Origin: a virus
Direction: 5' to 3' (one strand)
Virus record (IMG/VR): IMGVR_UViG_3300020395_000009
Coordinates: 1 to 58,379 of that record
DNA length: 58,379 nt
Shown here: positions 1 to 58,379 of the stretch, in pieces
Numbering within the stretch: position 1 is the stretch's first letter
Layout: each line of letters begins with the position of its first letter
Notes under the pieces: generated by a model
The model's database searches: none
What the model saw: the letters and a program-made list of their open reading frames with translations, nothing else
What the model was told of the DNA's origin: nothing
Position numbers and translations under genes: made by a program

Positions 1-186
1 GCAGCAGCTTACTACGAACTAACAGGTATCCCTGTCAAGAAATTGATCACCCTTATGGTAACTCCTGGTGGTGAAGTCAAGGTGTTTGACAAAAGAAACA
101 AAGGGGATTATATTAAACTTCTGGTTCGTTATATTAAAGAGTTTGTTAGTAACCACACTGGGGCAAAAAATGACACCAAAGAATGA
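1..186 (+). CDS. PD-(D/E)XK-type exonuclease, C-terminal end (partial)
   Basis: Frame 1 is open from the first base to a TGA at 184-186 and gives 61 residues; the start lies outside the window. The piece reads like the end of phage PD-(D/E)XK exonucleases, where the last core strand and helices follow the pattern AYYELTGIPV...LITLMVTPGGEVKVF. The catalytic residues would lie upstream, so activity cannot be judged. In T4-like cyanophages an exonuclease of this kind sits beside the gp33/gp59/gp32 replication genes, which is the context here. Its end overlaps the next gene by 17 bases. The family call rests on recalled pattern similarity only. Confidence 0.6.
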   Translation, partial: AAAYYELTGIPVKKLITLMVTPGGEVKVFDKRNKGDYIKLLVRYIKEFVSNHTGAKNDTKE

Positions 187-433
187 ATTAGAAAAGGTGA
201 TGGAGAGTAAATTCTTCTGCCCTACTAAGTTTGCACAGGAGATAGAAAGTCTTGTCTTACATAATAATGACATGAATTATATTGATGCTATTGTACATTT
301 CTGTGATAAGAATGGTGTTGATGTAGAGTCAGTTCCTAAACTTATTTCTAAACCACTCAAGGAAAAAATTAAGTGTGATGCACAAGAACTTAATTTTATG
401 AAGAGAACGACTAGAGCAAAATTACCTGTTTGA
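170..433 (+). CDS. 33: gp33-like late transcription accessory protein
   Basis: An 87-residue protein, starting at the ATG at 170 (MTPKNELEKV); an in-frame ATG at 200 is a possible alternative. T4 gp33 (112 residues) bridges RNA polymerase and the sliding clamp and works with sigma factor gp55 at late promoters. The seen pattern is a short helical N-terminus, then MNYIDAIVHFCDKN and a basic C-terminus (VPKLISKPLKEKIK, RTTRAKLPV), which matches my memory of proteins annotated gp33 in T4-like cyanophages. Its presence fits the many TATAAATA-type late promoters in this window. It is short and divergent, so the assignment depends on neighbourhood as well as sequence. Confidence 0.6.
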   Translation: MTPKNELEKVMESKFFCPTKFAQEIESLVLHNNDMNYIDAIVHFCDKNGVDVESVPKLISKPLKEKIKCDAQELNFMKRTTRAKLPV

Positions 434-435
434 TC

Positions 436-624
436 ATGCCAACTAAATCTGAATTGACACACTATCGTCTCCAAGCAATGTTAAGGGAGCATAGTTTTAC
501 TGATCTTGAGTACCTTGGAGACTTGCCTGGTAAAGGTCACACATATAGAATAGGGGAGCATGAAGTTCCTGTAGATTGGATTGATGAATTGGAAGGTGTA
601 GAAGAAGAAGATGATGCCCTTTGA
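436..624 (+). CDS. small conserved cyanophage protein, unknown function
   Basis: A 62-residue protein. I chose the ATG at 436 (MPTKSELTHY); the frame also opens at a TTG at 430 that overlaps the gp33 stop. The protein is compact and acidic at its end (ELEGVEEEDDAL) and contains GKGHTYRIGEHEVPVDWID, which looks like a small beta-hairpin with a Trp-Ile core. It overlaps the gp59 start by 14 bases, so the two are probably translated together. I recognise no domain. Position between gp33 and gp59 suggests a role in replication or late transcription, but that is guilt by association. Confidence 0.6.
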   Translation: MPTKSELTHYRLQAMLREHSFTDLEYLGDLPGKGHTYRIGEHEVPVDWIDELEGVEEEDDAL

Positions 625-1201
625 TGCTTACCGTTGTTATCTCTCTCTAAAGAATCACTTTACTAAAGATAAGTATGATTATCATAAGTATGCTGGTAAA
701 ACTAGAGCAACTAGACAAGCTTTCTATAAGAGAAAGGATAGATTTTGGTTTGAGAAGTTTGCACGTCAGAAGACCGATAAAGAAGTAGAAGAATTTTTTG
801 TATCTAACTTTGTCAGTACTACTGATCCAGGTACAATGTGGATTGGTGATATGATAAAGAATGGAGAAGCAAGGTATGTTGATTGGAAAAAGAAAGTAGA
901 GTCTCTTTCATATAATTTTAAGGAAGAAACTAGTTCTCTTTTTGCTGATGGTAATTTCGATGCAATGTTTTATGTTGATGGGTCAAGGCATCCAGATATT
1001 CTGAAAGAGTATTTGGGTGGGAAGGTATCACTTGAAACTATGGTAATATGTGATAGAATATTAGGGTATAGGGAAGAGTGGGATAAGAAACTAGATGATC
1101 CTGTATGGGAAACCGTCAGTCTAAAAATCAAAAAGTATAAACCTTTCCTAAATATAAATGTATTCCGCTATAAAAAAATCTTACAGAAAGTAGTATTATG
1201 A
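611..1201 (+). CDS. 59: gp59-like loader of the replicative helicase
   Basis: A 196-residue basic protein; T4 gp59 has 217. In T4, gp59 binds fork DNA and gp32-coated single strands and loads the gp41 helicase, coupling recombination to replication. The N-terminus MMPFDAYRCYLSLKNHFTKD followed by a Lys/Arg/Tyr-rich stretch (KYDYHKYAGKTRATRQAFYKRK) is typical of cyanophage gp59 N-domains, and a helical C-terminal half follows. The gene lies two genes upstream of gp32, its functional partner, and overlaps both neighbours (14 bases before, 4 bases ATGA after), indicating coupled translation. ATG at 611 and 614 are both possible starts. Confidence 0.75.
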   Translation: MMPFDAYRCYLSLKNHFTKDKYDYHKYAGKTRATRQAFYKRKDRFWFEKFARQKTDKEVEEFFVSNFVSTTDPGTMWIGDMIKNGEARYVDWKKKVESLSYNFKEETSSLFADGNFDAMFYVDGSRHPDILKEYLGGKVSLETMVICDRILGYREEWDKKLDDPVWETVSLKIKKYKPFLNINVFRYKKILQKVVL

Positions 1202-1539
1202 GTTTTTTTCAATCTGAAGTTGTTCGTGCTGAAATGGCAGAGATTCATGAACTCCAAGAGGAGGTCTATAGTAATGTCTTTAAGTTTCTGACTATGAGTA
1301 ATGAAGATAAGGCATATCATATTGATATCCTGGAAAAACTTGTTGATAAACAACGTGTAATGTATACTCGTTTGTCTCTTTCTGATGATCCCGAAGCAAA
1401 GAAAATGAAAGAGCAGATCATTGAGTCTGCATCTATGATGGGATTTCCTAAGAATTCCGACATCAATAAGATGTGGGATGATATGAATAAGATGGTTAAG
1501 ATGATGAAACAACAGATTGACAAAGAATCTGAATCTTGA
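1198..1539 (+). CDS. DUF1825-like protein
   Basis: A 113-residue, mostly alpha-helical, charged protein. The opening MSFFQSEVVRAEM and the later pattern RLSLSDDPEAKKMKEQI...MWDDMNKMVKMMKQQIDKE resemble the cyanobacterial DUF1825 family, whose members start MxFFDSExVxxEA and carry a RFxLSxDFMA segment and a C-terminal MNxTLxRMK helix. The family is of unknown function and is largely restricted to cyanobacteria and their phages, so it supports the host assignment. The start overlaps the gp59 stop (ATGA). It lies directly upstream of gp32, suggesting a DNA replication or repair context. It is not UvsY-like in sequence as far as I can see. Confidence 0.55.
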   Translation: MSFFQSEVVRAEMAEIHELQEEVYSNVFKFLTMSNEDKAYHIDILEKLVDKQRVMYTRLSLSDDPEAKKMKEQIIESASMMGFPKNSDINKMWDDMNKMVKMMKQQIDKESES

Positions 1540-1545
1540 TAGTAT
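1517..1545 (+). promoter_or_regulatory. candidate sigma70-type promoter for gp32
   Basis: A perfect -35 hexamer TTGACA (1517-1522) is followed after 17 bases by TAGTAT (1540-1545), a 4/6 match to the -10 consensus. Transcription would start near 1552, about 30 bases before the gp32 ATG. The -35 lies inside the end of the DUF1825-like gene, so chance cannot be excluded. It would let host RNA polymerase raise gp32 expression early. Confidence 0.4.
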
Positions 1546-1583
1546 AGTAGAGTACTTAAAAGCCAAATCTAAAAACAAATCTA

Positions 1584-2489
1584 ATGTCATTTAACGACTT
1601 AAAAAAGCAGTCCTCTCTAGGATCTTTAACTCAAAAACTAGTTAAGGAAGTGGAGAAGATGAATACTACTAGTGGTGGAGGTGATGATCGCCTTTGGAAA
1701 CCAGAAGTAGATAAAACAGGTAACGGTTATGCCGTTCTCCGTTTCTTACCAGCACCAGAAGGGGAAGATATCCCTTGGGCAAAAGTGTATTCACATGCAT
1801 TTCAAGGACCAGGTGGTTGGTACATTGAAAATTCTTTGACCACAACAGGTGGCAAGGATCCAGTCTCAGAGCACAATCGTGAGCTCTGGAACAGTGGTAA
1901 TGAATCCGACAAGGATGTTGTTCGTAGACAGAAGCGTAAGCTTTCCTACTATGCAAACATCTATGTCGTAAAAGATCCTACCAATCCTCAAAATGAGGGT
2001 GGAGTATTCCTCTACAAGTTTGGTAAGAAGATCTTTGATAAGGTTATGGAAGCAATGCAACCAGAGTTTGAGGATGAAACTCCAATCAATCCTTTTGACT
2101 TCTGGCAAGGTGCAAACTTCAAGTTGAAGATTGTCAAGAAGGATGGTTACTGGAACTATGACAAGTCAGAGTTCGACGCAGTATCTCCTCTTTTAGATGA
2201 TGACGATGCACTAGAAGCATTGTGGAAGAAGCAGTATTCACTTGCTGCTGTTACCGCACCAGACCAGTTCAAGTCATATGATGACCTGAAGAAGCGTTTG
2301 GATTATGTTCTAGGACACAAACAACCTGCTCGTCGTGTAGACGAAGAGGTTTTTGAGGAAGATAATAGTCGTGGGTCATTTACTCCTGACTTTAAGAGTA
2401 AAGAACCAGTAGCTGCTGCATCCGTGGCATCTAAGTCATCTGAAGAGGATGATGCACTAAGTTATTTTCAGAAACTCGCAGAGGAGTAA
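1584..2489 (+). CDS. 32: gp32 single-stranded DNA-binding protein
   Basis: A 301-residue protein, as long as T4 gp32 (301). It coats single-stranded DNA at forks and recombination intermediates and recruits gp59 and other replication proteins. The N-terminus (MSFNDLKKQSSLGSLTQKLV) corresponds to the basic B domain for cooperativity. The core at about residues 45-215 has the cyanophage gp32 signature: RFLPAPEGEDIPWAKV, HAFQGPGGWYIENSLTT, DPVSEHNRELWNSG, KRKLSYYANIYVVKDP and INPFDFWQGANFKLKI. The tail is acidic (SSEEDDALSYFQKLAEE), as expected for the protein-interaction A domain. The stop is immediately followed by the stop of gp53 on the other strand. Confidence 0.95.
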   Translation: MSFNDLKKQSSLGSLTQKLVKEVEKMNTTSGGGDDRLWKPEVDKTGNGYAVLRFLPAPEGEDIPWAKVYSHAFQGPGGWYIENSLTTTGGKDPVSEHNRELWNSGNESDKDVVRRQKRKLSYYANIYVVKDPTNPQNEGGVFLYKFGKKIFDKVMEAMQPEFEDETPINPFDFWQGANFKLKIVKKDGYWNYDKSEFDAVSPLLDDDDALEALWKKQYSLAAVTAPDQFKSYDDLKKRLDYVLGHKQPARRVDEEVFEEDNSRGSFTPDFKSKEPVAAASVASKSSEEDDALSYFQKLAEE

Positions 2490-3155
2490 TTAATAAAGTC
2501 TAATATTTTCTCCTCTCTTAATGGTTCTACTCACATACTGGGTGGAACCATTTTTATATGGCATAATATCTTGCATGTCATCTAAAACTATTCCTAGATA
2601 TCTTTCTTTAAGTATAAATATATTTCTTTTTTTATTCTCTTGTTCTTCTTCATACTCATAGTTTGTTACTGCTTTGACAGCATCTTGTACTGTTACTAAT
2701 GAGTCCTGATAGTAATCATAGTATTCAGTTTTATAATCAGATGCTACATACAAACCTGCTGGTACTATAACAACACCTTGACTATTAGTTACTTCAGTTG
2801 TTTCATAATGATGTATGCCAGAATATAAATTCTCATAATTTTTATATCTACTTAGGAGTAGTTTATCAAAATCATTTTGTGGGAGTGGCCATTCTGTTTG
2901 TATATTAACTATATTATTTGACAGTAATATGATCCAATCTAAATCTGGATTATTATATACCTCAAATGCTACATTATCTGGTCTATCATCTCCTGAAATT
3001 TGATATTTTGTAAAGACTGTTACATCCTGGAAAATATCATTTCTAAGTTTTCCTTTCTTAAAAAGATTTTTTACTTTAACGTAATCAGATATCTTAGACT
3101 CAGGAAGCCTACTTACATAATCAAAATCTGGAACCTGTCTGAAATACTTTTTCAT
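2490..3155 (-). CDS. 53: gp53-like baseplate wedge subunit
   Basis: A 221-residue protein; T4 gp53 has 196. In T4, gp53 is added to the gp10-gp7-gp8-gp6 wedge and connects wedges into the baseplate ring. Seen here are the N-terminal YFRQVPDFDYVSRLPESK, a central DRPDNVAFEVYNNPDLDWIIL (typical of gp53-family proteins, where Asp-Trp-Ile follows a Tyr-Asn-Asn turn) and WPLPQNDFDKLL. It follows gp48 by 3 bases on the same strand and is the last gene of the minus-strand block. Its stop abuts the gp32 stop, and its last codons contain the gp32 terminator. Confidence 0.8.
   Translation of the reverse strand: MKKYFRQVPDFDYVSRLPESKISDYVKVKNLFKKGKLRNDIFQDVTVFTKYQISGDDRPDNVAFEVYNNPDLDWIILLSNNIVNIQTEWPLPQNDFDKLLLSRYKNYENLYSGIHHYETTEVTNSQGVVIVPAGLYVASDYKTEYYDYYQDSLVTVQDAVKAVTNYEYEEEQENKKRNIFILKERYLGIVLDDMQDIMPYKNGSTQYVSRTIKRGENIRLY
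2520..2555 (+). terminator. intrinsic terminator of gp32, inside gp53 coding sequence
   Basis: A 14-pair stem (2520-2533 with 2539-2552, including two G-T pairs) with the 5-base loop CATAC runs into a T tract (2551-2555). It lies 31 bases past the gp32 stop. The same bases encode the C-terminus of gp53 on the opposite strand. Reading the minus strand, no T-run follows the hairpin, so it should stop gp32 transcripts but not gp53 transcripts. Confidence 0.75.
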
Positions 3156-3158
3156 TTT

Positions 3159-4478
3159 TTAAAAACCTATTGAAGTGCTTCCATCATAATCAGTAGCGAA
3201 TACTGGTTCTGTCTCTCCAAATCCTAATGTAATTTCATATGCAGTCATTACACCATCACGAAAAGTGGAATAGTTTCCATCTGGTGTGTAATTAACATTG
3301 CAGGATTGTAAAGCACATTCCTTAAACTTATTAAGGAACTTATGTTCTTTACCTTTATGTAAGTACTTTAACATCCATGTATTGGGAGCCTTTAGGAACA
3401 ATCCATTCTGGTGTTTTTGTGGAGCCATTCCTTGCTTAAAGAATCTAATAACTGATATTAATGTTTTTGCTTCTTTAGCATTTCTTGGAGAAAACTTAAA
3501 TGTAAATCCAAAACTACGTAATTGGGGACCACCAAATAATAATTCCATATTAGGATTCATTACAACCCCTTCAGTTCTTGCTAGAAATTGTGCGGAGTCT
3601 GTACCTGTTGCTGCTTTTACTACTTCTGCTTTAAGTGCTGTCTTTGCAGCCTTCATGTTTTCTTCATTAATAGCTTCTCTAACTCCACTACCATCACCTT
3701 CTAATGCTTTACTTGCAGCAGCACCTGCTAGTGCTTGAGCAGAAGTCATGGTTTGTTCACCCCAGTTAACTGCATTAGAATCATTAATACCACCAGGAAT
3801 AGGAAGGGTGACTGATCCTTCTGTAAATTCCATCATACCTTTCTGTGATAAACCTGATATGTTCTTTCCACTAACATCAAATTTTCTAGGTCTAAATTTA
3901 ATCATCTTAAATTGTATTACATCTTGATCATCTGATCTTAATGCTTCGGGGAAAACTAAGTTTTTACCAGCACCACCTCCACCACTACCTTTAACTCCAA
4001 ACGCACCGAATAAACTATTAGTAATATCGGAGAGATTCATATTTGATGTTGGATTAGATGAGTCTCCTGTTTCATCAGATCCTTTTGCTTTATTTGGCCA
4101 TAATAGATCTAAGGTATTTGCTGTGGCTACAGAAGGATCTACTCCCAATGCTTGTTGTGATTTATTTGCTACTATTGTTGCCGATTCTTTTACTGATTTT
4201 ATTCCTTCAGGACTTGAGAAAAACTTTCCTTCATCTGTACTTGTACCAGAATTTTCTGTTGCTGTAAATACTCCTGTCTTTGGATCTATAGTTCCTATTT
4301 CTCTATCTTCAGACTCTGATCCACTTGGTACATAAGCACCCTCTACATTAGGATCCGCTACTGTAGTACTCTTAAGAGTTATTTCTCCAGTTATTGAATC
4401 TATTTTAGTATAGTATGGGCAGTTCTTCAGATGCGAGTAAGAAAAATTACCACTATCTCTGCTTCCGTATGTTGCCAT
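3159..4478 (-). CDS. 48: gp48-like tail tube cap / baseplate protein
   Basis: A 439-residue protein; T4 gp48 has 364. T4 gp48 sits on the hub and, with gp54, starts tail tube polymerisation. The N-terminal 170 residues are variable and Ser/Thr/Gly-rich. The C-terminal half holds the tube-like fold signature: QFKMIKFRPRKF, LLFGGPQLRSFGFTFKFSPR, EAKTLISVIRFFKQGMAP, LKAPNTWMLKYL, ECALQSCNVNYTPDGNYSTF and a closing ITLGFGETEP. This matches cyanophage gp48 annotations. A late-promoter-like AATAAATA lies 14 bases upstream on the minus strand, overlapping the end of the preceding gene. Confidence 0.8.
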   Translation of the reverse strand: MATYGSRDSGNFSYSHLKNCPYYTKIDSITGEITLKSTTVADPNVEGAYVPSGSESEDREIGTIDPKTGVFTATENSGTSTDEGKFFSSPEGIKSVKESATIVANKSQQALGVDPSVATANTLDLLWPNKAKGSDETGDSSNPTSNMNLSDITNSLFGAFGVKGSGGGGAGKNLVFPEALRSDDQDVIQFKMIKFRPRKFDVSGKNISGLSQKGMMEFTEGSVTLPIPGGINDSNAVNWGEQTMTSAQALAGAAASKALEGDGSGVREAINEENMKAAKTALKAEVVKAATGTDSAQFLARTEGVVMNPNMELLFGGPQLRSFGFTFKFSPRNAKEAKTLISVIRFFKQGMAPQKHQNGLFLKAPNTWMLKYLHKGKEHKFLNKFKECALQSCNVNYTPDGNYSTFRDGVMTAYEITLGFGETEPVFATDYDGSTSIGF

Positions 4479-4490
4479 TCGACAAGGTTT

Positions 4491-4892
4491 TTATTTATTT
4501 AGGATAAATTTTCCATATGGTATTGCCATTAGGTCATCAAGCTCATTATATTGAACAATATATAATTGTCCTGCTAACTCTTGCCATGTATAGTTTCTAG
4601 ATTGTCTCCAATGAAAGTTGATACCCTTGAATCCCCATTGCTCTATTGAAGTACATGCAATGAGTGGGTGTTGATCATATGCTTTACCAGGAGTTTTAGC
4701 ATTATATACAAAGGTATAGAATTTTCCTACTTCTGGTATAGGTGTCACAGTATCATTTAATAACTCCATTATTTCTAGCATCATTTCTTCAGGGTCATCG
4801 GTTCTGAGGTTTATATCATTCCCTACGATCCTGTTTATATTTTGATCAAATTCTGGATCAAATACAAATTCTTTACCAGGAGTATTTGTCAT
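4491..4892 (-). CDS. conserved myovirus protein of unknown function
   Basis: A 133-residue acidic protein that overlaps the gp4 stop by 4 bases (ATGA) and precedes gp48 by 12 bases. The C-terminal two-thirds has a distinctive aromatic pattern: GKFYTFVYNAKTPG, YDQHPLIACTS, WGFKGINFHWRQSRNYTWQE and VQYNELDDL. I recognise this as a protein kept in the gp4-gp48 neighbourhood of T4-like cyanophages but know no function. A globular beta-rich fold is likely. A baseplate or head-completion accessory role is inferred only from the neighbours. Confidence 0.65.
   Translation of the reverse strand: MTNTPGKEFVFDPEFDQNINRIVGNDINLRTDDPEEMMLEIMELLNDTVTPIPEVGKFYTFVYNAKTPGKAYDQHPLIACTSIEQWGFKGINFHWRQSRNYTWQELAGQLYIVQYNELDDLMAIPYGKFILNK
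4492..4499 (-). promoter_or_regulatory. candidate late promoter upstream of gp48
   Basis: The minus strand reads AATAAATA, one base from the T4 late consensus TATAAATA. It overlaps the stop codon of the preceding gene and is 14 bases from the gp48 ATG, so the leader would be very short. AT-rich DNA makes chance occurrence likely. Confidence 0.3.
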
Positions 4893-5332
4893 GATCTTAA
4901 TCCTAGTTCTCTTTCTGTTATAATCTTAAACTCAACTCCATGATCTTTACACCATTCATTTGCTGCTACCCATTTTGCTTGGTTAACTGCATAGGTTTTG
5001 CATTCGTACATGTATGATTTAGTCACATTCTTTCTTTTCTTTGGTGGTTTTGTTTGCTTAAATGGTTTGACTTCTATTACATAGGTTCTAATTTTACCTG
5101 TGTTCTCTTTTACTTTCATAATAAAGTCTGGATAGTATCTACGTGCTTTTCCATCAGGAGCACGGTAGGGTATAAAGAATTCTTCACTTCCCCACTCTAC
5201 AATATTCTCATTTAGATCACAGTAGTTACAGAATCTTTCTTCCCAAGAACTACGACAGATAATATTATTAATATTACCTTTATATTTCCTTGGATTTGAT
5301 GGTTTATATAAACTCTTTTTACTTTCGGCCAT
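4889..5332 (-). CDS. 4: gp4-like head completion protein
   Basis: A 147-residue protein from ATG 5332 (MAESKKSLYK); T4 gp4 has about 150. T4 gp4 completes DNA-filled heads before tail joining and has an endonuclease-like fold. The order of motifs fits: NPRKYKGNINNIICRSSWEERFC, then NIVEWGSEEFFIPY, DGKARRYYPDFIMK and TYVIEVKPFKQTKPPKK. The E-(x)n-PDF-(x)n-EVKP arrangement is the PD-(D/E)XK nuclease pattern. The frame extends to a TTG at 5371, but a minus-strand late promoter (5356-5363) lies inside that extension, so the ATG at 5332 is preferred. Confidence 0.85.
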   Translation of the reverse strand: MAESKKSLYKPSNPRKYKGNINNIICRSSWEERFCNYCDLNENIVEWGSEEFFIPYRAPDGKARRYYPDFIMKVKENTGKIRTYVIEVKPFKQTKPPKKRKNVTKSYMYECKTYAVNQAKWVAANEWCKDHGVEFKIITERELGLRS

Positions 5333-5355
5333 ACATAATATATAAGGTAAAAAAT

Positions 5356-5363
5356 TATTTATA
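5356..5363 (-). promoter_or_regulatory. T4-type late promoter for the gp4-gp53 block
   Basis: The minus strand reads a perfect TATAAATA. Transcription would start about 10 bases on, leaving a short leader to the gp4 ATG at 5332. It lies in the divergent region between gp4 (-) and the tube initiator gene (+). Confidence 0.6.
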
Positions 5364-5364
5364 G

Positions 5365-6126
5365 ATGGCAAGTCCCAAGTCAGTCACGCAGATTAAAAAT
5401 AGTTTGCTTAGTCCATCTCTAACCTCTCATTTTGAGGTGGAAATTCCTGTACCAACTAATCTTCGATCTACGTTAGGAACAAATCAAGAACAGTTAAATT
5501 TGTTGTGCTCTGAAGCAAGTCTTCCAGGTTCTTCCCTTGCAACTACTGAGATACAGAATTCATTTCATGGGGTAACTGAGAGACATGCATATAGAAGAAT
5601 ATATGATGACAGAATTGATCTAACTTTTTATGTAGATTCTGGTAACTATACTCCTATTAGATTTTTTGAGAATTGGATATCATATATTGTAGGTGAGACT
5701 AATAGAGATCAATTGATGAATACAAATTATTATTATAGAAGTCAATATCCTGATGAGTATATTGCTAATCAAGGGTTAAAGGTTAGAAAGTTTGAGAGGG
5801 ATTATGGTAGATCTATAGAGTATGAATTTGTTAGAGCATATCCTTTGGCAATAACATCTATGCCAGTTACATATGAAGGATCTAGTTTAATGACATGCAA
5901 TGTATCAATGACATATATTAGATACGTTGCACGACCACTTAATACTCCTCCTATTACTATACCAACACCAGGACAGCAAGCAGGTTTTAATATTGGAGGA
6001 TTTCTTGGTGGTATAGCAGCTAATTTAGTTGATAGTGTTGTTGATAAGGCAACAGGTAATGATGCATTAGGAGATCTTGCTGGAAATATTGTAGGAACAA
6101 ATGTTGCAAATGCAATTAACAATTAA
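5365..6126 (+). CDS. 54: gp54-like baseplate tail-tube initiator
   Basis: A 253-residue protein with a tail-tube-like fold signature. The N-terminal LTSHFEVEIPVP, LNLLCSEASLPGSSLAT, NSFHGVTERHAYRRIYDDRIDLTFYVD and RFFENWISYIV, followed by RDYGRSIEYEFVRAYPLAITSMPV and LMTCNVSMTYIRYV, match the T4-like tube/initiator family. The C-terminal 50 residues are Gly/Ala-rich. T4 gp54 (320 residues) caps the hub above gp48 and nucleates the tube, so its position opposite gp48 is sensible. The main alternative is another tail tube paralogue (gp19 type), but the adjacency to gp48/gp53 and the hub genes favours the initiator. Confidence 0.65.
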   Translation: MASPKSVTQIKNSLLSPSLTSHFEVEIPVPTNLRSTLGTNQEQLNLLCSEASLPGSSLATTEIQNSFHGVTERHAYRRIYDDRIDLTFYVDSGNYTPIRFFENWISYIVGETNRDQLMNTNYYYRSQYPDEYIANQGLKVRKFERDYGRSIEYEFVRAYPLAITSMPVTYEGSSLMTCNVSMTYIRYVARPLNTPPITIPTPGQQAGFNIGGFLGGIAANLVDSVVDKATGNDALGDLAGNIVGTNVANAINN

Positions 6127-6140
6127 TCTATATAAACCCC

Positions 6141-6148
6141 TATAAATA
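6141..6148 (+). promoter_or_regulatory. T4-type late promoter upstream of gp26
   Basis: Perfect TATAAATA in the 49-base gap before gp26; the ATG follows 28 bases after the box. It probably drives the hub and tape-measure genes. Confidence 0.65.
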
Positions 6149-6175
6149 AAGTACACTGAATTGTATTAGGATATT

Positions 6176-6895
6176 ATGCCTTTACCAAAAATTGCGACTC
6201 CTACCTATGAGTTGGAGCTACCATCTTCTGGAGAGACAATTAAATATAGACCTTTCCTTGTGAAAGAGGAAAAGGTTTTAGTTATTGCTCTTGAAAGTGA
6301 AGACAATAAAGAAATAACAAATGCTATTAAAGCAGTATTAAAGAGTTGTGTTCTTACAAAAGGAATTAAAGTAGAGAAACTTCCTACTTTTGATATTGAA
6401 TATCTGTTCCTCAACATTCGTGGTAAGTCTGTTGGAGAAGAGATTGAAGTTAATATTATTTGTCCTGATGATGAGAAGACTCAGGTTCCAGTCTTTATTG
6501 ATCTAGATGATATTCAAGTTCAGAAGAGTGATGAACATACCAATAAGGTAAAAGTTGATGATGATATTATGATGGAGATGTCTTATCCTTCATTGGATCA
6601 GTTCATTAAAAATAATTTTGATTTTGATGAGAAGAATGCAATGGCACAATCATTCGAGTTGATTGCAACTTGTATTGATAAGATCTATACCCAAGATGAG
6701 GTATGGGCAGCTGCTGATTGCACAAAGAAAGAGATGAATGAGTTTCTTGAGTCAATGAATTCAACTCAGTTTAAGGAAATTGAGAAGTTCTTTGAGACTA
6801 TGCCTAAGTTATCTCATACTATTCAAGTAACTAATCCCAAGACTAAGAAGAAAAGTGAAGTGGTACTTGAGGGATTAGCATCTTTTTTCGGGTAG
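6176..6895 (+). CDS. 26: gp26-like baseplate hub assembly protein
   Basis: A 239-residue protein; T4 gp26 has 208. The family is needed for hub assembly and behaves like a tail assembly chaperone encoded just upstream of the tape measure genes. Signatures seen: MPLPKIATPTYELELPSSG, IKYRPFLVKEEKVLVIALES, IDIEYLFLNIRGKSVGE-like segment (FDIEYLFLNIRGKSVGEE), VNIICPDDEKTQVPV and a helical C-terminal third. Its last codons read TCT TTT TTC GGG TAG: a T TTT TTC heptamer in the reading frame, with the next gene in the -1 frame. See the frameshift entry. Confidence 0.85.
   Translation: MPLPKIATPTYELELPSSGETIKYRPFLVKEEKVLVIALESEDNKEITNAIKAVLKSCVLTKGIKVEKLPTFDIEYLFLNIRGKSVGEEIEVNIICPDDEKTQVPVFIDLDDIQVQKSDEHTNKVKVDDDIMMEMSYPSLDQFIKNNFDFDEKNAMAQSFELIATCIDKIYTQDEVWAAADCTKKEMNEFLESMNSTQFKEIEKFFETMPKLSHTIQVTNPKTKKKSEVVLEGLASFFG
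6883..6889 (+). promoter_or_regulatory. candidate -1 ribosomal frameshift site
   Basis: T TTT TTC has the form X XXY YYZ in the gp26 frame and ends 3 bases before the stop codon. A -1 slip would continue as CGG GTA GCA ATG into the 60-residue gene that starts at 6898, with no intervening stop. This mirrors the G/G-T chaperone arrangement before tape measure genes in other tailed phages. No experimental support; the downstream gene also has its own ATG codons. Confidence 0.4.
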
Positions 6896-6897
6896 CA

Positions 6898-7080
6898 ATG
6901 GTGCATATGAATCTGGAGAATTACTTCAGATTAAATTTTGCTTTGATGCAGTACCATAAATATAGCTTGACAGAGATTGAGAATATGATGCCTTGGGAAC
7001 GAGACATTTATGTGGGTCTTCTCCAACAACATCTTGAGGAAGAAGAACTAAAACAAAAGCAGAAAAACTCTAATGCCTAG
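6898..7080 (+). CDS. small gp51-like / tail assembly chaperone-like protein
   Basis: Sixty residues from ATG 6898 or 57 from ATG 6907 (MNLENYFRLN). The pattern is a Tyr/Phe-rich helix, then ENMMPWERDIYVGLLQQHLEEEE and a charged tail. A short protein with an MPWERxIY helix follows gp26 in other T4-like cyanophages; I believe some are labelled gp51-like hub assembly proteins, but I am not sure. It sits between gp26 and the tape-measure-like gene, the place of the T part of tail assembly chaperones, and is in the -1 frame relative to gp26. It overlaps the next start by 8 bases. It may be translated alone, as a gp26 fusion, or both. Confidence 0.55.
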   Translation: MVHMNLENYFRLNFALMQYHKYSLTEIENMMPWERDIYVGLLQQHLEEEELKQKQKNSNA

Positions 7081-10072
7081 TAAGAACACCAATATAATAG
7101 GGCAGTTGAGGGGGAAGCATGACCCTCATTATAAGCTGGCGGCTAGAGTTGACTTAAATCATGATATAATACATGGAATTGAGAAAAAGTTAACTGATTT
7201 ACCAAAGATACATTCTACATTAAGTAAGTCCTTTGGAATGCAAAGGAAAACTTTACGTCGAGTGATGGGATTGGAAGGAATCCAATCTTCACTCCTCTTT
7301 AGAGTGATAGGATTGGAGGAAGTAGTCACTGGAGATGCACGGAAGAGACCAAAGGGTGAACCAGAGGGTGAGAAACCACTAAGTAGGAAAGGACCAGATC
7401 CAAAGAAACCAAGGGGTAAGAAACCAAAAAGAGGTAGAAGAGGTGCAAGAGGTAGGTCTGGTAGACCTGGTGTAGATGGTAGAGGTAGTGGATCATATAC
7501 TGATGGTGCTCGTAGAATAGGAACTTTAGATGGTGCTGATGGTGCTCCAGGAGCAAGTGGTATTGGTTCTCCTGGATTAGATGGAGTTGCTGGTGGTACT
7601 GGTGGATATGGTCCAGGAGGTTTAGATGGACTGGATGGTATAAGTGGTGCTGATGGATTAGGAGGTGCTCGTGGTGCTGATGGTTCTGGTGCTGATGGAT
7701 TAGGTGGTGCTGCTGGTGCTGCTGGTGCTGATGGATTAGGTGGTGCTGATGGTTTTGGTATTGATGGTGCTGCAGGTGCTTCAGGTCTAGGTGGTGCTGA
7801 TGGATATGGATATGGTGTTGATGGTGCTGCAGGTGCTTCAGGTCTAGGTGGTGCTGATGGTTTTGGTATTGATGGTGCTGCAGGAGCAGGTGGTGCTGAT
7901 GGATATGGATATGGTGTTGATGGTGCTGCAGGTGCTGCAGGTGCTGATGGTAGATCTGTTCATATATTAGATGGTCCTGGTGCTTTTGATAAAAGTTTTA
8001 GAAGAACAAGAATAAGTACTGAGAGTTTTACAAAGGGTACTCCATATACAAAAACTGATGCATATGCAGAAGATGTTCATGGTATTACAGCTGATGGAGA
8101 GCAATTAACTCCTCAAGAAAGAAAGAAAAGATTTCTAGAAAGAAGAAAAAAGATAACTGCAGATAGATTTAAGAGAGGTACATCAGCAGAAGGGGCAGAA
8201 AAAGTTGCTGCTGATACTACTGGTACTAGTGATCTTGTAAAGGTTGGTAAACCAGATCCTGCAGCAACTTCTGTAACACCACCTGATCAAGAAGATGCAG
8301 CTTCAGGAGAAGAAAGAGGAGGAGAGCAAAGTAATGCACAAAAAATATTAAAATCAATTAGTAGTCCTATATCTACCATAGCAGATACTGTAGATTCTAT
8401 TTTTAAGACAATACAAGATCAGTATAAGGAGCAACAAGATACTAAAGAAGATGCTAGAATAAAATCAGAAGAGAAGGAAGTAAAGGCACAAGAAAAGAGT
8501 TTAGAAAAAGGAGGATCTAAAGGTAAAGGTTTGGGTGGTAAGTTACAAGATACTACAAAAAAATTATTTAAACCTTTTACTGGCATTCTTGAAAGACTTA
8601 AGCAATTCTTTGTGGCAATCTTGGCAGGTAAAGTTCTTATGCCATTGTTGGATTGGTTTGGTGATCCAGCAAATGCAGATAAGGTTACTTCATTATTCAG
8701 ATTTGTTAAAGACTGGTGGCCTGTTTTAGTTGCAGGACTTATTGCATTCTTAGGACCATCAATGATATCATTGGTGGGTGTTGTTGCATTATTAATGTGG
8801 GGTGTCCCTAAGATTGTTGATGCAGTAAAATGGGTATTAAATATACCCAGTATGATAGGGAAATTATTAACGGGTGGTGGTAAAGATTTAGATAAAGCAG
8901 GAGATGATGCAGTTGCTGGTATAGAAAAGGATACAGATACTAAAATACCTGGACAAGATCCAAAGGCAGAAAAGCAAGCAGACCAAACGGGACAACAACA
9001 GCAACAACAAGCACCGACAGGAGGAAGAGGAGGGCAACAACAGCAGCAAGTACAACCTAAGCAGAAATTATTTGGTGGTGGTAAGGTTAATAAGTATGAG
9101 GATGGTGGTAAGGTAAAAGATAAGGAAGAGGATAGAGGTGGTGTAGTAGAGGGACCAAAGGGTAAGGATAGAGTTCCTGCTATGCTCACTGATGGTGAGT
9201 TTGTAATGAGTAGAGGTGCTGTACAAGAATATGGTGCTGATACTCTTGCTGGTATGAATGCTGCAGCAGGTGGAACTAATAAACCAGATATGGTAAAAGT
9301 TCCACACTTCTCAGGTGGAGGTATGGTAGGTGATACTCCTCCAGAGCCAGCAAATATATCTTCAGGATCTGATGGTGCTTCGGGATCTGATGGTGCTTCA
9401 GGATCTGATGGTGCTTCGGGATCTGGATCTGATGGTGCTTCGGGATCTGATGGTTCTTCTGGATCCGATGGTGCTTCTGGTTCTGGTGGCGAATCTGGTA
9501 AGGATGGTAAGGATGGTAAAGGTATACTAGGTAAGATATGGGGTGCTGCACAGAAAGTTCTTAGTCCTCAGATACGTATAATGATGAAGTTGATTGGTGG
9601 TGTGAAAGGTATGATCACTAATATTGCAAGTAATACTATTAAGAAATTAACTGGTGGTATACCTAAGAAGAAGCATATTAAATTGCATAATTCCTATGCC
9701 CTTAAGGATCATACGCATAAGAGTTTGGGACCAGCATCGGGAGGAGGAGAAGCAGGTAAACCAACAGGAATTGGTAGAATGTTAGCAGGTGCTGCTGATG
9801 CTGCTACTGGTGGATTCTTTGATTTTGATAAGCAAGGTGGTGGTGGAGCAGATCTTATTAAGAAAGCAAAGGCAAAGATATCACAGATCCAGAAGGGTGG
9901 TGCAAATATTACTCCTCCTGCATCAAATGAATCTAAAGTAACTATTATTCAGCAAGATGGAGGAGGATCTAGTCCATCTCCTGAACCTGGTGGATCAAAT
10001 ATTCCAGCATTTCCTGTTGTTTATCCAGCAAGAAAGTCTACTAAACAAAAATTATTGGGGATAACGGTATAA
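7073..10072 (+). CDS. tape-measure-like tail protein with collagen-like repeats
   Basis: A 999-residue protein. The helical N-terminus (about 1-90) is followed by a basic Pro/Arg/Lys-rich linker and a Gly-rich, partly Gly-X-Y collagen-like region (about 120-295). Further on are charged helices (about 425-500), hydrophobic segments near 507-583 (including a GLIAFLGPSMISLVGVVALL membrane-like stretch), a Gln-rich stretch (about 640-664) and VPAMLTDGEFVMSRGAV (about 701-717), a motif seen in many tape measure proteins. A second Gly-Ser-Asp/Gly-Ala-Ser region follows at about 764-816. Position after the gp26-type chaperone also supports a tape-measure or gp29-like function: setting tail length and crossing the membrane during DNA entry. 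Homology to T4 gp29 is not visible directly. Confidence 0.65.
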   Translation: MPSKNTNIIGQLRGKHDPHYKLAARVDLNHDIIHGIEKKLTDLPKIHSTLSKSFGMQRKTLRRVMGLEGIQSSLLFRVIGLEEVVTGDARKRPKGEPEGEKPLSRKGPDPKKPRGKKPKRGRRGARGRSGRPGVDGRGSGSYTDGARRIGTLDGADGAPGASGIGSPGLDGVAGGTGGYGPGGLDGLDGISGADGLGGARGADGSGADGLGGAAGAAGADGLGGADGFGIDGAAGASGLGGADGYGYGVDGAAGASGLGGADGFGIDGAAGAGGADGYGYGVDGAAGAAGADGRSVHILDGPGAFDKSFRRTRISTESFTKGTPYTKTDAYAEDVHGITADGEQLTPQERKKRFLERRKKITADRFKRGTSAEGAEKVAADTTGTSDLVKVGKPDPAATSVTPPDQEDAASGEERGGEQSNAQKILKSISSPISTIADTVDSIFKTIQDQYKEQQDTKEDARIKSEEKEVKAQEKSLEKGGSKGKGLGGKLQDTTKKLFKPFTGILERLKQFFVAILAGKVLMPLLDWFGDPANADKVTSLFRFVKDWWPVLVAGLIAFLGPSMISLVGVVALLMWGVPKIVDAVKWVLNIPSMIGKLLTGGGKDLDKAGDDAVAGIEKDTDTKIPGQDPKAEKQADQTGQQQQQQAPTGGRGGQQQQQVQPKQKLFGGGKVNKYEDGGKVKDKEEDRGGVVEGPKGKDRVPAMLTDGEFVMSRGAVQEYGADTLAGMNAAAGGTNKPDMVKVPHFSGGGMVGDTPPEPANISSGSDGASGSDGASGSDGASGSGSDGASGSDGSSGSDGASGSGGESGKDGKDGKGILGKIWGAAQKVLSPQIRIMMKLIGGVKGMITNIASNTIKKLTGGIPKKKHIKLHNSYALKDHTHKSLGPASGGGEAGKPTGIGRMLAGAADAATGGFFDFDKQGGGGADLIKKAKAKISQIQKGGANITPPASNESKVTIIQQDGGGSSPSPEPGGSNIPAFPVVYPARKSTKQKLLGITV
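7620..7955 (+). repeat. degenerate Gly/Ala/Asp-coding tandem repeats
   Basis: Imperfect repeats built on GGTGCTGATGG and GGTGCTGCAGGTGCTTCA units within the 999-residue tail protein. Two longer near-copies encode GADGYGYGVDGAAGA. The region codes for collagen-like Gly-X-Y runs and is prone to unit gain or loss. Confidence 0.8.
9365..9496 (+). repeat. 18-base tandem repeat coding GSDGAS
   Basis: About seven copies of an 18-base unit (GGATCTGATGGTGCTTCG and variants), with one extra 6-base insertion at 9419-9424. The unit stays in frame and codes Gly-Ser-Asp-Gly-Ala-Ser, i.e. two Gly-X-Y triplets. Copy number could vary between relatives without breaking the frame. Confidence 0.85.
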
Positions 10073-10073
10073 T

Positions 10074-12371
10074 ATGGCTTGGGCAGCACTGGGTAAAAAA
10101 TTAGCGACTGGAGCAGTCAAGGGTAAGGCAAAGAAGATTGCCACTGATAAGTTATTGAATAGAAAGAAAAAGTCTCGTGCCAAAAGACCATCGTTAGATG
10201 AACTTATTGCAGAGGTTAGGGGTAGTGGTCCTGAAGCTGACCAAGCAAAAGGTGGAGCACTTGTTGTTCGACCTACTACTTCTTTAGTTCCTTCTCCTGG
10301 TGGTGCTATTCAGAAACATACTGGTGTAGATGGTGAGTATGGTAGTGTAGAAGATAATATTATTAGAATCAAATCAAAAGTTATTGCAATAGATGGTATA
10401 TTAAAAGGTACTCTTGCAGCAGAGAAAGCACGGAAAGCAGATGCAGCAGCAGCACAAGAAGCATCAGAACAAGCAGCAGCAGAAAAGAAATTAGAAGCAA
10501 AACCAAAGAAGAAGAAAAAAGGAATTAAGTTGAAAGCACCCAAACAAGTTATGGGTCTTTGGCAAAGGTTACAAACTTTCTTTAGTACTCTAGTACTTGG
10601 TTATATTGGAATGCAATTGCTTCCTTTATTACCAAAGTTGATTCCTCTTGCTAAAGGTCTTCTAGGTATTGTAGATAAGATTATATGGGTTGCTGGTAAA
10701 CTTCTTGAATTTGCAGTGACCTTTATTGATTGGGGTTATAAACTTTATGATATGGGAATGGGTCTCATCAAGAATCTTGTTGGTGAAAAGGGTGCTAAGT
10801 TAATTGAAGACCTTATGGGTCACTTAAATACTCTTATCAATGGATTTCTTGTATGGAAGATAGTTGGTGAGAAAATATTTAAGGCAATTGTTGCTCATAT
10901 AAAAAGAGTCTTTAGAATAGCAAAGATAATATTCAAGAAGGTAACAAAGTTTGCTAAGAATATTATTAAGAATGCTCTTAATTTTGCAAAGAATATAGCA
11001 CAGAGGGTTGGTAAAAACCTGATGAAGATACCAGGTGTTAAGAATGTGGTATCTAATGTTGCTAAGACAGCAGGTAATATACTTGGTAAGGGTGCTAACT
11101 TATTGAGTAAGGGTAAGGGATTACTTGGTAAGGCTGGTGGTATATTTAAGGTTGGAGGTAAAGCAGCAGCAGGTAAGGTAGGAGGAATTGCTGGTAAGAT
11201 ATTTGGTAAGGCAGCTAAGTTCATTGCTCCTGCTATTAAGGGTGCAATGCCAGCAGTAAAAGGATTCCTTGGAAGGATTCCTATCATGGGACCCCTTATC
11301 GTAGGTATTGTATCTCTCTTAACAGGAGATCCTCCAGGTAAGGCTATCTTCAAGGCACTTGGTGCAGCATTAGGTGGAGCACTTGGAACCTTTATACCTA
11401 TTCCTGTTCTTGGTACACTGATTGGTGAAACAATTGGTGTGTTTGTTGGTGAGTTATTATATTATCTGATTATAAAACGAGATCCTAAAGCAGCATTTCA
11501 GTTCCTGAAAGATAGCTTTATGAAGATCTTTAATGTAGGAAAGAATATATTCCTATTCTTTAAGGATGGATTTAGTAGGTTTATTACTACCTTCCCAATG
11601 GTGAAGTTCCCTGCTCAGAGTATTGGGCATTATATGTATAAGTTCCTGTCTATCAATCCTATCTACAAAGGGATGATGGATTTTGAGGTTCCTGGTTGGA
11701 GGGTTATACCTAAATGGATTCGTGGATTCTCATTAAAGAAATTACTAAGTTCTCTTCCCAGTATTCCTGAGATATTAGGAACTATATTTAATTTGCATCC
11801 ATTGCTAAAAGGTTTGGTTAAGGATGGTAAGGTAGAAGGTTTCCCTGCAATATGGCAGTTAATGAATCCTGTCTTTATGATTAAGCATCTGAAGGAATCA
11901 TTCTTCCCATCTAGTGGTGGACCAAGTAAACCTGCTACAGAACAATCTCAATCTGTTTCAGAGGTGGGTGAACCTAAAGAGGAAAAGAAGAAGAAAGAAG
12001 ATCCTGTAAAGAAAGAGAAGAGAAGATTGAAAGAATTATATAAGAAGAAGGTTGAAAAAATTCATACTTCTATAACTGATTTTGTTATGGGTGTAGGTGA
12101 AGCAATGAAGATTCCTTTAGTTGAGGAGGAAGCAGACACACCTAAATTACAAGTTGCTGGTGCTACTACTAAGAGTGCAAGTTCAACTAATGAAAAGATA
12201 TCTTCAGTGAGTTCTCATGCTTCATATGAAGAAGGTGCTGGATCAACAGTAATTATTCAGAATAATTCTTCTACTGCTGTTCAACCATCACCTAAGAGTG
12301 ATGTTAATCCATTTGCTGCATCCTCTGCTTCTGGAGAGGATCCTTATGAGTCTCTTGATCAGTTTGGTTAA
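10074..12371 (+). CDS. second tape-measure-like hydrophobic tail protein
   Basis: A 765-residue protein starting 1 base after the previous stop. It opens with a basic segment, then Ala/Lys/Glu helices (about 100-155) and a hydrophobic block (about 160-228). Next comes a Lys/Gly/Ala-rich stretch of amphipathic repeats (about 280-395) and a strongly hydrophobic block (about 397-466; MGPLIVGIVSLLTGDPPGKA, then a Gly-rich ALGGALGTFIPIPVLGTLIG). The C-terminus is Ser-rich. Alternating amphipathic and membrane-like segments after a chaperone-like gene are typical of tape measure proteins. This and the previous protein may share that job or one may be a gp29-type hub component. No catalytic motif is visible. 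Confidence 0.55.
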   Translation: MAWAALGKKLATGAVKGKAKKIATDKLLNRKKKSRAKRPSLDELIAEVRGSGPEADQAKGGALVVRPTTSLVPSPGGAIQKHTGVDGEYGSVEDNIIRIKSKVIAIDGILKGTLAAEKARKADAAAAQEASEQAAAEKKLEAKPKKKKKGIKLKAPKQVMGLWQRLQTFFSTLVLGYIGMQLLPLLPKLIPLAKGLLGIVDKIIWVAGKLLEFAVTFIDWGYKLYDMGMGLIKNLVGEKGAKLIEDLMGHLNTLINGFLVWKIVGEKIFKAIVAHIKRVFRIAKIIFKKVTKFAKNIIKNALNFAKNIAQRVGKNLMKIPGVKNVVSNVAKTAGNILGKGANLLSKGKGLLGKAGGIFKVGGKAAAGKVGGIAGKIFGKAAKFIAPAIKGAMPAVKGFLGRIPIMGPLIVGIVSLLTGDPPGKAIFKALGAALGGALGTFIPIPVLGTLIGETIGVFVGELLYYLIIKRDPKAAFQFLKDSFMKIFNVGKNIFLFFKDGFSRFITTFPMVKFPAQSIGHYMYKFLSINPIYKGMMDFEVPGWRVIPKWIRGFSLKKLLSSLPSIPEILGTIFNLHPLLKGLVKDGKVEGFPAIWQLMNPVFMIKHLKESFFPSSGGPSKPATEQSQSVSEVGEPKEEKKKKEDPVKKEKRRLKELYKKKVEKIHTSITDFVMGVGEAMKIPLVEEEADTPKLQVAGATTKSASSTNEKISSVSSHASYEEGAGSTVIIQNNSSTAVQPSPKSDVNPFAASSASGEDPYESLDQFG

Positions 12372-12395
12372 ATATAACTATGGAGTAATAATAAA

Positions 12396-13739
12396 ATGAC
12401 CGCAAAAGTACTTGGGTTAGCTGCAGAAGCTTCTGCAATTAAATCTGTAACAATTATATCTAATGAGAGTGGTGAAGCAGTAGATATTTCACCAGGAATT
12501 TCTTTGCTTATGTATTTTGAGAGTATTCTACAGGATACTCTTAGAGTTACTGTAAGGTTTGTTGATTCAGGAGATTCAACTAAGGAGGGTAAGACTGTAA
12601 GGGAAGGTCTACCTCTGGTAGGACAGGAGAGAGTTGAGATTGAGTTTGAGGATAATAATGAGGTATCTATAGGGGCAGATCCAAAATTAGTTTTGTATGT
12701 TAATAAGATAACACCCATAGAAAATGATACTAGTACTGAATTGATACAAATAGAATTAGTATCTAAGGAGTTTATATTAAATGAAAAGATAAGAGTTAAT
12801 ACTAGATATGATGGTAAGATTAGTGATCATATTACTGATATATTAAAAGATAATGATAACTATCTTGCTACAGAAAAGGAATTAGACATTGAAGAAGTTG
12901 AAAATAATTTTAATTTTATAGGTAATAATAAGAAACCATTTTTTATGGTGAATGCATTGTCAAAGAAATCTGTACCTGTGGGTAAGAAGGGAAAGGCAGC
13001 AGGGTTCTTTTTTTATGAGACTTCTGATGGATTTCATTTTAAATCATTAGATACTTTATTAGATCCTTCTCAAAACGAAAAAGTTAAATCTATTATCTAT
13101 AATGAAACACCTGAATCTAAAGGGGCAAACATACCTGAAGGATATGACATGAAAGCTTTAGAATATAAGTTAGATAATCGTGTTAATGTTCAAGAGAAAT
13201 TAAAGTTAGGTGCTTATGATAGTAAAATAATATTATTTGATCCTTTTGATTGTTACTATCAAGTAGTTACTGATAAAGCAGAGGATAAAGATACTGAACA
13301 ATCTGCAGGTAAAGGACTGCCTAAATTAAATGATGAGTTTGAGAGGGTTAATCAACCTCAGAAAAATTCTACTAGGACTACTTATTGTTTGGTTGATAGG
13401 GGATCATTACCAACTGGAGATACTTCTGATCAAATTGATGGTGCAGAGGAACAGAATTTTGAGTATCTAAACATAACTAATCAAGCAATCAGAAGGTATA
13501 ATCAATTCTATTCATCAAAAGTCACGATTACCATACCTGGAGACTTTTCATTACATGTAGGTAATGCTATATTTGTAGATGCACCTGGATTATCAAGAGA
13601 AAAAGACGGTGGAACCGACCAGGAAGCTGGTGGGATATATATTATAGCGGATTTATGCCACTATTTAACCACAGAGGCTACCTATACTAAGTTAAATTTA
13701 GTTAGGGATACTGTTGGTAGAAAGGGTACATCAACCTAA
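12396..13739 (+). CDS. baseplate hub protein, probably gp27-like
   Basis: A 447-residue protein; T4 gp27 has 391. T4 gp27 forms the trimeric cylinder that joins the gp5 spike to the tube. The N-terminal VDISPGISLLMYFESILQDT, VTVRFVDSGDS and ELIQIELVSKEFILNEKI look like the first tube-like domain of hub proteins. The C-terminal half has KVTITIPGDFSLHVGNAIFV and a closing GGIYIIADLCHYLTTEATYT, the usual beta pattern of the second domain. It lies upstream of the gp5-type protein, as expected for its partner, though a CP12-like gene is inserted between them. Start ATG 12396. Confidence 0.65.
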   Translation: MTAKVLGLAAEASAIKSVTIISNESGEAVDISPGISLLMYFESILQDTLRVTVRFVDSGDSTKEGKTVREGLPLVGQERVEIEFEDNNEVSIGADPKLVLYVNKITPIENDTSTELIQIELVSKEFILNEKIRVNTRYDGKISDHITDILKDNDNYLATEKELDIEEVENNFNFIGNNKKPFFMVNALSKKSVPVGKKGKAAGFFFYETSDGFHFKSLDTLLDPSQNEKVKSIIYNETPESKGANIPEGYDMKALEYKLDNRVNVQEKLKLGAYDSKIILFDPFDCYYQVVTDKAEDKDTEQSAGKGLPKLNDEFERVNQPQKNSTRTTYCLVDRGSLPTGDTSDQIDGAEEQNFEYLNITNQAIRRYNQFYSSKVTITIPGDFSLHVGNAIFVDAPGLSREKDGGTDQEAGGIYIIADLCHYLTTEATYTKLNLVRDTVGRKGTST

Positions 13740-13743
13740 TCTT

Positions 13744-13748
13744 AGGAG
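13744..13748 (+). promoter_or_regulatory. Shine-Dalgarno site that sets the CP12-like start
   Basis: AGGAG, with 7 bases to ATG 13756. The frame is open back to 13714, but that longer form would overlap the hub gene and lacks such a site. Confidence 0.7.
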
Positions 13749-13755
13749 AAAATTT

Positions 13756-14019
13756 ATGAATATCAAACACGACTTAGAACATGAGGTCTATATTGACCCT
13801 AAAGATGGTAAGGAGCATACCAATCACGGTATGCATGAGTACACTAAAGAAGATTTAGAAAATTCTCATGCTTATTATGAAGAGTATCATAAGGATGATG
13901 TAATTGATCCTAATGATGCTAAGATTAATGATTATCATACACGACATGAAGATCAACACTTAGAGATCTATTGTGATAATCATCCAGATGCAGATGAATG
14001 TAAGGTATACGACGATTAA
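13756..14019 (+). CDS. cp12: CP12-like Calvin-cycle regulator
   Basis: An 87-residue acidic, His/Asp/Glu-rich, probably disordered protein. Its C-terminus, LEIYCDNHPDADECKVYDD (residues 69-87), matches the CP12 GAPDH-binding tail, with the paired cysteines 73 and 82 eight residues apart as in plant and cyanobacterial CP12. The N-terminal cysteine pair and the AWDxVEEL motif of host CP12 are absent, as in short cyanophage CP12 forms. CP12 holds GAPDH and phosphoribulokinase in an inactive complex; cyanophages are thought to use it to direct carbon into the pentose phosphate pathway. It lies between two baseplate hub genes, 16 bases after the first and 3 before the second, and so is probably expressed late with structural genes. 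Confidence 0.75.
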   Translation: MNIKHDLEHEVYIDPKDGKEHTNHGMHEYTKEDLENSHAYYEEYHKDDVIDPNDAKINDYHTRHEDQHLEIYCDNHPDADECKVYDD

Positions 14020-14022
14020 TCT

Positions 14023-16635
14023 ATGGATATCGGGGGCTCATTATTTAATTCAGGATTTTTAGGTGCTGACTTCTTCTGGTGGGTCGGTCAGATTGCTGAC
14101 GACTCTGTGTGGAGGGATAATATAACCCCAGGTAAACATGCTAATAGGCAAAATGTTCCAGGATGGGGTAGGAGATATAAGGTAAGGATTATTGGTCTTC
14201 ATGATAAAGAAGAAGAGTCTGTTGCATCTGATCAGTTACCTTGGGCACAGATAATGTACCCAGTTACTGCTGGTGGAGGTCAGGGTAGTGCTTTTCAGAC
14301 TGCAAACCTCCGTCAAGGTAACTTTGTTTTTGGATTCTTTTTAGATGGTAAAGAACAAAGTGTTCCTGTTATTATAGGAGTGCTTGGTAATAATTCCCAG
14401 ACAAAATTAGCACAAGATGGAATAGGAGCTGCTGCTGAAGGTAAAAATAATTTTGGTCCGACAAGTGGATTTTCTGATGGTGAAGTTCCTAAACAAGGAG
14501 CATCTAAAGAAGTAGTCCCTGAAACTGATTTGGTTGTTGAGAAACCAAAGTCAAATGAGCAAGCACAGGAAGAAGCAAATCAGGGATTGCCTACTAATAA
14601 TCTAGGAACCCCTGTAAATAAACCAGTATCTCCACAGCAACAGGCAGATATTGATAATGCTAGAAGACAAGGTGAAGAACTGGGATTAGAGGGTGAAGAA
14701 TTATTCTCTTATATTAGGGAGAATGTTCAGAAAGGTATTGAGAACAGGATTAAGAATGCAAATGCTGCTGATGCACCTGTACAACCAGGAGCAACTAAGG
14801 AGACTGCAGATGCTATTCATTTAACTGGTGCTGCTGATGTTATAAGAGATGATTTATATGAAAAACCTATACCTGTTATGAAACCTGATGATCTTGTTGG
14901 GTCTTCTCTGAAGTCTATGCAAATTGTTATGGATAATATGACACAGGATGTTGATAAGTATATGAAATCATTAAAGGATGGTGGATATATTGATGCTGTT
15001 TCTATGAATAAAGACTTACGTAATCTGAAGGCAGTTCAAGCAAATGCTGCATGTGAGATATCAAAGTATATGAAGATTATTATGGATAAGATGATGGAAT
15101 ATGTATCAAAGACATTAAACAAAGAATTAGCAGAGAAGGTTGCACAGATGCCATCTAGTCAAAGGTGGATGATGGCAGATATGAAAGAGATAACTGGAAA
15201 ACAAACGCTTCAGAATTATAATCAAATTGCTGACAATATGTGTGGAACTATAGAACAAGTACTAGAAGAGACTTTAGATACGGATGAGATAATTAAACAG
15301 TTCCAAGGTAGGATAGATCGTTCAATTGATCAGCAAATTAGGGATCAAACTGGACTTACTGGTGGAGATCCAGGTACTGATGCAACAGTTGATATGATAA
15401 ATGCTGCTCAAAACATTGTAACTGATTATGCTGCATTAGATCCTGATCAAGATTCTATAATGGAGAGTACCCAAAACACTATCGTTGATTTGACAAAGGA
15501 ACTTGACTATCCAACAAAACCAAAATTAAAAGATTGTTTTGCAGAAGATTTGGCCGCAAAAGTTATAAGTCAAAATAGGAAATTAATTGATACTGCAAAT
15601 GATAATATTGTCAAGAGTATTAATTATTTTATGAATGATATGCAAAAGATGTTGTCAGAATCTGGAGCAACTTCTACTGGTAGTAAGTCTATTGCTGGTC
15701 AGATAATGTCATTTACTGATGAAGAAGTATTGGATCAAGTAAGAGGAGGTACTGCATATATTACTGCAACATCTGTTGCAACTGGTATCTATGGTAATAT
15801 TAATCCTGGAATTAGTACAAGTTTAGGTAAGGGATGTGTAGTTAATATTAAAGTAGATAGTGGTGGTCTTTGTGGAAAGGGTGCTGCACAAGCTGAACAT
15901 TATACTTGGATAGAAAGAGGAACTAATTATGTTAATGGTAACCAGTCAGGAACTATTTGTGATACTAGTGGTGCTGGAACTGGTATGGTAATTAATATGA
16001 CTGTTGCTGGAGGTGAAATACAAACAGTAAGAGTTCATACTATGGGTACTGGATATAAAGCAGGAGATATAATCTATCCTCATATGCAAGGAGGACCAGG
16101 TTCTATTGCTGGTAATGGATCCTTTAGACTGGAGTTAGTACAAGGTCCAATTAATCCAGGTGGTATTGATATAATTAAGAAAGGTGCTGATTATAAAGAT
16201 GGTGATGTTATATTTGTTGATCAGACTAATTTTGGAGTTAGGTCAACTGATGCAACATTTACTACTACATCTACTAGTACTAAGATTGATAAGAAATTAA
16301 CAGGAACAGGACAAAGTTTAGATGATATATTAGGATCTATTACTTCTGTTGGTGGTAATTTAACTCAAGCATTGCAGTTTAAGAATATTACTGGTAATGT
16401 ATTCCCGTTTGAGTTGCCTCCTAATTTGGCGGTGTCTGATATGTATAAGTTAGGATCGGGTGGTTCATCTAAAGAGGATGCTGAATTACCAAACGTTTCT
16501 AATGTTCATAAAAAAGTAAAACCACTTGAACAAAAACCACTTCAAGGTATACCATTTATAGAACCTGATATCGGTGAACCTGAATTGAAATATGATGAAG
16601 TTAGATCTAGGATAAATGCTCCTGGTTTATCCTGA
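14023..16635 (+). CDS. 5: gp5-like baseplate hub protein with OB-fold, no lysozyme
   Basis: An 870-residue protein. Residues about 15-125 resemble the gp5 OB-fold: FFWWVGQIADDSVW, GWGRRYKVRIIGLHDKEEES, QLPWAQIMYPVTAGGG, LRQGNFVFGFFLDGKEQSVP and VIIGVLGNN. In T4 gp5 this is followed by a lysozyme domain; here there is a low-complexity linker (about 130-280), a long helical region (about 280-480) and a beta-rich part with GxGYxxGDxI turns (about 560-770). I see no lysozyme catalytic pattern, so cell-wall degradation must come from elsewhere. The long needle of T4 gp5 is probably replaced by the separate spike protein downstream. Confidence 0.75.
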   Translation: MDIGGSLFNSGFLGADFFWWVGQIADDSVWRDNITPGKHANRQNVPGWGRRYKVRIIGLHDKEEESVASDQLPWAQIMYPVTAGGGQGSAFQTANLRQGNFVFGFFLDGKEQSVPVIIGVLGNNSQTKLAQDGIGAAAEGKNNFGPTSGFSDGEVPKQGASKEVVPETDLVVEKPKSNEQAQEEANQGLPTNNLGTPVNKPVSPQQQADIDNARRQGEELGLEGEELFSYIRENVQKGIENRIKNANAADAPVQPGATKETADAIHLTGAADVIRDDLYEKPIPVMKPDDLVGSSLKSMQIVMDNMTQDVDKYMKSLKDGGYIDAVSMNKDLRNLKAVQANAACEISKYMKIIMDKMMEYVSKTLNKELAEKVAQMPSSQRWMMADMKEITGKQTLQNYNQIADNMCGTIEQVLEETLDTDEIIKQFQGRIDRSIDQQIRDQTGLTGGDPGTDATVDMINAAQNIVTDYAALDPDQDSIMESTQNTIVDLTKELDYPTKPKLKDCFAEDLAAKVISQNRKLIDTANDNIVKSINYFMNDMQKMLSESGATSTGSKSIAGQIMSFTDEEVLDQVRGGTAYITATSVATGIYGNINPGISTSLGKGCVVNIKVDSGGLCGKGAAQAEHYTWIERGTNYVNGNQSGTICDTSGAGTGMVINMTVAGGEIQTVRVHTMGTGYKAGDIIYPHMQGGPGSIAGNGSFRLELVQGPINPGGIDIIKKGADYKDGDVIFVDQTNFGVRSTDATFTTTSTSTKIDKKLTGTGQSLDDILGSITSVGGNLTQALQFKNITGNVFPFELPPNLAVSDMYKLGSGGSSKEDAELPNVSNVHKKVKPLEQKPLQGIPFIEPDIGEPELKYDEVRSRINAPGLS

Positions 16636-16641
16636 TAAATA
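16634..16641 (+). promoter_or_regulatory. T4-type late promoter before the 2237-residue gene
   Basis: GATAAATA, one base off consensus, overlapping the TGA of the gp5-like gene and followed by TCTAA; the ATG is 33 bases further on. Confidence 0.45.
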
Positions 16642-16674
16642 TCTAATATGTATTTTGGATATAGTATAGAATAG

Positions 16675-19600
16675 ATGGCAATTGCTGCAACCCAATTTAA
16701 TATATTTCAACCTCCTACTCAGAAAGAAGTTAGTGTGGGATATATTTCTAGTGTCAGGGGATTTGTTGATGGAGTAAGTTTATGTGAAGCAAATGATTAT
16801 GAGAAAGAGCATCCAAATACTGCATTTGTTCTTAGGAATAGGCAAAGTATAAAATATCTTGGTATAGATGATGTTAATGCATTAACACCAGATTCTATAG
16901 AATCTGAATCAGAAGGTACACCTGCAGATCCATGTTCTGGGGAGGGTGCTGTTGATTTTCAGCATAAGTGTAGTCAAGTTCCTCAAGCACACCTTTATGG
17001 TGGAGGAGGTGTAGGTGCTTTTGCTAATCCAGTAATTGGAGAAGATGGTGGTTTATTAACATTAGATATTGTAGCACCTGGTTTTGGTTATCAATATCCA
17101 CCTAAAGTTGAAGTTAAAGATCAATGTGGTATTGGTAAGGGTGCAGTTGTTAGAGTTGGTGTATCTGATGGTGATAATTGTGTAGAGTCTTGGAAATATT
17201 ATAAAGATGAATTAGATGAGAATCAACCTGCGATATGTGATGATACTAGTATTCCCTATGGTAAACTATGGGGTGTTGATGGAAAAGATCTTGGTGCTTG
17301 GGATCCTGAAAAATATTCTAGATATGCAGAAGATCCTTTGATGAGTGAGATTGATAAGTATCTAGAGAATCTTAAGAACTTAAAGAATCCTTGGTGGAAT
17401 AGTCAGAAAGAATTAAATAAACAGCATATTACTTGGTCTAGTAGTGGAGAAGTAACTACTATAGGATATGGTGCTACTGCTCCTGGATGGTCAGATTTTA
17501 TGAATCTATATGGAATTTCTCCAGTAGAACCATCAGATAAAATTGGATCTGCACATGGCGGTGAGACTTTTGATTTTAAGTGGGATATAGATTTTCCTTG
17601 GGGAGGTCAATATATTTTTAGAGGTTTGTATGATGGTGATATTAATACTGGTGATCTATATGTTGATAATCAGAAGATAGCGTCATTAAATGCTAAGAAT
17701 GGAACGGCTGAACCAGTTAAATATGAAGTTGGTATTGCTACAACAAAGACAGTAACTTTTAAACTTCATAATGAAGCAACTACAAAGAAAGCACCGATAC
17801 AACCAAAGCAAGAACCAATAATTAGAAAAGCAGGTGGAAAGTTTATACGAGAAGGTAAGAATTATTTCTATAAAGTATCTGGAAATGATCTTGTTGATAT
17901 AGATTTTGACTTTTTCTGGGATAAAAGTATTGATGGAGAAGAAAAACCAAAACCAACTATACCTGAGAAAGTACAAGCTAAATTTCAAGTTTATACTTCT
18001 GGTGGTGGTGATGGATTAAACTTTAGATTTACAGCAGCAGATGGATCTCATAGTTTTGAGATAAATTCAGATAACTATGTACACAATGCTGCAGCAAAGG
18101 ATTTATTTGTTAATGTCAAACCTAATATAGATTATAATATAGTATCAAGTAGAAGGAGTGGTACAACTGAACAGGGATGTCTTAAGGAATCTCGTTTTGG
18201 ACGTAGGGGAAAAGAACAAGATACAGGATCAAGTAAATGTATTTTTTGTGATAAGGTTGGTTCTAGAGACGATGATGATGATTTACAGGTCAAAACTACA
18301 GATGCATCAGGAATTTTTACAGCAGGTGCTTCAATATCATCTGGATCAACTAAGCATGATAGTTGGGCACTAACTTATAGGTATGGAGGTGTTGCTCCTG
18401 TAGATAATACTCCCAAAGAAAGACCTGCTATTACTAAGCTTATAATACAAACAGAGAAAGATCCTTTAGTCTTTGAGATTCCTAAAACTGATCGTCAACT
18501 ACCTAATAATGGTATAAAACAAAAACCTTGGATAAAGAGTTATCAAAATGATACTAACTGGATAAACAATTCTAGAACTACATTCTTAAGATCACATGCT
18601 GTTTTTCCAGTTCATGATGCTTCAAAAAATGGTTTACAAAATAAAGGAACATGGCATATTAACATTACAAAACCAGGTAACTATACTGTTGATGTTCAGT
18701 CCGATGATACTGCAAAAATTGATTGGGACTCGAACCGTGTAGGGGATACTGAATGGAGAAATCAAAGGGTAAGAACGTTTGCTATTAATAATGTTCCTGT
18801 AGGTATTCATAAATTAGCTGCAACAGTTAGAAATAATCCTAAGTATGGATCTACTTGGAAGGGTAATCCAGGAGGAGTCGCTTGGATATTAAAAGATCCT
18901 TCTGGTACTGTTGTTGCTAGTAGTCTTGATCCTTTTAATGATGATAATCTTGCAAATAATTTAGGTAAAGGTGGTAAAGATTGGAAACAGAAAGGTAATA
19001 TAAGTAAGAAAGGTAATTTTAAGAATGGTAGAAAGTATAGAGTAACATTTGATAGACTTCCATATACTAAGGATCCTGAGATTGCTGATACAGGAGATGT
19101 TAGGGTTCAACCTGAGACTGATGATCAGAAGATTGATTTCTATGATCAGGGTCATAGAAAAGGTAATACTCTACAGATTATTACTCCTAAAAATGTAACT
19201 TTTGCTGCAAGGAATGCTTATCAACTATCAAAGGCAGATAGTAGAGTAGTTTATCCTGCTAATGTAAAAACTTCACAGGGAAGTGTATTTAATACCTTAA
19301 AGTATATTGATAAAGCAGATAGAAGATTATGGAAAACTAATAATCAGAGTGGACTCTTATCTAAGTATGGTGTTGCTCCTTTCGATACCAATTTATCTCT
19401 TCCAAACATGCCTTATGGAGGTAATCATACAATTGTATGGTCAAATATTAATTTTCCTGTTTCTACAATTTATAATATAGATGTTCATGTTGATGATGAA
19501 GTACGAATACAGATAGGTGATCAGGTTGACTTTCTTAAAAAGGGATTTACAGTACGTGGTGATGGAAGAACTCATACAGGACAGAGTACTCATCCTTTCT

Positions 19601-22600
19601 TTATAAAGGCAGGAACTTATACTATTACTTCAACTCTTTATCAGTGGGATGGTGTTGGTGGTTCTTCTGCAAGTGGATCATCTAATCAAAGTGGTGATTA
19701 TACTTATGTTACCAGAGGTGATCAGGGAGTATGGGGATTTGATAAAGATGATAATTTGTCTCCAAATCATCGACCTAGAAGGAGTTGGAAGTATGCAAAC
19801 CTTGCAGATAGATATAACTGGAAGAAGAAGAGATGGGAGGTTCAACGTGACAATGGAAAATGGTATCCTTCTCAATGGGAGGATCATGATTATGAAGGAT
19901 GGACTTCTATACCAGCTCCTCCACCACCAACTCCTGCTAATCCTGCTCCTGTACCAAATAAAGGTGGTAGATGGGCAACAACCAATCCTATGGGAGTGGC
20001 GATTGATATAAGGGCAGAGATGGCATTCAAAACTGTTCCAGATCCTAAGAGTTGGAATCAGAATCCAATGGGTGTTGCATTAACAATAGAAGCACCACCA
20101 CCTTCACCACCTCCAGCAATAGTTCCACCTGTATTAGCAGAGGGAGAATGTCCAGAGAGTCCTATTTGGCATACTCGGATGAAAACTGATGGTGCTCCTT
20201 GGTATCCAGTTAAATTTGGGTATTGGCATAAGTGGACAAATAAGTATGCAATATCCCCAATTCCTCCTCTCAATACTCCTGGTTCAGATGGTACAGGTAA
20301 TCAGGATGGATGGAAACAAACTTGGACAGTAGATGCACCTTATGAGGGAGATTATACATTAAAGGGTACTGTTGATAACTTTGGTATTATTGAGGTTGAT
20401 GGTGTAGAAGTTGCAAGTAGAAAGGATGATCCTAATATTGAATTTAGGGATGAAGAGTATAAGAGAGATAGTTTAGATGTAGTAGTAAAACCTAAAGATA
20501 CATCTAAGAATAAATGGCCACAAGAAACGAAGGTTTATTTATCTGAGGGTTCTCATACAATAAGTGCTACTATTGCTAATTATAAAAACTATGAGACTAA
20601 GAAAAAATTCTTTAAAGAAAAGGTTTTTAGTACAAAGGATTGGCAATCAGCAGCACCTGTAAAGAGTAGTAAGAATAATAAACCTCATGGTATAATGTTT
20701 ACTCAACAGTCTGGTAAATATTATCTTAATGCATATGGTAATGATATAGTAGATGCTGATCTTGCATATGTATGGGATGCTTTAGAGGGTGATAGTCCTC
20801 CCCCACCACCTCCAACAGCACAAGCTACGTTCTTCATTTATCGTCAGGGTACAAAGGGGATGGTATTTACATTTACTGCAAAAGATGGATCGCATACTTT
20901 TAAATTTGATGCAGATGCGTTAACTGGTTCTGGTGATACAGCAAAAGAAGTGAAGATTAATAATGTTAAAACTAATGTAGATTATGTTGTTCAGGCAAGT
21001 AATAAAAATTCAAAGTATTCAAGAGTTGAGCAAGGACTTCTTAACCCAAATACTTTTGGGAAGAGAGGAACAGAACAAGATAGTGGACAAAGTAAATGTA
21101 TTTTCGCAGATGCGACAAAATCATCAGATGACGATGATGATATACAGATCAAAACCACAAATGTATCAGGAGTTTTTACAGCAGGTGCTGCTCAAGATAT
21201 AGGTACAAGTAAACATGATAGTTGGGAAATAACTTATAGACTTAGTAATCTACCTGGAGGATCTCCTAATTATACACCACCAAGTGTAACTAAAATAACG
21301 ATACAAACAGAGAAAAATCCTTTAATCTTTGAGGTTCCTAAGACTGATGCTATACCAGCAAGTGTAACAGGACCACAGAAAGCTTGGGTTCGTGTTGGAA
21401 GTTTTCCTGGTGTTTTCCCATCTAATACGGATACTTTAGGGAATCAATGGCAAACTGGTGAATGGACTGTTAATATAACTACTCCAGGAAATTATACTAT
21501 GGTATCAGGTTCTGATGATAGATGTAAAATCTTTTGGGATGGTAATGAAGTTCATGGAACGGCTAGAGGTGCTACAAGAACAATTGCTAATGTAACTACA
21601 GGTATTCATAAGTTAAAGGGTCAAGTTTATAATAAAGCTAAGTATGGAACTGATTTTAAGAAAAATCCTGGTCAATTAAGGTGGACACTAACAGATCCTT
21701 CTGGAACAGAGGTTGCTAATAGTGCAGATCCTTTTGCAGGATCTAATCCTACAGATAATCTTGGTAAAGGTGGTGATCAGTGGAAAGTAAATGGTACTAT
21801 TAAAAAGAGAGGTTCGTGGAAAGCTGGTAAGAAATATGAAGTTACTTTTGTAAAAGGATATGGTCGTAGACCAGATGGTGGTGCGATTATTAATGTACCA
21901 GATCCTACTATTCGTGAGTCTGGTTGGAAAACAAAAGAACAGAAAGCAATTAAACCTAATCCTTTGCTGTCATTTAAGAATCCTTGGGATCGTTTAGAGA
22001 CTGTAGATGTTTTTCAGATGTCTTCTGCTACTGCAGTAGAGTCACTTATAGTAGATAACACAAGGAATGGTGTGACATATAGTGGACCAGCATTATTTAA
22101 TTATAGGGATAAAAGATATGGACCATTTATGAATGAGAATGGAATTTCTCCTGACTATCCAAAAGTTGGTGGTTCTGAATTAGTTGAATATAGTTTTACT
22201 AATGTTAATTTTCCTGTAACTGGCGAGTATGATATTATATTCCAGAATGATCACTCAGCAACTCTTTATCTTGATGATCGAATAATAGGATCTAATTTCT
22301 TTAAGGGACAAGAACATTCAGCAGCTAAACATAGTGTAGATATGACTGGTAAAGGTTTAGGTAAAAAGATAACAGTTAACAAAGGTAAACATACTCTTAC
22401 TGTAAAACCAACTGTTTACACAGAAAAAAGTGGAGGTCCAATAGGATTTATAGATGCTTTGTTCCGTAAACCATCTGAGAATTATTATAGAGGTTCCGCA
22501 GAATTTCTTGAAAATCCAAGTGCTTTTGCAATAGGAATAACAAGGTTGGTTGAAGATGTACCAGAAGCAGGAACACCAGCAGCTCTTGCTCAAGCAGGTA

Positions 22601-23388
22601 AGTCTTGGTATCAAAATCCAATAGGACTTTGTGCTATACTTATTCCTCCACCATGCAAACAAATAAAATGTGGAAAGGGTAGAATTATTGATCCATTGGT
22701 TGATGATCCAGGATGTGGATATAAGACACCAACACCTCCTACACCACCAGGAACTCCTGAAGATCCACCTCCTGGTATTGGTCAGACTACTTATAATGTT
22801 CAACTTGTTCCTACTGAAGTTGTTGTACTTGATCCTGGCATAAACTATAATAAAGGTTCAGGTATTTCAACTGAAACACCGCCTGGTGATCCAGTGACAG
22901 AGAAAGATGAGATTTATGTAGAAAATTTCCCAGATGAATGGGATTTTGATTGGGATCCTGGTGGTGGCGGTGGAATAGAACGGGTAAAGATTCTAAAACA
23001 TCCAGAATTTCCACCACCATTTACACCAGTACTTAGAGTAAGAACTTCTTCTGGTGTTAATTTTAGGGGTATAATCACATGGGATATTATACGTGATCCA
23101 ATAGTTGAACCCGATAAACTAATACAGGTAACAGATTTAGTTGGATTAAAACAGACTGGATATATACAAGGTCGTGCATACTATGGATCAATATACTATA
23201 AGGATGGAATTCCTTATGCTGGAATAACTGAGACTGCTGGTACACCAATACAAGTTTATGCTACTCTACAGGAGAGTATTGATAGTGAAGTTACCACACG
23301 TCCATCAGCAATTCAGAGACAGGGTACTGATGTTACTAGTAATGATCCCAGACTTAATCTTCCTGGAACCCCCGATAATCTTACCTAA
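16675..23388 (+). CDS. giant beta-rich virion protein with duplicated domains
   Basis: A 2237-residue protein between the gp5-like hub and the spike gene, probably part of the baseplate or a short fibre. Four modules share a pattern of WxxFMNxYGISP...FPxxGxYxIxxxxDDxxxxxVDxxxI, resembling PA14 or carbohydrate-binding jelly rolls (near residues 250-350, 880-960, 1165-1250 and 1805-1880). A second domain type appears twice (about 436-572 and 1385-1526), each with a DDDDD stretch before KTTxxSGxFTAG. A third type follows each (about 618-792 and 1569-1726). Pro-rich linkers and a GxGY beta motif fill the rest. Sugar binding is likely from the fold pattern but not shown. Confidence 0.6.
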   Translation: MAIAATQFNIFQPPTQKEVSVGYISSVRGFVDGVSLCEANDYEKEHPNTAFVLRNRQSIKYLGIDDVNALTPDSIESESEGTPADPCSGEGAVDFQHKCSQVPQAHLYGGGGVGAFANPVIGEDGGLLTLDIVAPGFGYQYPPKVEVKDQCGIGKGAVVRVGVSDGDNCVESWKYYKDELDENQPAICDDTSIPYGKLWGVDGKDLGAWDPEKYSRYAEDPLMSEIDKYLENLKNLKNPWWNSQKELNKQHITWSSSGEVTTIGYGATAPGWSDFMNLYGISPVEPSDKIGSAHGGETFDFKWDIDFPWGGQYIFRGLYDGDINTGDLYVDNQKIASLNAKNGTAEPVKYEVGIATTKTVTFKLHNEATTKKAPIQPKQEPIIRKAGGKFIREGKNYFYKVSGNDLVDIDFDFFWDKSIDGEEKPKPTIPEKVQAKFQVYTSGGGDGLNFRFTAADGSHSFEINSDNYVHNAAAKDLFVNVKPNIDYNIVSSRRSGTTEQGCLKESRFGRRGKEQDTGSSKCIFCDKVGSRDDDDDLQVKTTDASGIFTAGASISSGSTKHDSWALTYRYGGVAPVDNTPKERPAITKLIIQTEKDPLVFEIPKTDRQLPNNGIKQKPWIKSYQNDTNWINNSRTTFLRSHAVFPVHDASKNGLQNKGTWHINITKPGNYTVDVQSDDTAKIDWDSNRVGDTEWRNQRVRTFAINNVPVGIHKLAATVRNNPKYGSTWKGNPGGVAWILKDPSGTVVASSLDPFNDDNLANNLGKGGKDWKQKGNISKKGNFKNGRKYRVTFDRLPYTKDPEIADTGDVRVQPETDDQKIDFYDQGHRKGNTLQIITPKNVTFAARNAYQLSKADSRVVYPANVKTSQGSVFNTLKYIDKADRRLWKTNNQSGLLSKYGVAPFDTNLSLPNMPYGGNHTIVWSNINFPVSTIYNIDVHVDDEVRIQIGDQVDFLKKGFTVRGDGRTHTGQSTHPFFIKAGTYTITSTLYQWDGVGGSSASGSSNQSGDYTYVTRGDQGVWGFDKDDNLSPNHRPRRSWKYANLADRYNWKKKRWEVQRDNGKWYPSQWEDHDYEGWTSIPAPPPPTPANPAPVPNKGGRWATTNPMGVAIDIRAEMAFKTVPDPKSWNQNPMGVALTIEAPPPSPPPAIVPPVLAEGECPESPIWHTRMKTDGAPWYPVKFGYWHKWTNKYAISPIPPLNTPGSDGTGNQDGWKQTWTVDAPYEGDYTLKGTVDNFGIIEVDGVEVASRKDDPNIEFRDEEYKRDSLDVVVKPKDTSKNKWPQETKVYLSEGSHTISATIANYKNYETKKKFFKEKVFSTKDWQSAAPVKSSKNNKPHGIMFTQQSGKYYLNAYGNDIVDADLAYVWDALEGDSPPPPPPTAQATFFIYRQGTKGMVFTFTAKDGSHTFKFDADALTGSGDTAKEVKINNVKTNVDYVVQASNKNSKYSRVEQGLLNPNTFGKRGTEQDSGQSKCIFADATKSSDDDDDIQIKTTNVSGVFTAGAAQDIGTSKHDSWEITYRLSNLPGGSPNYTPPSVTKITIQTEKNPLIFEVPKTDAIPASVTGPQKAWVRVGSFPGVFPSNTDTLGNQWQTGEWTVNITTPGNYTMVSGSDDRCKIFWDGNEVHGTARGATRTIANVTTGIHKLKGQVYNKAKYGTDFKKNPGQLRWTLTDPSGTEVANSADPFAGSNPTDNLGKGGDQWKVNGTIKKRGSWKAGKKYEVTFVKGYGRRPDGGAIINVPDPTIRESGWKTKEQKAIKPNPLLSFKNPWDRLETVDVFQMSSATAVESLIVDNTRNGVTYSGPALFNYRDKRYGPFMNENGISPDYPKVGGSELVEYSFTNVNFPVTGEYDIIFQNDHSATLYLDDRIIGSNFFKGQEHSAAKHSVDMTGKGLGKKITVNKGKHTLTVKPTVYTEKSGGPIGFIDALFRKPSENYYRGSAEFLENPSAFAIGITRLVEDVPEAGTPAALAQAGKSWYQNPIGLCAILIPPPCKQIKCGKGRIIDPLVDDPGCGYKTPTPPTPPGTPEDPPPGIGQTTYNVQLVPTEVVVLDPGINYNKGSGISTETPPGDPVTEKDEIYVENFPDEWDFDWDPGGGGGIERVKILKHPEFPPPFTPVLRVRTSSGVNFRGIITWDIIRDPIVEPDKLIQVTDLVGLKQTGYIQGRAYYGSIYYKDGIPYAGITETAGTPIQVYATLQESIDSEVTTRPSAIQRQGTDVTSNDPRLNLPGTPDNLT

Positions 23389-23393
23389 TACTA

Positions 23394-24095
23394 ATGCCAA
23401 TATCACAGAATTTTGAGTATCAAGGTAATACTCCTACTAAAAATAGATTATTACCTTCTTCTAATAATCAACAAAATAATGCTGGTAGTGAATATGATAC
23501 TGCTAAGATAAATTATACTGCTATTGGGTATGGTAATGATCATGGATCTGTTACTATGGGTCAGATTCATAAGTCTTCTGATGTAACTTCAGCAGTAATG
23601 CTTAATGCTAGAGATGGATTACATCAATTCTCTCTAGATAATGATGGTCAAAGAAGAGGATGGACAACTTCTACAAGTACTGGTGCATTTCAAGTTAAAT
23701 GTGGTAAGTATCCTTGGATTGAGAAAGCTACTGAAAAAGAGGCACTTGATAGTTGCATAATTGAGGCAGAGCATGGTAATATTGTTATTAAGGCCAGTAA
23801 TGGTAAGATCAGACTTGAGGGAACTGATATTGAGTTAGTTTCTAAAGGTGAAAAAACTGATCGAGGTAGCATTAAGATGACTGCCAGTGAAAATATAATA
23901 ATGGAATCTAAAAAGACCATTATAAATGCTAAAAACTATTATAAAATGAGTACACCACAAACTATGGAAATTATTGCTAACGGAGTATTAAAAATGTATG
24001 GTGCTGTAATTAGAGGTGTTACTGATGCTGTTGATGTTAAAGATTCTAAGGTAGGTGGTAGACAATTCCAACAAAGAGTTAAGGAGGGTGCATAA
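23394..24095 (+). CDS. tail spike / membrane-piercing needle protein
   Basis: A 233-residue protein. The N-terminal half is loosely folded and includes GYGNDHGSVTMGQIHKSSDV. From about residue 120 the sequence becomes short repeating strands such as SCIIEAEHGNIVIKASNGKI, LEGTDIELVSKG, GSIKMTASENIIMESKKTII and MEIIANGVLKMYG. This is the pattern of triple-stranded beta-helices in gp5 C-terminal and VgrG-type needles. It lies 5 bases after the giant protein and shortly downstream of gp5, so it probably forms or extends the central spike that the lysozyme-less gp5 lacks. No tip His/metal motif (HxH) is evident. Confidence 0.6.
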   Translation: MPISQNFEYQGNTPTKNRLLPSSNNQQNNAGSEYDTAKINYTAIGYGNDHGSVTMGQIHKSSDVTSAVMLNARDGLHQFSLDNDGQRRGWTTSTSTGAFQVKCGKYPWIEKATEKEALDSCIIEAEHGNIVIKASNGKIRLEGTDIELVSKGEKTDRGSIKMTASENIIMESKKTIINAKNYYKMSTPQTMEIIANGVLKMYGAVIRGVTDAVDVKDSKVGGRQFQQRVKEGA

Positions 24096-24097
24096 CA

Positions 24098-24883
24098 ATG
24101 TCTTATAACGTAGATGATCTAAATGTAGGTGGACAATTAAAGGTTGGTACAGGTGTTAATGGTGCTATCCAAGAAGGGGCAGAAAAAATTAATGGATCTG
24201 CATTAGTTGAGGGTCCTATGGTTGTAGGATCACCTGATGCTTTCAGTGAAATAGAAGGAACCTTAATGGTTGGACCTACTACTAATGATGATGAAAATAT
24301 TCCAGAAGATTGTTCTCCTTATAAGACAGTTCTTGGTCTTTCTGGTTCTCAACCTCAAGCAATCTATTCTAAAGGAAATTTATATGTACAGGGAGATATA
24401 TTTGTTACAGGATCCGTTGATTGTTTTTCATCAGGAAGACTAGAGGCAAGACATAAAGCAGCAGATGCTTCTCCTAAGAAGTTTGATATGGTTCATCCAT
24501 CAAAGGGTGAAGGTCATCGTCTTGCTCATGCATGTATAGAAGGACCAGAGGTTGGGGTATATTATAGAGGAAGACTCCGTAATAAAACTGAGATTGATCT
24601 ACCTTCTTATTGGAAAGACTTGGTTCATGCTGAAAGTATTTCTGTACAGTTACAACCAATTGGTGCTCCACAGGATATTATTATAAAGAGATGGACTGAT
24701 GAGAAGATTTATCTCCAGGCAAGAGGACCAATTCCAATTGATTGTTTTTATCATGTGTATGCTGAGAGAAAGGATATTAATGCTTTAGTTGTTGAGTATT
24801 CAGGTAAGGATTGGGATGATTATCCTGATAAAGATAATCATGATCCTAAGTATGCTGACGTAATCAATACAAGAACCATTTGA
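24098..24883 (+). CDS. conserved tail protein with S74-like C-terminal region
   Basis: A 261-residue protein. Residues 1-125 are fibre-like beta repeats (VGGQLKVGTGVNG, IYSKGNLYVQGDIFVTGSVD). The C-terminal part, KFDMVHPSKGEGHRLAHACI, EGPEVGVYYRGRL, DLPSYWKDLVHAESISVQLQ and PIDCFYHVYAERKDINALVV, is strongly conserved in T4-like cyanophages. The same segment is found next to peptidase S74 or trimer-forming domains of other phage fibres. A folding or trimerisation role for neighbouring fibre proteins is plausible; whether it is cut is unknown. It follows the spike gene by 2 bases and ends the baseplate cluster. Confidence 0.6.
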   Translation: MSYNVDDLNVGGQLKVGTGVNGAIQEGAEKINGSALVEGPMVVGSPDAFSEIEGTLMVGPTTNDDENIPEDCSPYKTVLGLSGSQPQAIYSKGNLYVQGDIFVTGSVDCFSSGRLEARHKAADASPKKFDMVHPSKGEGHRLAHACIEGPEVGVYYRGRLRNKTEIDLPSYWKDLVHAESISVQLQPIGAPQDIIIKRWTDEKIYLQARGPIPIDCFYHVYAERKDINALVVEYSGKDWDDYPDKDNHDPKYADVINTRTI

Positions 24884-24910
24884 CAATATTCATTGGAGGT
24901 GGTATAGTAG

Positions 24911-25132
24911 ATGAGTATGATAAGTGCTTGGATGGACGAAGAATATTTAATGAAGTGTGTCGTAGACCCACTCAAGAAAACTTTTTATCTCTATTCTAAC
25001 GAAGGAGATACAAAAGAAGTTGTCTGCGATAACACAGATCAGTTTATGAATGTACTAGAGTTAGTACGTGCTACATGTCCAGAAGATCGTCTGGTTTACA
25101 CGGAGCCTCTCACAGGGAAAATCGACTTTTAA
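24911..25132 (+). CDS. small conserved cyanophage protein
   Basis: A 73-residue protein after a good ribosome site (TGGAGGTGG, 11 bases before the ATG). It has a compact alpha/beta look: SMISAWMDEEYLMKCVVDPL, KTFYLYSNEGDTKEVVCD and FMNVLELVRATCPEDRLVYT. Three cysteines, no membrane segment. I recall similar short proteins in cyanophage genomes without known function. An A-rich tract follows immediately. Confidence 0.65.
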   Translation: MSMISAWMDEEYLMKCVVDPLKKTFYLYSNEGDTKEVVCDNTDQFMNVLELVRATCPEDRLVYTEPLTGKIDF

Positions 25133-25137
25133 TTCCA

Positions 25138-25175
25138 AAAAAGTCGGAAAAAAAACTCCGCAAAAAAATCGCCCC
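25138..25175 (+). other. A-rich tract with small inverted repeat between two small genes
   Basis: Three A-runs (6, 8 and 7 bases) alternate with GTCGG, CTCCGC and TCGCCCC. The middle run is flanked by CGGA and TCCG, giving a 4-pair stem with an A-rich loop. It is not a normal terminator on the plus strand because no T-run follows. The G+C-rich islands stand out against AT-rich surroundings. Confidence 0.5.
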
Positions 25176-25187
25176 ATTAGGTTTGGC

Positions 25188-25472
25188 ATGAAATATCGAA
25201 TTGACTCTACATACTGTTGGTATAGTGATTGGATAAACAAGAATAGTAAGGTCGTATTGATGTATTTTATAAACGGCATTCCATTCACATATGATGAATT
25301 AGATGATATTGGTATATTAAAGGAAGATGCAAGAATAATTGCTGATTATGAAACTAAATACAATACGGAAGAATTGTATAATTACTCTTGTTACTTAATG
25401 GAAGAAGAATTTCATCCATTAGTATTTGACTTGGAACTTGAGAATCCAGAGATATTGTTTAATGATAAATAA
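25188..25472 (+). CDS. small acidic protein of unknown function
   Basis: A 94-residue protein from ATG 25188 (MKYRIDSTYC). The frame is open to 25068, but the extra 40 residues overlap the previous gene and cover the A-rich tract, so I prefer the internal ATG. It contains many Tyr and Glu residues (SWYSDW-like segment YCWYSDW, EDARIIADYETKYNTEELYN, LMEEEFHPLVFDLELENPEI). No recognised domain. The last codons contain a late-promoter-like GATAAATA serving the fibre gene downstream. Confidence 0.55.
   Translation: MKYRIDSTYCWYSDWINKNSKVVLMYFINGIPFTYDELDDIGILKEDARIIADYETKYNTEELYNYSCYLMEEEFHPLVFDLELENPEILFNDK
25465..25472 (+). promoter_or_regulatory. T4-type late promoter for the 1965-residue fibre gene
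   Basis: GATAAATA overlapping the previous stop; 27 bases separate it from the ATG at 25500. Confidence 0.45.
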
Positions 25473-25499
25473 TCCATAACGGCTATATGTGTTAATAAA

Positions 25500-28400
25500 A
25501 TGGGTCTTTCCAGATTAGATAATTTTCTGAAATCGGCAAGGGGAACGATCCTCTATGTAAATCCTAACGATTTAGACGCAACAGATAGTGTTGAGAATAA
25601 AGGTAATTCGCTAACCCGTCCTTTTAAGACGATTCAACGTGCTTTGATAGAAGCATCAAGATTTTCGTATCAGAAGGGATTGGATAATGATAGATTTGGC
25701 AAAACAACGATTTTATTATATCCAGGAGATCATATTGTAGATAATAGACCTGGATATATTCCAGATTCGAGACTTGGTAGTAATAAATTTAGACTTAGGA
25801 ATGGTGCGACTTCTGATAATTTACCTCCATTTGACTTAACATCTAATTTTGACCTTTCATCTCCCGATAATGAACTTTATAAGTTAAACAGTGTATATGG
25901 TGGAGTTATAGTTCCTCGTGGTACTTCTCTTGTTGGTTTAGACCTTAGAAAGACGAAAATAAGACCAAAATACGTTCCAAACCCATATGATGCAAATATC
26001 GACAGAACAGCAATATTCAGAGTTACGGGAGAATGCTATTTTTGGCAATTTTCCATATTTGATGCAGATCCTAATGGAAAGGCATATAGAGATTATACGA
26101 CTGCTAGCTTTGTACCTAATTTTTCCCACCATAAGTTAACAGTATTTGAATATGCTGATGGTGTTAATAACGTTAATATTAATGATACATTCGTAACAGG
26201 TGTAGATGGTCAATATGATCGTACTGACCTTGATATGTACTATGAGAAGGTTGGTCTAGTTTATGGACAATCTTCAGGTAGACCAATTGAGCCAGATTAC
26301 CCTGCTGCAGGATTAGATATACAACCAAAAGTTGACGAATATCGTATTGTTGGTTCTACAGGTAAAACTGTTGGAATTACTGAAATTATTTCTGGTGATG
26401 GAATAAACCCAACTACTGATATTACTGTTACTACTGCTGTAGAGGTTCCAGGACTTGATGTAGATACTCCTTTCCGTATTGCTAATATTGGGGTTGCTGA
26501 ATATAATGGTCAGTTTGTTGTATCTGAGAAAATAAGTGATACTCAAATTAAGTATCAAGTACAAAATGCACCTGCATCTGCAAAACCAAGTGTAGCAGGA
26601 GCAACTTTATCACTTACATCTGATACTGTAACATCATCTTCTCCATATATTTTCAACGTATCACTACGTTCTGTATATGGTGCTTGTGGATTGGTTGCTG
26701 ATGGAGCAAAAGCAACTGGATTCCGTTCGATGGTTGTTGCTCAATACACTGGTATTGGACTACAAAAGGATGATAATGCTTTCACTGTCTATAGTTCTAC
26801 TGATGGTAAGTACAGTTATCAATCATCTGCTTCTGAACCATTAAGTACTAATTCTAGAGCGATTTATAAACCAGAATTTGCTAACTATCATATTAAGGTT
26901 ATAAATGATGCCTTTATCCAGGCAGTTTCTGTGTTTGCTATTGGTTATGCAGAACATTTCGTAACTGAGAGTGGTGGTGATATTTCACTTACAAACTCTA
27001 ACTCTAACTTTGGTGCTAAATCTCTATCATCTTCTGGATTTAAGAAAGATGCATTTAATCAAGATGACCAAGGATATATAACCCATATTATTCCACCAAA
27101 AGAACTTCCACTTACAGAAACTTCCGTAGAATTTGAGTTGGTGGATGTTGCTAAGACACTTTCAGTTGGTATTGCAACTAATCTTTATCTTTATGGTCAA
27201 ACAAACCCTGACGTTCTACCTGAAAATGTTAAAGAAGGATATAGAATTGGTGCAAGGGCAAATGATACATTAAATGTTCTTATTGCAGAGAGTGGTGTTA
27301 CTAATGAATATAAAGCACCTATTGTTATGGATGGATCAGAGTCAACCTCTGAAAAGTCATTTGGTGTTGAGAGAATTTTAACTGGAAATAATATTGCTAA
27401 TAATGTTCTTAGATTTACCTCTAATCATACCTTTAAGAATGGTGAATCTGTTCGTGTAATTAGTGAAAATGGACATTTACCTGATGGTATTGATCCAAAT
27501 ACAATTTACTATGCAATAACCAAGGAAAATGCAAGTAGTGGTATCACAGCAGATACTGATATTAAACTTGCAAAGACACTTAGTGATGCATTAACTGATA
27601 CTACTGGTAATGAAATTGCTATCAACCAGAAAGGTGGTATTTTAACTGTATCAAGTAGAGTATCTGATAAGAACTCTGGTGATATTGGACATCCAATTCA
27701 ATTTGATCCTCTAAATTTGCAGTGGTATGTTAATGTAGGTTCTGCTAATACAACTTTCTATACAAAAATAGAAGAATTGGGTACTGCTCAATTAGGTGAT
27801 GCAACACCAAGAACCTTTGTAACAAGAAAGAATGATAATAGAAACTCCGTTGATACTCTTTATAGAGCAAGATATGTAATTCCAAAGGATGGTCCAACTG
27901 CAAGACCACCAAGTGATGGTTATATTCTTCAGGAATCAAACCACACAACTGCAGCAACTGACGCAGAAATTCAGACCTACTATGGTACTGGATCATTATC
28001 ATCTGTCAGTCAACAAAGAAACTTTAGATTTATTGCAGGTGCAGAATGGAATGGTGCTGATACAGTAACTGTAGCAACAGAATTACCTCATAATTTAACA
28101 GTTGGATCTGATGTTCAGATTTCTAATGTTAAGAGTACTGAGAATACAACTGGTGTTGCTGATGTTGGATTTAATAGAAATTATACTGTTACTGGTATTA
28201 GTAGCTCAAAGGCATTTAGTGTTGGATTAACTACCAATCCTGGTACATTTACTAATGATACTTCATCCAGAACTACTACATTACCTTATTTCCAAAGAAA
28301 GAGATATGAAAATAACTACTACGTCTTCAGAAATGAAGAAGTACAGCAGTATATTTCTGGTGAACAGGATGGTGTTTACTATCTAACTTTACTTAACTCT

Positions 28401-31397
28401 TCTAATGCTCCAACAGTAGCACCTTTTACTAATGAAGATTTCTCACAACCAGTAAAAGAACTATTCCCTCAAACAAATAGAGACAATCCTCATTCTGACC
28501 CACCAGAGGCAAAATCATTTGCTTCTCCAAGTTTGATTGGTGATGTTGTTGTTAATGATGTTAGAAGTAGTATTACTAAGGAGACTATTAACAAGTATAA
28601 TCGTGATGTTGATTTTGGTGTAGGAATTTCTAATATTAAATCCACATCAGAATCTCTTCATGAAATTACTACTGATGTTGATCATGGATTGAATAGAATT
28701 ACCAAATTAAGTATTGGTGTTGGTAATAGTGGTGCTGGATATGGTGATGGATCTGGTGGAGATTACTATAATGTTAAATTAGTATCTATCGGTGCATCTG
28801 TAACTGGTGAGAATGCAACTGCTAAAGTCACTGTTGACCCTACAGGTGGTGTTACTGCTGTCAAGATTATGGACGGTGGTAGTGCATATGGTATAGGTAA
28901 CACTCTTGCAGTTGTTGGTATTGCAACTACTACAGGACATGTTGCTGCTGTAGTTGAAGTTGAGAACATTTACAATAATATTGGTGATGTTATTAGTGTT
29001 AGTGGAATAAAATCTGAATTTAACTCTGCATATAACCAACTTTATAGGGTTGATTCCGTTGGATTTGGATCTGCTACTTCGGTTAATGTTTCATCTGCAT
29101 CAACAATTCCTAATTTCTCTACAACTGGTATTATTCCAGATATTACTGAGAAAGCATATCTATACTTAACTGGTGGAGAAATCAGAGTTAGTTCTATAAC
29201 ATTTGATAATATTTCTGGTATTGCGACAGTTGTTACTGCAGATAATCATGGATTAAGAGTTGATACGAGAGTTAGACTTTCTGGTGCTGATATTCCCTTC
29301 TGGAATCGTAGTTTTGTAGTTACTGAGAATATTAGTCTTAATTCCTTTGCTATCAATGTTGGACCAGGAGGAGCAACTCCTGCAACAACTGGAAATATTG
29401 CAGTATATCATGAAGGATATGCAGCAAATGATGGTTCTATTTCTTTAGACAATGAGAACCTCTTTGGTAGAATGGTTCCAACGTATGCTGGAATTACAAC
29501 TGTAATCTCAAATAACGTTTCTAATACTACTACAGATCAACTTTATATTGAGAATATCAAGAAGTATGATATTCAGATTGGTGATTACTTAGCAGTTGAT
29601 GATGAGATCTTTAGGGTCAAGTCTACAACTAATGCAGGATCTACAAATCCAGTATCAAACCCATTAACAGTATTCCGTGGTGCTCTTGGATCTAAGAGGG
29701 CAACGCATACTATTAACTCTGTTGTTAGAAGAATTGCTGTTAATCCAGTTGAACTTAGAAGACACTCAATTATTCGTGCATCTGGTCACACATTTGAGTA
29801 TGTTGGATATGGTCCAGGTAACTACTCAACTGCATTCCCAGATAAGCAAGATAGACAGATTAGTTTCCAAGAGGAACTATTAGCACAATCAACCAAGAAG
29901 GCTGGTGGTGTTAACTTCTATACTGGTATGAATGACAAAGGTATTTCATACACAGGTAATAAGAAGTTAAGTACATTAACAGGTCAGGAAGAAATCTTTG
30001 ATACCCCAGTACAAACAGTTACTGGTGAAGATATTGGTGCTCTTCCATCTCTTAACGTAACAAATGCTACTGAAGGTGCATTTAGTCGTTCTATTAGAGT
30101 AGAAGGTGGTCCTGATAATAAGGCATCATCTGAATTTAATGGTCCTGTTATTCTGAATAATAAGTTGACATCTGTATCTGATAAGGGTATAGAGGCACAG
30201 TCATACTATATTCAGGGTGATCAGATTGTTTCTAGAAAGCATACTTTATCAAATACATCACCTACATTATCTGGTAACCCAGGTGATATTGTTTGGAACT
30301 CTGACCCAACTGATGGTGGATATGTTGGTTGGATAATGAGTGCGGATAATGATTGGAGAAGATTTGGTAACGTAAGTAATTCTAAGGATTCTAATATTGC
30401 AGTTTATGATCAGGTTGCTATTGGTACAATTACACCTAATCTTAACAGATTCCAAGTTGGAGGTGGAACTACATTAGTTTCTATTGATGATTATGGTGTA
30501 GGTATCGGAACAACTGGAAATGGATATGGTCTTCATATTATTTCTGGTGCTAGATTTAGTGGTAACATTACAGATATTGATGGTGCAGCAGGTGCTCCAG
30601 GTGAAGTTATTGAATCAACTGGTAGTGGTATTAGATGGTCTAATATCGGTCAGATTAACGGTTGGTCAAGAACTGTTGATAACGATGGAACATACAACAC
30701 TAACCAAGACTTCATAGGTATTGGTATTACCACACCTAAGACCAATTTAGAAGTTGGTGAAGTTGGAATGGCAGCGACTGCTCTGAAGGTTAATGGTACA
30801 TCTGAGTTTGTTGGATTAGTAACTGCTACTAACGTCTATGTAAGTGGTATGTTGACTGCATCTGCGATTGACTTGCAGACAGGAACACAAGGTCAACTTA
30901 GTGTTGGTGTTATTACTGCTACTGGATTTAATGTTGGTGAGTTTGTTGTTACTGGAGATAAGGTCGGTATTGGCACAACTCAACCTAAGAGTGCTCTCGA
31001 TGTTCAGGGACATACTACACTTAAGACATACTCTGAAAATGTAGGATCATTATCCATAAATGCTAGTATTGTGACAGTTGATCTTTCACAAGCACAATCA
31101 TGGATATGTACAGCAACGAGTGATGTAACCAAGTTTGATCTTACGAATTTGCCGCCTGGATCGACATCGTTTACAATTAGGGTTGATCAAGATGGAGTAG
31201 GTAGTAGATCTGTTGGTATAGATAACTTTAGTATTAACGGTAGTGCATTGATTCCAGTCAGGTGGCCAGGTGGCATTACTCCTACGGTTACAGTAACTGC
31301 AAATAGATCTGATATCTACTCATTTAAGATATGGGATGGAAACAATGCAGTTGCTGAAGGATTATACGGAGTAATTGGAGGTCAGAACTTCGCATGA
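25500..31397 (+). CDS. large tail fibre / beta-helix virion protein
   Basis: A 1965-residue protein. The N-terminus (TILYVNPNDLDATD, NSLTRPFKTIQRALIEASRF, TTILLYPGDHIVDNRPGYIP) is a strongly conserved signature of a structural protein in T4-like cyanophages and resembles pectate-lyase-type right-handed beta-helices. The middle is a long run of short beta repeats with VGIAT/GIGTT turns and GxGYGDG motifs. The last 115 residues form a domain (FDLTNLPPGSTSFTIRV, GSALIPVRWPGG, ANRSDIYSFKIWDG) that recurs in smaller fibre proteins of this window. It probably forms a long fibre or baseplate-attached side fibre. The stop overlaps the next start (ATGA). Confidence 0.7.
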   Translation: MGLSRLDNFLKSARGTILYVNPNDLDATDSVENKGNSLTRPFKTIQRALIEASRFSYQKGLDNDRFGKTTILLYPGDHIVDNRPGYIPDSRLGSNKFRLRNGATSDNLPPFDLTSNFDLSSPDNELYKLNSVYGGVIVPRGTSLVGLDLRKTKIRPKYVPNPYDANIDRTAIFRVTGECYFWQFSIFDADPNGKAYRDYTTASFVPNFSHHKLTVFEYADGVNNVNINDTFVTGVDGQYDRTDLDMYYEKVGLVYGQSSGRPIEPDYPAAGLDIQPKVDEYRIVGSTGKTVGITEIISGDGINPTTDITVTTAVEVPGLDVDTPFRIANIGVAEYNGQFVVSEKISDTQIKYQVQNAPASAKPSVAGATLSLTSDTVTSSSPYIFNVSLRSVYGACGLVADGAKATGFRSMVVAQYTGIGLQKDDNAFTVYSSTDGKYSYQSSASEPLSTNSRAIYKPEFANYHIKVINDAFIQAVSVFAIGYAEHFVTESGGDISLTNSNSNFGAKSLSSSGFKKDAFNQDDQGYITHIIPPKELPLTETSVEFELVDVAKTLSVGIATNLYLYGQTNPDVLPENVKEGYRIGARANDTLNVLIAESGVTNEYKAPIVMDGSESTSEKSFGVERILTGNNIANNVLRFTSNHTFKNGESVRVISENGHLPDGIDPNTIYYAITKENASSGITADTDIKLAKTLSDALTDTTGNEIAINQKGGILTVSSRVSDKNSGDIGHPIQFDPLNLQWYVNVGSANTTFYTKIEELGTAQLGDATPRTFVTRKNDNRNSVDTLYRARYVIPKDGPTARPPSDGYILQESNHTTAATDAEIQTYYGTGSLSSVSQQRNFRFIAGAEWNGADTVTVATELPHNLTVGSDVQISNVKSTENTTGVADVGFNRNYTVTGISSSKAFSVGLTTNPGTFTNDTSSRTTTLPYFQRKRYENNYYVFRNEEVQQYISGEQDGVYYLTLLNSSNAPTVAPFTNEDFSQPVKELFPQTNRDNPHSDPPEAKSFASPSLIGDVVVNDVRSSITKETINKYNRDVDFGVGISNIKSTSESLHEITTDVDHGLNRITKLSIGVGNSGAGYGDGSGGDYYNVKLVSIGASVTGENATAKVTVDPTGGVTAVKIMDGGSAYGIGNTLAVVGIATTTGHVAAVVEVENIYNNIGDVISVSGIKSEFNSAYNQLYRVDSVGFGSATSVNVSSASTIPNFSTTGIIPDITEKAYLYLTGGEIRVSSITFDNISGIATVVTADNHGLRVDTRVRLSGADIPFWNRSFVVTENISLNSFAINVGPGGATPATTGNIAVYHEGYAANDGSISLDNENLFGRMVPTYAGITTVISNNVSNTTTDQLYIENIKKYDIQIGDYLAVDDEIFRVKSTTNAGSTNPVSNPLTVFRGALGSKRATHTINSVVRRIAVNPVELRRHSIIRASGHTFEYVGYGPGNYSTAFPDKQDRQISFQEELLAQSTKKAGGVNFYTGMNDKGISYTGNKKLSTLTGQEEIFDTPVQTVTGEDIGALPSLNVTNATEGAFSRSIRVEGGPDNKASSEFNGPVILNNKLTSVSDKGIEAQSYYIQGDQIVSRKHTLSNTSPTLSGNPGDIVWNSDPTDGGYVGWIMSADNDWRRFGNVSNSKDSNIAVYDQVAIGTITPNLNRFQVGGGTTLVSIDDYGVGIGTTGNGYGLHIISGARFSGNITDIDGAAGAPGEVIESTGSGIRWSNIGQINGWSRTVDNDGTYNTNQDFIGIGITTPKTNLEVGEVGMAATALKVNGTSEFVGLVTATNVYVSGMLTASAIDLQTGTQGQLSVGVITATGFNVGEFVVTGDKVGIGTTQPKSALDVQGHTTLKTYSENVGSLSINASIVTVDLSQAQSWICTATSDVTKFDLTNLPPGSTSFTIRVDQDGVGSRSVGIDNFSINGSALIPVRWPGGITPTVTVTANRSDIYSFKIWDGNNAVAEGLYGVIGGQNFA

Positions 31398-34300
31398 CAC
31401 AATTAGATTTTTATAGGGACATAGATACGTCCCTAGAAATTAACGGACCAACTTTATCATTTACTTTACAACCTACAGGTGCTTTTGGAAATTATAATGG
31501 TAGTGTCGATCTAATTGGTATTGCTACTGCCAGATTTACCCAAGAGATTGCTCCTGGAATTACTACTGGAGTTGGTGCTACTACAGGTAATATAAATTAT
31601 CGATGGTATAAAGAAGGTACTGGATTTGTTAGTGATGGTGCAAAATATGTAGGAACTGGTACAACTACATTAACTATATCAGGTATAGCAACTGCGGATC
31701 ATAATTCGCAGTATTTTCTTGTTATTGATTATGTTCCTGATCCATATCCTGCAAATGCTCCTAATGCATGGAACGAACCATTTACATCAGGAATAGCAAC
31801 AGTTGGTATGTATGGGTTTATTCAGATAAATTCTCAACCAACCGCATCAACTATTATCCCAAATACAGATACTGAATTTGAGATTGATGCTAGTCTAAAT
31901 GATTCCTCTACTTCTGGTATGGGATATCAATGGCAAATGAATGGTAGTGATATTACTAATGGATCATTTTCTACACAGAATATAACAGTAACACCAGGAA
32001 CTCCTACATCCGAAGAAGTAATTAACTATAGTTTTAATGCTACTGCCACTGGTAGTTCTTCTAGTAATACATTTACAGTACCTGCAGGAGCAGAAAATGT
32101 AAGAGTTAGTATTGCTGGAGCACCTGGAGGAAATGGTGCAGCAGAAGGAGGAAATGCTGGTGGTGTTGGTGGTCATGGAATGTCAGCATGGTTTGATGTA
32201 TTAGGTTCTGTTCCAACAGGACAGCAAGCATATACAACACCAGGAACATATCAATGGACATGCCCTGCAGGTGTTGGAAAGGTTTGTGTTGTATGTATTG
32301 GTGGAGGTGGTGGATATACTGATGGTTCAGCTTCTACATTTGATGTACCTGCTGATAATGTAGCAATGGTTGCTGGTTATGGTAGAGGTTCTAATAATGC
32401 GACACCAAATGCTAGTATGGCCACTGGTGGAGATGCAAATTATGCTGGTGGTCTTGGGCATTCATCTTCTTATGGAGCAGGTGGTGGAGGTGCTGCAGGA
32501 TATAATGGTAATGGTATGCATGGACTTGGTGGAGCAAATATGTGGGCTAGTGCTGGTTATATAACTGGTAGTGGATCTGGTGCTGGTGGTGGTACATTTA
32601 GTGGAAGTAATAATGGTGATTCTGCTGGTTTACCAGAAGGTGGTGGTGGAACAGGAATATTTGGTAACAGTGGTGATGCAACCTTCTGGGGAAAAGGTGG
32701 ATCTGGTGGAGATGATTCAACAAATGAAAATGGTGGAGCATATGGTGGCGGTGGTGGTAATCCAGCAGTAGTTGGCACTCCAACTGGAGAAGGTGGAGGT
32801 TTATGCTGGAAAAATAATATTACAGTAGTACCTGGTCAAACTTATACTGTAGTTGTTGGTCAAGGTGGTGGTGGTAACAATGATGTTGGTAGTGGTGGTG
32901 GAGGTGCAGTAAGAATTATTTGGGGTGCTAATAGATCATTCCCTTCACAAAATACTGTAGATATAAATGCATCTTCTGGATCATCTCCAAATGCAAGAAC
33001 TTTTGAGTTTGTTGTTGGTAAAGCAGCAGAGGATGGAACAAGTGGAACTGCATCAGGTGCTGGTGCTGGTGGTGGAACTAATTTGGATATGTCTGGTGCT
33101 AATGGAGGAAATGCTGGTGGTTTAGGTGTTTCTGGTGGCGGTGGAGGAGGTGGCGGTGGTACGCATGTCAAAATTGATAATGTAGTTGCTGCTATTGCAG
33201 GTGGTGGTGGCGGTGCTGGCGGTGGATCTGCTGGTTATGATGGTACAGATGGTGGGGATGCTGGACCAGTAAGAACATCTTCAGGAGCAAATAATCACAC
33301 TCCTCCTAATGTGCAATGGACATCAACGACTAGTGCTATTCAATACTATGCTGGTACTGATGCTGTTCATGACGATAATGTGACAACAACAGGTGGTAGT
33401 CCTGGAACTCCTGATCAGGTTGTAACAACAACAAGTTGGGTAACAAGATATTCAGGATTTAGTTTTCCTTCAGGAAATTATGTTAGATTCTTCCAAGGAA
33501 CATTTACATATGTCTATCAATTCTCTACTGTAGGAAGTATTTCTATGTGGTCAGGTCAATCTGAACCTGTAGTAAATGGTAGTTTTAGATATTCTGGTGG
33601 ATCATTACAAGTTGATGGTGGTAATACATGGGTTAACCCTTCGTATTACTCTATAACTGCAGAGGAACAAGTAACAACAACTACTGTTATTCCTGGTACT
33701 CCTGCAACTCCTGGAACTACTACTGGTCGTGATGGTGGTGGTGCAGGTGCTGGTGGAGGTGGTGGTGGTCCTAGTAGTGCTAGTGCTGGTACACCTGGAA
33801 ATGATAATTCTTCTGCTGCAACTGGTGGTGACAGAGGCACGAGTGTATATAGAAGTGACATGTTAACATATACTAGTGGATCATATAATCCAAAGTATGC
33901 AACTGGATCTCCTTCAGATGGATATGGATCTGTTTATTATTCTGTAAGAAATATTATTCCTGGTACTCCACCAACGACTAATATTACAACAGTTAACCAT
34001 ACTGCTTCGGGTACAACAACTGATAAGTTAACAATTCAGTCTGATGGTGTAGGAATCAATACTGTAAGATGTGTTGTATCAAATTCAGGTGCAACTAACA
34101 CACCAGTTGAATCTGATGAAGTAAATTATAATGTTGTTTCAACAATTAGTCAGGCAACTATTAAGATAGAAACAATAGGTATTGGTACTGCTGCTGTTAT
34201 TTCTACACATAACTTAGCAAGTAGTTCTCTTGAGATAAATGTTTCTGGTCAAGCAGGTGGTCAGCAGAATATGTATCAAGTCATATATTCTCCTGATAGG

Positions 34301-35044
34301 GATATTGATATTGAGATGGATATGTATGGTGGTGCTGGATTTAGTACTCCAAGTTTTGCTGGTGGACAGGGTGGTTATGCTCGTATCAGATTTACGATGA
34401 AGCAAAATGAGGAATATACATTATCTGGTTTGATTGGTACTGTTAATGCTCCTTACTTATATCATAGGTCATCTTTAATCGCATGTTGTGGTGGAGGTGG
34501 TAATGCTGGTAATTCTGGAGATGGTGGAGATGGTGGTGGAGTAGGAGTTGCTGGTGCATCTGGAACTGGTAGTGGTGCTGGTAGTGGCGGTCAGGCTATT
34601 ACTGCAGGAACATTAACATCTACTGGTACATTTGGATCTTTATATCAAGGATTAACTGCGATTGCTCCTGATACTAATGCTACAGGACAACAGGCAGGTA
34701 AAACAACTCCTTGTACAAAAGGTGTTTATTGGGCACAACAAGCATATACTCCTTGCCAAGATATGGGATTGACTAAATTTAGACAATCTGATGGTACAGA
34801 GGTTATCATTACTACTAATACTATAGATCGAGGATTTAAGGCAGGATATGATGTAACTCAAACTGCTGGACAAGCTGCTGGAACTGGTGGTAATGGTGGT
34901 AATGGTGCAACTGGTGGTGACGGTGGAACCAACGGTGGAGGTGGAGGGGGTAGTGGATATACTGATGGATCAGTCACTATTGTCTCTGCATCACAGGGTG
35001 GAAGTGTATCTCAAGCTAAAGTTGTTCTTAGAGTAGTAACTTAG
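31394..35044 (+). CDS. Gly-rich tail fibre adhesin with Ig-like N-terminus
   Basis: A 1216-residue protein. Residues about 15-190 hold two Ig-like modules (INYRWYKEGTGFVSDGAKYV and MGYQWQMNGSDITNG, each followed by a D/HNxQYF or TITVTP strand). Gly-rich blocks then begin with YTTPGTYQWTCPAGVGKVCV and include SYGAGGGGAAGY, ATFWGKGGSGG, LCWKNNITVVPG and RIIWGANRSFP. Such blocks form polyglycine-helix sandwiches in T4-like receptor-binding adhesins. A late Cys cluster (LIACCGGGG, TPCTKGVYWAQQAYTPCQ) is notable beside the Cys-rich genes downstream. Its Gly-rich block is closely related to the C-terminus of the fibre at 55041-57596. Confidence 0.7.
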   Translation: MTQLDFYRDIDTSLEINGPTLSFTLQPTGAFGNYNGSVDLIGIATARFTQEIAPGITTGVGATTGNINYRWYKEGTGFVSDGAKYVGTGTTTLTISGIATADHNSQYFLVIDYVPDPYPANAPNAWNEPFTSGIATVGMYGFIQINSQPTASTIIPNTDTEFEIDASLNDSSTSGMGYQWQMNGSDITNGSFSTQNITVTPGTPTSEEVINYSFNATATGSSSSNTFTVPAGAENVRVSIAGAPGGNGAAEGGNAGGVGGHGMSAWFDVLGSVPTGQQAYTTPGTYQWTCPAGVGKVCVVCIGGGGGYTDGSASTFDVPADNVAMVAGYGRGSNNATPNASMATGGDANYAGGLGHSSSYGAGGGGAAGYNGNGMHGLGGANMWASAGYITGSGSGAGGGTFSGSNNGDSAGLPEGGGGTGIFGNSGDATFWGKGGSGGDDSTNENGGAYGGGGGNPAVVGTPTGEGGGLCWKNNITVVPGQTYTVVVGQGGGGNNDVGSGGGGAVRIIWGANRSFPSQNTVDINASSGSSPNARTFEFVVGKAAEDGTSGTASGAGAGGGTNLDMSGANGGNAGGLGVSGGGGGGGGGTHVKIDNVVAAIAGGGGGAGGGSAGYDGTDGGDAGPVRTSSGANNHTPPNVQWTSTTSAIQYYAGTDAVHDDNVTTTGGSPGTPDQVVTTTSWVTRYSGFSFPSGNYVRFFQGTFTYVYQFSTVGSISMWSGQSEPVVNGSFRYSGGSLQVDGGNTWVNPSYYSITAEEQVTTTTVIPGTPATPGTTTGRDGGGAGAGGGGGGPSSASAGTPGNDNSSAATGGDRGTSVYRSDMLTYTSGSYNPKYATGSPSDGYGSVYYSVRNIIPGTPPTTNITTVNHTASGTTTDKLTIQSDGVGINTVRCVVSNSGATNTPVESDEVNYNVVSTISQATIKIETIGIGTAAVISTHNLASSSLEINVSGQAGGQQNMYQVIYSPDRDIDIEMDMYGGAGFSTPSFAGGQGGYARIRFTMKQNEEYTLSGLIGTVNAPYLYHRSSLIACCGGGGNAGNSGDGGDGGGVGVAGASGTGSGAGSGGQAITAGTLTSTGTFGSLYQGLTAIAPDTNATGQQAGKTTPCTKGVYWAQQAYTPCQDMGLTKFRQSDGTEVIITTNTIDRGFKAGYDVTQTAGQAAGTGGNGGNGATGGDGGTNGGGGGGSGYTDGSVTIVSASQGGSVSQAKVVLRVVT
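32674..32709 (+). repeat. 36-base exact direct repeat, copy 1
   Basis: Identical over 36 bases to 57302-57337, 24.6 kb away. Both lie in Gly-rich fibre blocks and code DATFWGKGGSGG. Shorter near-identical stretches flank both copies. Confidence 0.85.
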
Positions 35045-35050
35045 CTAAAT
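35043..35050 (+). promoter_or_regulatory. weak candidate late promoter
   Basis: GCTAAATA, two bases off TATAAATA, in the 45-base gap before the 556-residue fibre gene. A GGGGGAG ribosome site follows at about 35071, but it is about 13 bases from the ATG. Confidence 0.25.
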
Positions 35051-35089
35051 AACTATTACGTAAAACTAACGGGGGAGAGTGAACCCTAA

Positions 35090-36760
35090 ATGGCTGTAAA
35101 TAAGAATTTTGTAGTCAAAAATGGCTTAGAGGTCAATACCGATCTTTTACTTACAGATGTTGAAAAGCAATTTGTAGGTATAGGTACGACTGTCGTTGGT
35201 CATACTCTTCATGTAATCGGTGGAATTGGGGCTACCAATCTCTATGTTAGTGGAATAACAACTCTTGCTGCTACTGGTGGAATCACAACCACTGGTGGCG
35301 ATTTGTATGTTGGGGGTGATTTATTTGTCAAGGATGACTTAGTTCTTGATGAAATCACTGCACGGGATGTCACGATAAGTGGTATCGCAACGATCAATAA
35401 ACTTGACGTTACTGATCAGATTACCAATTTCCTTGATATTCAGGGTGGTATTAACGCTACTGGTGTTATAACTGCACTTGGATTTGAGGGATCATCAATT
35501 GGATTTGGTACTCCTGCTGGTGCTATTGGATATGCTGCTACATTTTTAGATTTCCGAGGACCAGGTGTTTCTACGGGATTCTTTGATGCTGGTAGTGGTA
35601 TTGGTACTATTTACTTCCAAGGTGGAGGTGGTGGTGGAAACATCAGTGTTAGTAGTCTTGCACCTGCTGGACCTGACGGTGGAGACCTTTGGTTTAATAT
35701 TGATGAAGGTAGAACATTTATCTTCTATGATGAACCTGCACTAGGCATTGGTAATGCTAGAGTATGGATTGATGCATCTCCATTTAATGTTGCTGCTGGT
35801 TTAGGAACATTCCTTTCCAGATCTGGTGATGAGATGGAGGGTCAACTTGGAGTTCTTCCAGGTTCTCAAAATGTTCCAGGTTTATACTTTAAGGGAAGCA
35901 CTGGTAAAGGACTTTATTACGCAAGTGGTAAGGTTTCTGTATCAGAAGATCTTCATGTAGATGGTAAAGTTGATGCTGCTGATGGATTTCATATTGGAAT
36001 TCAATCTGCAGGTACTTTAATTAATGGAAATACTGGTATAACAACTCTTAATTTCGTTGGAGTTGGTAATACATTTGCTGTAAATGGTACTACTGTTGAT
36101 ATTAGTATTGCTGGTGGTGGTGCTGGTATAGGTACTGCTATTGATATGACTGCTGTTCCAGGAACTACTGGACAGGATGTAATTTATTATGTAAATGAAA
36201 TTTTAGAAATTACAACTAATTCTACAATTACTGCACCTGACTCAACTGATGTTGCGTACACTAATTATGAAGAAGTTGTTGTAAATGATGGTATTGATCT
36301 AATTATTGATGATGGTGATCAGTTTGTAGTTGACGTACTTGGTCTTTCTACTTACACGACTAATGTAACAGGTGCTGCACCTGCTGCTACACCAGTCACT
36401 GGTCCAACAATGAATATTGCTGGTATCTCTACGATGCAGCATGTCACAGTTACTAAGAACTGGGCAAATACTGCTGGAGTTATAACAGCAACAGTAGGAT
36501 CATTGCCTGTCAATTATTATGGTAATTTCTATGGTGATGGTAAGAACATTCAGAATTTAGTTTCTGGTGTTGGAATTATTACTGCAGGAGGAACTGTAGG
36601 TACTGGAGCAACCTTCCTTGACTTAAGAGGAGCAGGTGTTTCTACATGTACTGTTTCTGCTGGAATCGCTACTATAAATATCGAAGGTGGCGGTGGCGGT
36701 GGAGCTATGGATCAAACTTGGTTCATGGTGGCTACTGGAATGAGAGCATCGGGGATGTAA
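35090..36760 (+). CDS. tail fibre protein with beta repeats
   Basis: A 556-residue protein. It opens AVNKNFVVKNGLEVNTDLLL, a form common to cyanophage fibre proteins, then runs through short VGIGTT / LYVSGITTL repeats and FLDFRGPGVST-type motifs (repeated as FLDLRGAGVST near the end). The C-terminus is MDQTWFMVATGMRASGM. Repeated GGGGGG turns suggest trimeric fibre segments. It follows the Gly-rich adhesin by 45 bases and precedes the Cys-rich gene, so all three may belong to one fibre. No enzymatic motif is seen. Confidence 0.65.
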   Translation: MAVNKNFVVKNGLEVNTDLLLTDVEKQFVGIGTTVVGHTLHVIGGIGATNLYVSGITTLAATGGITTTGGDLYVGGDLFVKDDLVLDEITARDVTISGIATINKLDVTDQITNFLDIQGGINATGVITALGFEGSSIGFGTPAGAIGYAATFLDFRGPGVSTGFFDAGSGIGTIYFQGGGGGGNISVSSLAPAGPDGGDLWFNIDEGRTFIFYDEPALGIGNARVWIDASPFNVAAGLGTFLSRSGDEMEGQLGVLPGSQNVPGLYFKGSTGKGLYYASGKVSVSEDLHVDGKVDAADGFHIGIQSAGTLINGNTGITTLNFVGVGNTFAVNGTTVDISIAGGGAGIGTAIDMTAVPGTTGQDVIYYVNEILEITTNSTITAPDSTDVAYTNYEEVVVNDGIDLIIDDGDQFVVDVLGLSTYTTNVTGAAPAATPVTGPTMNIAGISTMQHVTVTKNWANTAGVITATVGSLPVNYYGNFYGDGKNIQNLVSGVGIITAGGTVGTGATFLDLRGAGVSTCTVSAGIATINIEGGGGGGAMDQTWFMVATGMRASGM

Positions 36761-36766
36761 TATGGA

Positions 36767-36774
36767 TATAAATA
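36767..36774 (+). promoter_or_regulatory. T4-type late promoter for the Cys-rich gene pair
   Basis: Perfect TATAAATA in the 61-base gap; the ATG of the first Cys-rich gene follows 47 bases after it, preceded by GGAGGG. Confidence 0.65.
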
Positions 36775-36821
36775 ATATGAGAAATTTACTAAACAACCAA
36801 AGTTTTGGAGGGACTAGATAA

Positions 36822-38846
36822 ATGGCTGGTGCTAAGAGGTTTCTATCTACAGTAGTAACTACAGATTTACCTGCTGGAGATGGTATCTGGCAGAATACTT
36901 GTGGAAAGCCCTTAAGTGTTACAATAGGTGCTCAGGCAATTACTACTAGTGTTAATTCTTGCATGACTCTTGCGGTTGGTATTGGTACTACAGTATTTGG
37001 ATCAACATTAGGTATTGCTTCTGGTAATTTTGCAAATTATTTTGGAATGAATGGACCAGGAGCGAATCCAGTTGGGCATAACACAGTATTTGGGACATTT
37101 TACTTAGGATCTGATTGTAATTGTCCAGGTGGTTATTGTGCATCTGCACCAGGTATTGCATCATATATTGCAGCAGACGGAACAGAAACAAAGAATTGGG
37201 AAGGTGGTCATAATCCTTGGGGATGTTGTCTATGTATTTGTGCTGGACCTTATCCAGATACTAGTTGTAGTAGTTGGTGTGGAAATGCTTTCTGGGGTGG
37301 ACAAGAATGGGTAAACCCTGCATTATCATTCTATCACGAATATTCAGGATTATGTTGGGATGCGGTTGAACCTTATGTTAACTGGAATATTGGTGAGTGT
37401 AGAAGTGTTCACGCATTAGGATGGACTAGAAGTGGAACATGTCATTTTGGTAGTTGTCGTGAGAACCCACCGATGTCTTGGCTTCTTCATGGATGTCATG
37501 CTGAAGATCCTAATCAAGCAGCACAAGTATGGATAAATCCTTATTGTTGTTGTGGTAAATGTAACTATTGCAATAGTTCTATTAATACTATGGCAATATG
37601 TTATCAGTATAATAACTATCAATGTGGTGGATTTTATAACTGGTATGCACTAACAAATAATATGCCTGATATTGTTTGTAAGAAATTCTGTTGTGAAAAT
37701 GGTTCGTGTAATATTTGTGAGTGTAATAACCATAGAAACTACAATTGTTTTACTTATAAATGTCCTGATTGGCATACTGCTGGTGATATTGAGATATACT
37801 TAAATTGGATTGCAAGAGGACCACATAAGTATTGCGTATGTTATTGTTGTTCGTGCGGAAGATGGTGTAGAGATAGGTATGAATGTTGTTGTATATCTCA
37901 GTTTACTGATTGTTATTCATGGATATGTCAGCTTTGTTGTTGGCAGCACTGGAGTGAAGGATGGACATGTCATTACGGTGATTGTCGAATGAATCCTTAT
38001 GGTGGTGTTGCAGGTGCAGGAACTCATTGTGGAGTTATACGACATCATAAGACAATGGGTGATTGTCAGATGTGGTTTATTGGAGTTCATTATGCATGTA
38101 CGTTCTATTGTCAGAGATGTAGTTGTTATATGCATACCTTAGATTTATGGATTAAACCTAATAAGTATGGAACTACTGCTTGTTGTACAAATGAGTATGG
38201 TGTTAAATATATGTCATGGAACCCTCAGAAGTGTTGTACATATCTTGCAATACGATCTTCAGAGGCAAAACATTGTGGAATATTCAGTTGGTTTGCATCG
38301 GGACAAGAACATCAATATCGAGATTGGACTTTAGGAGGTAGTAATAGATCAGTATTCTGTATATATCCTTGCGATAGTACTTATTTTACGAAGGTTGCTG
38401 ATTTCCCACCTGCATGGGTTTCTGATGAAAAATATTATAGTCCTATAATGTGTACAACATGTATTCATAGAATAGAAAAATGTTTATGGGCAATTGGTGT
38501 TTATAACTGCGATGAACTTAGGTTTGATCCATTTATATCAACTGATTTGATTAACTGGGCAGCATCTCCTAAAGGCGACCAGATTTCAGAAACGGTTATT
38601 TGTTCTTCTCCGCAGAATTGTATTGTTGAGTATTTATCTACTACATGTAAGTGGAGACAATGTACATCATTTGATGGTGCTGTATGTCAAGAAGGTATTC
38701 TTGATTGGAAGTTATCATTCAATAACTATGAGCGAACAGGTGTTATTATTGACTGTGATGAAAGATTATTTGTTAATAATATCCAGGATAACGCTTCTGG
38801 TATTGGAACAAACTTTAACCTTCAAATTTGGGGGTATGAAGGTTAA
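36822..38846 (+). CDS. Cys/Trp-rich virion-associated protein 1, unknown
   Basis: A 674-residue protein with about 69 Cys (10%) and about 30 Trp. The first 75 residues are ordinary fibre-like sequence (VAVGIGTTVFG-type). From about residue 90 to 640 cysteines occur as CC, CCC, CxC, CxxC and CxxxC: examples are CCLCICAG, YCCCGKCNYC, KYCVCYCCSCGRWC, YECCC, CQLCCW. The tail (NASGIGTNFNLQIWGYEG) is again fibre-like. I recognise no family. The fibre-like ends, the late promoter and the flanking fibre genes indicate a virion or fibre protein. Dense disulfides or bound metal are the obvious options. Nothing suggests a frameshift: the frame is long and fibre-like at both ends. Confidence 0.7.
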   Translation: MAGAKRFLSTVVTTDLPAGDGIWQNTCGKPLSVTIGAQAITTSVNSCMTLAVGIGTTVFGSTLGIASGNFANYFGMNGPGANPVGHNTVFGTFYLGSDCNCPGGYCASAPGIASYIAADGTETKNWEGGHNPWGCCLCICAGPYPDTSCSSWCGNAFWGGQEWVNPALSFYHEYSGLCWDAVEPYVNWNIGECRSVHALGWTRSGTCHFGSCRENPPMSWLLHGCHAEDPNQAAQVWINPYCCCGKCNYCNSSINTMAICYQYNNYQCGGFYNWYALTNNMPDIVCKKFCCENGSCNICECNNHRNYNCFTYKCPDWHTAGDIEIYLNWIARGPHKYCVCYCCSCGRWCRDRYECCCISQFTDCYSWICQLCCWQHWSEGWTCHYGDCRMNPYGGVAGAGTHCGVIRHHKTMGDCQMWFIGVHYACTFYCQRCSCYMHTLDLWIKPNKYGTTACCTNEYGVKYMSWNPQKCCTYLAIRSSEAKHCGIFSWFASGQEHQYRDWTLGGSNRSVFCIYPCDSTYFTKVADFPPAWVSDEKYYSPIMCTTCIHRIEKCLWAIGVYNCDELRFDPFISTDLINWAASPKGDQISETVICSSPQNCIVEYLSTTCKWRQCTSFDGAVCQEGILDWKLSFNNYERTGVIIDCDERLFVNNIQDNASGIGTNFNLQIWGYEG

Positions 38847-39619
38847 TGGCACGTTATGTAACAAAAAGATCTGCTGATGGCACATCAGGAGGAACTGGTG
38901 CAGATGGAAATGATTATGAGTGGAAACGAATTTATCATTGTGCTAAGTGGGATAAAGATTATGGTAATGATTTTGCGATGACTCTTCCTACATGTGATTA
39001 CCAGGCATTTAGATTTAGAATGGATGGTGTTAGAATTTGTGCAGCAAATCATATGTGTTGGTGCTTTGGTTTTGGATATAATAATGGACAATATCAGGGT
39101 AATAATAATAAATATTATGGGTGGTGTAACTGGTGTTGGCCATCAAGATCATGTTGTTGTTGGAGTAATTTTGCAGAAGGACATTTTTGTGCATGGGCAC
39201 ATCAGTCTGGTGGTGGATCTTATGAGGGTGCTGGTATCTTTGATTTATGTATTTTCCAGTGGGGTCAATGTGCATACCCTCAATCATGTTGTTTATGTCA
39301 GGTAGGATTTGATCTTAAGTGGAGAGCAACAGAATATTGTGGTTGGAGAAGAAGATGGGGATTTAGTTATGATTGGTTATCTGCAATGGATTGGATTCCT
39401 AGAGGAGCAGATCATACTGGTAGTTGGTGTGGATGTACTTTTGATACTTTATGTATTTGTTCCCCACAAAGTTTAGCACCAGCAGTTTGTAATTCTTATA
39501 AGTCAGGTACTAGTGCATATAGATCTAATTGGGCAGTTTATGGAATACCTTGGGGGCATGTACATGATGGTGATTCAGGACCATCTTCAGGTGCTAGTAC
39601 ATCTGGACTACCAACTTAG
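38846..39619 (+). CDS. Cys/Trp-rich virion-associated protein 2, unknown
   Basis: A 257-residue protein with about 22 Cys and 17 Trp. It starts on the last base of the previous stop (TAATG overlap), so the pair is translationally coupled. After a Gly/Asp N-terminus (ADGTSGGTGADGNDYEWKRI) come CxxxxxCWC, WCNWCWPSRSCCCW, SCCLC, WCGC and LCIC clusters, then a Ser/Gly/Pro-rich tail. The composition is like that of its neighbour but I see no clear alignment, so it may be a partner rather than a duplicate. No zinc-finger spacing is regular enough to name a domain. Function unknown; a fibre-tip or adhesin role is inferred from position. Confidence 0.7.
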   Translation: MARYVTKRSADGTSGGTGADGNDYEWKRIYHCAKWDKDYGNDFAMTLPTCDYQAFRFRMDGVRICAANHMCWCFGFGYNNGQYQGNNNKYYGWCNWCWPSRSCCCWSNFAEGHFCAWAHQSGGGSYEGAGIFDLCIFQWGQCAYPQSCCLCQVGFDLKWRATEYCGWRRRWGFSYDWLSAMDWIPRGADHTGSWCGCTFDTLCICSPQSLAPAVCNSYKSGTSAYRSNWAVYGIPWGHVHDGDSGPSSGASTSGLPT

Positions 39620-39627
39620 GAGGCATT

Positions 39628-40623
39628 ATGGGAATAATAATTAACTTAGACGGTACAGAAACAGAGTTTTCGCATAGTATTGATGAGCAACAGATTCTTG
39701 CTAATGAAGTTTCTGGATGGGAAATTAGCGACAAAGAATCTATGCTCCAACTTAGGAAGCAAAGGGATCAACTTTTATTAGAATGTGATTGGACTCAAGG
39801 TGTAGATTCTCCTTTAGATAGTACTACTAAAACTGCATGGGCAACTTATAGACAGAAACTTCGTGATTTAACTTCTTTAGAAAATGCTCCAAGTCATTTA
39901 TTAGATTCTGAGTGGCCATTAGCTCCAGGACAATCTGAACTTCCTGAAGAATCATATGAGTTTATGAGAAAAAATTTAGATCCTGTTGGATTGGGTACTA
40001 CTTCTTGGGTAGCTACTGAAAGTTCTTATAAAGAACTTAATGGACCACCTGTATATAAGAATACTCCTAATACTAGAAAGACTATAATATTTGAGGCTCC
40101 TCTTAGTACTATGTCTGGAGGGACTGTAAGTATAGGAGATACCTTTGCATATAATGGTGAGAGTTGTACGATAACAGGAGTGGCAGCAACTTCTATTACA
40201 TTAGCTACTGGTATTGGTGCTACAATTTCAGTAGGTACGATAGGAAAATTCTTACATCAACAAGAAATATATGTTAGACAAGATAAACCTTTATTTAAGT
40301 CATCTGTAAGTGTTGGATCTACTGTAGTTGGAGTAGGAAGTACAGTTGTAGTTACGCTATCAACTATTAATCAAGCAAGTGCAATTAGTGTTGTATATAA
40401 AATTAATGGATACCAGTATGATGGGTTAATTCCTGATAATAAGGCAAATGGTAATTTTATTATTGAACCAGATCCTGTTACACATATAGGAGTAACAACA
40501 CTTACTATTGGTTTGTCAACTGATATTTCTAATTACTATTGGGATGATGGTTTAGCATTCCACTTTGATGGAGTAGACTATGATGGTCATTTAGGAGCTT
40601 TTGTAGGGATAACCACAACGTAG
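39628..40623 (+). CDS. tail fibre assembly chaperone-like domain fused to fibre repeats
   Basis: A 331-residue protein. Residues about 30-95 resemble phage tail assembly chaperone domains, with LRKQRDQLLLECDWTQGVDS, PLDSTTKTAWATYRQKLRDL and a WPL end. In other phages this domain comes after a fibre gene and helps its folding. Here it is followed by about 200 residues of beta-rich, fibre-like sequence (IIFEAPLSTMSGGTVSIGDT, KFLHQQEIYVRQDKPLFKSS). It directly follows the Cys-rich pair after 8 bases with a good AGGAGG ribosome site. It could be the chaperone for those proteins, or a fibre with a chaperone-like N-terminus. Confidence 0.55.
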   Translation: MGIIINLDGTETEFSHSIDEQQILANEVSGWEISDKESMLQLRKQRDQLLLECDWTQGVDSPLDSTTKTAWATYRQKLRDLTSLENAPSHLLDSEWPLAPGQSELPEESYEFMRKNLDPVGLGTTSWVATESSYKELNGPPVYKNTPNTRKTIIFEAPLSTMSGGTVSIGDTFAYNGESCTITGVAATSITLATGIGATISVGTIGKFLHQQEIYVRQDKPLFKSSVSVGSTVVGVGSTVVVTLSTINQASAISVVYKINGYQYDGLIPDNKANGNFIIEPDPVTHIGVTTLTIGLSTDISNYYWDDGLAFHFDGVDYDGHLGAFVGITTT

Positions 40624-40649
40624 TTGCACAAATAACCTTTTGAGTGTAT

Positions 40650-40657
40650 AATAAATA
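40650..40657 (+). promoter_or_regulatory. late promoter candidate for the sugar cassette
   Basis: AATAAATA in the 77-base gap before the GT9 gene, one base off consensus. It lies downstream of the possible earlier start at 40644, supporting ATG 40701. Confidence 0.4.
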
Positions 40658-40700
40658 CCAGTGTATTGATTTACATGAAACGGTATTTTGGTCTTTACTT

Positions 40701-41648
40701 ATGACTCGAAGAAAGGTTTTCACCTTAGATGGTGGGGCAGGACGTGCTATAACTGCAATTCCAGCGTTAGAAAAATATGCTAAAGCACATCCTGATGAAG
40801 ATTGGAAGATTGTTATAGGTGGTTGGGATACTTTAATGTTTGGTAATCCTCTTCTGCAGGATAGAACCTTTAGTATGGATGTAAAGGGATTATTTGAGAA
40901 TGTAATTAAAGATTCTGAGATAGTTCATCCAGAACCTTATACACAATGGGCATATTATAATCAGCAATGTTCTCTTGCAGAGGCATTTGATAAAGTTATT
41001 AATGAAACAGAAGATCATTCGGATTTAGGTAAACCGAATATGTATCTCTGTAAAGCAGAAGAGAAGGGTGCTGCTAATGCTCTTGCTAGTATTAAGGCAA
41101 AGCAGAATAAAGATATTACAATAGTAATTCAACCATTTGGTAGATCAGCAAGAGCTGATAATGGAGATGTTGTTGATGATAGTAGTAGGTCAATAGAACC
41201 ACATGTTTATCAGAAGCTGGTTAAAAAATTATCTCAGAAGTATAATATTATATTAATGGCAGAAGGTGATTTTATAAAAGAAGTTGAGAAAGAAGATACT
41301 TACTCAGAAAAACCACAATTACCAGATCTTCGTGCTTGGTCTGCTATTATTGAAGGGTGTGATTATTTTATTGGATGTGATAGTGTAGGGCAGCATATGG
41401 CAAGAGCATTTGATATTCCAGGTACAGTTATACTTGGATCAACTTTTGCTGAGAATGTTAGTTATCCTGATTGGTTTCAGATTATTGATGATAAGAAAAC
41501 AGAAAAAAGGTATTCTCCTATCAGAATATGTGGATTTGATAATCATCTTGCAGATAGATTGAATGATAGATTGATGGAATTTGACGATAAAGAAATAACT
41601 GATATTTATACTAGAATTGTAAAAGATATCAAGGAGAAAGTTTCATGA
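40701..41648 (+). CDS. GT9-family (heptosyltransferase-like) glycosyltransferase
   Basis: A 315-residue protein from ATG 40701. GT9 enzymes transfer heptose or related sugars from a nucleotide donor. Evidence: an N-terminal Rossmann start (FTLDGGAGRAITAIPALEKY), a mid-protein strand ITIVIQPFGRSARADNG, and the C-terminal signature IIEGCDYFIGCDSVGQHMARA with DIPGTVILGST (about residues 218-245), which matches the D-S/T-G-xx-H-x-A donor site of GT9. It is the first gene of a cassette containing ADP-heptose genes. The cysteine iron-finger of AAH/TibC protein heptosyltransferases is not seen, so the acceptor (host glycan or phage protein) is unknown. Confidence 0.7.
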   Translation: MTRRKVFTLDGGAGRAITAIPALEKYAKAHPDEDWKIVIGGWDTLMFGNPLLQDRTFSMDVKGLFENVIKDSEIVHPEPYTQWAYYNQQCSLAEAFDKVINETEDHSDLGKPNMYLCKAEEKGAANALASIKAKQNKDITIVIQPFGRSARADNGDVVDDSSRSIEPHVYQKLVKKLSQKYNIILMAEGDFIKEVEKEDTYSEKPQLPDLRAWSAIIEGCDYFIGCDSVGQHMARAFDIPGTVILGSTFAENVSYPDWFQIIDDKKTEKRYSPIRICGFDNHLADRLNDRLMEFDDKEITDIYTRIVKDIKEKVS

Positions 41649-43432
41649 ATATATTAGCAATTAATCCAGGTCATAATGGATCTGCTGCTCTTGTTGCCGA
41701 TGGTAAATTAGAAGTTTATATAGAAGAAGAAAGGATGTCTCGTGTGAAGCGAGATGGTAATCCGTATAAGGCGATGATATGGTTGATGCAGAAGTATACT
41801 ATAAATTATCTTGTTATATGTGGTAATGGATCTGAACACGAAAGGCATGTGCTTCCCTGGACAGGTGAGAATTCTTATGAAGCATTAGTAAGAAAATTTT
41901 ATCCAAAAGTAGAAGTACTTAGTTTTGGACATATGCATCATTTAGCACATGCTGCATCTGCTTTTTATGGTTCTGGATTTGATAGTGCTGCTGCTCTTAT
42001 AGTTGATGGTTGTGGAGCATCAAGAAAATTTCCTAATATTGAGGATATGCCTGAAGAACAAAAGTTTACTTATTTTGAGACGGAAAGTATCTACAAATGT
42101 GAATGGCCTGATAAGATAGAAGAAGTTTGGAAAAGATATGGAGAAAATAGTGGACCTAGAATAGAAACACCAGATACTGATGCTGATTCTGCAGTTACAC
42201 TTACTAAATCTTATGAAGCAGTTTCAGAATGGCTTGGGTTTGGTGCTATAGAAGCAGGTAAAACAATGGGTCTTGCTCCTTATGGTAGAGAAGATAAGAA
42301 TATCCCTAATCTTTTTATGGAGGATACTTTAAGAGGAGATAAGAATATTTTTATACCAGCATATCCTAGATGTGCATATCTTGATCAAATTAGATACCCA
42401 TATCTAAATGTTAGTAAGGATTTTACTAAAGATGAAGATGGAAGGGATCTTGTTTATTGGCATAAAGATAAAAGTAAGATAAGGGATGTGCATAAAAATT
42501 TAGCATATAAAATCCAGAAAGAAACACAAGAAATGATGTGTACTTATATTGAAAAGGCAGTTGATATGACTGGAGAGAAGAATATTGTTATATCTGGTGG
42601 ATATGGATTAAATGTTATTGCTAATACCTATTATCAAGAAAAGTTCCCTGAGTTAAACATTTTTGTAGATCCAATATGCCATGATGGTGGACTATCTATT
42701 GGTGCAGCAAAATTTATTTCGCAACAATATGCAAAGACTAGTGATATCACTTATGAGAAAGATCCTCTAAAGAATGTTTATCTTGGTCCTGAATATAATT
42801 ATACTGATGAAATTCTTGATGGTTATTTGGAATTTAATAAACTTGATGATGTAGAGATAGTAGAAACTACTGATGCAGAAGTTGCTCAGTTGATTAAGGA
42901 TCGTAATATTGTTACTATCTTCCAGGGAAAATCTGAAGGTGGTCCAAGAGCACTTGGTAATCGTTCTATCCTTTATGATCCAACAGATCCTGATGGTAAG
43001 GATTTTGTCAATACTGTTAAGGGTCGTGAGTGGTTCCGTCCATTTGCTGCATCAATTCTTAAGGAACATGCAAAAGAATGGTTTGATATGAAAGGATTAA
43101 GAGAAAGTCCTTACATGATGTATGCTCTTGAGGTGAGTGATGCACATATAGGTGAGATACCAGCAGTTACGCATGTTGATGGTACATGTAGGATTCAGAC
43201 TGTATCTAAGTTAGACAATACTAGTTACTATGCTCTTATTAAAGAGTTTTATAAGTTAACTGGTGTTCCAATATTGTTTAATACTTCATTTAATCTTGGA
43301 GGAGAACCTCTTGTAGAGAATCTTGATGATGCAATTAATACATTAAGAAATAGTAAGTTAGAATATATGTATATGCCAGAACTTGGTAAATTAATTAAAG
43401 TTCCTAATAAGGAGGAGGAATCTGATGGGTAG
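41645..43432 (+). CDS. O-carbamoyltransferase (NodU/CmcH/TobZ family)
   Basis: A 595-residue protein, full length for the family. These enzymes form carbamoyl-adenylate from carbamoyl phosphate and ATP and transfer the carbamoyl to a hydroxyl of a sugar or antibiotic. The N-domain begins MNILAINPGHNGSAALVADG and has the metal-binding HMHHLAHAASAFYGSGFDSA near residues 95-115, followed by LIVDGCGAS. The C-domain carries FQGKSEGGPRALGNRSIL (about residue 430), GREWFRPFAASIL, HVDGTCRIQTV and VPILFNTSFNLGGEPLV, all typical and apparently intact. It overlaps the GT9 gene by ATGA, so they are probably made together; the target is likely the same sugar. Confidence 0.9.
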   Translation: MNILAINPGHNGSAALVADGKLEVYIEEERMSRVKRDGNPYKAMIWLMQKYTINYLVICGNGSEHERHVLPWTGENSYEALVRKFYPKVEVLSFGHMHHLAHAASAFYGSGFDSAAALIVDGCGASRKFPNIEDMPEEQKFTYFETESIYKCEWPDKIEEVWKRYGENSGPRIETPDTDADSAVTLTKSYEAVSEWLGFGAIEAGKTMGLAPYGREDKNIPNLFMEDTLRGDKNIFIPAYPRCAYLDQIRYPYLNVSKDFTKDEDGRDLVYWHKDKSKIRDVHKNLAYKIQKETQEMMCTYIEKAVDMTGEKNIVISGGYGLNVIANTYYQEKFPELNIFVDPICHDGGLSIGAAKFISQQYAKTSDITYEKDPLKNVYLGPEYNYTDEILDGYLEFNKLDDVEIVETTDAEVAQLIKDRNIVTIFQGKSEGGPRALGNRSILYDPTDPDGKDFVNTVKGREWFRPFAASILKEHAKEWFDMKGLRESPYMMYALEVSDAHIGEIPAVTHVDGTCRIQTVSKLDNTSYYALIKEFYKLTGVPILFNTSFNLGGEPLVENLDDAINTLRNSKLEYMYMPELGKLIKVPNKEEESDG

Positions 43433-44081
43433 ATATAAATCAACACAACCACCGTCACAAATACCTCAAGAGATGCCAGATGGATCACCTCCTCCTGGTT
43501 ATTCAATATATAATCCAGAAGATTGGCCAAAAGAATTTCCAAATGGAGTAATTGGTATTGATAGAGATGGTGTTATAAATGAATGGAAGAATGTAATTAA
43601 AAGGCATGAGGATGTTAAATGGATACCAGGATCATTAGAAGGGATTCGTACTTTAAGATTAAAGGGATATCATGTTATGATGTTTTCTGATCAACCCATA
43701 ATGAAGGGGTTGATAAAAGCAGAAGAAGTTGATAAGATAATGAATACTTTTTATATGCGAGAGTTTGGGCAGAATGGTATTTTCTCTATTGATGGATTTT
43801 TATATAATACGAGTAATGATCCAAGAGATATGTATTCTAAACCAAATACTGGTATGTTTAATAAAATGAAGCAAATGTATAAGATGGATATTACGGGAGG
43901 GTATTATGTCGGTGATACACTAGATGATATTAAGATGGCACAGAATGGTGGTGCTAAACCTGTATTGGTTAGAACTGGATTCGGTGCAAAGACTGAGAAA
44001 GAAAACTTTAAGGGAATTAATACCAAATATAAAGACGTACAAATTTTTGACAACCTATTAGATTTCGCTAACTCATTATGA
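43425..44081 (+). CDS. GmhB-like HAD phosphatase (heptose bisphosphate type)
   Basis: A 218-residue protein. After a Pro-rich N-terminus of about 40 residues comes GVIGIDRDGVINEW, the nucleophile motif of the GmhB/HisB-N phosphatases, then IPGSLEGIRTLRLKGYHVMM, the second motif in FSDQP and the acid cluster YYVGDTLDDIKMAQNGGAKP. GmhB removes the C7... specifically the C7 phosphate of heptose 1,7-bisphosphate in the ADP-heptose route. The classic Cys zinc loop is absent, as in some family members. It overlaps the neighbours by 8 and 4 bases. Substrate is inferred from the HldE-like and HldD-like genes nearby; a HisB-type role is less likely. Confidence 0.7.
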   Translation: MGRYKSTQPPSQIPQEMPDGSPPPGYSIYNPEDWPKEFPNGVIGIDRDGVINEWKNVIKRHEDVKWIPGSLEGIRTLRLKGYHVMMFSDQPIMKGLIKAEEVDKIMNTFYMREFGQNGIFSIDGFLYNTSNDPRDMYSKPNTGMFNKMKQMYKMDITGGYYVGDTLDDIKMAQNGGAKPVLVRTGFGAKTEKENFKGINTKYKDVQIFDNLLDFANSL

Positions 44082-45103
44082 AAAGAGCTCTTATTACTGG
44101 TGGTGCAGGTTTCATTGCTCACCATATGATCGGTCAGATACTTGAGAATACTGACTGGGAAGTTATTACATTAGATCGTCTTGATTATAGTGGTAACTTA
44201 AATCGTCTTCATGACTTGATGCTTTCTTATGACCCAGAGGTTAGAAGTAGAGTAAAGATTGTACATCATGATCTTAAGGCAGAACTTAATCCACTTGTTC
44301 GTAGTGAGGTTGGTGATGTAGATTATATTTTACATCTTGCTGCAGGATCTCATGTAGATAGAAGTATTGATTATCCAATGGAATTTGTCATGGATAATGT
44401 TGTAGGTACATGTAATATACTAGAGTTTGCACGTACTCAAAAGGATAACTTAGAAAGGTTTATCTACTTTGGAACTGATGAGGTATTTGGTCCTGCACCT
44501 AATGGTATCAAGTACAAGGAGAATGATAGGTTTAACTCTACCAATCCATATAGTGCTAGTAAGGCAGGTGGTGAAGAGTTAGCAGTAGCATATGAGAATA
44601 CCTATAACCTTCCCATATACATTACACATACAATGAATGTCTTTGGTGAGCGTCAGCATCCAGAGAAGTATATTCCTATGTGTATCCGAAGGGCAAGGGA
44701 TGGTGAAACTATTACTATTCATAGTGACTCTACCAAAACAATTCCTGGTTCTAGACATTATATTCATGCAGAAGATGTCTCGTCTGCTATTCTATTCTTA
44801 TTAAATTATGAAGGTGAGTTTGAGCCAACATGGGGTAATGCTAAGTGTCCTAAGTTTAATATTGTTGGATCAGAAGAACTTAACAACCTAGAGTTAGCAC
44901 AGATTATTGCTGATGCTCAAGGTAAAGAATTAAAATATGAGTTAGTTGACTTCCATTCATCCAGACCAGGACATGACTTACGTTATGCATTGGATGGTGA
45001 TAAGATGAAGCAACTTGGTTGGGAACCTGCTAAGACAGTAAGAGAACGTATTGCAGATGTAACTAAGTGGACATTGGAAAATGAACGCTGGATTACTTTA
45101 TGA
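44078..45103 (+). CDS. NAD-dependent nucleotide-sugar 4,6-dehydratase (RmlB-like)
   Basis: A 341-residue short-chain dehydrogenase of the extended type. It has the NAD motif ITGGAGFIAHHMIGQ near the start, HLAAGSHVDRSIDYP, the RmlB active-site segment FIYFGTDEVFGPAPNG (Thr-Asp-Glu), NPYSASKAGGEELAVAYENT (Tyr-xxx-Lys) and HTMNVFGERQHPEKYIP. The later RHYIHAEDVSSAILFLL is typical of dTDP-glucose 4,6-dehydratases. It forms a 4-keto-6-deoxy sugar from a nucleotide sugar; dTDP-, CDP- or GDP-linked substrates cannot be told apart here. It implies that the cassette makes a 6-deoxy sugar or deoxyheptose as well as heptose. Overlaps both neighbours by ATGA-type junctions. Confidence 0.85.
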   Translation: MKRALITGGAGFIAHHMIGQILENTDWEVITLDRLDYSGNLNRLHDLMLSYDPEVRSRVKIVHHDLKAELNPLVRSEVGDVDYILHLAAGSHVDRSIDYPMEFVMDNVVGTCNILEFARTQKDNLERFIYFGTDEVFGPAPNGIKYKENDRFNSTNPYSASKAGGEELAVAYENTYNLPIYITHTMNVFGERQHPEKYIPMCIRRARDGETITIHSDSTKTIPGSRHYIHAEDVSSAILFLLNYEGEFEPTWGNAKCPKFNIVGSEELNNLELAQIIADAQGKELKYELVDFHSSRPGHDLRYALDGDKMKQLGWEPAKTVRERIADVTKWTLENERWITL

Positions 45104-45507
45104 TGGAGAATGATATAGTATGGTGTAATGGTACATTTGATATACTTCATCCAGGTCACATACAACTCTTTAAGGTTGCAAGGTCACTTGGTAGGAAAGT
45201 TATTGTTGCTACTGATACTGATGAGAAGATAAAGGCAGACAAAGGAGATCATAGACCAGTTAATGATCTATGTTATAGAGTGGCAATGCTTGAGGCAATT
45301 AAGTATATTGATGTAGTCCACACATTTGGTAGTAGACAAGAGTTAGAAGACTTGATAGAATTGTATGCACCTGATATACTATTACTTGGTGATGATTGGA
45401 GGGATGGTGATGTAGTTGGATGGGAACATGCAGGTGAAGTCAGGCATCTTCCAAGAGTTGGTGGCTATGCTAGTAGTAAAACTATCGAAAGAATTAAAAA
45501 TCTATGA
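45100..45507 (+). CDS. HldE-C / cytidylyltransferase-like sugar nucleotidyltransferase
   Basis: A 135-residue protein with the nucleotidyltransferase signature WCNGTFDILHPGHIQLFKVA (HxGH), IVATDTDEKIKADKG, RPVNDLCYRVAMLEAIKYID and LLLGDDWRDGDVVGWEHAGE. This is close to the C-terminal domain of HldE (RfaE), which makes ADP-heptose from heptose 1-phosphate and ATP, and to glycerol-3-phosphate cytidylyltransferase. The pattern of Gly-Asp-Asp-Trp plus a following Val-Gly and the linked kinase gene favour an HldE-type role. The kinase domain is a separate gene downstream, whereas in enteric bacteria the two are fused in the opposite order. Confidence 0.8.
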   Translation: MMENDIVWCNGTFDILHPGHIQLFKVARSLGRKVIVATDTDEKIKADKGDHRPVNDLCYRVAMLEAIKYIDVVHTFGSRQELEDLIELYAPDILLLGDDWRDGDVVGWEHAGEVRHLPRVGGYASSKTIERIKNL

Positions 45508-46235
45508 GAGTATTAGTTATTGGTGATAGTTGTGAAGACAGATTTGTTTATGGTAATGCCAAACGGTTAAGTCCAGAAGCACCTGTTCCTATACTAGAAT
45601 CTCAGAGAACTGAGACTAGTAAAGGAATGGCATGGAATGTTTTTAATAACTTACTAGCATTTGGTATAGAAACCTCTATGCTTACTAATGCAGAACAGAT
45701 AGTAAAGACAAGATATATTGATGAGAAGTCTAATTACCAGATCCTTAGAGTAGATGATGAACCTGAAATTAAACCATTAGAGGAGGTAGTTTCTAATGAT
45801 AATTATGATGCCCTTGTTATATCTGATTATGATAAGGGGTTTATAAAACAGGAGAAGTTATTTGAGATATGTTCTACATTTGTTGGTCCAATTTTTGTTG
45901 ACACTAAAAAGAATAATATACCAGAAAATGCTTATGTTAAGATAAACGAGTCTGAATTTGAGAAGGTTACTCATTATGATCCAAATAATTTGATCATAAC
46001 TAAGGGAGGGAAAGGTGCTGAATATCAAGGTAATTTATATCCAGCAGAGAAAGTGAATGTATATGATGTAGTTGGTGCAGGTGATACTTTTCTTGCTGCA
46101 CTGACATTTGGATTTTTACAGTATGGTAAAATGGAGGAAGCAATTCCTTTAGCAAATAAAGCAGCAGCAATTGCTGTATCACACACAGGAACATACGTAC
46201 TACAGGAGGAAGATGTCAAAAAGATACTGCGTTGA
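45504..46235 (+). CDS. PfkB-family sugar kinase, HldE-N-like
   Basis: A 243-residue protein, shorter than the usual 310-330 of HldE kinase domains. It begins VLVIGDSCEDRFVYG and has KRLSPEAPVPILE, the hallmark RxSPEAPVPV segment of heptose-7-phosphate kinases. It keeps YDALVISDYDKGFI, VDTKKNN, KINESEFEKV, LIITKGGKGAEYQG and the catalytic VYDVVGAGDTFLAALTFGFL with Asp in GAGD. The shortening falls between the N-terminal motif and residue 70, where part of the lid appears missing, so activity should be checked. It would phosphorylate heptose 7-phosphate at C1. ATGA overlap with the nucleotidyltransferase gene. Confidence 0.75.
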   Translation: MRVLVIGDSCEDRFVYGNAKRLSPEAPVPILESQRTETSKGMAWNVFNNLLAFGIETSMLTNAEQIVKTRYIDEKSNYQILRVDDEPEIKPLEEVVSNDNYDALVISDYDKGFIKQEKLFEICSTFVGPIFVDTKKNNIPENAYVKINESEFEKVTHYDPNNLIITKGGKGAEYQGNLYPAEKVNVYDVVGAGDTFLAALTFGFLQYGKMEEAIPLANKAAAIAVSHTGTYVLQEEDVKKILR

Positions 46236-46563
46236 TATTGATGGTACAATCTGTACTCCTACTGTGGGTAGAGATTACCACAAAGCAGAACCTTGGAAAG
46301 ATAGAATCAAGGTACTAAATAAACTTTACGATGAAGGTAATTATATTATCTACTTCACTGCACGGGCTATGGGTAGATTTTCTGATAAACCTCATTCTAT
46401 TGCATCTGTATCAGCAGAGGCAGTTTTATTTGATCTTACAAAACAACAATTAGATGATTGGGGTGTTAAGTATCATGAGTTAATCATGGGTAAACCACAT
46501 GCTGATTATTTTATAGATGATAAAGCCTGGACAGATGTATCCTTTTTTAATGATAAGAGATGA
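46213..46563 (+). CDS. small HAD-family hydrolase
   Basis: A 116-residue protein from ATG 46213, preceded by GGAGGA at 46205-46210 and overlapping the kinase gene by 23 bases. Motif I is YCVDIDGTICT (Asp-x-Asp), motif II YFTARAMGR (Thr-Ala-Arg) and motif IV DYFIDDKAWTD. This set is typical of the short HAD hydrolases found in polysaccharide gene clusters. It probably dephosphorylates a sugar phosphate, perhaps sharing work with the GmhB-like enzyme, but the substrate is unknown. Confidence 0.7.
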   Translation: MSKRYCVDIDGTICTPTVGRDYHKAEPWKDRIKVLNKLYDEGNYIIYFTARAMGRFSDKPHSIASVSAEAVLFDLTKQQLDDWGVKYHELIMGKPHADYFIDDKAWTDVSFFNDKR

Positions 46564-47159
46564 CATTTTTTATTGATGCTGGTGTTATTAGAGAAAATGA
46601 AGGTAAAAATCCCTTAACTTTTGTGGGGAGGAAAATTATTGATGATAAAATTATTTCAGATATTGAAGAGTATATAAGTCATCAAGAATTGGAAAGTGCA
46701 AAAGTCTTACATATGAATAGAAAGGATGCTGATAAGGCAAGATCTTCAATGATTCATTGGATGAGTAATGAAAATTATAAAGATTTTTTAATGCCAATTT
46801 ATGATATTATATCTAGAAACATTAGAATGATAAATGATGGTATGTGGAGATATAATTATAATGGGTATGGTGTTTTTCAGTATAGTGAGTATACTGTAGG
46901 AGATCATTTTAATTGGCACATTGATCAAATTGATATAAAAGGAGAAGCTAGAAAAGTATCTTTTTCTTTAGGAATATCTGATGAAAGTGAATATGAAGGT
47001 GGTGATTTAGGTTTTAAGGCAGCAGAAGAGGAAGATTATTATAAGATTGGTAGAGGTGATATAATAGCATTCCCATCCTGGATGCTACATAAAGTTACAC
47101 CTGTTACTAAAGGTAAGAGAAGAGTTCTTGTTGGTTGGGGAGAGGGTCTTATCTTATGA
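46560..47159 (+). CDS. 2OG-Fe(II) oxygenase (prolyl hydroxylase-like)
   Basis: A 199-residue protein with the double-stranded beta-helix iron motif: HFNWHIDQIDIKGEARKVSF (His-x-Asp), YEGGDLGFKA and the distal IIAFPSWMLHKVTPVTKGKR followed by RVLVGWGEG, where Arg binds 2-oxoglutarate. It resembles phage and bacterial P4H-type hydroxylases common in cyanophages. Such enzymes hydroxylate proteins (Pro, Lys, Asp), nucleic acids or small molecules. Here it is embedded in the glycosylation cassette, so hydroxylating a fibre residue or a sugar before glycosylation is a reasonable guess. ATGA-type junctions to both neighbours. Confidence 0.85.
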   Translation: MTFFIDAGVIRENEGKNPLTFVGRKIIDDKIISDIEEYISHQELESAKVLHMNRKDADKARSSMIHWMSNENYKDFLMPIYDIISRNIRMINDGMWRYNYNGYGVFQYSEYTVGDHFNWHIDQIDIKGEARKVSFSLGISDESEYEGGDLGFKAAEEEDYYKIGRGDIIAFPSWMLHKVTPVTKGKRRVLVGWGEGLIL

Positions 47160-47515
47160 ATAATGATATTAAATTTGTTCCTAAAGGATGGGGACATGAA
47201 AAATGGATCGTCAATACTGATGAGTATTGTGGTAAGTTGTTGTTTTTTAATAAAGGTAAGAGATGTTCATGGCACTATCATAAATTAAAAGATGAGACAT
47301 TCTATCTACAGTCAGGTAGTATTCTTTTATTTTATGGTGAGACAGATTCTTTAGAAGATGCCAAGACTATTGTACTAGAACCAGGTGATAAGTTTCATAT
47401 CCATAGAGGATTGCGTCATCAAATGGTTGCACAGGCAGACTCAGAGTTGTTTGAGTTCTCTACGCAACATTTTGATGAGGATAGTAATAGAGTTATACCT
47501 GGAGATACTCTTTAA
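47156..47515 (+). CDS. cupin-domain protein, sugar isomerase-like
   Basis: A 119-residue single cupin from ATG 47156, overlapping the oxygenase stop. The metal-binding motif is CSWHYHKLKDETFYLQSG (His, His, Glu), with the second strand pair FHIHRGLRHQMVAQADSELF. The N-terminal KFVPKGWGHEKWIVNTDEYC is like the C-terminal cupin of type II phosphomannose isomerases (KPWGxE). Family members isomerise or epimerise sugar phosphates or just bind them. Its last 23 bases overlap the end of hldD on the opposite strand. Confidence 0.75.
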   Translation: MNNDIKFVPKGWGHEKWIVNTDEYCGKLLFFNKGKRCSWHYHKLKDETFYLQSGSILLFYGETDSLEDAKTIVLEPGDKFHIHRGLRHQMVAQADSELFEFSTQHFDEDSNRVIPGDTL

Positions 47516-48281
47516 CAGTAGTAAATTTATAATCACCCCATTCCTTTTTAGCACGAGTGTATTCTTGATACTTACCTTCTAAGTGCTTTGGAAATGGTAT
47601 ATATTCTATAGTACCATTATATTTTTTTGCTACTAATTCTCCTACTTCTTGGAAACTGATAGGATTACTTGTACCTAAGTCATAGATACCCGATGGTTTA
47701 TCATTATTAAGAACAATATTTACAACATCATCTACATATATAAAGTCTCTAAGATATCTATCAGATCCCTTGAATAATTTTAGTGTTTCTGTTTCTTTAA
47801 TTTGTTTAGTGAATTTGGATACAGGACTTGCTTGATCTCCTTTATGATCTTCACCATCACCATAGACATTAAAGTATCTAAATCCCTGTATTAACTTAAA
47901 TTCATCCATATGATCTTGTACCCAATAGTCTGAGATGACTTTGGATATTGCATAGTAGTTGAGTGGATTAATTAAATTCTCTTTATTAAGATGTCCATAA
48001 ACTGATGCAGATGATGCATATTTTATTGGTATTTTATATCTTATTGCTTGTTCGCATAACCATTCAGTAAACTCAACATTAAAATGGTTGAATGCTTTTA
48101 GATTGGTGCATGTAGTATCAGAGATAGCACCTTGATGTAGTATGAGTTCTACTTCCTGCCATTGATTAAAGGTACGAAAATGCCAACTGTTCCTTTTTTC
48201 GACTTCAATTACCTTTTTGCCCGATAATTTTTCCAGGAATTTTTTTCCTATAAAACCCTCGCTACCTGTTAATATGATCAT
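47493..48281 (-). CDS. hldD: HldD-like ADP-glycero-manno-heptose 6-epimerase
   Basis: A 262-residue extended SDR, a bit shorter than E. coli HldD (310). It has IILTGSEGFIGKKFLEKL (NAD site), the HldD-specific ELILHQGAISDTTCTNLKAF, KYASSASVYGH (Ser), NPLNYYAISKVISDYWVQ (Tyr-xxx-Lys), GFRYFNVYGDGEDHKGDQAS, RDFIYVDDVVNIVL and IPFPKHLEGKYQEYTRA near the end. HldD converts ADP-D- to ADP-L-glycero-D-manno-heptose, the last step of the pathway. It stands alone on the minus strand, convergent with the cassette and with its own probable sigma70 promoter. Confidence 0.85.
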   Translation of the reverse strand: MIILTGSEGFIGKKFLEKLSGKKVIEVEKRNSWHFRTFNQWQEVELILHQGAISDTTCTNLKAFNHFNVEFTEWLCEQAIRYKIPIKYASSASVYGHLNKENLINPLNYYAISKVISDYWVQDHMDEFKLIQGFRYFNVYGDGEDHKGDQASPVSKFTKQIKETETLKLFKGSDRYLRDFIYVDDVVNIVLNNDKPSGIYDLGTSNPISFQEVGELVAKKYNGTIEYIPFPKHLEGKYQEYTRAKKEWGDYKFTTVKEYLQV

Positions 48282-48295
48282 TGTGTTTTTAATAG

Positions 48296-48324
48296 ATTAT
48301 AATACGGATAAATAAGAAAAGCAA
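48296..48324 (-). promoter_or_regulatory. candidate sigma70-type promoter for hldD
   Basis: Minus strand TTGCTT (48319-48324), 17-base spacer, perfect TATAAT (48296-48301). The predicted start is about 8 bases before the hldD ATG, so the mRNA would be almost leaderless, and no Shine-Dalgarno site is seen. Confidence 0.45.
48307..48314 (+). promoter_or_regulatory. second late-promoter-like box
   Basis: GATAAATA, 34 bases before the perfect TATAAATA at 48341. It overlaps the spacer of the opposing hldD promoter. Confidence 0.3.
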
Positions 48325-48340
48325 GTAGTATTCATTCTAC

Positions 48341-48357
48341 TATAAATATCTAAAAAG
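48341..48357 (+). promoter_or_regulatory. T4-type late promoter with shared fibre-gene leader
   Basis: TATAAATA (48341-48348) continues as TCTAAAAAG. The 16 bases 48342-48357 are identical to 54247-54262 and differ by one base from 57608-57623, each just before a fibre gene. Confidence 0.65.
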
Positions 48358-48365
48358 CGTAAATA

Positions 48366-49124
48366 ATGCAAGTCCTTAATTTTCCAGATAATCCCACCCT
48401 AAATCAGGTTTATACTGATGTTAATGCTGGATATACCTATGTATGGAATGGATCTGTATGGATCAGTTTTGAGTCGGCATCAGTTAATGGTATTAGAGAA
48501 CTGGATAATATATCTGGTTATTTTAATGGGATTTTGACAACTTTTGATTTGACGATTGGTAATGTACCAATATCACCTCATCCAATTAGACCAGAACAAC
48601 TTATTATAAGTATTGGTGGTGTTATACAGAATCCAGGTGAAGATTATAATTTAATTGGAAATACCAAAATTGAGTTTAGTACTCCTCCTGTAAATGGATT
48701 GAGTTTCCACGGTCTTTCTGTTGGTACATCTCTTCCAGTAGTTCCTCCTACTGCAGTTGGTATAAAATCAGAAGGTCTTACTGTTGGTACTAGTGTTACT
48801 GCTATTAACTTTATTGGTGCAGGTAATACCTTTAAGATGCAACCTGATGGAGGAACAATAGATGTCTACATCCAAGGTGGAGGTGGAGGTGGAATTGGAA
48901 CACCTATCACTTATTCGGATGGTAATCCTACTCCTTTTACTTATCTTGAAGCAAGTGCAACTGTGAAAGAAGATTTGATGATTGATACTAATAATGCTGG
49001 ATTGACTACAACATACGTTTTGTCTGTAATACCAGAGATTGAGATTGGAGCAGGAGTTGCTGTTACGATTGGTGTTGGTAAGAGTATGATTATTGATGTT
49101 CTACAATTAGGAGATGCAAGCTAA
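48366..49124 (+). CDS. fibre-associated virion protein
   Basis: A 252-residue protein. The N-terminus MQVLNFPDNPTLNQVYTDVN followed by AGYTYVWNGSVWISFE is a common phage fibre or adhesin attachment module. The middle, LIISIGGVIQNPGEDYNLIG plus IEFSTPPVNGLSFHGLSVGT, matches a short strand-rich module seen in many cyanophage fibres. The C-terminal part has a GGGGGG turn and beta strands. It overlaps the next gene by one base (TAATG). Probably a fibre segment or adaptor; no enzymatic motif. Confidence 0.65.
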   Translation: MQVLNFPDNPTLNQVYTDVNAGYTYVWNGSVWISFESASVNGIRELDNISGYFNGILTTFDLTIGNVPISPHPIRPEQLIISIGGVIQNPGEDYNLIGNTKIEFSTPPVNGLSFHGLSVGTSLPVVPPTAVGIKSEGLTVGTSVTAINFIGAGNTFKMQPDGGTIDVYIQGGGGGGIGTPITYSDGNPTPFTYLEASATVKEDLMIDTNNAGLTTTYVLSVIPEIEIGAGVAVTIGVGKSMIIDVLQLGDAS

Positions 49125-49771
49125 TGTCAGATTTAAGAGTTACTAATTTAAGTGGTAGAACTGCTGGAACACCTCCCAATTTACCAGAGGGTGCAATAAG
49201 TGCTGGTGTTGTAACTGCTACGGGGTTTAGTGGAGATTTAACGGGTGATGTTGTTGGTAATGTTACAGGAACTGCTAGTAGTGCAACAGTTTCTGCAGGT
49301 TTAATCGGATCACCTAGTATAAGTGTTGGTATTGTTACTGCTAATCTATCTCAACCACAAGAATTAAGAGTTAGAGGAATATCAGAATTTGTTAATAGAC
49401 AGAATGGTAATACTGTTGGATTAGTTTATCAGTTAGGTGGAAGTAATATTGGATTCACAACAACTCCTACTGGTGATATAACCTTAAATGTAAATCAGAT
49501 ACCAGATACATCTGATTTTGCTGATCATGCCTTGACATTTAGTGTTATAGTAAGTAATACTGGTACTGCAAGGAGTGTTACATCAGTGAATCTTAATGGA
49601 CTTGCTGCTCCTATTAAGTGGGCAGGTGGGTCATTAGCAGCTGCAATAACAGGTGTAACGACAACAAACGGAACTGACATTTATAACTTTACTGGAATCA
49701 ATACTGTTGGTTCTGCATCAACAACGGCAAATTACATTGTACTTGGATCAGTGAACGGAGGTTATGCTTAA
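49124..49771 (+). CDS. fibre module protein A1 (recurrent C-terminal domain)
   Basis: A 215-residue protein. It begins with a short adaptor (SDLRVTNLSGRTAGTPPNLP) and VTGTASSATVS-type repeats. From about residue 100 it has the recurrent domain: NTVGLVYQLGGSNIGFTTTP, GDITLNVNQIPDTSDFADHA, LNGLAAPIKWAGGSLAAAIT, DIYNFTGINTVGSA and a closing VNGGYA. The same domain ends the proteins at 54271-55041 and 57633-58379. The next gene starts directly after the stop, as in the second copy of the module. Confidence 0.65.
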   Translation: MSDLRVTNLSGRTAGTPPNLPEGAISAGVVTATGFSGDLTGDVVGNVTGTASSATVSAGLIGSPSISVGIVTANLSQPQELRVRGISEFVNRQNGNTVGLVYQLGGSNIGFTTTPTGDITLNVNQIPDTSDFADHALTFSVIVSNTGTARSVTSVNLNGLAAPIKWAGGSLAAAITGVTTTNGTDIYNFTGINTVGSASTTANYIVLGSVNGGYA

Positions 49772-52700
49772 ATGTCACCTATTCTATCAAGATTGAGTTG
49801 GGCACAAGGATTTGGTAGAAGACCATACAGTGCCCCACCTGGATCTGCAATTTTTAATAATATAGAAGATTTCTTCTCAACTTATCTTTATTGGGGTGCT
49901 AGTGCTACTGTTTCTCATATACAAAAATTTGGAGGTGGTAGTCCAATTCCATCAACAGATTCTCCATTTACAGGAACTGGTGAGGGATATAATAGTATAC
50001 AGTTTGGATTGAGTGAAACTATAGAGATTACTACAAGTAGTGAGTTTGATTTTGGTAGTAATGAAAGTTTTACAGTAGAATGGTGGGAGAAAAGATTTCC
50101 GTTAAATTCTAGTACTCCTATAGAGAAAGATCCATATATGACTGTAATGGATATTGGTAATACTAGTGCTGGATTACATATTGCTCTTAATGGACAGAAT
50201 ACAGGTACATATTGGGTTAAAATTGGTAATGGTGGTACTACCATTCTAACAGAGGGTACAGGGGTTGCTGCAGATTCAGGGTGGCATCATTATGCATTTA
50301 CTGTTGAATCACTTGGTGGTAATCAGCAGGAAGCTAGGTTTTATAGAGATGGTGTAGAACAAGCATCTAATACTGTTAACTCCATCACTTGGGGATCTAG
50401 TACTGATTCTTGGATAGTTGGTGGGCAAAAAGCATATCCAGCAAGCTATAATTTCCAAGGAAGAGTATCAAACTTTAGGGTAACAAAAGGTATTTGTAGA
50501 TATAAGGCTAATTTCTCTTTACCAACAAAACCGTTTTCTGATTGGGCTGATGGTGCTAATACCTATACATTATTTGTATGCTGTAAGTCTGCAGATATAC
50601 TAGGTGCAGATGGTGCTGTCTTTACTAATGGTGCATATACTAAGAAAACAAGAGTTAAATATCTTGAAAAAGGTGGAATGGTATGGATTAAATCAAGAGG
50701 TCAAGCTCAACAGAATACTATTGTTGATACTATAAGAGGACGTGACAAACATATATTTCCTGATGCTAATAATTCAGAGAGTACTGATCAGAATAACATT
50801 TCTGCGTTTACAGGAGATGGATTTAGTGTTGGTAATGATAGTCGTGTAAATAATTCTTCGTATTATTATGCATCCTGGAGTTTTGCTAGAGATCCTAAAT
50901 TTATGGATATCGTAGAGTACACTGGGAACGGTGCTACATCTCGCTATATTGACCATGCCTTAGATAATATTCCTGGATTTCTTATGATAAAGAACCTAGA
51001 TCAGGGTAATGCTGGATGGGTTGCTATTCATAGGAATGCTGAAACTCAGACTGCAACTCCTGGTCAAGGTGTATGCCAGTTGAATACTAATCATACTACT
51101 ATATGGAATCTTGGAGATACTCCTGATGCACAATATCCAAGTTTGGGTGGTCCTGATAATAAAACAAATCAATTCCATGTAACATCAAATTGGAATAACT
51201 ATGAGACATCATCTGGTGCAGGTTATTTGGGAACTAATAATAATGGAGAAAGGTATATAGCTTATATTTTTGCTCATGATGAGAGTGCTGATGGTATGAT
51301 TCGTTGTGGATATTTTAATACAAATGGTGGTGGAACTTCTCCAGTAACTGGAGGTAATGAGGCATATAATGATATTGGATGGGAGCCACAGTGGATACTG
51401 ACGAAAGAGGTTTGTGAGGATACTACTGGTTTTCCAGGAACAACAGGAGATTGGTTGATCTGGGATGATAAGAGAGGTGTAGGAAAATATGCTAGATATC
51501 TACTAGCAAATGACAATCAGCATGAAAGTGGTACAAGTAATCTTGAGATGAATTTTCATGCAAGAGGATTCAGAGTTATGAATCAAGCTAATGGAAGAAG
51601 ATTTATCTATGTTGCTATCCGTAAAGGATTATTAGGAAATCCTAAAGATACTAAACGTAAAGCAGTAGATTTATTTGCTCTTGCAAAAGGTGCTTCCTCT
51701 TCTTCCACTTATCAGGGTAATAATGGAGGATTTGTAACTAATATTGTTGATAGTGGATCAGTTGAGCCACCAGTTGGTCAAACAGAATATACGACTCCTG
51801 GTAGTTATACTTGGACTGTTCCTGCTAATTGCACGACTATTCATATAGGTATGATAGGTGGAGGTGCTGGTGGTGGCGGTGGCGGTGGAGGTGGATATTC
51901 TGCTGCTGGTGGTGCTGGTGGAGGAGGTGCTTATGCCAATACTGTTTCTGTAACTCCTGGAGAAAATTTGACTGTTGATGTTGGATCTGGTGGTAATGGT
52001 GGATCTGGTCCTCAACATCCAACAGCACCAGGTGGGAATGGTACAGATAGTAAAGTTACTAATAGTAGTGGAGTTGTTTTATGTCATGCTAGTGGTGCAG
52101 TATGGCAAAATAATAATAGATGTGATGCTGGAAGAATGATAGTTGGAGATGGTGGTGGATTGGGTGGATCTGATTATACTCAATCAGGGCAACCACCAAA
52201 TAATGATAGTTCTAGAGGTGGTACAACTGGTGGTGCTGGTGGAAATGGTAATAGGATGGAAGGTTTAGATGGAAATGGTAACTTTGCTGGTGGTGGAGGT
52301 GGATATGGAACTGGTGGTGGAGGAGGTGGTGTAGCTTTTAGTGGTAGTGGTGTATTTACTCAGACATCTGTTCCAAACCCATCTAATAGTCATAATGGTG
52401 CAGGTACATATGATATTATAAACAATAATCAGGTTGCTTCACCTAACTATGGTACTGGAAGAAGTGGTGGAACTAATGGTACTGCAGGATCTGGTGGTTA
52501 TTGGCCAAATAGTGGTGCTGGTAATGGTGGTAATGGTGGTACATATGGTGGCGGTGGTGGCGGTGGAAGATATGGTGGAGTTGGTGGATCTGGTGGTGGA
52601 GGTATGGTAAGAATTATTTGGGGTAATGGGCGTTCATTCCCTAATAGTCATGGAGATCAACCTACAAACACAGGTACTTCTACTGAAGTAAAAACATATG

Positions 52701-54250
52701 GATTTGCACCTGATGCTGGTTTTGTATTACAGTCCTATGATGCTAGTGGTGGTGCAAGAGAGTGTTGGGCTAGAGTAGGTGGTACATCTAATACAGGTGG
52801 TCCTGGCGGAAGTAGTTCATATCAAACAAAGTGGGATTTGGATGGAAATCAATCGCAGACTGATACACAAAATATTAAATGGCCTATGAATGGTGGAAAT
52901 TATGGTGGTAATAATTTAGGTAATAATGATATAATATGGACTTGGAGAAGAGCAAAAGGATTCTTTGATTCTTGTTATTTTGGGTCAACTGGTAATGACA
53001 ATCAACCATATCCACATAATTTGGGTGTAGTTCCTGAAATGATATGGCAACGTAGAGTTAGTGGTAATCAAACTGGAATGTATGTGTATCATAAAGACCT
53101 ACCAGTTACACAATATCTAGAGACCTCGGCACAATCTGTTGCTACTAGTTCTGGTCTTTGGGGTGATGGTACTGTTCCTCATACAAAAACTCATTTTACA
53201 ATGGGTAGTGTTGCATCTAGTGGTCATGACAATGTTGCATTCTTGTTTGCAACTTGTCCTGGTCTTAGTAAGGTAGGAAAATATGATACATTAGCAAATG
53301 GAGATCCTCAAAATATTGATTGTGGATTTACTACTGGTGCTCGTGCAATAATAATAAAGAAAATTACTAATACTTCTTCTAGTGATGGATGGTTCTGTTT
53401 TGACAAGCAAAGAGGTATAGCTGATGCAACATCAGGTGCTTCTAGTGGTAGTATTACATTTACTGGTAATGTTACTGATACTCTAAGAGTAGTTGATCAG
53501 GGTGCTTTTAGGTTTGGAAATGGTCCATATACAATTGAGTTCTGGATTAAGACAACTGCAAATGCTGGTTGGATCATGTTTAATGCTGCTGCTAATAATG
53601 GATTTAGATTATGTATTGGTAATAATGGTGGTACTGGATCTAATAGTGGAAAAATAGAAATGAATGAACAAGTTGCTAATGCTGATGAGTATACTCGTTC
53701 AACAACAGCAATAAATGATGGAGTATGGCATCATGTTGCTTGCTCAAGACCAGATGGTGGACAAGTTAAAATATTCATTGATGGAACTCATGAAGCAACT
53801 GGTAATAGTTCTGGTAGGTCTATCAATAGTATGCAAGATTGTTACTTTGGTAGAAGACAAAGTGGTGGTGGTTGGGCATTTAATGGACAGTTATCAAACT
53901 TCCGTATAACAAATGAAACTTTATATACATCTAACTTTACACCTCCAACATCAGCATTGGCTCAAACTAGTGACACTAAGATGTTATTCATGCAGAGTAC
54001 TACAGATCCTCTTGCATCAACAGTAACTCCAGGTACAATTAGTTACACAGGAGCTACTATGTCGGCAAGTGGTGATAACCCATTCTCAAATGCTGTTACT
54101 CCTTATATGAGATTAGATGATACTGGTGTTCAAGTTACTGGTAGTAATCCTTGGATTAAGAGGACTGATACTGGGTTTAGGATTGAGAGTGGTGGTGGAA
54201 CTGAAATCAATGTCGCAAATGAGACATACATATATTATGCCATTGCATAA
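49772..54250 (+). CDS. large LamG and Gly-rich tail fibre adhesin (module B1)
   Basis: A 1492-residue protein. Predicted order: a short N-terminus (MSPILSRLSWAQGFGRRPYS); a LamG/concanavalin-like domain (about 48-263; FTVEWWEKRFP, GWHHYAFTVESLGG, FQGRVSNFRVTKG); a fibre domain (about 290-636; KGGMVWIKSRGQ, GFLMIKNLDQGNAGWVAIHR); a Gly-rich block (about 670-970; YTTPGSYTWTVPANCT, RIIWGNGRSFP); a second copy of the fibre domain type; and a second LamG domain (about 1223-1410; TIEFWIKTTANAGWIMFNAA, VWHHVACSRPDGG). LamG folds bind glycans, so this is probably a receptor-binding protein. Confidence 0.75.
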   Translation: MSPILSRLSWAQGFGRRPYSAPPGSAIFNNIEDFFSTYLYWGASATVSHIQKFGGGSPIPSTDSPFTGTGEGYNSIQFGLSETIEITTSSEFDFGSNESFTVEWWEKRFPLNSSTPIEKDPYMTVMDIGNTSAGLHIALNGQNTGTYWVKIGNGGTTILTEGTGVAADSGWHHYAFTVESLGGNQQEARFYRDGVEQASNTVNSITWGSSTDSWIVGGQKAYPASYNFQGRVSNFRVTKGICRYKANFSLPTKPFSDWADGANTYTLFVCCKSADILGADGAVFTNGAYTKKTRVKYLEKGGMVWIKSRGQAQQNTIVDTIRGRDKHIFPDANNSESTDQNNISAFTGDGFSVGNDSRVNNSSYYYASWSFARDPKFMDIVEYTGNGATSRYIDHALDNIPGFLMIKNLDQGNAGWVAIHRNAETQTATPGQGVCQLNTNHTTIWNLGDTPDAQYPSLGGPDNKTNQFHVTSNWNNYETSSGAGYLGTNNNGERYIAYIFAHDESADGMIRCGYFNTNGGGTSPVTGGNEAYNDIGWEPQWILTKEVCEDTTGFPGTTGDWLIWDDKRGVGKYARYLLANDNQHESGTSNLEMNFHARGFRVMNQANGRRFIYVAIRKGLLGNPKDTKRKAVDLFALAKGASSSSTYQGNNGGFVTNIVDSGSVEPPVGQTEYTTPGSYTWTVPANCTTIHIGMIGGGAGGGGGGGGGYSAAGGAGGGGAYANTVSVTPGENLTVDVGSGGNGGSGPQHPTAPGGNGTDSKVTNSSGVVLCHASGAVWQNNNRCDAGRMIVGDGGGLGGSDYTQSGQPPNNDSSRGGTTGGAGGNGNRMEGLDGNGNFAGGGGGYGTGGGGGGVAFSGSGVFTQTSVPNPSNSHNGAGTYDIINNNQVASPNYGTGRSGGTNGTAGSGGYWPNSGAGNGGNGGTYGGGGGGGRYGGVGGSGGGGMVRIIWGNGRSFPNSHGDQPTNTGTSTEVKTYGFAPDAGFVLQSYDASGGARECWARVGGTSNTGGPGGSSSYQTKWDLDGNQSQTDTQNIKWPMNGGNYGGNNLGNNDIIWTWRRAKGFFDSCYFGSTGNDNQPYPHNLGVVPEMIWQRRVSGNQTGMYVYHKDLPVTQYLETSAQSVATSSGLWGDGTVPHTKTHFTMGSVASSGHDNVAFLFATCPGLSKVGKYDTLANGDPQNIDCGFTTGARAIIIKKITNTSSSDGWFCFDKQRGIADATSGASSGSITFTGNVTDTLRVVDQGAFRFGNGPYTIEFWIKTTANAGWIMFNAAANNGFRLCIGNNGGTGSNSGKIEMNEQVANADEYTRSTTAINDGVWHHVACSRPDGGQVKIFIDGTHEATGNSSGRSINSMQDCYFGRRQSGGGWAFNGQLSNFRITNETLYTSNFTPPTSALAQTSDTKMLFMQSTTDPLASTVTPGTISYTGATMSASGDNPFSNAVTPYMRLDDTGVQVTGSNPWIKRTDTGFRIESGGGTEINVANETYIYYAIA

Positions 54251-54262
54251 ATATCTAAAAAG
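54246..54262 (+). promoter_or_regulatory. late promoter with shared fibre-gene leader, copy 2
   Basis: CATAAATA (54246-54253) followed by TCTAAAAAG; overlaps the stop of the 1492-residue gene, and ATG 54271 follows. Confidence 0.55.
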
Positions 54263-54270
54263 TACGAAAA

Positions 54271-55041
54271 ATGTCGCAGTTACAAGTTGATAACATTTAT
54301 AATAAGGATGGTACAGGTGCTCCTACTTTTCCAAAGGGTGCAAACTTTACTGAAGGTGCTGTAGTTTCTGGTGTTTTAACTGCAACTACAATGGGTTCTG
54401 CTAGTGATACCACTACTTTTCCTGGTAATATAGTAGTTCAGGGAACACAGACTATTATTAACTATGATGATTTTAATGTAAAGGATAAAACGATTGGTAT
54501 TTCTTCTACTGCTAGTCCTACAGATATTACAGCAGATGGGGCAGGTATAGAAATATATGGTACTACTCATAAGAAATTAACATATAATAATACTAAGAAA
54601 GGATTTGAGTTTAATGTTCCTCTTTCAACAGATGAGAATAGAATTGTAACTGCATCAGAAAAAGTAGTACAGGCATCAGGTAATACAGTAGGTTTACAAT
54701 ATAATAGTGGTGGTAATATTGCGGTTGTGACTGGTTCATCAGGTGATATTACTCTGAATGTAGAGAGTATTCCTGAGACTGCTGATTTTGATAATAATGC
54801 TATTTCTTTCTCTCTTGCTATCGTACAGGCAGGAACAGCAAGATCATGCACTACAGTTAACTTAAATGGATATACTGCTCCTATACGTTGGGCAGGTGGA
54901 TCTCTTGCTAGTGCAACGTCAGGATTAACAACGACAAGTGGAATGGATGTTTATAGTTTTACAGGAATCAATACAGTAGGGTCTGCTGCTACATGCACTA
55001 ATTATTATCTACTAGGTGCGGTTAATGGAGGATATGCTTAA
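54271..55041 (+). CDS. fibre module protein A2 (recurrent C-terminal domain)
   Basis: A 256-residue protein. The N-terminus SQLQVDNIYNKDGTGAPTFP is a fibre adaptor. A middle segment, IVVQGTQTIINYDDFNVKDK plus IGISSTASPTDITADGAGIE and HKKLTYNNTKKGFEFNVPLS, is shared with the partial gene at 57633. The C-terminal domain (about 145-256) is the same as in 49124-49771, ending in the identical VNGGYA. It overlaps the next gene by one base (TAATG). A homologue of module protein A1, with a longer N-terminus. Confidence 0.65.
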   Translation: MSQLQVDNIYNKDGTGAPTFPKGANFTEGAVVSGVLTATTMGSASDTTTFPGNIVVQGTQTIINYDDFNVKDKTIGISSTASPTDITADGAGIEIYGTTHKKLTYNNTKKGFEFNVPLSTDENRIVTASEKVVQASGNTVGLQYNSGGNIAVVTGSSGDITLNVESIPETADFDNNAISFSLAIVQAGTARSCTTVNLNGYTAPIRWAGGSLASATSGLTTTSGMDVYSFTGINTVGSAATCTNYYLLGAVNGGYA

Positions 55042-57596
55042 TGTCACCACTTCTGAATAGAGCCAACATAAGTTCTACCTATGGATCAAAAGTTGCTGCA
55101 CTAAGGAGACAAGCTAATGCTTCTTCTGGTGGTGGTAGTATTCCTGATGGTGAGGCAATATTTTTCACGCCAGGTAATGGTATTGCGTGGGTATGTCCTG
55201 CTGGTGTAACTGCAGCTAGAGTTGTTTGTGTTGGCGGTGGCGGTGGTGCTGGTAATAATGGTGGTGGAGGAGGCGGTGGTGCTGTAATGAAATATTATAC
55301 CAATTTAGTACCAGGAACGACTTATACTTTAGATGTAGGTACTGCTGGAGATGAGAATCGGAATAGTGGTGGTTTAGATGGCACAGAGAGTAAATTTTAT
55401 GGACCTAATGGTCAAACAATAGAAGCAACAGGTGGACAAGGTGGTGCTTCTAGTTCAGCTCAAGGTAATACAGCTAATGGTGGACAAGGAATTGGTGGAG
55501 ATATAAACGGTACTGGAGGAAAAGGATATCCTTCTGCAAATGATCCTATGGGTGGATGGGGTTGGCCTTTTGTACCATCAGATGATGCATGTGGATCAAA
55601 CGGTGGTGCTGGTGGAGGTGGATATGGTGCAGATAATGGATGGGCTGGACATGGTGGATCGGGAAGTATGTACGCTGGTGGAGGCGGTGGTGGAGGATCA
55701 GATAATGAATGTGGTGGTGATGGTGGACCTGGAGGAGAATTAGCAATAGGTGGTTATACACAAAGAGCCATGGGAGGTGGTGGTGGAGGTACTGATGGTA
55801 CTCATCTTTCATCTGATACTCGTGATGGATCTGGTGGTGGAACATTAGGTGGTTATGGTGGAGTCTATGGTGGTAATACTGGAGAAAACAAAGATAGTGC
55901 TGTAGGTGGTTCTGGTGGTAATTATGGTGGAACAAATGGTGGAATAGGTGGTACAGGATCAGGTCAACAAGGTGGTGGAGGAGGTGGTGGTTCCTTTGGT
56001 GGTGGAGGAGCTGCTGGAAGATATAATAGTAATGGAATTGGTGGAGGTGGTGGTGCTGGATTAGTTTATATAAAACACGGAAAAGATTTTGATGGTACAG
56101 ATGTAGGTGCTCATTACCCAGTAGCAACTACATTTAATGGAAGATTTGAGAAGATATATCATACTTGCAACTTTACAGATAATGGTACTTCACAGGTAAG
56201 AGCACCTTATGGAATACGTGCAGGTGACTTATTGATTATTATGGAATATGGTCCTGATGTTACTTCTAGTATCACTGGTAATATTCCTACTGGATTTACT
56301 CTTTGTACTCAAAGTTCTGAACATGCTGCTGTTGACCAGAGATTGTTTTATAGGGTAGCAGATGGTACTGAGGGTGGTAATAACTATTATGGTCAGGTAG
56401 GATCTAATGAGGATACACATTTGTATGTGTTTAGAGGTCCAGTTCCTCTTAGTAATGTTAGTGAGCAGCAAGCAACATATAGTGATAATCAAACGGGTAG
56501 TGGTTGTGCATTAAGTATGACACTAAATCAACCATCTGCACCATATAGTCCTTATGTTTTCTCAGTTTGGACTGCTGGAACTAGAGGTTCTAATAACATG
56601 TATATTAGTGGAACAAACCCTGCTTCAACTTCAATAGGTGAGGGTGGTGGAAATGGATGGTATCATAATCCTAGTCTTAGGGGTAAGGGTGGTAATGAAG
56701 CTGAGTGTTTCTCATGGAGACTTGATGATACTTCTGGTGGATCAGTAAATAGGGACGTTGCTTGGACTTATGGATCTACTTCCAGAAATACTAGTTTAGC
56801 AATGGCATTAAATCTTGATTTTACACCACCACCAGCTGGACAAGCAGTATTAAATTCTGCAGGAAATGCAACTACATGGACATGTCCTGCAGGTGTACAT
56901 AGAGTTTCTGTTGTTTGTATTGGTGCTGGAGGTGGATGGACTGATGCTACAGGAGATACAACAATTACTTTTGGTAGTGTAACTCTTACTGCTGGTGGTG
57001 GTTATTCTCGGAATACTAATTCTGCTGCTGGTGGGTCAGCTAGTGGTGGTGATCAAAACTGGAGTGGTGGTGATGGAGCTTCATCTTCTTATGGAGCAGG
57101 TGGTGGAAGTGCTGCAGGATATAGTGGTCCTGGTCAACCTGGAGGTGGTGGAGGAACTCTGTGGGGTGCAAGTAATAGTCAATATACAACTGGTAGTGGA
57201 TCTGGTGCTGGAGGTGGATCATATACTGGTAATCCTCCAAATGGTGATAGTCAGGGACAACCAAGAGGTGGTGGTGGAGTAGGAATGTATGGTAAAGGTG
57301 CTGATGCAACCTTCTGGGGAAAAGGTGGATCTGGTGGTCAAGATTCTCAAAGTCATAATGGTGCAGATTATGGTGGTGGAGGAGGTGTTACGAACCAAAC
57401 TGGAACACGATCAGGCGGTGGTGGAGCATTATGTTGGAAGAATAGCATTCCAGTAACACCTGGCACAACTTATAATGCTTACGTTGGTGGCGGTGGGAAT
57501 GGAGGCACTGACATTGGTGCTGGTGGAGCTGGGCAAATAAGAATTATTTGGGGTTATAATAGAACTTTCCCGAATAATAACACTGCTGATGTATAG
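55041..57596 (+). CDS. Gly-rich tail fibre adhesin (module B2)
   Basis: An 851-residue protein starting MSPLLNRANISSTYGSKVAA, like MSPILSR of B1. It has two Gly-rich blocks: about 40-365 (IAWVCPAGVTAARVVCVGGG, with polyglycine repeats) and about 597-851 (TTWTCPAGVHRVSVVCIGAG, ATFWGKGGSGG, RIIWGYNRTFP). Between them lies a beta-rich domain (about 375-590; GIRAGDLLIIMEYGPDV, DTHLYVFRGPVPLS, SLAMALNLDFTPPP) of a type seen in phage and bacterial adhesins. The second block is nearly the same as that of the 31394-35044 fibre. LamG domains of B1 are absent, so the two modules likely bind different receptors. Confidence 0.7.
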   Translation: MSPLLNRANISSTYGSKVAALRRQANASSGGGSIPDGEAIFFTPGNGIAWVCPAGVTAARVVCVGGGGGAGNNGGGGGGGAVMKYYTNLVPGTTYTLDVGTAGDENRNSGGLDGTESKFYGPNGQTIEATGGQGGASSSAQGNTANGGQGIGGDINGTGGKGYPSANDPMGGWGWPFVPSDDACGSNGGAGGGGYGADNGWAGHGGSGSMYAGGGGGGGSDNECGGDGGPGGELAIGGYTQRAMGGGGGGTDGTHLSSDTRDGSGGGTLGGYGGVYGGNTGENKDSAVGGSGGNYGGTNGGIGGTGSGQQGGGGGGGSFGGGGAAGRYNSNGIGGGGGAGLVYIKHGKDFDGTDVGAHYPVATTFNGRFEKIYHTCNFTDNGTSQVRAPYGIRAGDLLIIMEYGPDVTSSITGNIPTGFTLCTQSSEHAAVDQRLFYRVADGTEGGNNYYGQVGSNEDTHLYVFRGPVPLSNVSEQQATYSDNQTGSGCALSMTLNQPSAPYSPYVFSVWTAGTRGSNNMYISGTNPASTSIGEGGGNGWYHNPSLRGKGGNEAECFSWRLDDTSGGSVNRDVAWTYGSTSRNTSLAMALNLDFTPPPAGQAVLNSAGNATTWTCPAGVHRVSVVCIGAGGGWTDATGDTTITFGSVTLTAGGGYSRNTNSAAGGSASGGDQNWSGGDGASSSYGAGGGSAAGYSGPGQPGGGGGTLWGASNSQYTTGSGSGAGGGSYTGNPPNGDSQGQPRGGGGVGMYGKGADATFWGKGGSGGQDSQSHNGADYGGGGGVTNQTGTRSGGGGALCWKNSIPVTPGTTYNAYVGGGGNGGTDIGAGGAGQIRIIWGYNRTFPNNNTADV
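57302..57337 (+). repeat. 36-base exact direct repeat, copy 2
   Basis: Identical to 32674-32709; codes DATFWGKGGSGG in the second Gly-rich block of the 851-residue fibre. Confidence 0.85.
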
Positions 57597-57606
57597 TTGT
57601 TAACAA

Positions 57607-57623
57607 CATAAATACCTAAAAAG
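57607..57623 (+). promoter_or_regulatory. late promoter with shared fibre-gene leader, copy 3
   Basis: CATAAATA (57607-57614) followed by CCTAAAAAG; ATG 57633 follows after 9 bases. Directly upstream is the palindrome GTTGTTAACAAC. Confidence 0.55.
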
Positions 57624-57632
57624 TAATAAAAA

Positions 57633-58379
57633 ATGTCATCTCTAAATGTTGATACCATAAAGAATAGAACTGGAACGGCAGGTCCGACAATTGCTGGTGA
57701 TACTCAGATATCTGGTGGTGGTCTAACTCTTAGTGGTACTATAATCGCACAGGCTGGTATCGTAACGAATCTACAGGTTAATGGTAGACTCTCAGTTGCT
57801 GGTACGATGACCACAATTGATACAGAAGAATTAAATATAAAGGATAAATTAGTTGGTATTGGTTCTACAGCAACACCTACAGATGCATTAGCAGATGGTT
57901 CTGGTATTCAGATTTTTGGAACAACAGATAAGAAATTAACATATAATAATACAAAGGGAGCATTTGAGTTTAATATCCCTCTTAATACTGGTATTATAAC
58001 TGCGACTACATTTACTGGTACTACTGTAAATGCAGATACATTAAATCCAACAGATACTAGATTAAAAAATGTTGCAGAGAAAGTTACTAGAGTTGGTGGT
58101 AATACTGTTACCTTAAACTATGATACTTCAACATCTAATATTGGATTTACAACCAATCCTACAGGAGATATTACATTAGAGATTAACAATATTCCTACTA
58201 CTAGTGACTTTGATGATCACACATTGACATTTAGTGTGTTTGTTCAACAGACGGGAATAGCACAAACATGTAATGTCGTTAAGTTGAATGGTGTTACTAA
58301 ATCTATTCGTTGGAATGGTGGTACTGTTGGTGCATCATCTACAGAAGCATATGATATTTTTAACTTTGTTGGAATCAAT
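57633..58379 (+). CDS. fibre module protein A3, partial (3' end outside window)
   Basis: Frame open from ATG 57633 to the window end (249 codons, no stop). It starts SSLNVDTIKNRTGTAGPTIA and shares with A2 the segments LNIKDKLVGIGSTATPTDAL, DKKLTYNNTKGAFEFNIPLN and the C-terminal domain (GDITLEINNIPTTSDFDDHT, VTKSIRWNGGTVGASSTEAY, NFVGIN). By comparison with A1 and A2, only about 20 residues are missing at the end. An MSPLL-type B3 adhesin gene would be expected right after it. Confidence 0.65.
   Translation, partial: MSSLNVDTIKNRTGTAGPTIAGDTQISGGGLTLSGTIIAQAGIVTNLQVNGRLSVAGTMTTIDTEELNIKDKLVGIGSTATPTDALADGSGIQIFGTTDKKLTYNNTKGAFEFNIPLNTGIITATTFTGTTVNADTLNPTDTRLKNVAEKVTRVGGNTVTLNYDTSTSNIGFTTNPTGDITLEINNIPTTSDFDDHTLTFSVFVQQTGIAQTCNVVKLNGVTKSIRWNGGTVGASSTEAYDIFNFVGIN

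Follow-up and report, generated by a model that had tools for sequence, protein, structure and literature searches.

A CP12-like gene in the slot between the gp27-like and gp5-like hub genes of a T4-like cyanophage, and the possible exchange of two CP12 subtypes at this place

The stretch of DNA analysed here (hereafter the window; 58,379 nucleotides of IMG/VR record IMGVR_UViG_3300020395_000009) carries a short CP12-like gene between two baseplate hub genes, all on the plus strand. The features on which the following argument depends are given by position, strand and description:

6141..6148, plus strand: late-promoter-like TATAAATA; the gp26-like gene starts 35 bp further on, at 6176
6176..16635, plus strand: putative late unit, proposed from the motifs and the distances between genes; it runs through the gp26-like and gp51-like genes, two large tail genes, gp27-like, CP12 and gp5
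12396..13739, plus strand: gp27-like baseplate hub gene (phrog_350, T4-GC 15), from a family match and AlphaFold2/Foldseek, the T4-GC number being taken via homologs
13744..13748, plus strand: AGGAG, Shine-Dalgarno-like, 7 nt 5' of the CP12 ATG, read from the sequence
13756..14019, plus strand: CP12-like gene, 87 aa, subtype T4-GC 63 / PHROG_2603
13936..14013, plus strand: stretch matching Pfam CP12 at profile positions 44-70, with the Cys pair; predicted GAPDH-binding tail
14023..16635, plus strand: gp5-like hub gene (Gp5_OB, phrog_33098)
16634..16641, plus strand: late-promoter-like NATAAATA at the gp5 end, 41 bp before 16675; after 6141 it is the next such site to lie 12-90 bp before a gene

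The gene upstream of CP12 is gp27-like, and its product is predicted to fold like T4 gp27. The AlphaFold2 model, built with 36 homologs, reached a pLDDT of 77.4 and a pTM of 0.78, and its best Foldseek matches in the PDB were T4 gp27 structures (E 2.8e-19, with a TM-score of 0.74 when normalised by target length). The downstream protein matched Gp5_OB with 25.2 bits, barely above the cut-off of 25, and phrog_33098 with 1.7e-162. The original prediction had given the CP12 gene its own Shine-Dalgarno site and a tight fit between gp27-like and gp5 structural genes, and both points were borne out by the AGGAG listed above, by the identification of the two neighbours, and by the spacing of 16 bp from the upstream stop and 3 bp to the downstream ATG. 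The gene run from 6176 keeps the order given above for the putative late unit, an order shared by P-SSM2 minus the inserted CP12. The window also encodes a tail protein of 999 aa (7073-10072), the first third of which carries collagen-like Gly-rich repeats, and, between tail-fibre genes at 41645-47159, genes for a Nol-like carbamoyltransferase, a nucleotide-sugar epimerase, a nucleotidyltransferase and a 2OG-Fe(II) oxygenase.

The CP12-like protein ends in LEIYCDNHPDADECKVYDD. Residues 61-86 match Pfam CP12 (PF02672) with 29.2 bits (E 1.6e-6), above the curated cut-off of 22.7, and its only cysteines, C73 and C82, form the C-terminal pair, the protein closing on a VYDD end as read from the sequence; both cysteines are invariant in 41 alignment rows. 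Hence the CP12 tail with its Cys pair, as claimed in the original prediction, was confirmed, and a chance motif as the source of this tail is ruled out by the Pfam cut-off passed. A PDB search aligned the tail with the CP12 chains 3zdf (E 0.0014), 6gfo (E 0.0029) and 3b1j, the tails of which are presumably seated in GAPDH. The match to phrog_2603 (5.3e-25) extends over residues 3-87, a full-length family match, to a family that is listed as 'unknown function'. PSSM2_066 of P-SSM2 carries the note T4-GC 63, and T4-GC 337 and 63 are given as 'CP12 = carbon metabolic regulator' by Sullivan et al. (2010; PMC3037559). PSSM2_066 is 89% identical to the window's CP12 over 84 residues, with the same subtype and the same N-terminus; it differs in its place, at 53.6 kb among small ORFs, and the gp27-gp5 slot of P-SSM2, the nearest isolate, is empty. 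The gene at 13756-14019 is a further example of an already known cyanophage CP12 subtype.

Classical CP12 features include an N-terminal Cys pair and an AWD_VEE motif (PMC3906501). The window's protein lacks the former by sequence reading and the latter by sequence and alignment, and the classical GAPDH-CP12-PRK complex is therefore not expected. Prochlorococcus host CP12 resembles it in having the C-terminal Cys pair and an ECxVYDD end, and the one host protein examined is likewise without the N-terminal Cys pair. The Pfam profile is matched in full by the host protein, with 61 bits, and at positions 44-70 only by the window's protein. The N-terminal 60 residues (13756-13935) are conserved and His-rich, H9, H21 and H24 being invariant in 31 rows, and gave no alignment to host-like CP12. 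Since this conserved portion is without a host-like CP12 counterpart, GAPDH inhibition may be only part of the function. The AlphaFold2 model of the CP12-like protein itself was poor (pLDDT 58.4).

PHROG_627 (host-like) and PHROG_2603 (tail-only) are both CP12 families. The host-like subtype can be aligned with Prochlorococcus CP12 from end to end and has the tail region alone in common with the window's subtype; PHROG_627 is also listed as 'unknown function'. The host-like subtype occurs at the same place, for example as SSSM7_015 (S-SSM7, T4-GC 337) and as the CP12 of S-WAM2, which stand in the same order as in the window, separated from their neighbours by between a few bp and about 20 bp, and which differ in being host-like and full-length (phrog_627 type), with an N-terminus unrelated to that of the window's protein.

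The position of the gene had been regarded as exceptional, on the view that cyanophage CP12 genes lie near other metabolic genes such as talC or nrd and not between gp27-like and gp5. The comparison of synteny that was called for contradicts this. Among 16 isolates examined, which are not a random sample, CP12 lies in the gp27-gp5 slot in eight and elsewhere in eight. In S-SSM7, the record of which annotates CP12, the genes T4-GC15, CP12 (T4-GC337) and gp5 follow one another at distances of 9 and 6 bp; S-WAM2, again with an annotated CP12, and S-T4 have gp27-like, CP12 and gp5. In Syn9, Syn10, S-RIM50, S-RIM2 and S-SZBM1, CP12 comes directly behind gp27 and is followed by added genes (cpeT, tRNA, endonuclease or oxygenase) and then by gp5. 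The CP12 gene of Syn9 is numbered gp17 and stands between gp16 and gp20. CP12 lies elsewhere by viewed context in P-SSM2, RB11-B, ACG-2014f, P-TIM68, Syn1 and P-HM2, and by match positions in S-B05 and S-RIM44. The slot is empty in five isolates (P-SSM2, P-TIM68, ACG-2014f, S-RIM44 and S-B05). Of six virus records from single cells that carry the window's subtype, four hold it in the slot and two outside it. Exactly one CP12 copy was present in each of 23 records searched, the eight hub-slot isolates included, so that the hub-slot gene is the sole CP12 of those eight; a second, conventional CP12 in the same genome was found in none of the 23, although eleven of these (nine contigs from IMG/VR and two fragments of single-cell viruses) may not be complete. 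The CP12 match was below the Pfam cut-off in two of the 23.

The same picture emerged from IMG/VR, where the loci were retrieved via CP12 itself and empty slots are therefore undercounted. The window's protein was used as one query (best 80 of 249 relatives) and Syn10 CP12, of the host-like subtype, as the other (best 80 of 421). For the window's subtype, gp27 ends at most 36 bp upstream in 49 of the best 80 of 249, with no gp27 upstream in the other 31, and gp5 follows within 7 bp in 46 of these 49 hub loci. The remaining three are a contig that stops within the gene, a contig that stops 229 bp past it, and locus L092, in which an oxygenase gene and cpeT stand ahead of gp5. For the host-like subtype, gp27 lies at most 150 bp upstream in 71 of the best 80 of 421 and was not found in nine; among the 71, gp5 lies within 30 bp in 55, farther away in 12 and was not found in four. 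The tight form, in which CP12 is alone in the slot, is thus the commonest among the loci kept (46/49 and 55/71). Unusual synteny is ruled out by the isolates and by these loci, most of which hold CP12 in the slot; the gp27-gp5 slot is a common CP12 place in T4-like cyanophages, and the window's position is ordinary. CP12 is also carried by two phage-genome-sized contigs of cellular assemblies, one of 188 kb from Nonlabens xiamenensis (L194) and one of 189 kb from Prochlorococcus AG-418-C09 (L193). Their CP12 copies are no more distant from the phage query than those of phages, and the contigs are possibly co-assembled cyanophage genomes.

These positions also bear on the suggestion that the gene encodes a small baseplate protein, with a role in structure or assembly, whose end is CP12-like by chance. 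The place of the gene, the lack of an assigned function for PHROG_2603 and an N-terminus unrelated to host CP12 would agree with such a protein. Against this, the tail passes the Pfam cut-off, the slot also takes a full-length host-like CP12, several phages that retain gp27 and gp5 have the slot empty, and the same protein sits elsewhere in P-SSM2, all of which makes a baseplate protein highly improbable.

A location between two proteins of the puncturing device, with tight spacing in most loci, invites the thought that CP12 is packaged along with the hub proteins, injected at entry and able to halt the Calvin cycle at once, as had been proposed originally. The virion proteomes argue against it. 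In S-SZBM1, which has a hub-slot CP12, the 30 proteins in Table 1 of the virion proteome, as far as the accessible part of the source extends, do not include CP12, and they do include S-SZBM1_65 (536 aa) as well as a protein of 87 aa (PMC9146016). The length of S-SZBM1_65 is that of the gp27-like protein adjoining CP12, the two being matched by length and order, so the neighbour is present in the table from which CP12 is missing; a 70-aa protein can, however, escape detection. Counting makes S-SZBM1_61 the presumed gp5; the same paper mentions this protein in its text, but it is not among the Table 1 rows available (PMC9146016). Likewise, no CP12 is named in the S-CREM2 table of 52 virion proteins, the CP12 of S-CREM2 belonging to another clade, and other phages carry CP12 far from hub genes. 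Delivery of CP12 by the virion is thus very unlikely.

The preferred reading is that the window carries a tail-only cyanophage CP12 in a commonly used slot, that the tail plugs host GAPDH and slows the Calvin cycle, and that the gene is co-transcribed with the hub genes, its product not entering the virion; we regard this as likely. The disulfide-bearing tail would enter the active site of host GAPDH in the manner of the corresponding tail in host CP12, and the slowed Calvin cycle would divert NADPH and carbon to nucleotides. CP12 would probably be transcribed with the hub genes and made in the infected cell rather than carried in.

Co-transcription is suggested by the distribution of NATAAATA, which we take to be the T4-like late promoter. 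In the window it lies 25-59 bp ahead of six of 34 gene starts against 0.66 expected, with a maximum of four in 200 Markov shuffles, although the window has fewer matches overall (13) than the shuffles have on average (16). The unit with CP12 lies between the sites at 6141 and 16634, and an extra match at 6955 lies within the gene at 6898. Where the window's subtype occupies the hub slot, the late motif was found within 120 bp upstream of CP12 in 4/51 and near the gp5 end in 22/38. In the host-like hub loci (L113-L187), NATAAATA was found in 17 of 71, each time 28-35 bp before CP12, and these 17 comprise 11 of the 12 enlarged-slot loci, five of the 55 tight ones and one of the four in which gp5 was not found. 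Based on this spread (11/12 versus 5/55), CP12 in a tight slot seems to rely on the hub operon, whereas enlarged slots often seem to have a site of their own.

Another explanation is that the position has no meaning, the gp27-gp5 junction being a place that tolerates small genes and CP12 being a middle gene with its own promoter here as elsewhere. A hot spot 'near gp5 with tRNAs' is described by Sullivan et al. (2010), and cpeT, tRNAs, an endonuclease gene or a 2OG-Fe(II) oxygenase gene stand beside CP12 in Syn9, S-RIM50, S-RIM2 and S-SZBM1. The CP12 of P-HM2, at its other genomic place, is classed as a middle gene (PMC5082946). However, there was no excess of sigma-70-like promoters that could serve CP12 from inside gp27, the window holding 26 matches against 29.4 expected from shuffles, none of which stands out, and the tight slot with CP12 alone is the commonest form among the loci kept. 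A position without meaning is rather unlikely. The P-HM2 CP12, beside talC, has CATAAATA 32 bp upstream, and because this middle gene also has the motif, a late-promoter motif alone does not fix the timing. Within the paper collection searched for CP12 timing or place, no paper dealt with the timing of hub-slot CP12. Judged by the promoter-like motifs, late expression of the window's CP12 is plausible.

The slot may also be a place of exchange. On a gp27 tree of 129 proteins (fasttree, with a long-branch warning), which was also the source of the gp27-defined groups, the label of the window's subtype needs nine changes, six of them forced by well-supported branches, against a shuffled mean of 41. 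These nine changes suggest that the subtypes were swapped in place, and that they replaced each other in the slot more than once, perhaps several times. A clear case is L092, in which a GC63-type CP12 stands in surroundings like those of S-SZBM1, with the oxygenase and cpeT genes retained. The edges of the gene were compared in 30-bp blocks for ten chosen locus pairs. In L018 and L019, the gp27 proteins of which are far apart, blocks within cp12 agree at 77-100%, against 0% just before the start and 40% just after the end; the steps at the cp12 ends are similar in L028/L029, L012/L049 and L071/L092. The window and L035, which have alike flanks, show the opposite pattern, the flanks being mostly more similar than cp12.

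When the two gp27-defined groups were imposed on the CP12 tree, each was rejected by the AU test (p 0.0002 and 7e-6), and vertical inheritance of CP12 with gp27 was rejected on this basis. In the most distant bin, agreement at four-fold sites was 0.62 for CP12 against 0.39 expected from composition, and 0.42 for gp27 against 0.40, the pairs in both cases not being independent. In the same bin of hub loci, the mean amino-acid identity of CP12 was 0.84 versus 0.68 at third positions, which fits purifying selection. A constraint at the level of DNA or codons, rather than exchange, could also lie behind the identity of cp12. From the sequence comparisons we read cp12 as having been transferred as a lone gene between phages with distant hub genes. 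More broadly, and tentatively, the gp27-gp5 junction may be a standing CP12 slot in which distant phages exchange CP12 genes of two subtypes, unrelated in their N-termini, with breakpoints exactly at the gene ends. In its tight form the slot would couple the halt in carbon fixation to the late structural genes, and late infection would thus have its own Calvin-cycle inhibitor; this wider proposal is possible rather than probable. It is this exchange of subtypes at one constant place that deserves attention.

As to annotation, PHROG_627 and PHROG_2603 can be named CP12. Cyanophage CP12 is considered to redirect carbon in those phototrophs that are most abundant in the ocean, and the model in which it acts as a middle gene comes from phages with CP12 beside talC, P-HM2 among them. 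With most of the CP12 loci kept lying inside the hub gene run, the timing of expression becomes a clear question. If hub-slot CP12 is late, the model of CP12 acting with middle genes to feed DNA synthesis would need a second phase.

Follow-up and report, generated by a model that had tools for sequence, protein, structure and literature searches.

The window, by which we mean the whole 58,379-nucleotide stretch of viral DNA that was analysed, carries two overlapping cysteine-rich genes on its plus strand, these encoding protein 1 (36822..38846; 674 aa, 69 Cys, 30 Trp) and protein 2 (38846..39619; 257 aa, 22 Cys, 17 Trp). An earlier hand count of 91 Cys (69 + 22) and 47 Trp (30 + 17) in 931 residues proved exact. 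Elsewhere in the window, 124 Cys are spread over the 17,879 aa of the 38 other ORFs counted (0.69%), and relative to this the binomial log10 P of the Cys excess is -55 for protein 1 and -17 for protein 2. We judged both genes to be real, since comparison with the homologue at locus L002 (66-70% identical) gave a dN/dS of ~0.3 together with synonymous differences among Cys codons, which in protein 1 affect 14 of the 65 that are shared. Along the plus strand, protein 1 divides into an N-terminal beta domain (36822..36998; about residues 1-59), a Cys-rich body (37104..38621; residues 95-600, with 12.5% Cys and ~5.1% Trp), and a C-terminal closing segment (38622..38843; YERTGV..NLQIWGYEG). This last segment is the best-conserved stretch of the protein and is present in Cys-poor homologues too. 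Runs of the kind pointed out in the earlier note (here CC, CxC, and CxxC) do occur in both proteins, but they barely exceed those in shuffled sequences. When pooled by family, the CxC spacing is enriched in the protein 1 and protein 2 families alike (z 4.3), while CxxC gives z values of 2.4 and -0.6, respectively.

Upstream of the pair lies a gene for a fibre/baseplate-connector protein (35090..36760, plus strand; 556 aa, 1 Cys) with PHROG baseplate/tail-fibre matches (E 1e-12 to 1e-8), and a gene in the equivalent position is found in the homologous contigs. Seven bases past its stop codon, the octamer TATAAATA (36767..36774, plus strand) is a candidate T4-like late promoter. Its presence upstream of the pair, as claimed earlier, is confirmed, but the window holds 7 copies against 8.8 expected by chance, and so the promoter case rests on the position of the octamer rather than on its presence. 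For S-PM2, the late promoter is NATAAATA (PMC2984593). Translational coupling of the two genes, also proposed earlier, is likely in view of a TAATG stop/start overlap (38844..38848, plus strand), and an overlap of 1 or 4 bases (TAATG or ATGA type) recurs in every readable homologous pair, including those at loci L001, L002, L005-L008, L010, and L011. Fibre genes had been placed on both sides of the pair, which holds upstream, but the downstream neighbour (39628..40623, plus strand) encodes a tail-fibre-assembly chaperone domain protein (PF16778, E 2e-15; PHROG tail fibre assembly) and not a fibre, this being the third member of the module. Thus, the gene order of a T4-like tail-fibre tip module is found here, namely distal fibre, tip protein(s), and assembly chaperone.

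Next on the plus strand come genes for a weakly GT9-like protein (40644..41648; phrog_8954), which starts a surface-sugar cluster, and for a Nol-like carbamoyltransferase (41645..43432; PF16861/PF02543, phrog_1601) of the same cluster. An ADP-heptose synthesis-like cluster follows the tip module at 44078-48281 (epimerases, nucleotidyltransferase, carbohydrate kinase, and HAD-like), as is likewise the case after the tip genes of P-SSM2 and S-CAM1. The source of the window is a T4-like myovirus, as placed by PHROG matches for the ssDNA-binding protein, helicase loader, and tube cap, and further by those for the tail tube, hub, and head-closure genes. Its tube cap protein shares only ~34-46% identity with the cyanophage and single-virus records that ranked best, and this lineage is therefore one without a close isolate.

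Homologues of the pair and constraint on their cysteines

Sequence searches of Pfam, PHROGs, and the PDB gave no match to either protein, which agrees with the earlier suspicion that no named family is involved, and neither gave a score above the gathering cut-off for PF21722 Gly_rich_2. By tblastn against 50,697 phage records, protein 1 was found in a single record, MH319759 (Marine virus AG-345-O18; 24% identity). No record was matched directly by protein 2, although in MH319759 a protein 2 homologue does sit after protein 1. Plate AG-345 is an extracellular sort gate from a sample of the BiG-RAPA cruise (PMC6122165), and for this reason a free particle is the probable source of the MH319759 genome. 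Scans of IMG/VR added the homologue loci L002 and L005-L012, so that homologous pairs are seen in about ten uncultured marine contigs, with gene order and start/stop overlap kept. The single match in genome_contigs, L024 (NZHF01000005.1), is a near relative of L002 and contains ambiguous bases; it is a phage contig that had been assigned to the gammaproteobacterial MAG MED656. Of the 11 distinct loci with protein 1, counting the window, 10 have protein 2 directly after it, and L012 is the one that lacks it. Moreover, a gene resembling the tail-fibre-assembly gene of the window comes after the pair in the homologous contigs, giving the order fibre, protein 1, protein 2, chaperone, and sugar cluster. 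The Cys content is 7.2-12.2% among protein 1 homologues and 8.5-16.6% among those of protein 2. Proteins 1 and 2 each represent a new family, and no cultured carrier of either was present in the collections searched.

To compare Cys with other sites, close homologues of protein 1 or protein 2 were aligned in six pairs, with scoring that gives Cys no advantage. Here, 85-100% of Cys sites are conserved versus 63-87% of other sites (p below 0.05 in five of the six pairs), and dN/dS is 0-0.44 at Cys codons versus 0.29-0.99 at non-Cys codons. For protein 2 of L007 and L008, dN/dS is near 1 outside Cys, a pattern that fits a fixed framework with variable residues in between. In the alignment of the protein 1 family, every one of the 11 rows has Cys at positions 268, 314, 373, and 544, and in 41 columns Cys is shared by six rows or more. 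Hence, conservation of Cys positions, which the earlier note had named as a sign of disulfides or metal sites, is indeed higher in close pairs, and among close homologues we found neither random Cys positions nor a known family match. Changes by which a Cys is gained or lost singly do exist, and gains or losses in close pairs exchange it with a polar residue in 31 of 41 cases (23 expected). Furthermore, in a crude indel parity test, the number of Cys in inserted blocks is even no more often than by chance, which gives no support for local disulfide pairs.

Were the composition a by-product of hypervariation, through mutational bias or loop shuffling, Cys itself would be functionless. In keeping with this, Cys positions turn over at larger distance and some loops differ by entire inserts. 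However, purifying selection is stronger at Cys codons than elsewhere, and a Cys content of 7-17% is held down to ~25% identity, while neighbouring genes remain near 1% or below. Such an explanation is already disfavoured, and we regard it as very unlikely.

Cysteine-rich proteins in the tip slot of other marine phages

The GT9-like gene led us to the same slot in P-SSM2, S-SSM7, S-CAM1, S-CAM3, and Sf-FS3, as well as in single-virus records, and the tip slot of the window matches that of the first four. Between the fibre gene and the GT gene, these phages have genes for two or three "hypothetical proteins" whose Cys content is 8-12%, though AG-345-P14 has just one. This protein (L049:5117-5965; 282 aa, 26 Cys, no PHROG match) lies between a small beta-domain gene and a short gene that precedes the GT gene. 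In the isolates tested, the slot proteins belong to PHROG 4205/35878, and the set comprises PSSM2_304/306, SSSM7_114-116, and the triplets of S-CAM1 and S-CAM3. Like proteins 1 and 2, they occupy the place between tail fibre and sugar cluster, are rich in Cys (8-12%), and have a high Trp content, and in P-SSM2 and S-CAM1 they adjoin a small beta-domain gene; unlike them, they form a different family with a Gly-rich fold. A relationship of proteins 1 and 2 to PHROG 4205/35878 found no support (hhalign probability below 1, no PHROG match). The cyanophage slot proteins are already in GenBank, as hypothetical proteins, though we found no paper naming them in the open literature searched. Tandem Gly-rich Cys-rich genes, annotated as hypothetical or unannotated, were located in cultured cyanophages and single-virus genomes at L050:8973-10043 and 10772-11839, L051:7935-10328, L052:8374-11174, L060:4291-7109, L061:3970-6383, and L062:3398-6320. 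Altogether, the earlier reading of the pair stands in part: late fibre context, coupled genes, the lack of a named family, and conserved Cys are upheld, but the composition is not peculiar to the pair, as unrelated Cys-rich proteins share this slot in cultured cyanophages.

Relatives of the Gly-rich cyanophage family are encoded at no fewer than 244 places in IMG/VR, and the 50 that were read average 10.6% Cys (range 8.3-11.6). In an alignment of these 50 sequences (L063-L141), 17 Cys columns are nearly invariant. More conspicuously, Cys occupies exactly one of columns 106 and 137 in all 50 sequences, never both or neither, with about four changes each on a quick tree, and the non-Cys position is then aromatic or His. 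This switch resembles the shift of a thiol from one place to an adjacent one, with its partner left where it was, the outcome expected were a single thiol, and no more, required there by a third group. In column 266, Cys alternates with His, Asn, or Asp (about seven changes on the tree), which would suit a metal ligand. In four pairs of cyanophage analogues that share 45-50% identity, conservation of Cys sites does not exceed that of other sites, and their positions turn over while the content stays at 8-12%.

Metal-thiolate sites are the main rival to disulfides, and the Gly-rich analogue family gives hints for both. Here, the Cys would bind Zn, Cu, or Fe-S as thiolates loaded in the host cytoplasm, and would hold the tip or aid docking at metal-uptake receptors. 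The proposal is akin to the Ferrojan Horse hypothesis, which concerns iron in phage tails. Thiolates suit folding in a reducing cytoplasm, motifs of the CHC and C-x4-C-x-H types are invariant in the Gly-rich analogues, which also show the exchanges in column 266, and CC and CxC are somewhat enriched. On the other hand, CxxC is unenriched in the protein 2 family and only weakly so in that of protein 1, and this lack of ligand-pair enrichment, along with the lack of a Pfam match, speaks against zinc-finger or ferredoxin-like membership of either protein. Moreover, the window family shows no consistent rise in His (L005 and L012 have 4-5 His beside 52-80 Cys), His replaces Cys little above expectation (3 versus 1.6 column types), nor was any metal protein matched in Pfam or the PDB. 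On balance, we consider metal binding somewhat unlikely.

Cys enrichment was also met in other fibre folds. The contigs that carry proteins 1 and 2 have a background of 0.3-1.3% Cys. Gly-rich fibre proteins with about 5-7% Cys are encoded in G002 and G009 (L034:5541-7130; L039:11230-13779; L040:801-1823 and 6076-7113); the one in G002 has 6.8%, and four in G009 are near 5%, these latter sharing one segment with the cyanophage Gly-rich family. Three RCC1-like fibre proteins in G007 (L029:10896-16231) have 2.9-4.4% Cys, apparently in loops between the repeats. The Cys-enriched fibre proteins of G002, G007, and G009 are unrelated to proteins 1 and 2. As unrelated Cys-enriched folds occupy the fibre-tip slot, the common factor is position and not protein family; that is, in marine T4-like phages, Cys goes with the fibre-tip position rather than with one fold or family. 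Such slot-wide richness suggests an overlooked way of building host-gripping parts. Rather unlikely, though wider in scope, is a general Cys-based tip chemistry in these phages, in which several unrelated adhesin folds (proteins 1 and 2, the Gly-rich proteins, and the RCC1-like propellers) would each have been brought to 3-17% Cys and thiols at the tip would do a job specific to open-ocean attachment, for instance through oxidation-triggered maturation once the host has lysed or metal-assisted docking at its receptors.

The same recurrence in unrelated fibre folds could point to reactive or redox-sensitive Cys, which would form mixed disulfides with host surface thiols or rearrange on contact, and so make attachment irreversible. 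The preference for polar replacements is likewise as for exposed positions. Yet positional conservation and the one-of-two switch fit structural pairing better, and we hold reactive Cys to be improbable. In addition, we considered whether the Cys are a target of the neighbouring GT9-like enzyme, given that the GT gene always comes after the pair. A surface-sugar cluster follows the tip slot in cyanophages as well as in the window, but this GT, carbamoyltransferase, and heptose cluster does not decide the matter, because those phages carry Cys-rich proteins too.

Putative tip adhesins and the origin of protein 1

A fibre protein related to protein 1 but poor in Cys is encoded in L021-L023 (~535 aa, 0.6-0.7% Cys), whose context we read as podovirus-like. 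It resembles protein 1 in both its N- and C-terminal ends and in a directly following partner gene, and it matches the C-terminal part of the protein 1 body (hhalign probability 99.2, E 3e-19), but it lacks the Cys enrichment, and its partner is a PF21722 Gly_rich_2 protein instead of protein 2. Judging from this relative with 0.6% Cys, the Cys enrichment of protein 1 is a gain. The N-terminal end of protein 1 also matches a stand-alone beta-domain protein of 105-109 aa (hhalign probability 94, E 1e-7), which in cyanophages is encoded beside the fibre gene, examples being PSSM2_302, S-CAM1 N170310_103, and L012:4366-4695, with a weak likeness to PHROG 11338 tail fibre protein. This small protein shares the ERTG...YG.E type closing motif, though it is without the Cys-rich body of ~500 aa. 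The L012 copy (109 aa) is in the contig that is without protein 2. From its two ends, we infer that protein 1 may be a small beta domain opened by a large insert, which turned Cys-rich in this lineage.

We tentatively favour, with a little less than even confidence, the reading that proteins 1 and 2 are host-recognition tip adhesins with a conserved cross-linking Cys framework, most likely of disulfides formed after release. Pointing to a probable place in the virion, at the tail-fibre tip, are the way the genes are ordered, the presence of a chaperone gene, the site of the candidate late promoter, and the homologue poor in Cys; disulfides and host recognition are likewise putative. In this arrangement, the two genes and the chaperone gene would form a late module for the distal tail-fibre tip. 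Protein 1 would join the fibre via its small beta domain and carry the large Cys/Trp-rich body, with protein 2 as its co-translated partner. The body would present fast-changing host-recognition surfaces, and the Cys framework would cross-link strands and loops once the reduced, cytoplasm-assembled tip is oxidised on reaching oxygenated seawater, so that the residues in between could vary with the fold kept. The excess of CxC in the two families is consistent with Cys lined up on one face of beta strands. Against this reading stand the reducing host cytoplasm, the null parity result, and the turnover of Cys sites among the cyanophage analogues. Furthermore, S-SCSM1, whose virion proteins are published and marked in its record, has no Cys-rich protein of the pair or analogue kind, and no Cys-rich adhesin was found in S-CREM2 within 56-105 kb. 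As a way of working, and with no homology claimed, the pair may be compared with conotoxins and Giardia variant surface proteins, in which the Cys framework is conserved while intervening residues vary; these, unlike a cytoplasm-assembled phage protein, are secreted via an oxidising route.

Alternatively, the two proteins might be no part of the virion but late cellular products that, for example, buffer metals or thiols or act in lysis. A non-virion role seems quite unlikely in view of the place of the genes in the tip slot, beside fibre genes and a gene for an assembly chaperone, the fibre-type end domains, and the Cys-poor homologue that adjoins fibre genes. Two AlphaFold models were poor (pLDDT 42 and 46), residues 1-50 of protein 1 reaching about 61-86, and they therefore give no Cys geometry. 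Many of the top Foldseek matches to the pLDDT 42 model were beta-propellers (GH32/GH43/sialidase-like), none significant (E of 0.08 or above).

Tail-tip adhesins decide the host choice of a phage. Should dense Cys frameworks underlie these adhesins in a large fraction of T4-like phages of the open ocean, classic isolates such as P-SSM2 included, thiol or metal chemistry may help to determine which hosts are infected, how stable the virions are, and how they are inactivated in seawater. No study of this chemistry was found in the literature searched. Cultured carriers of the analogous Cys-rich proteins exist. Lastly, the head-closure (gp4-like) protein of the window (4889-5371, minus strand) has ~3.4-4.1% Cys, as do its equivalents in G003, G005-G008, and MH319758, and these Cys form a separate set.
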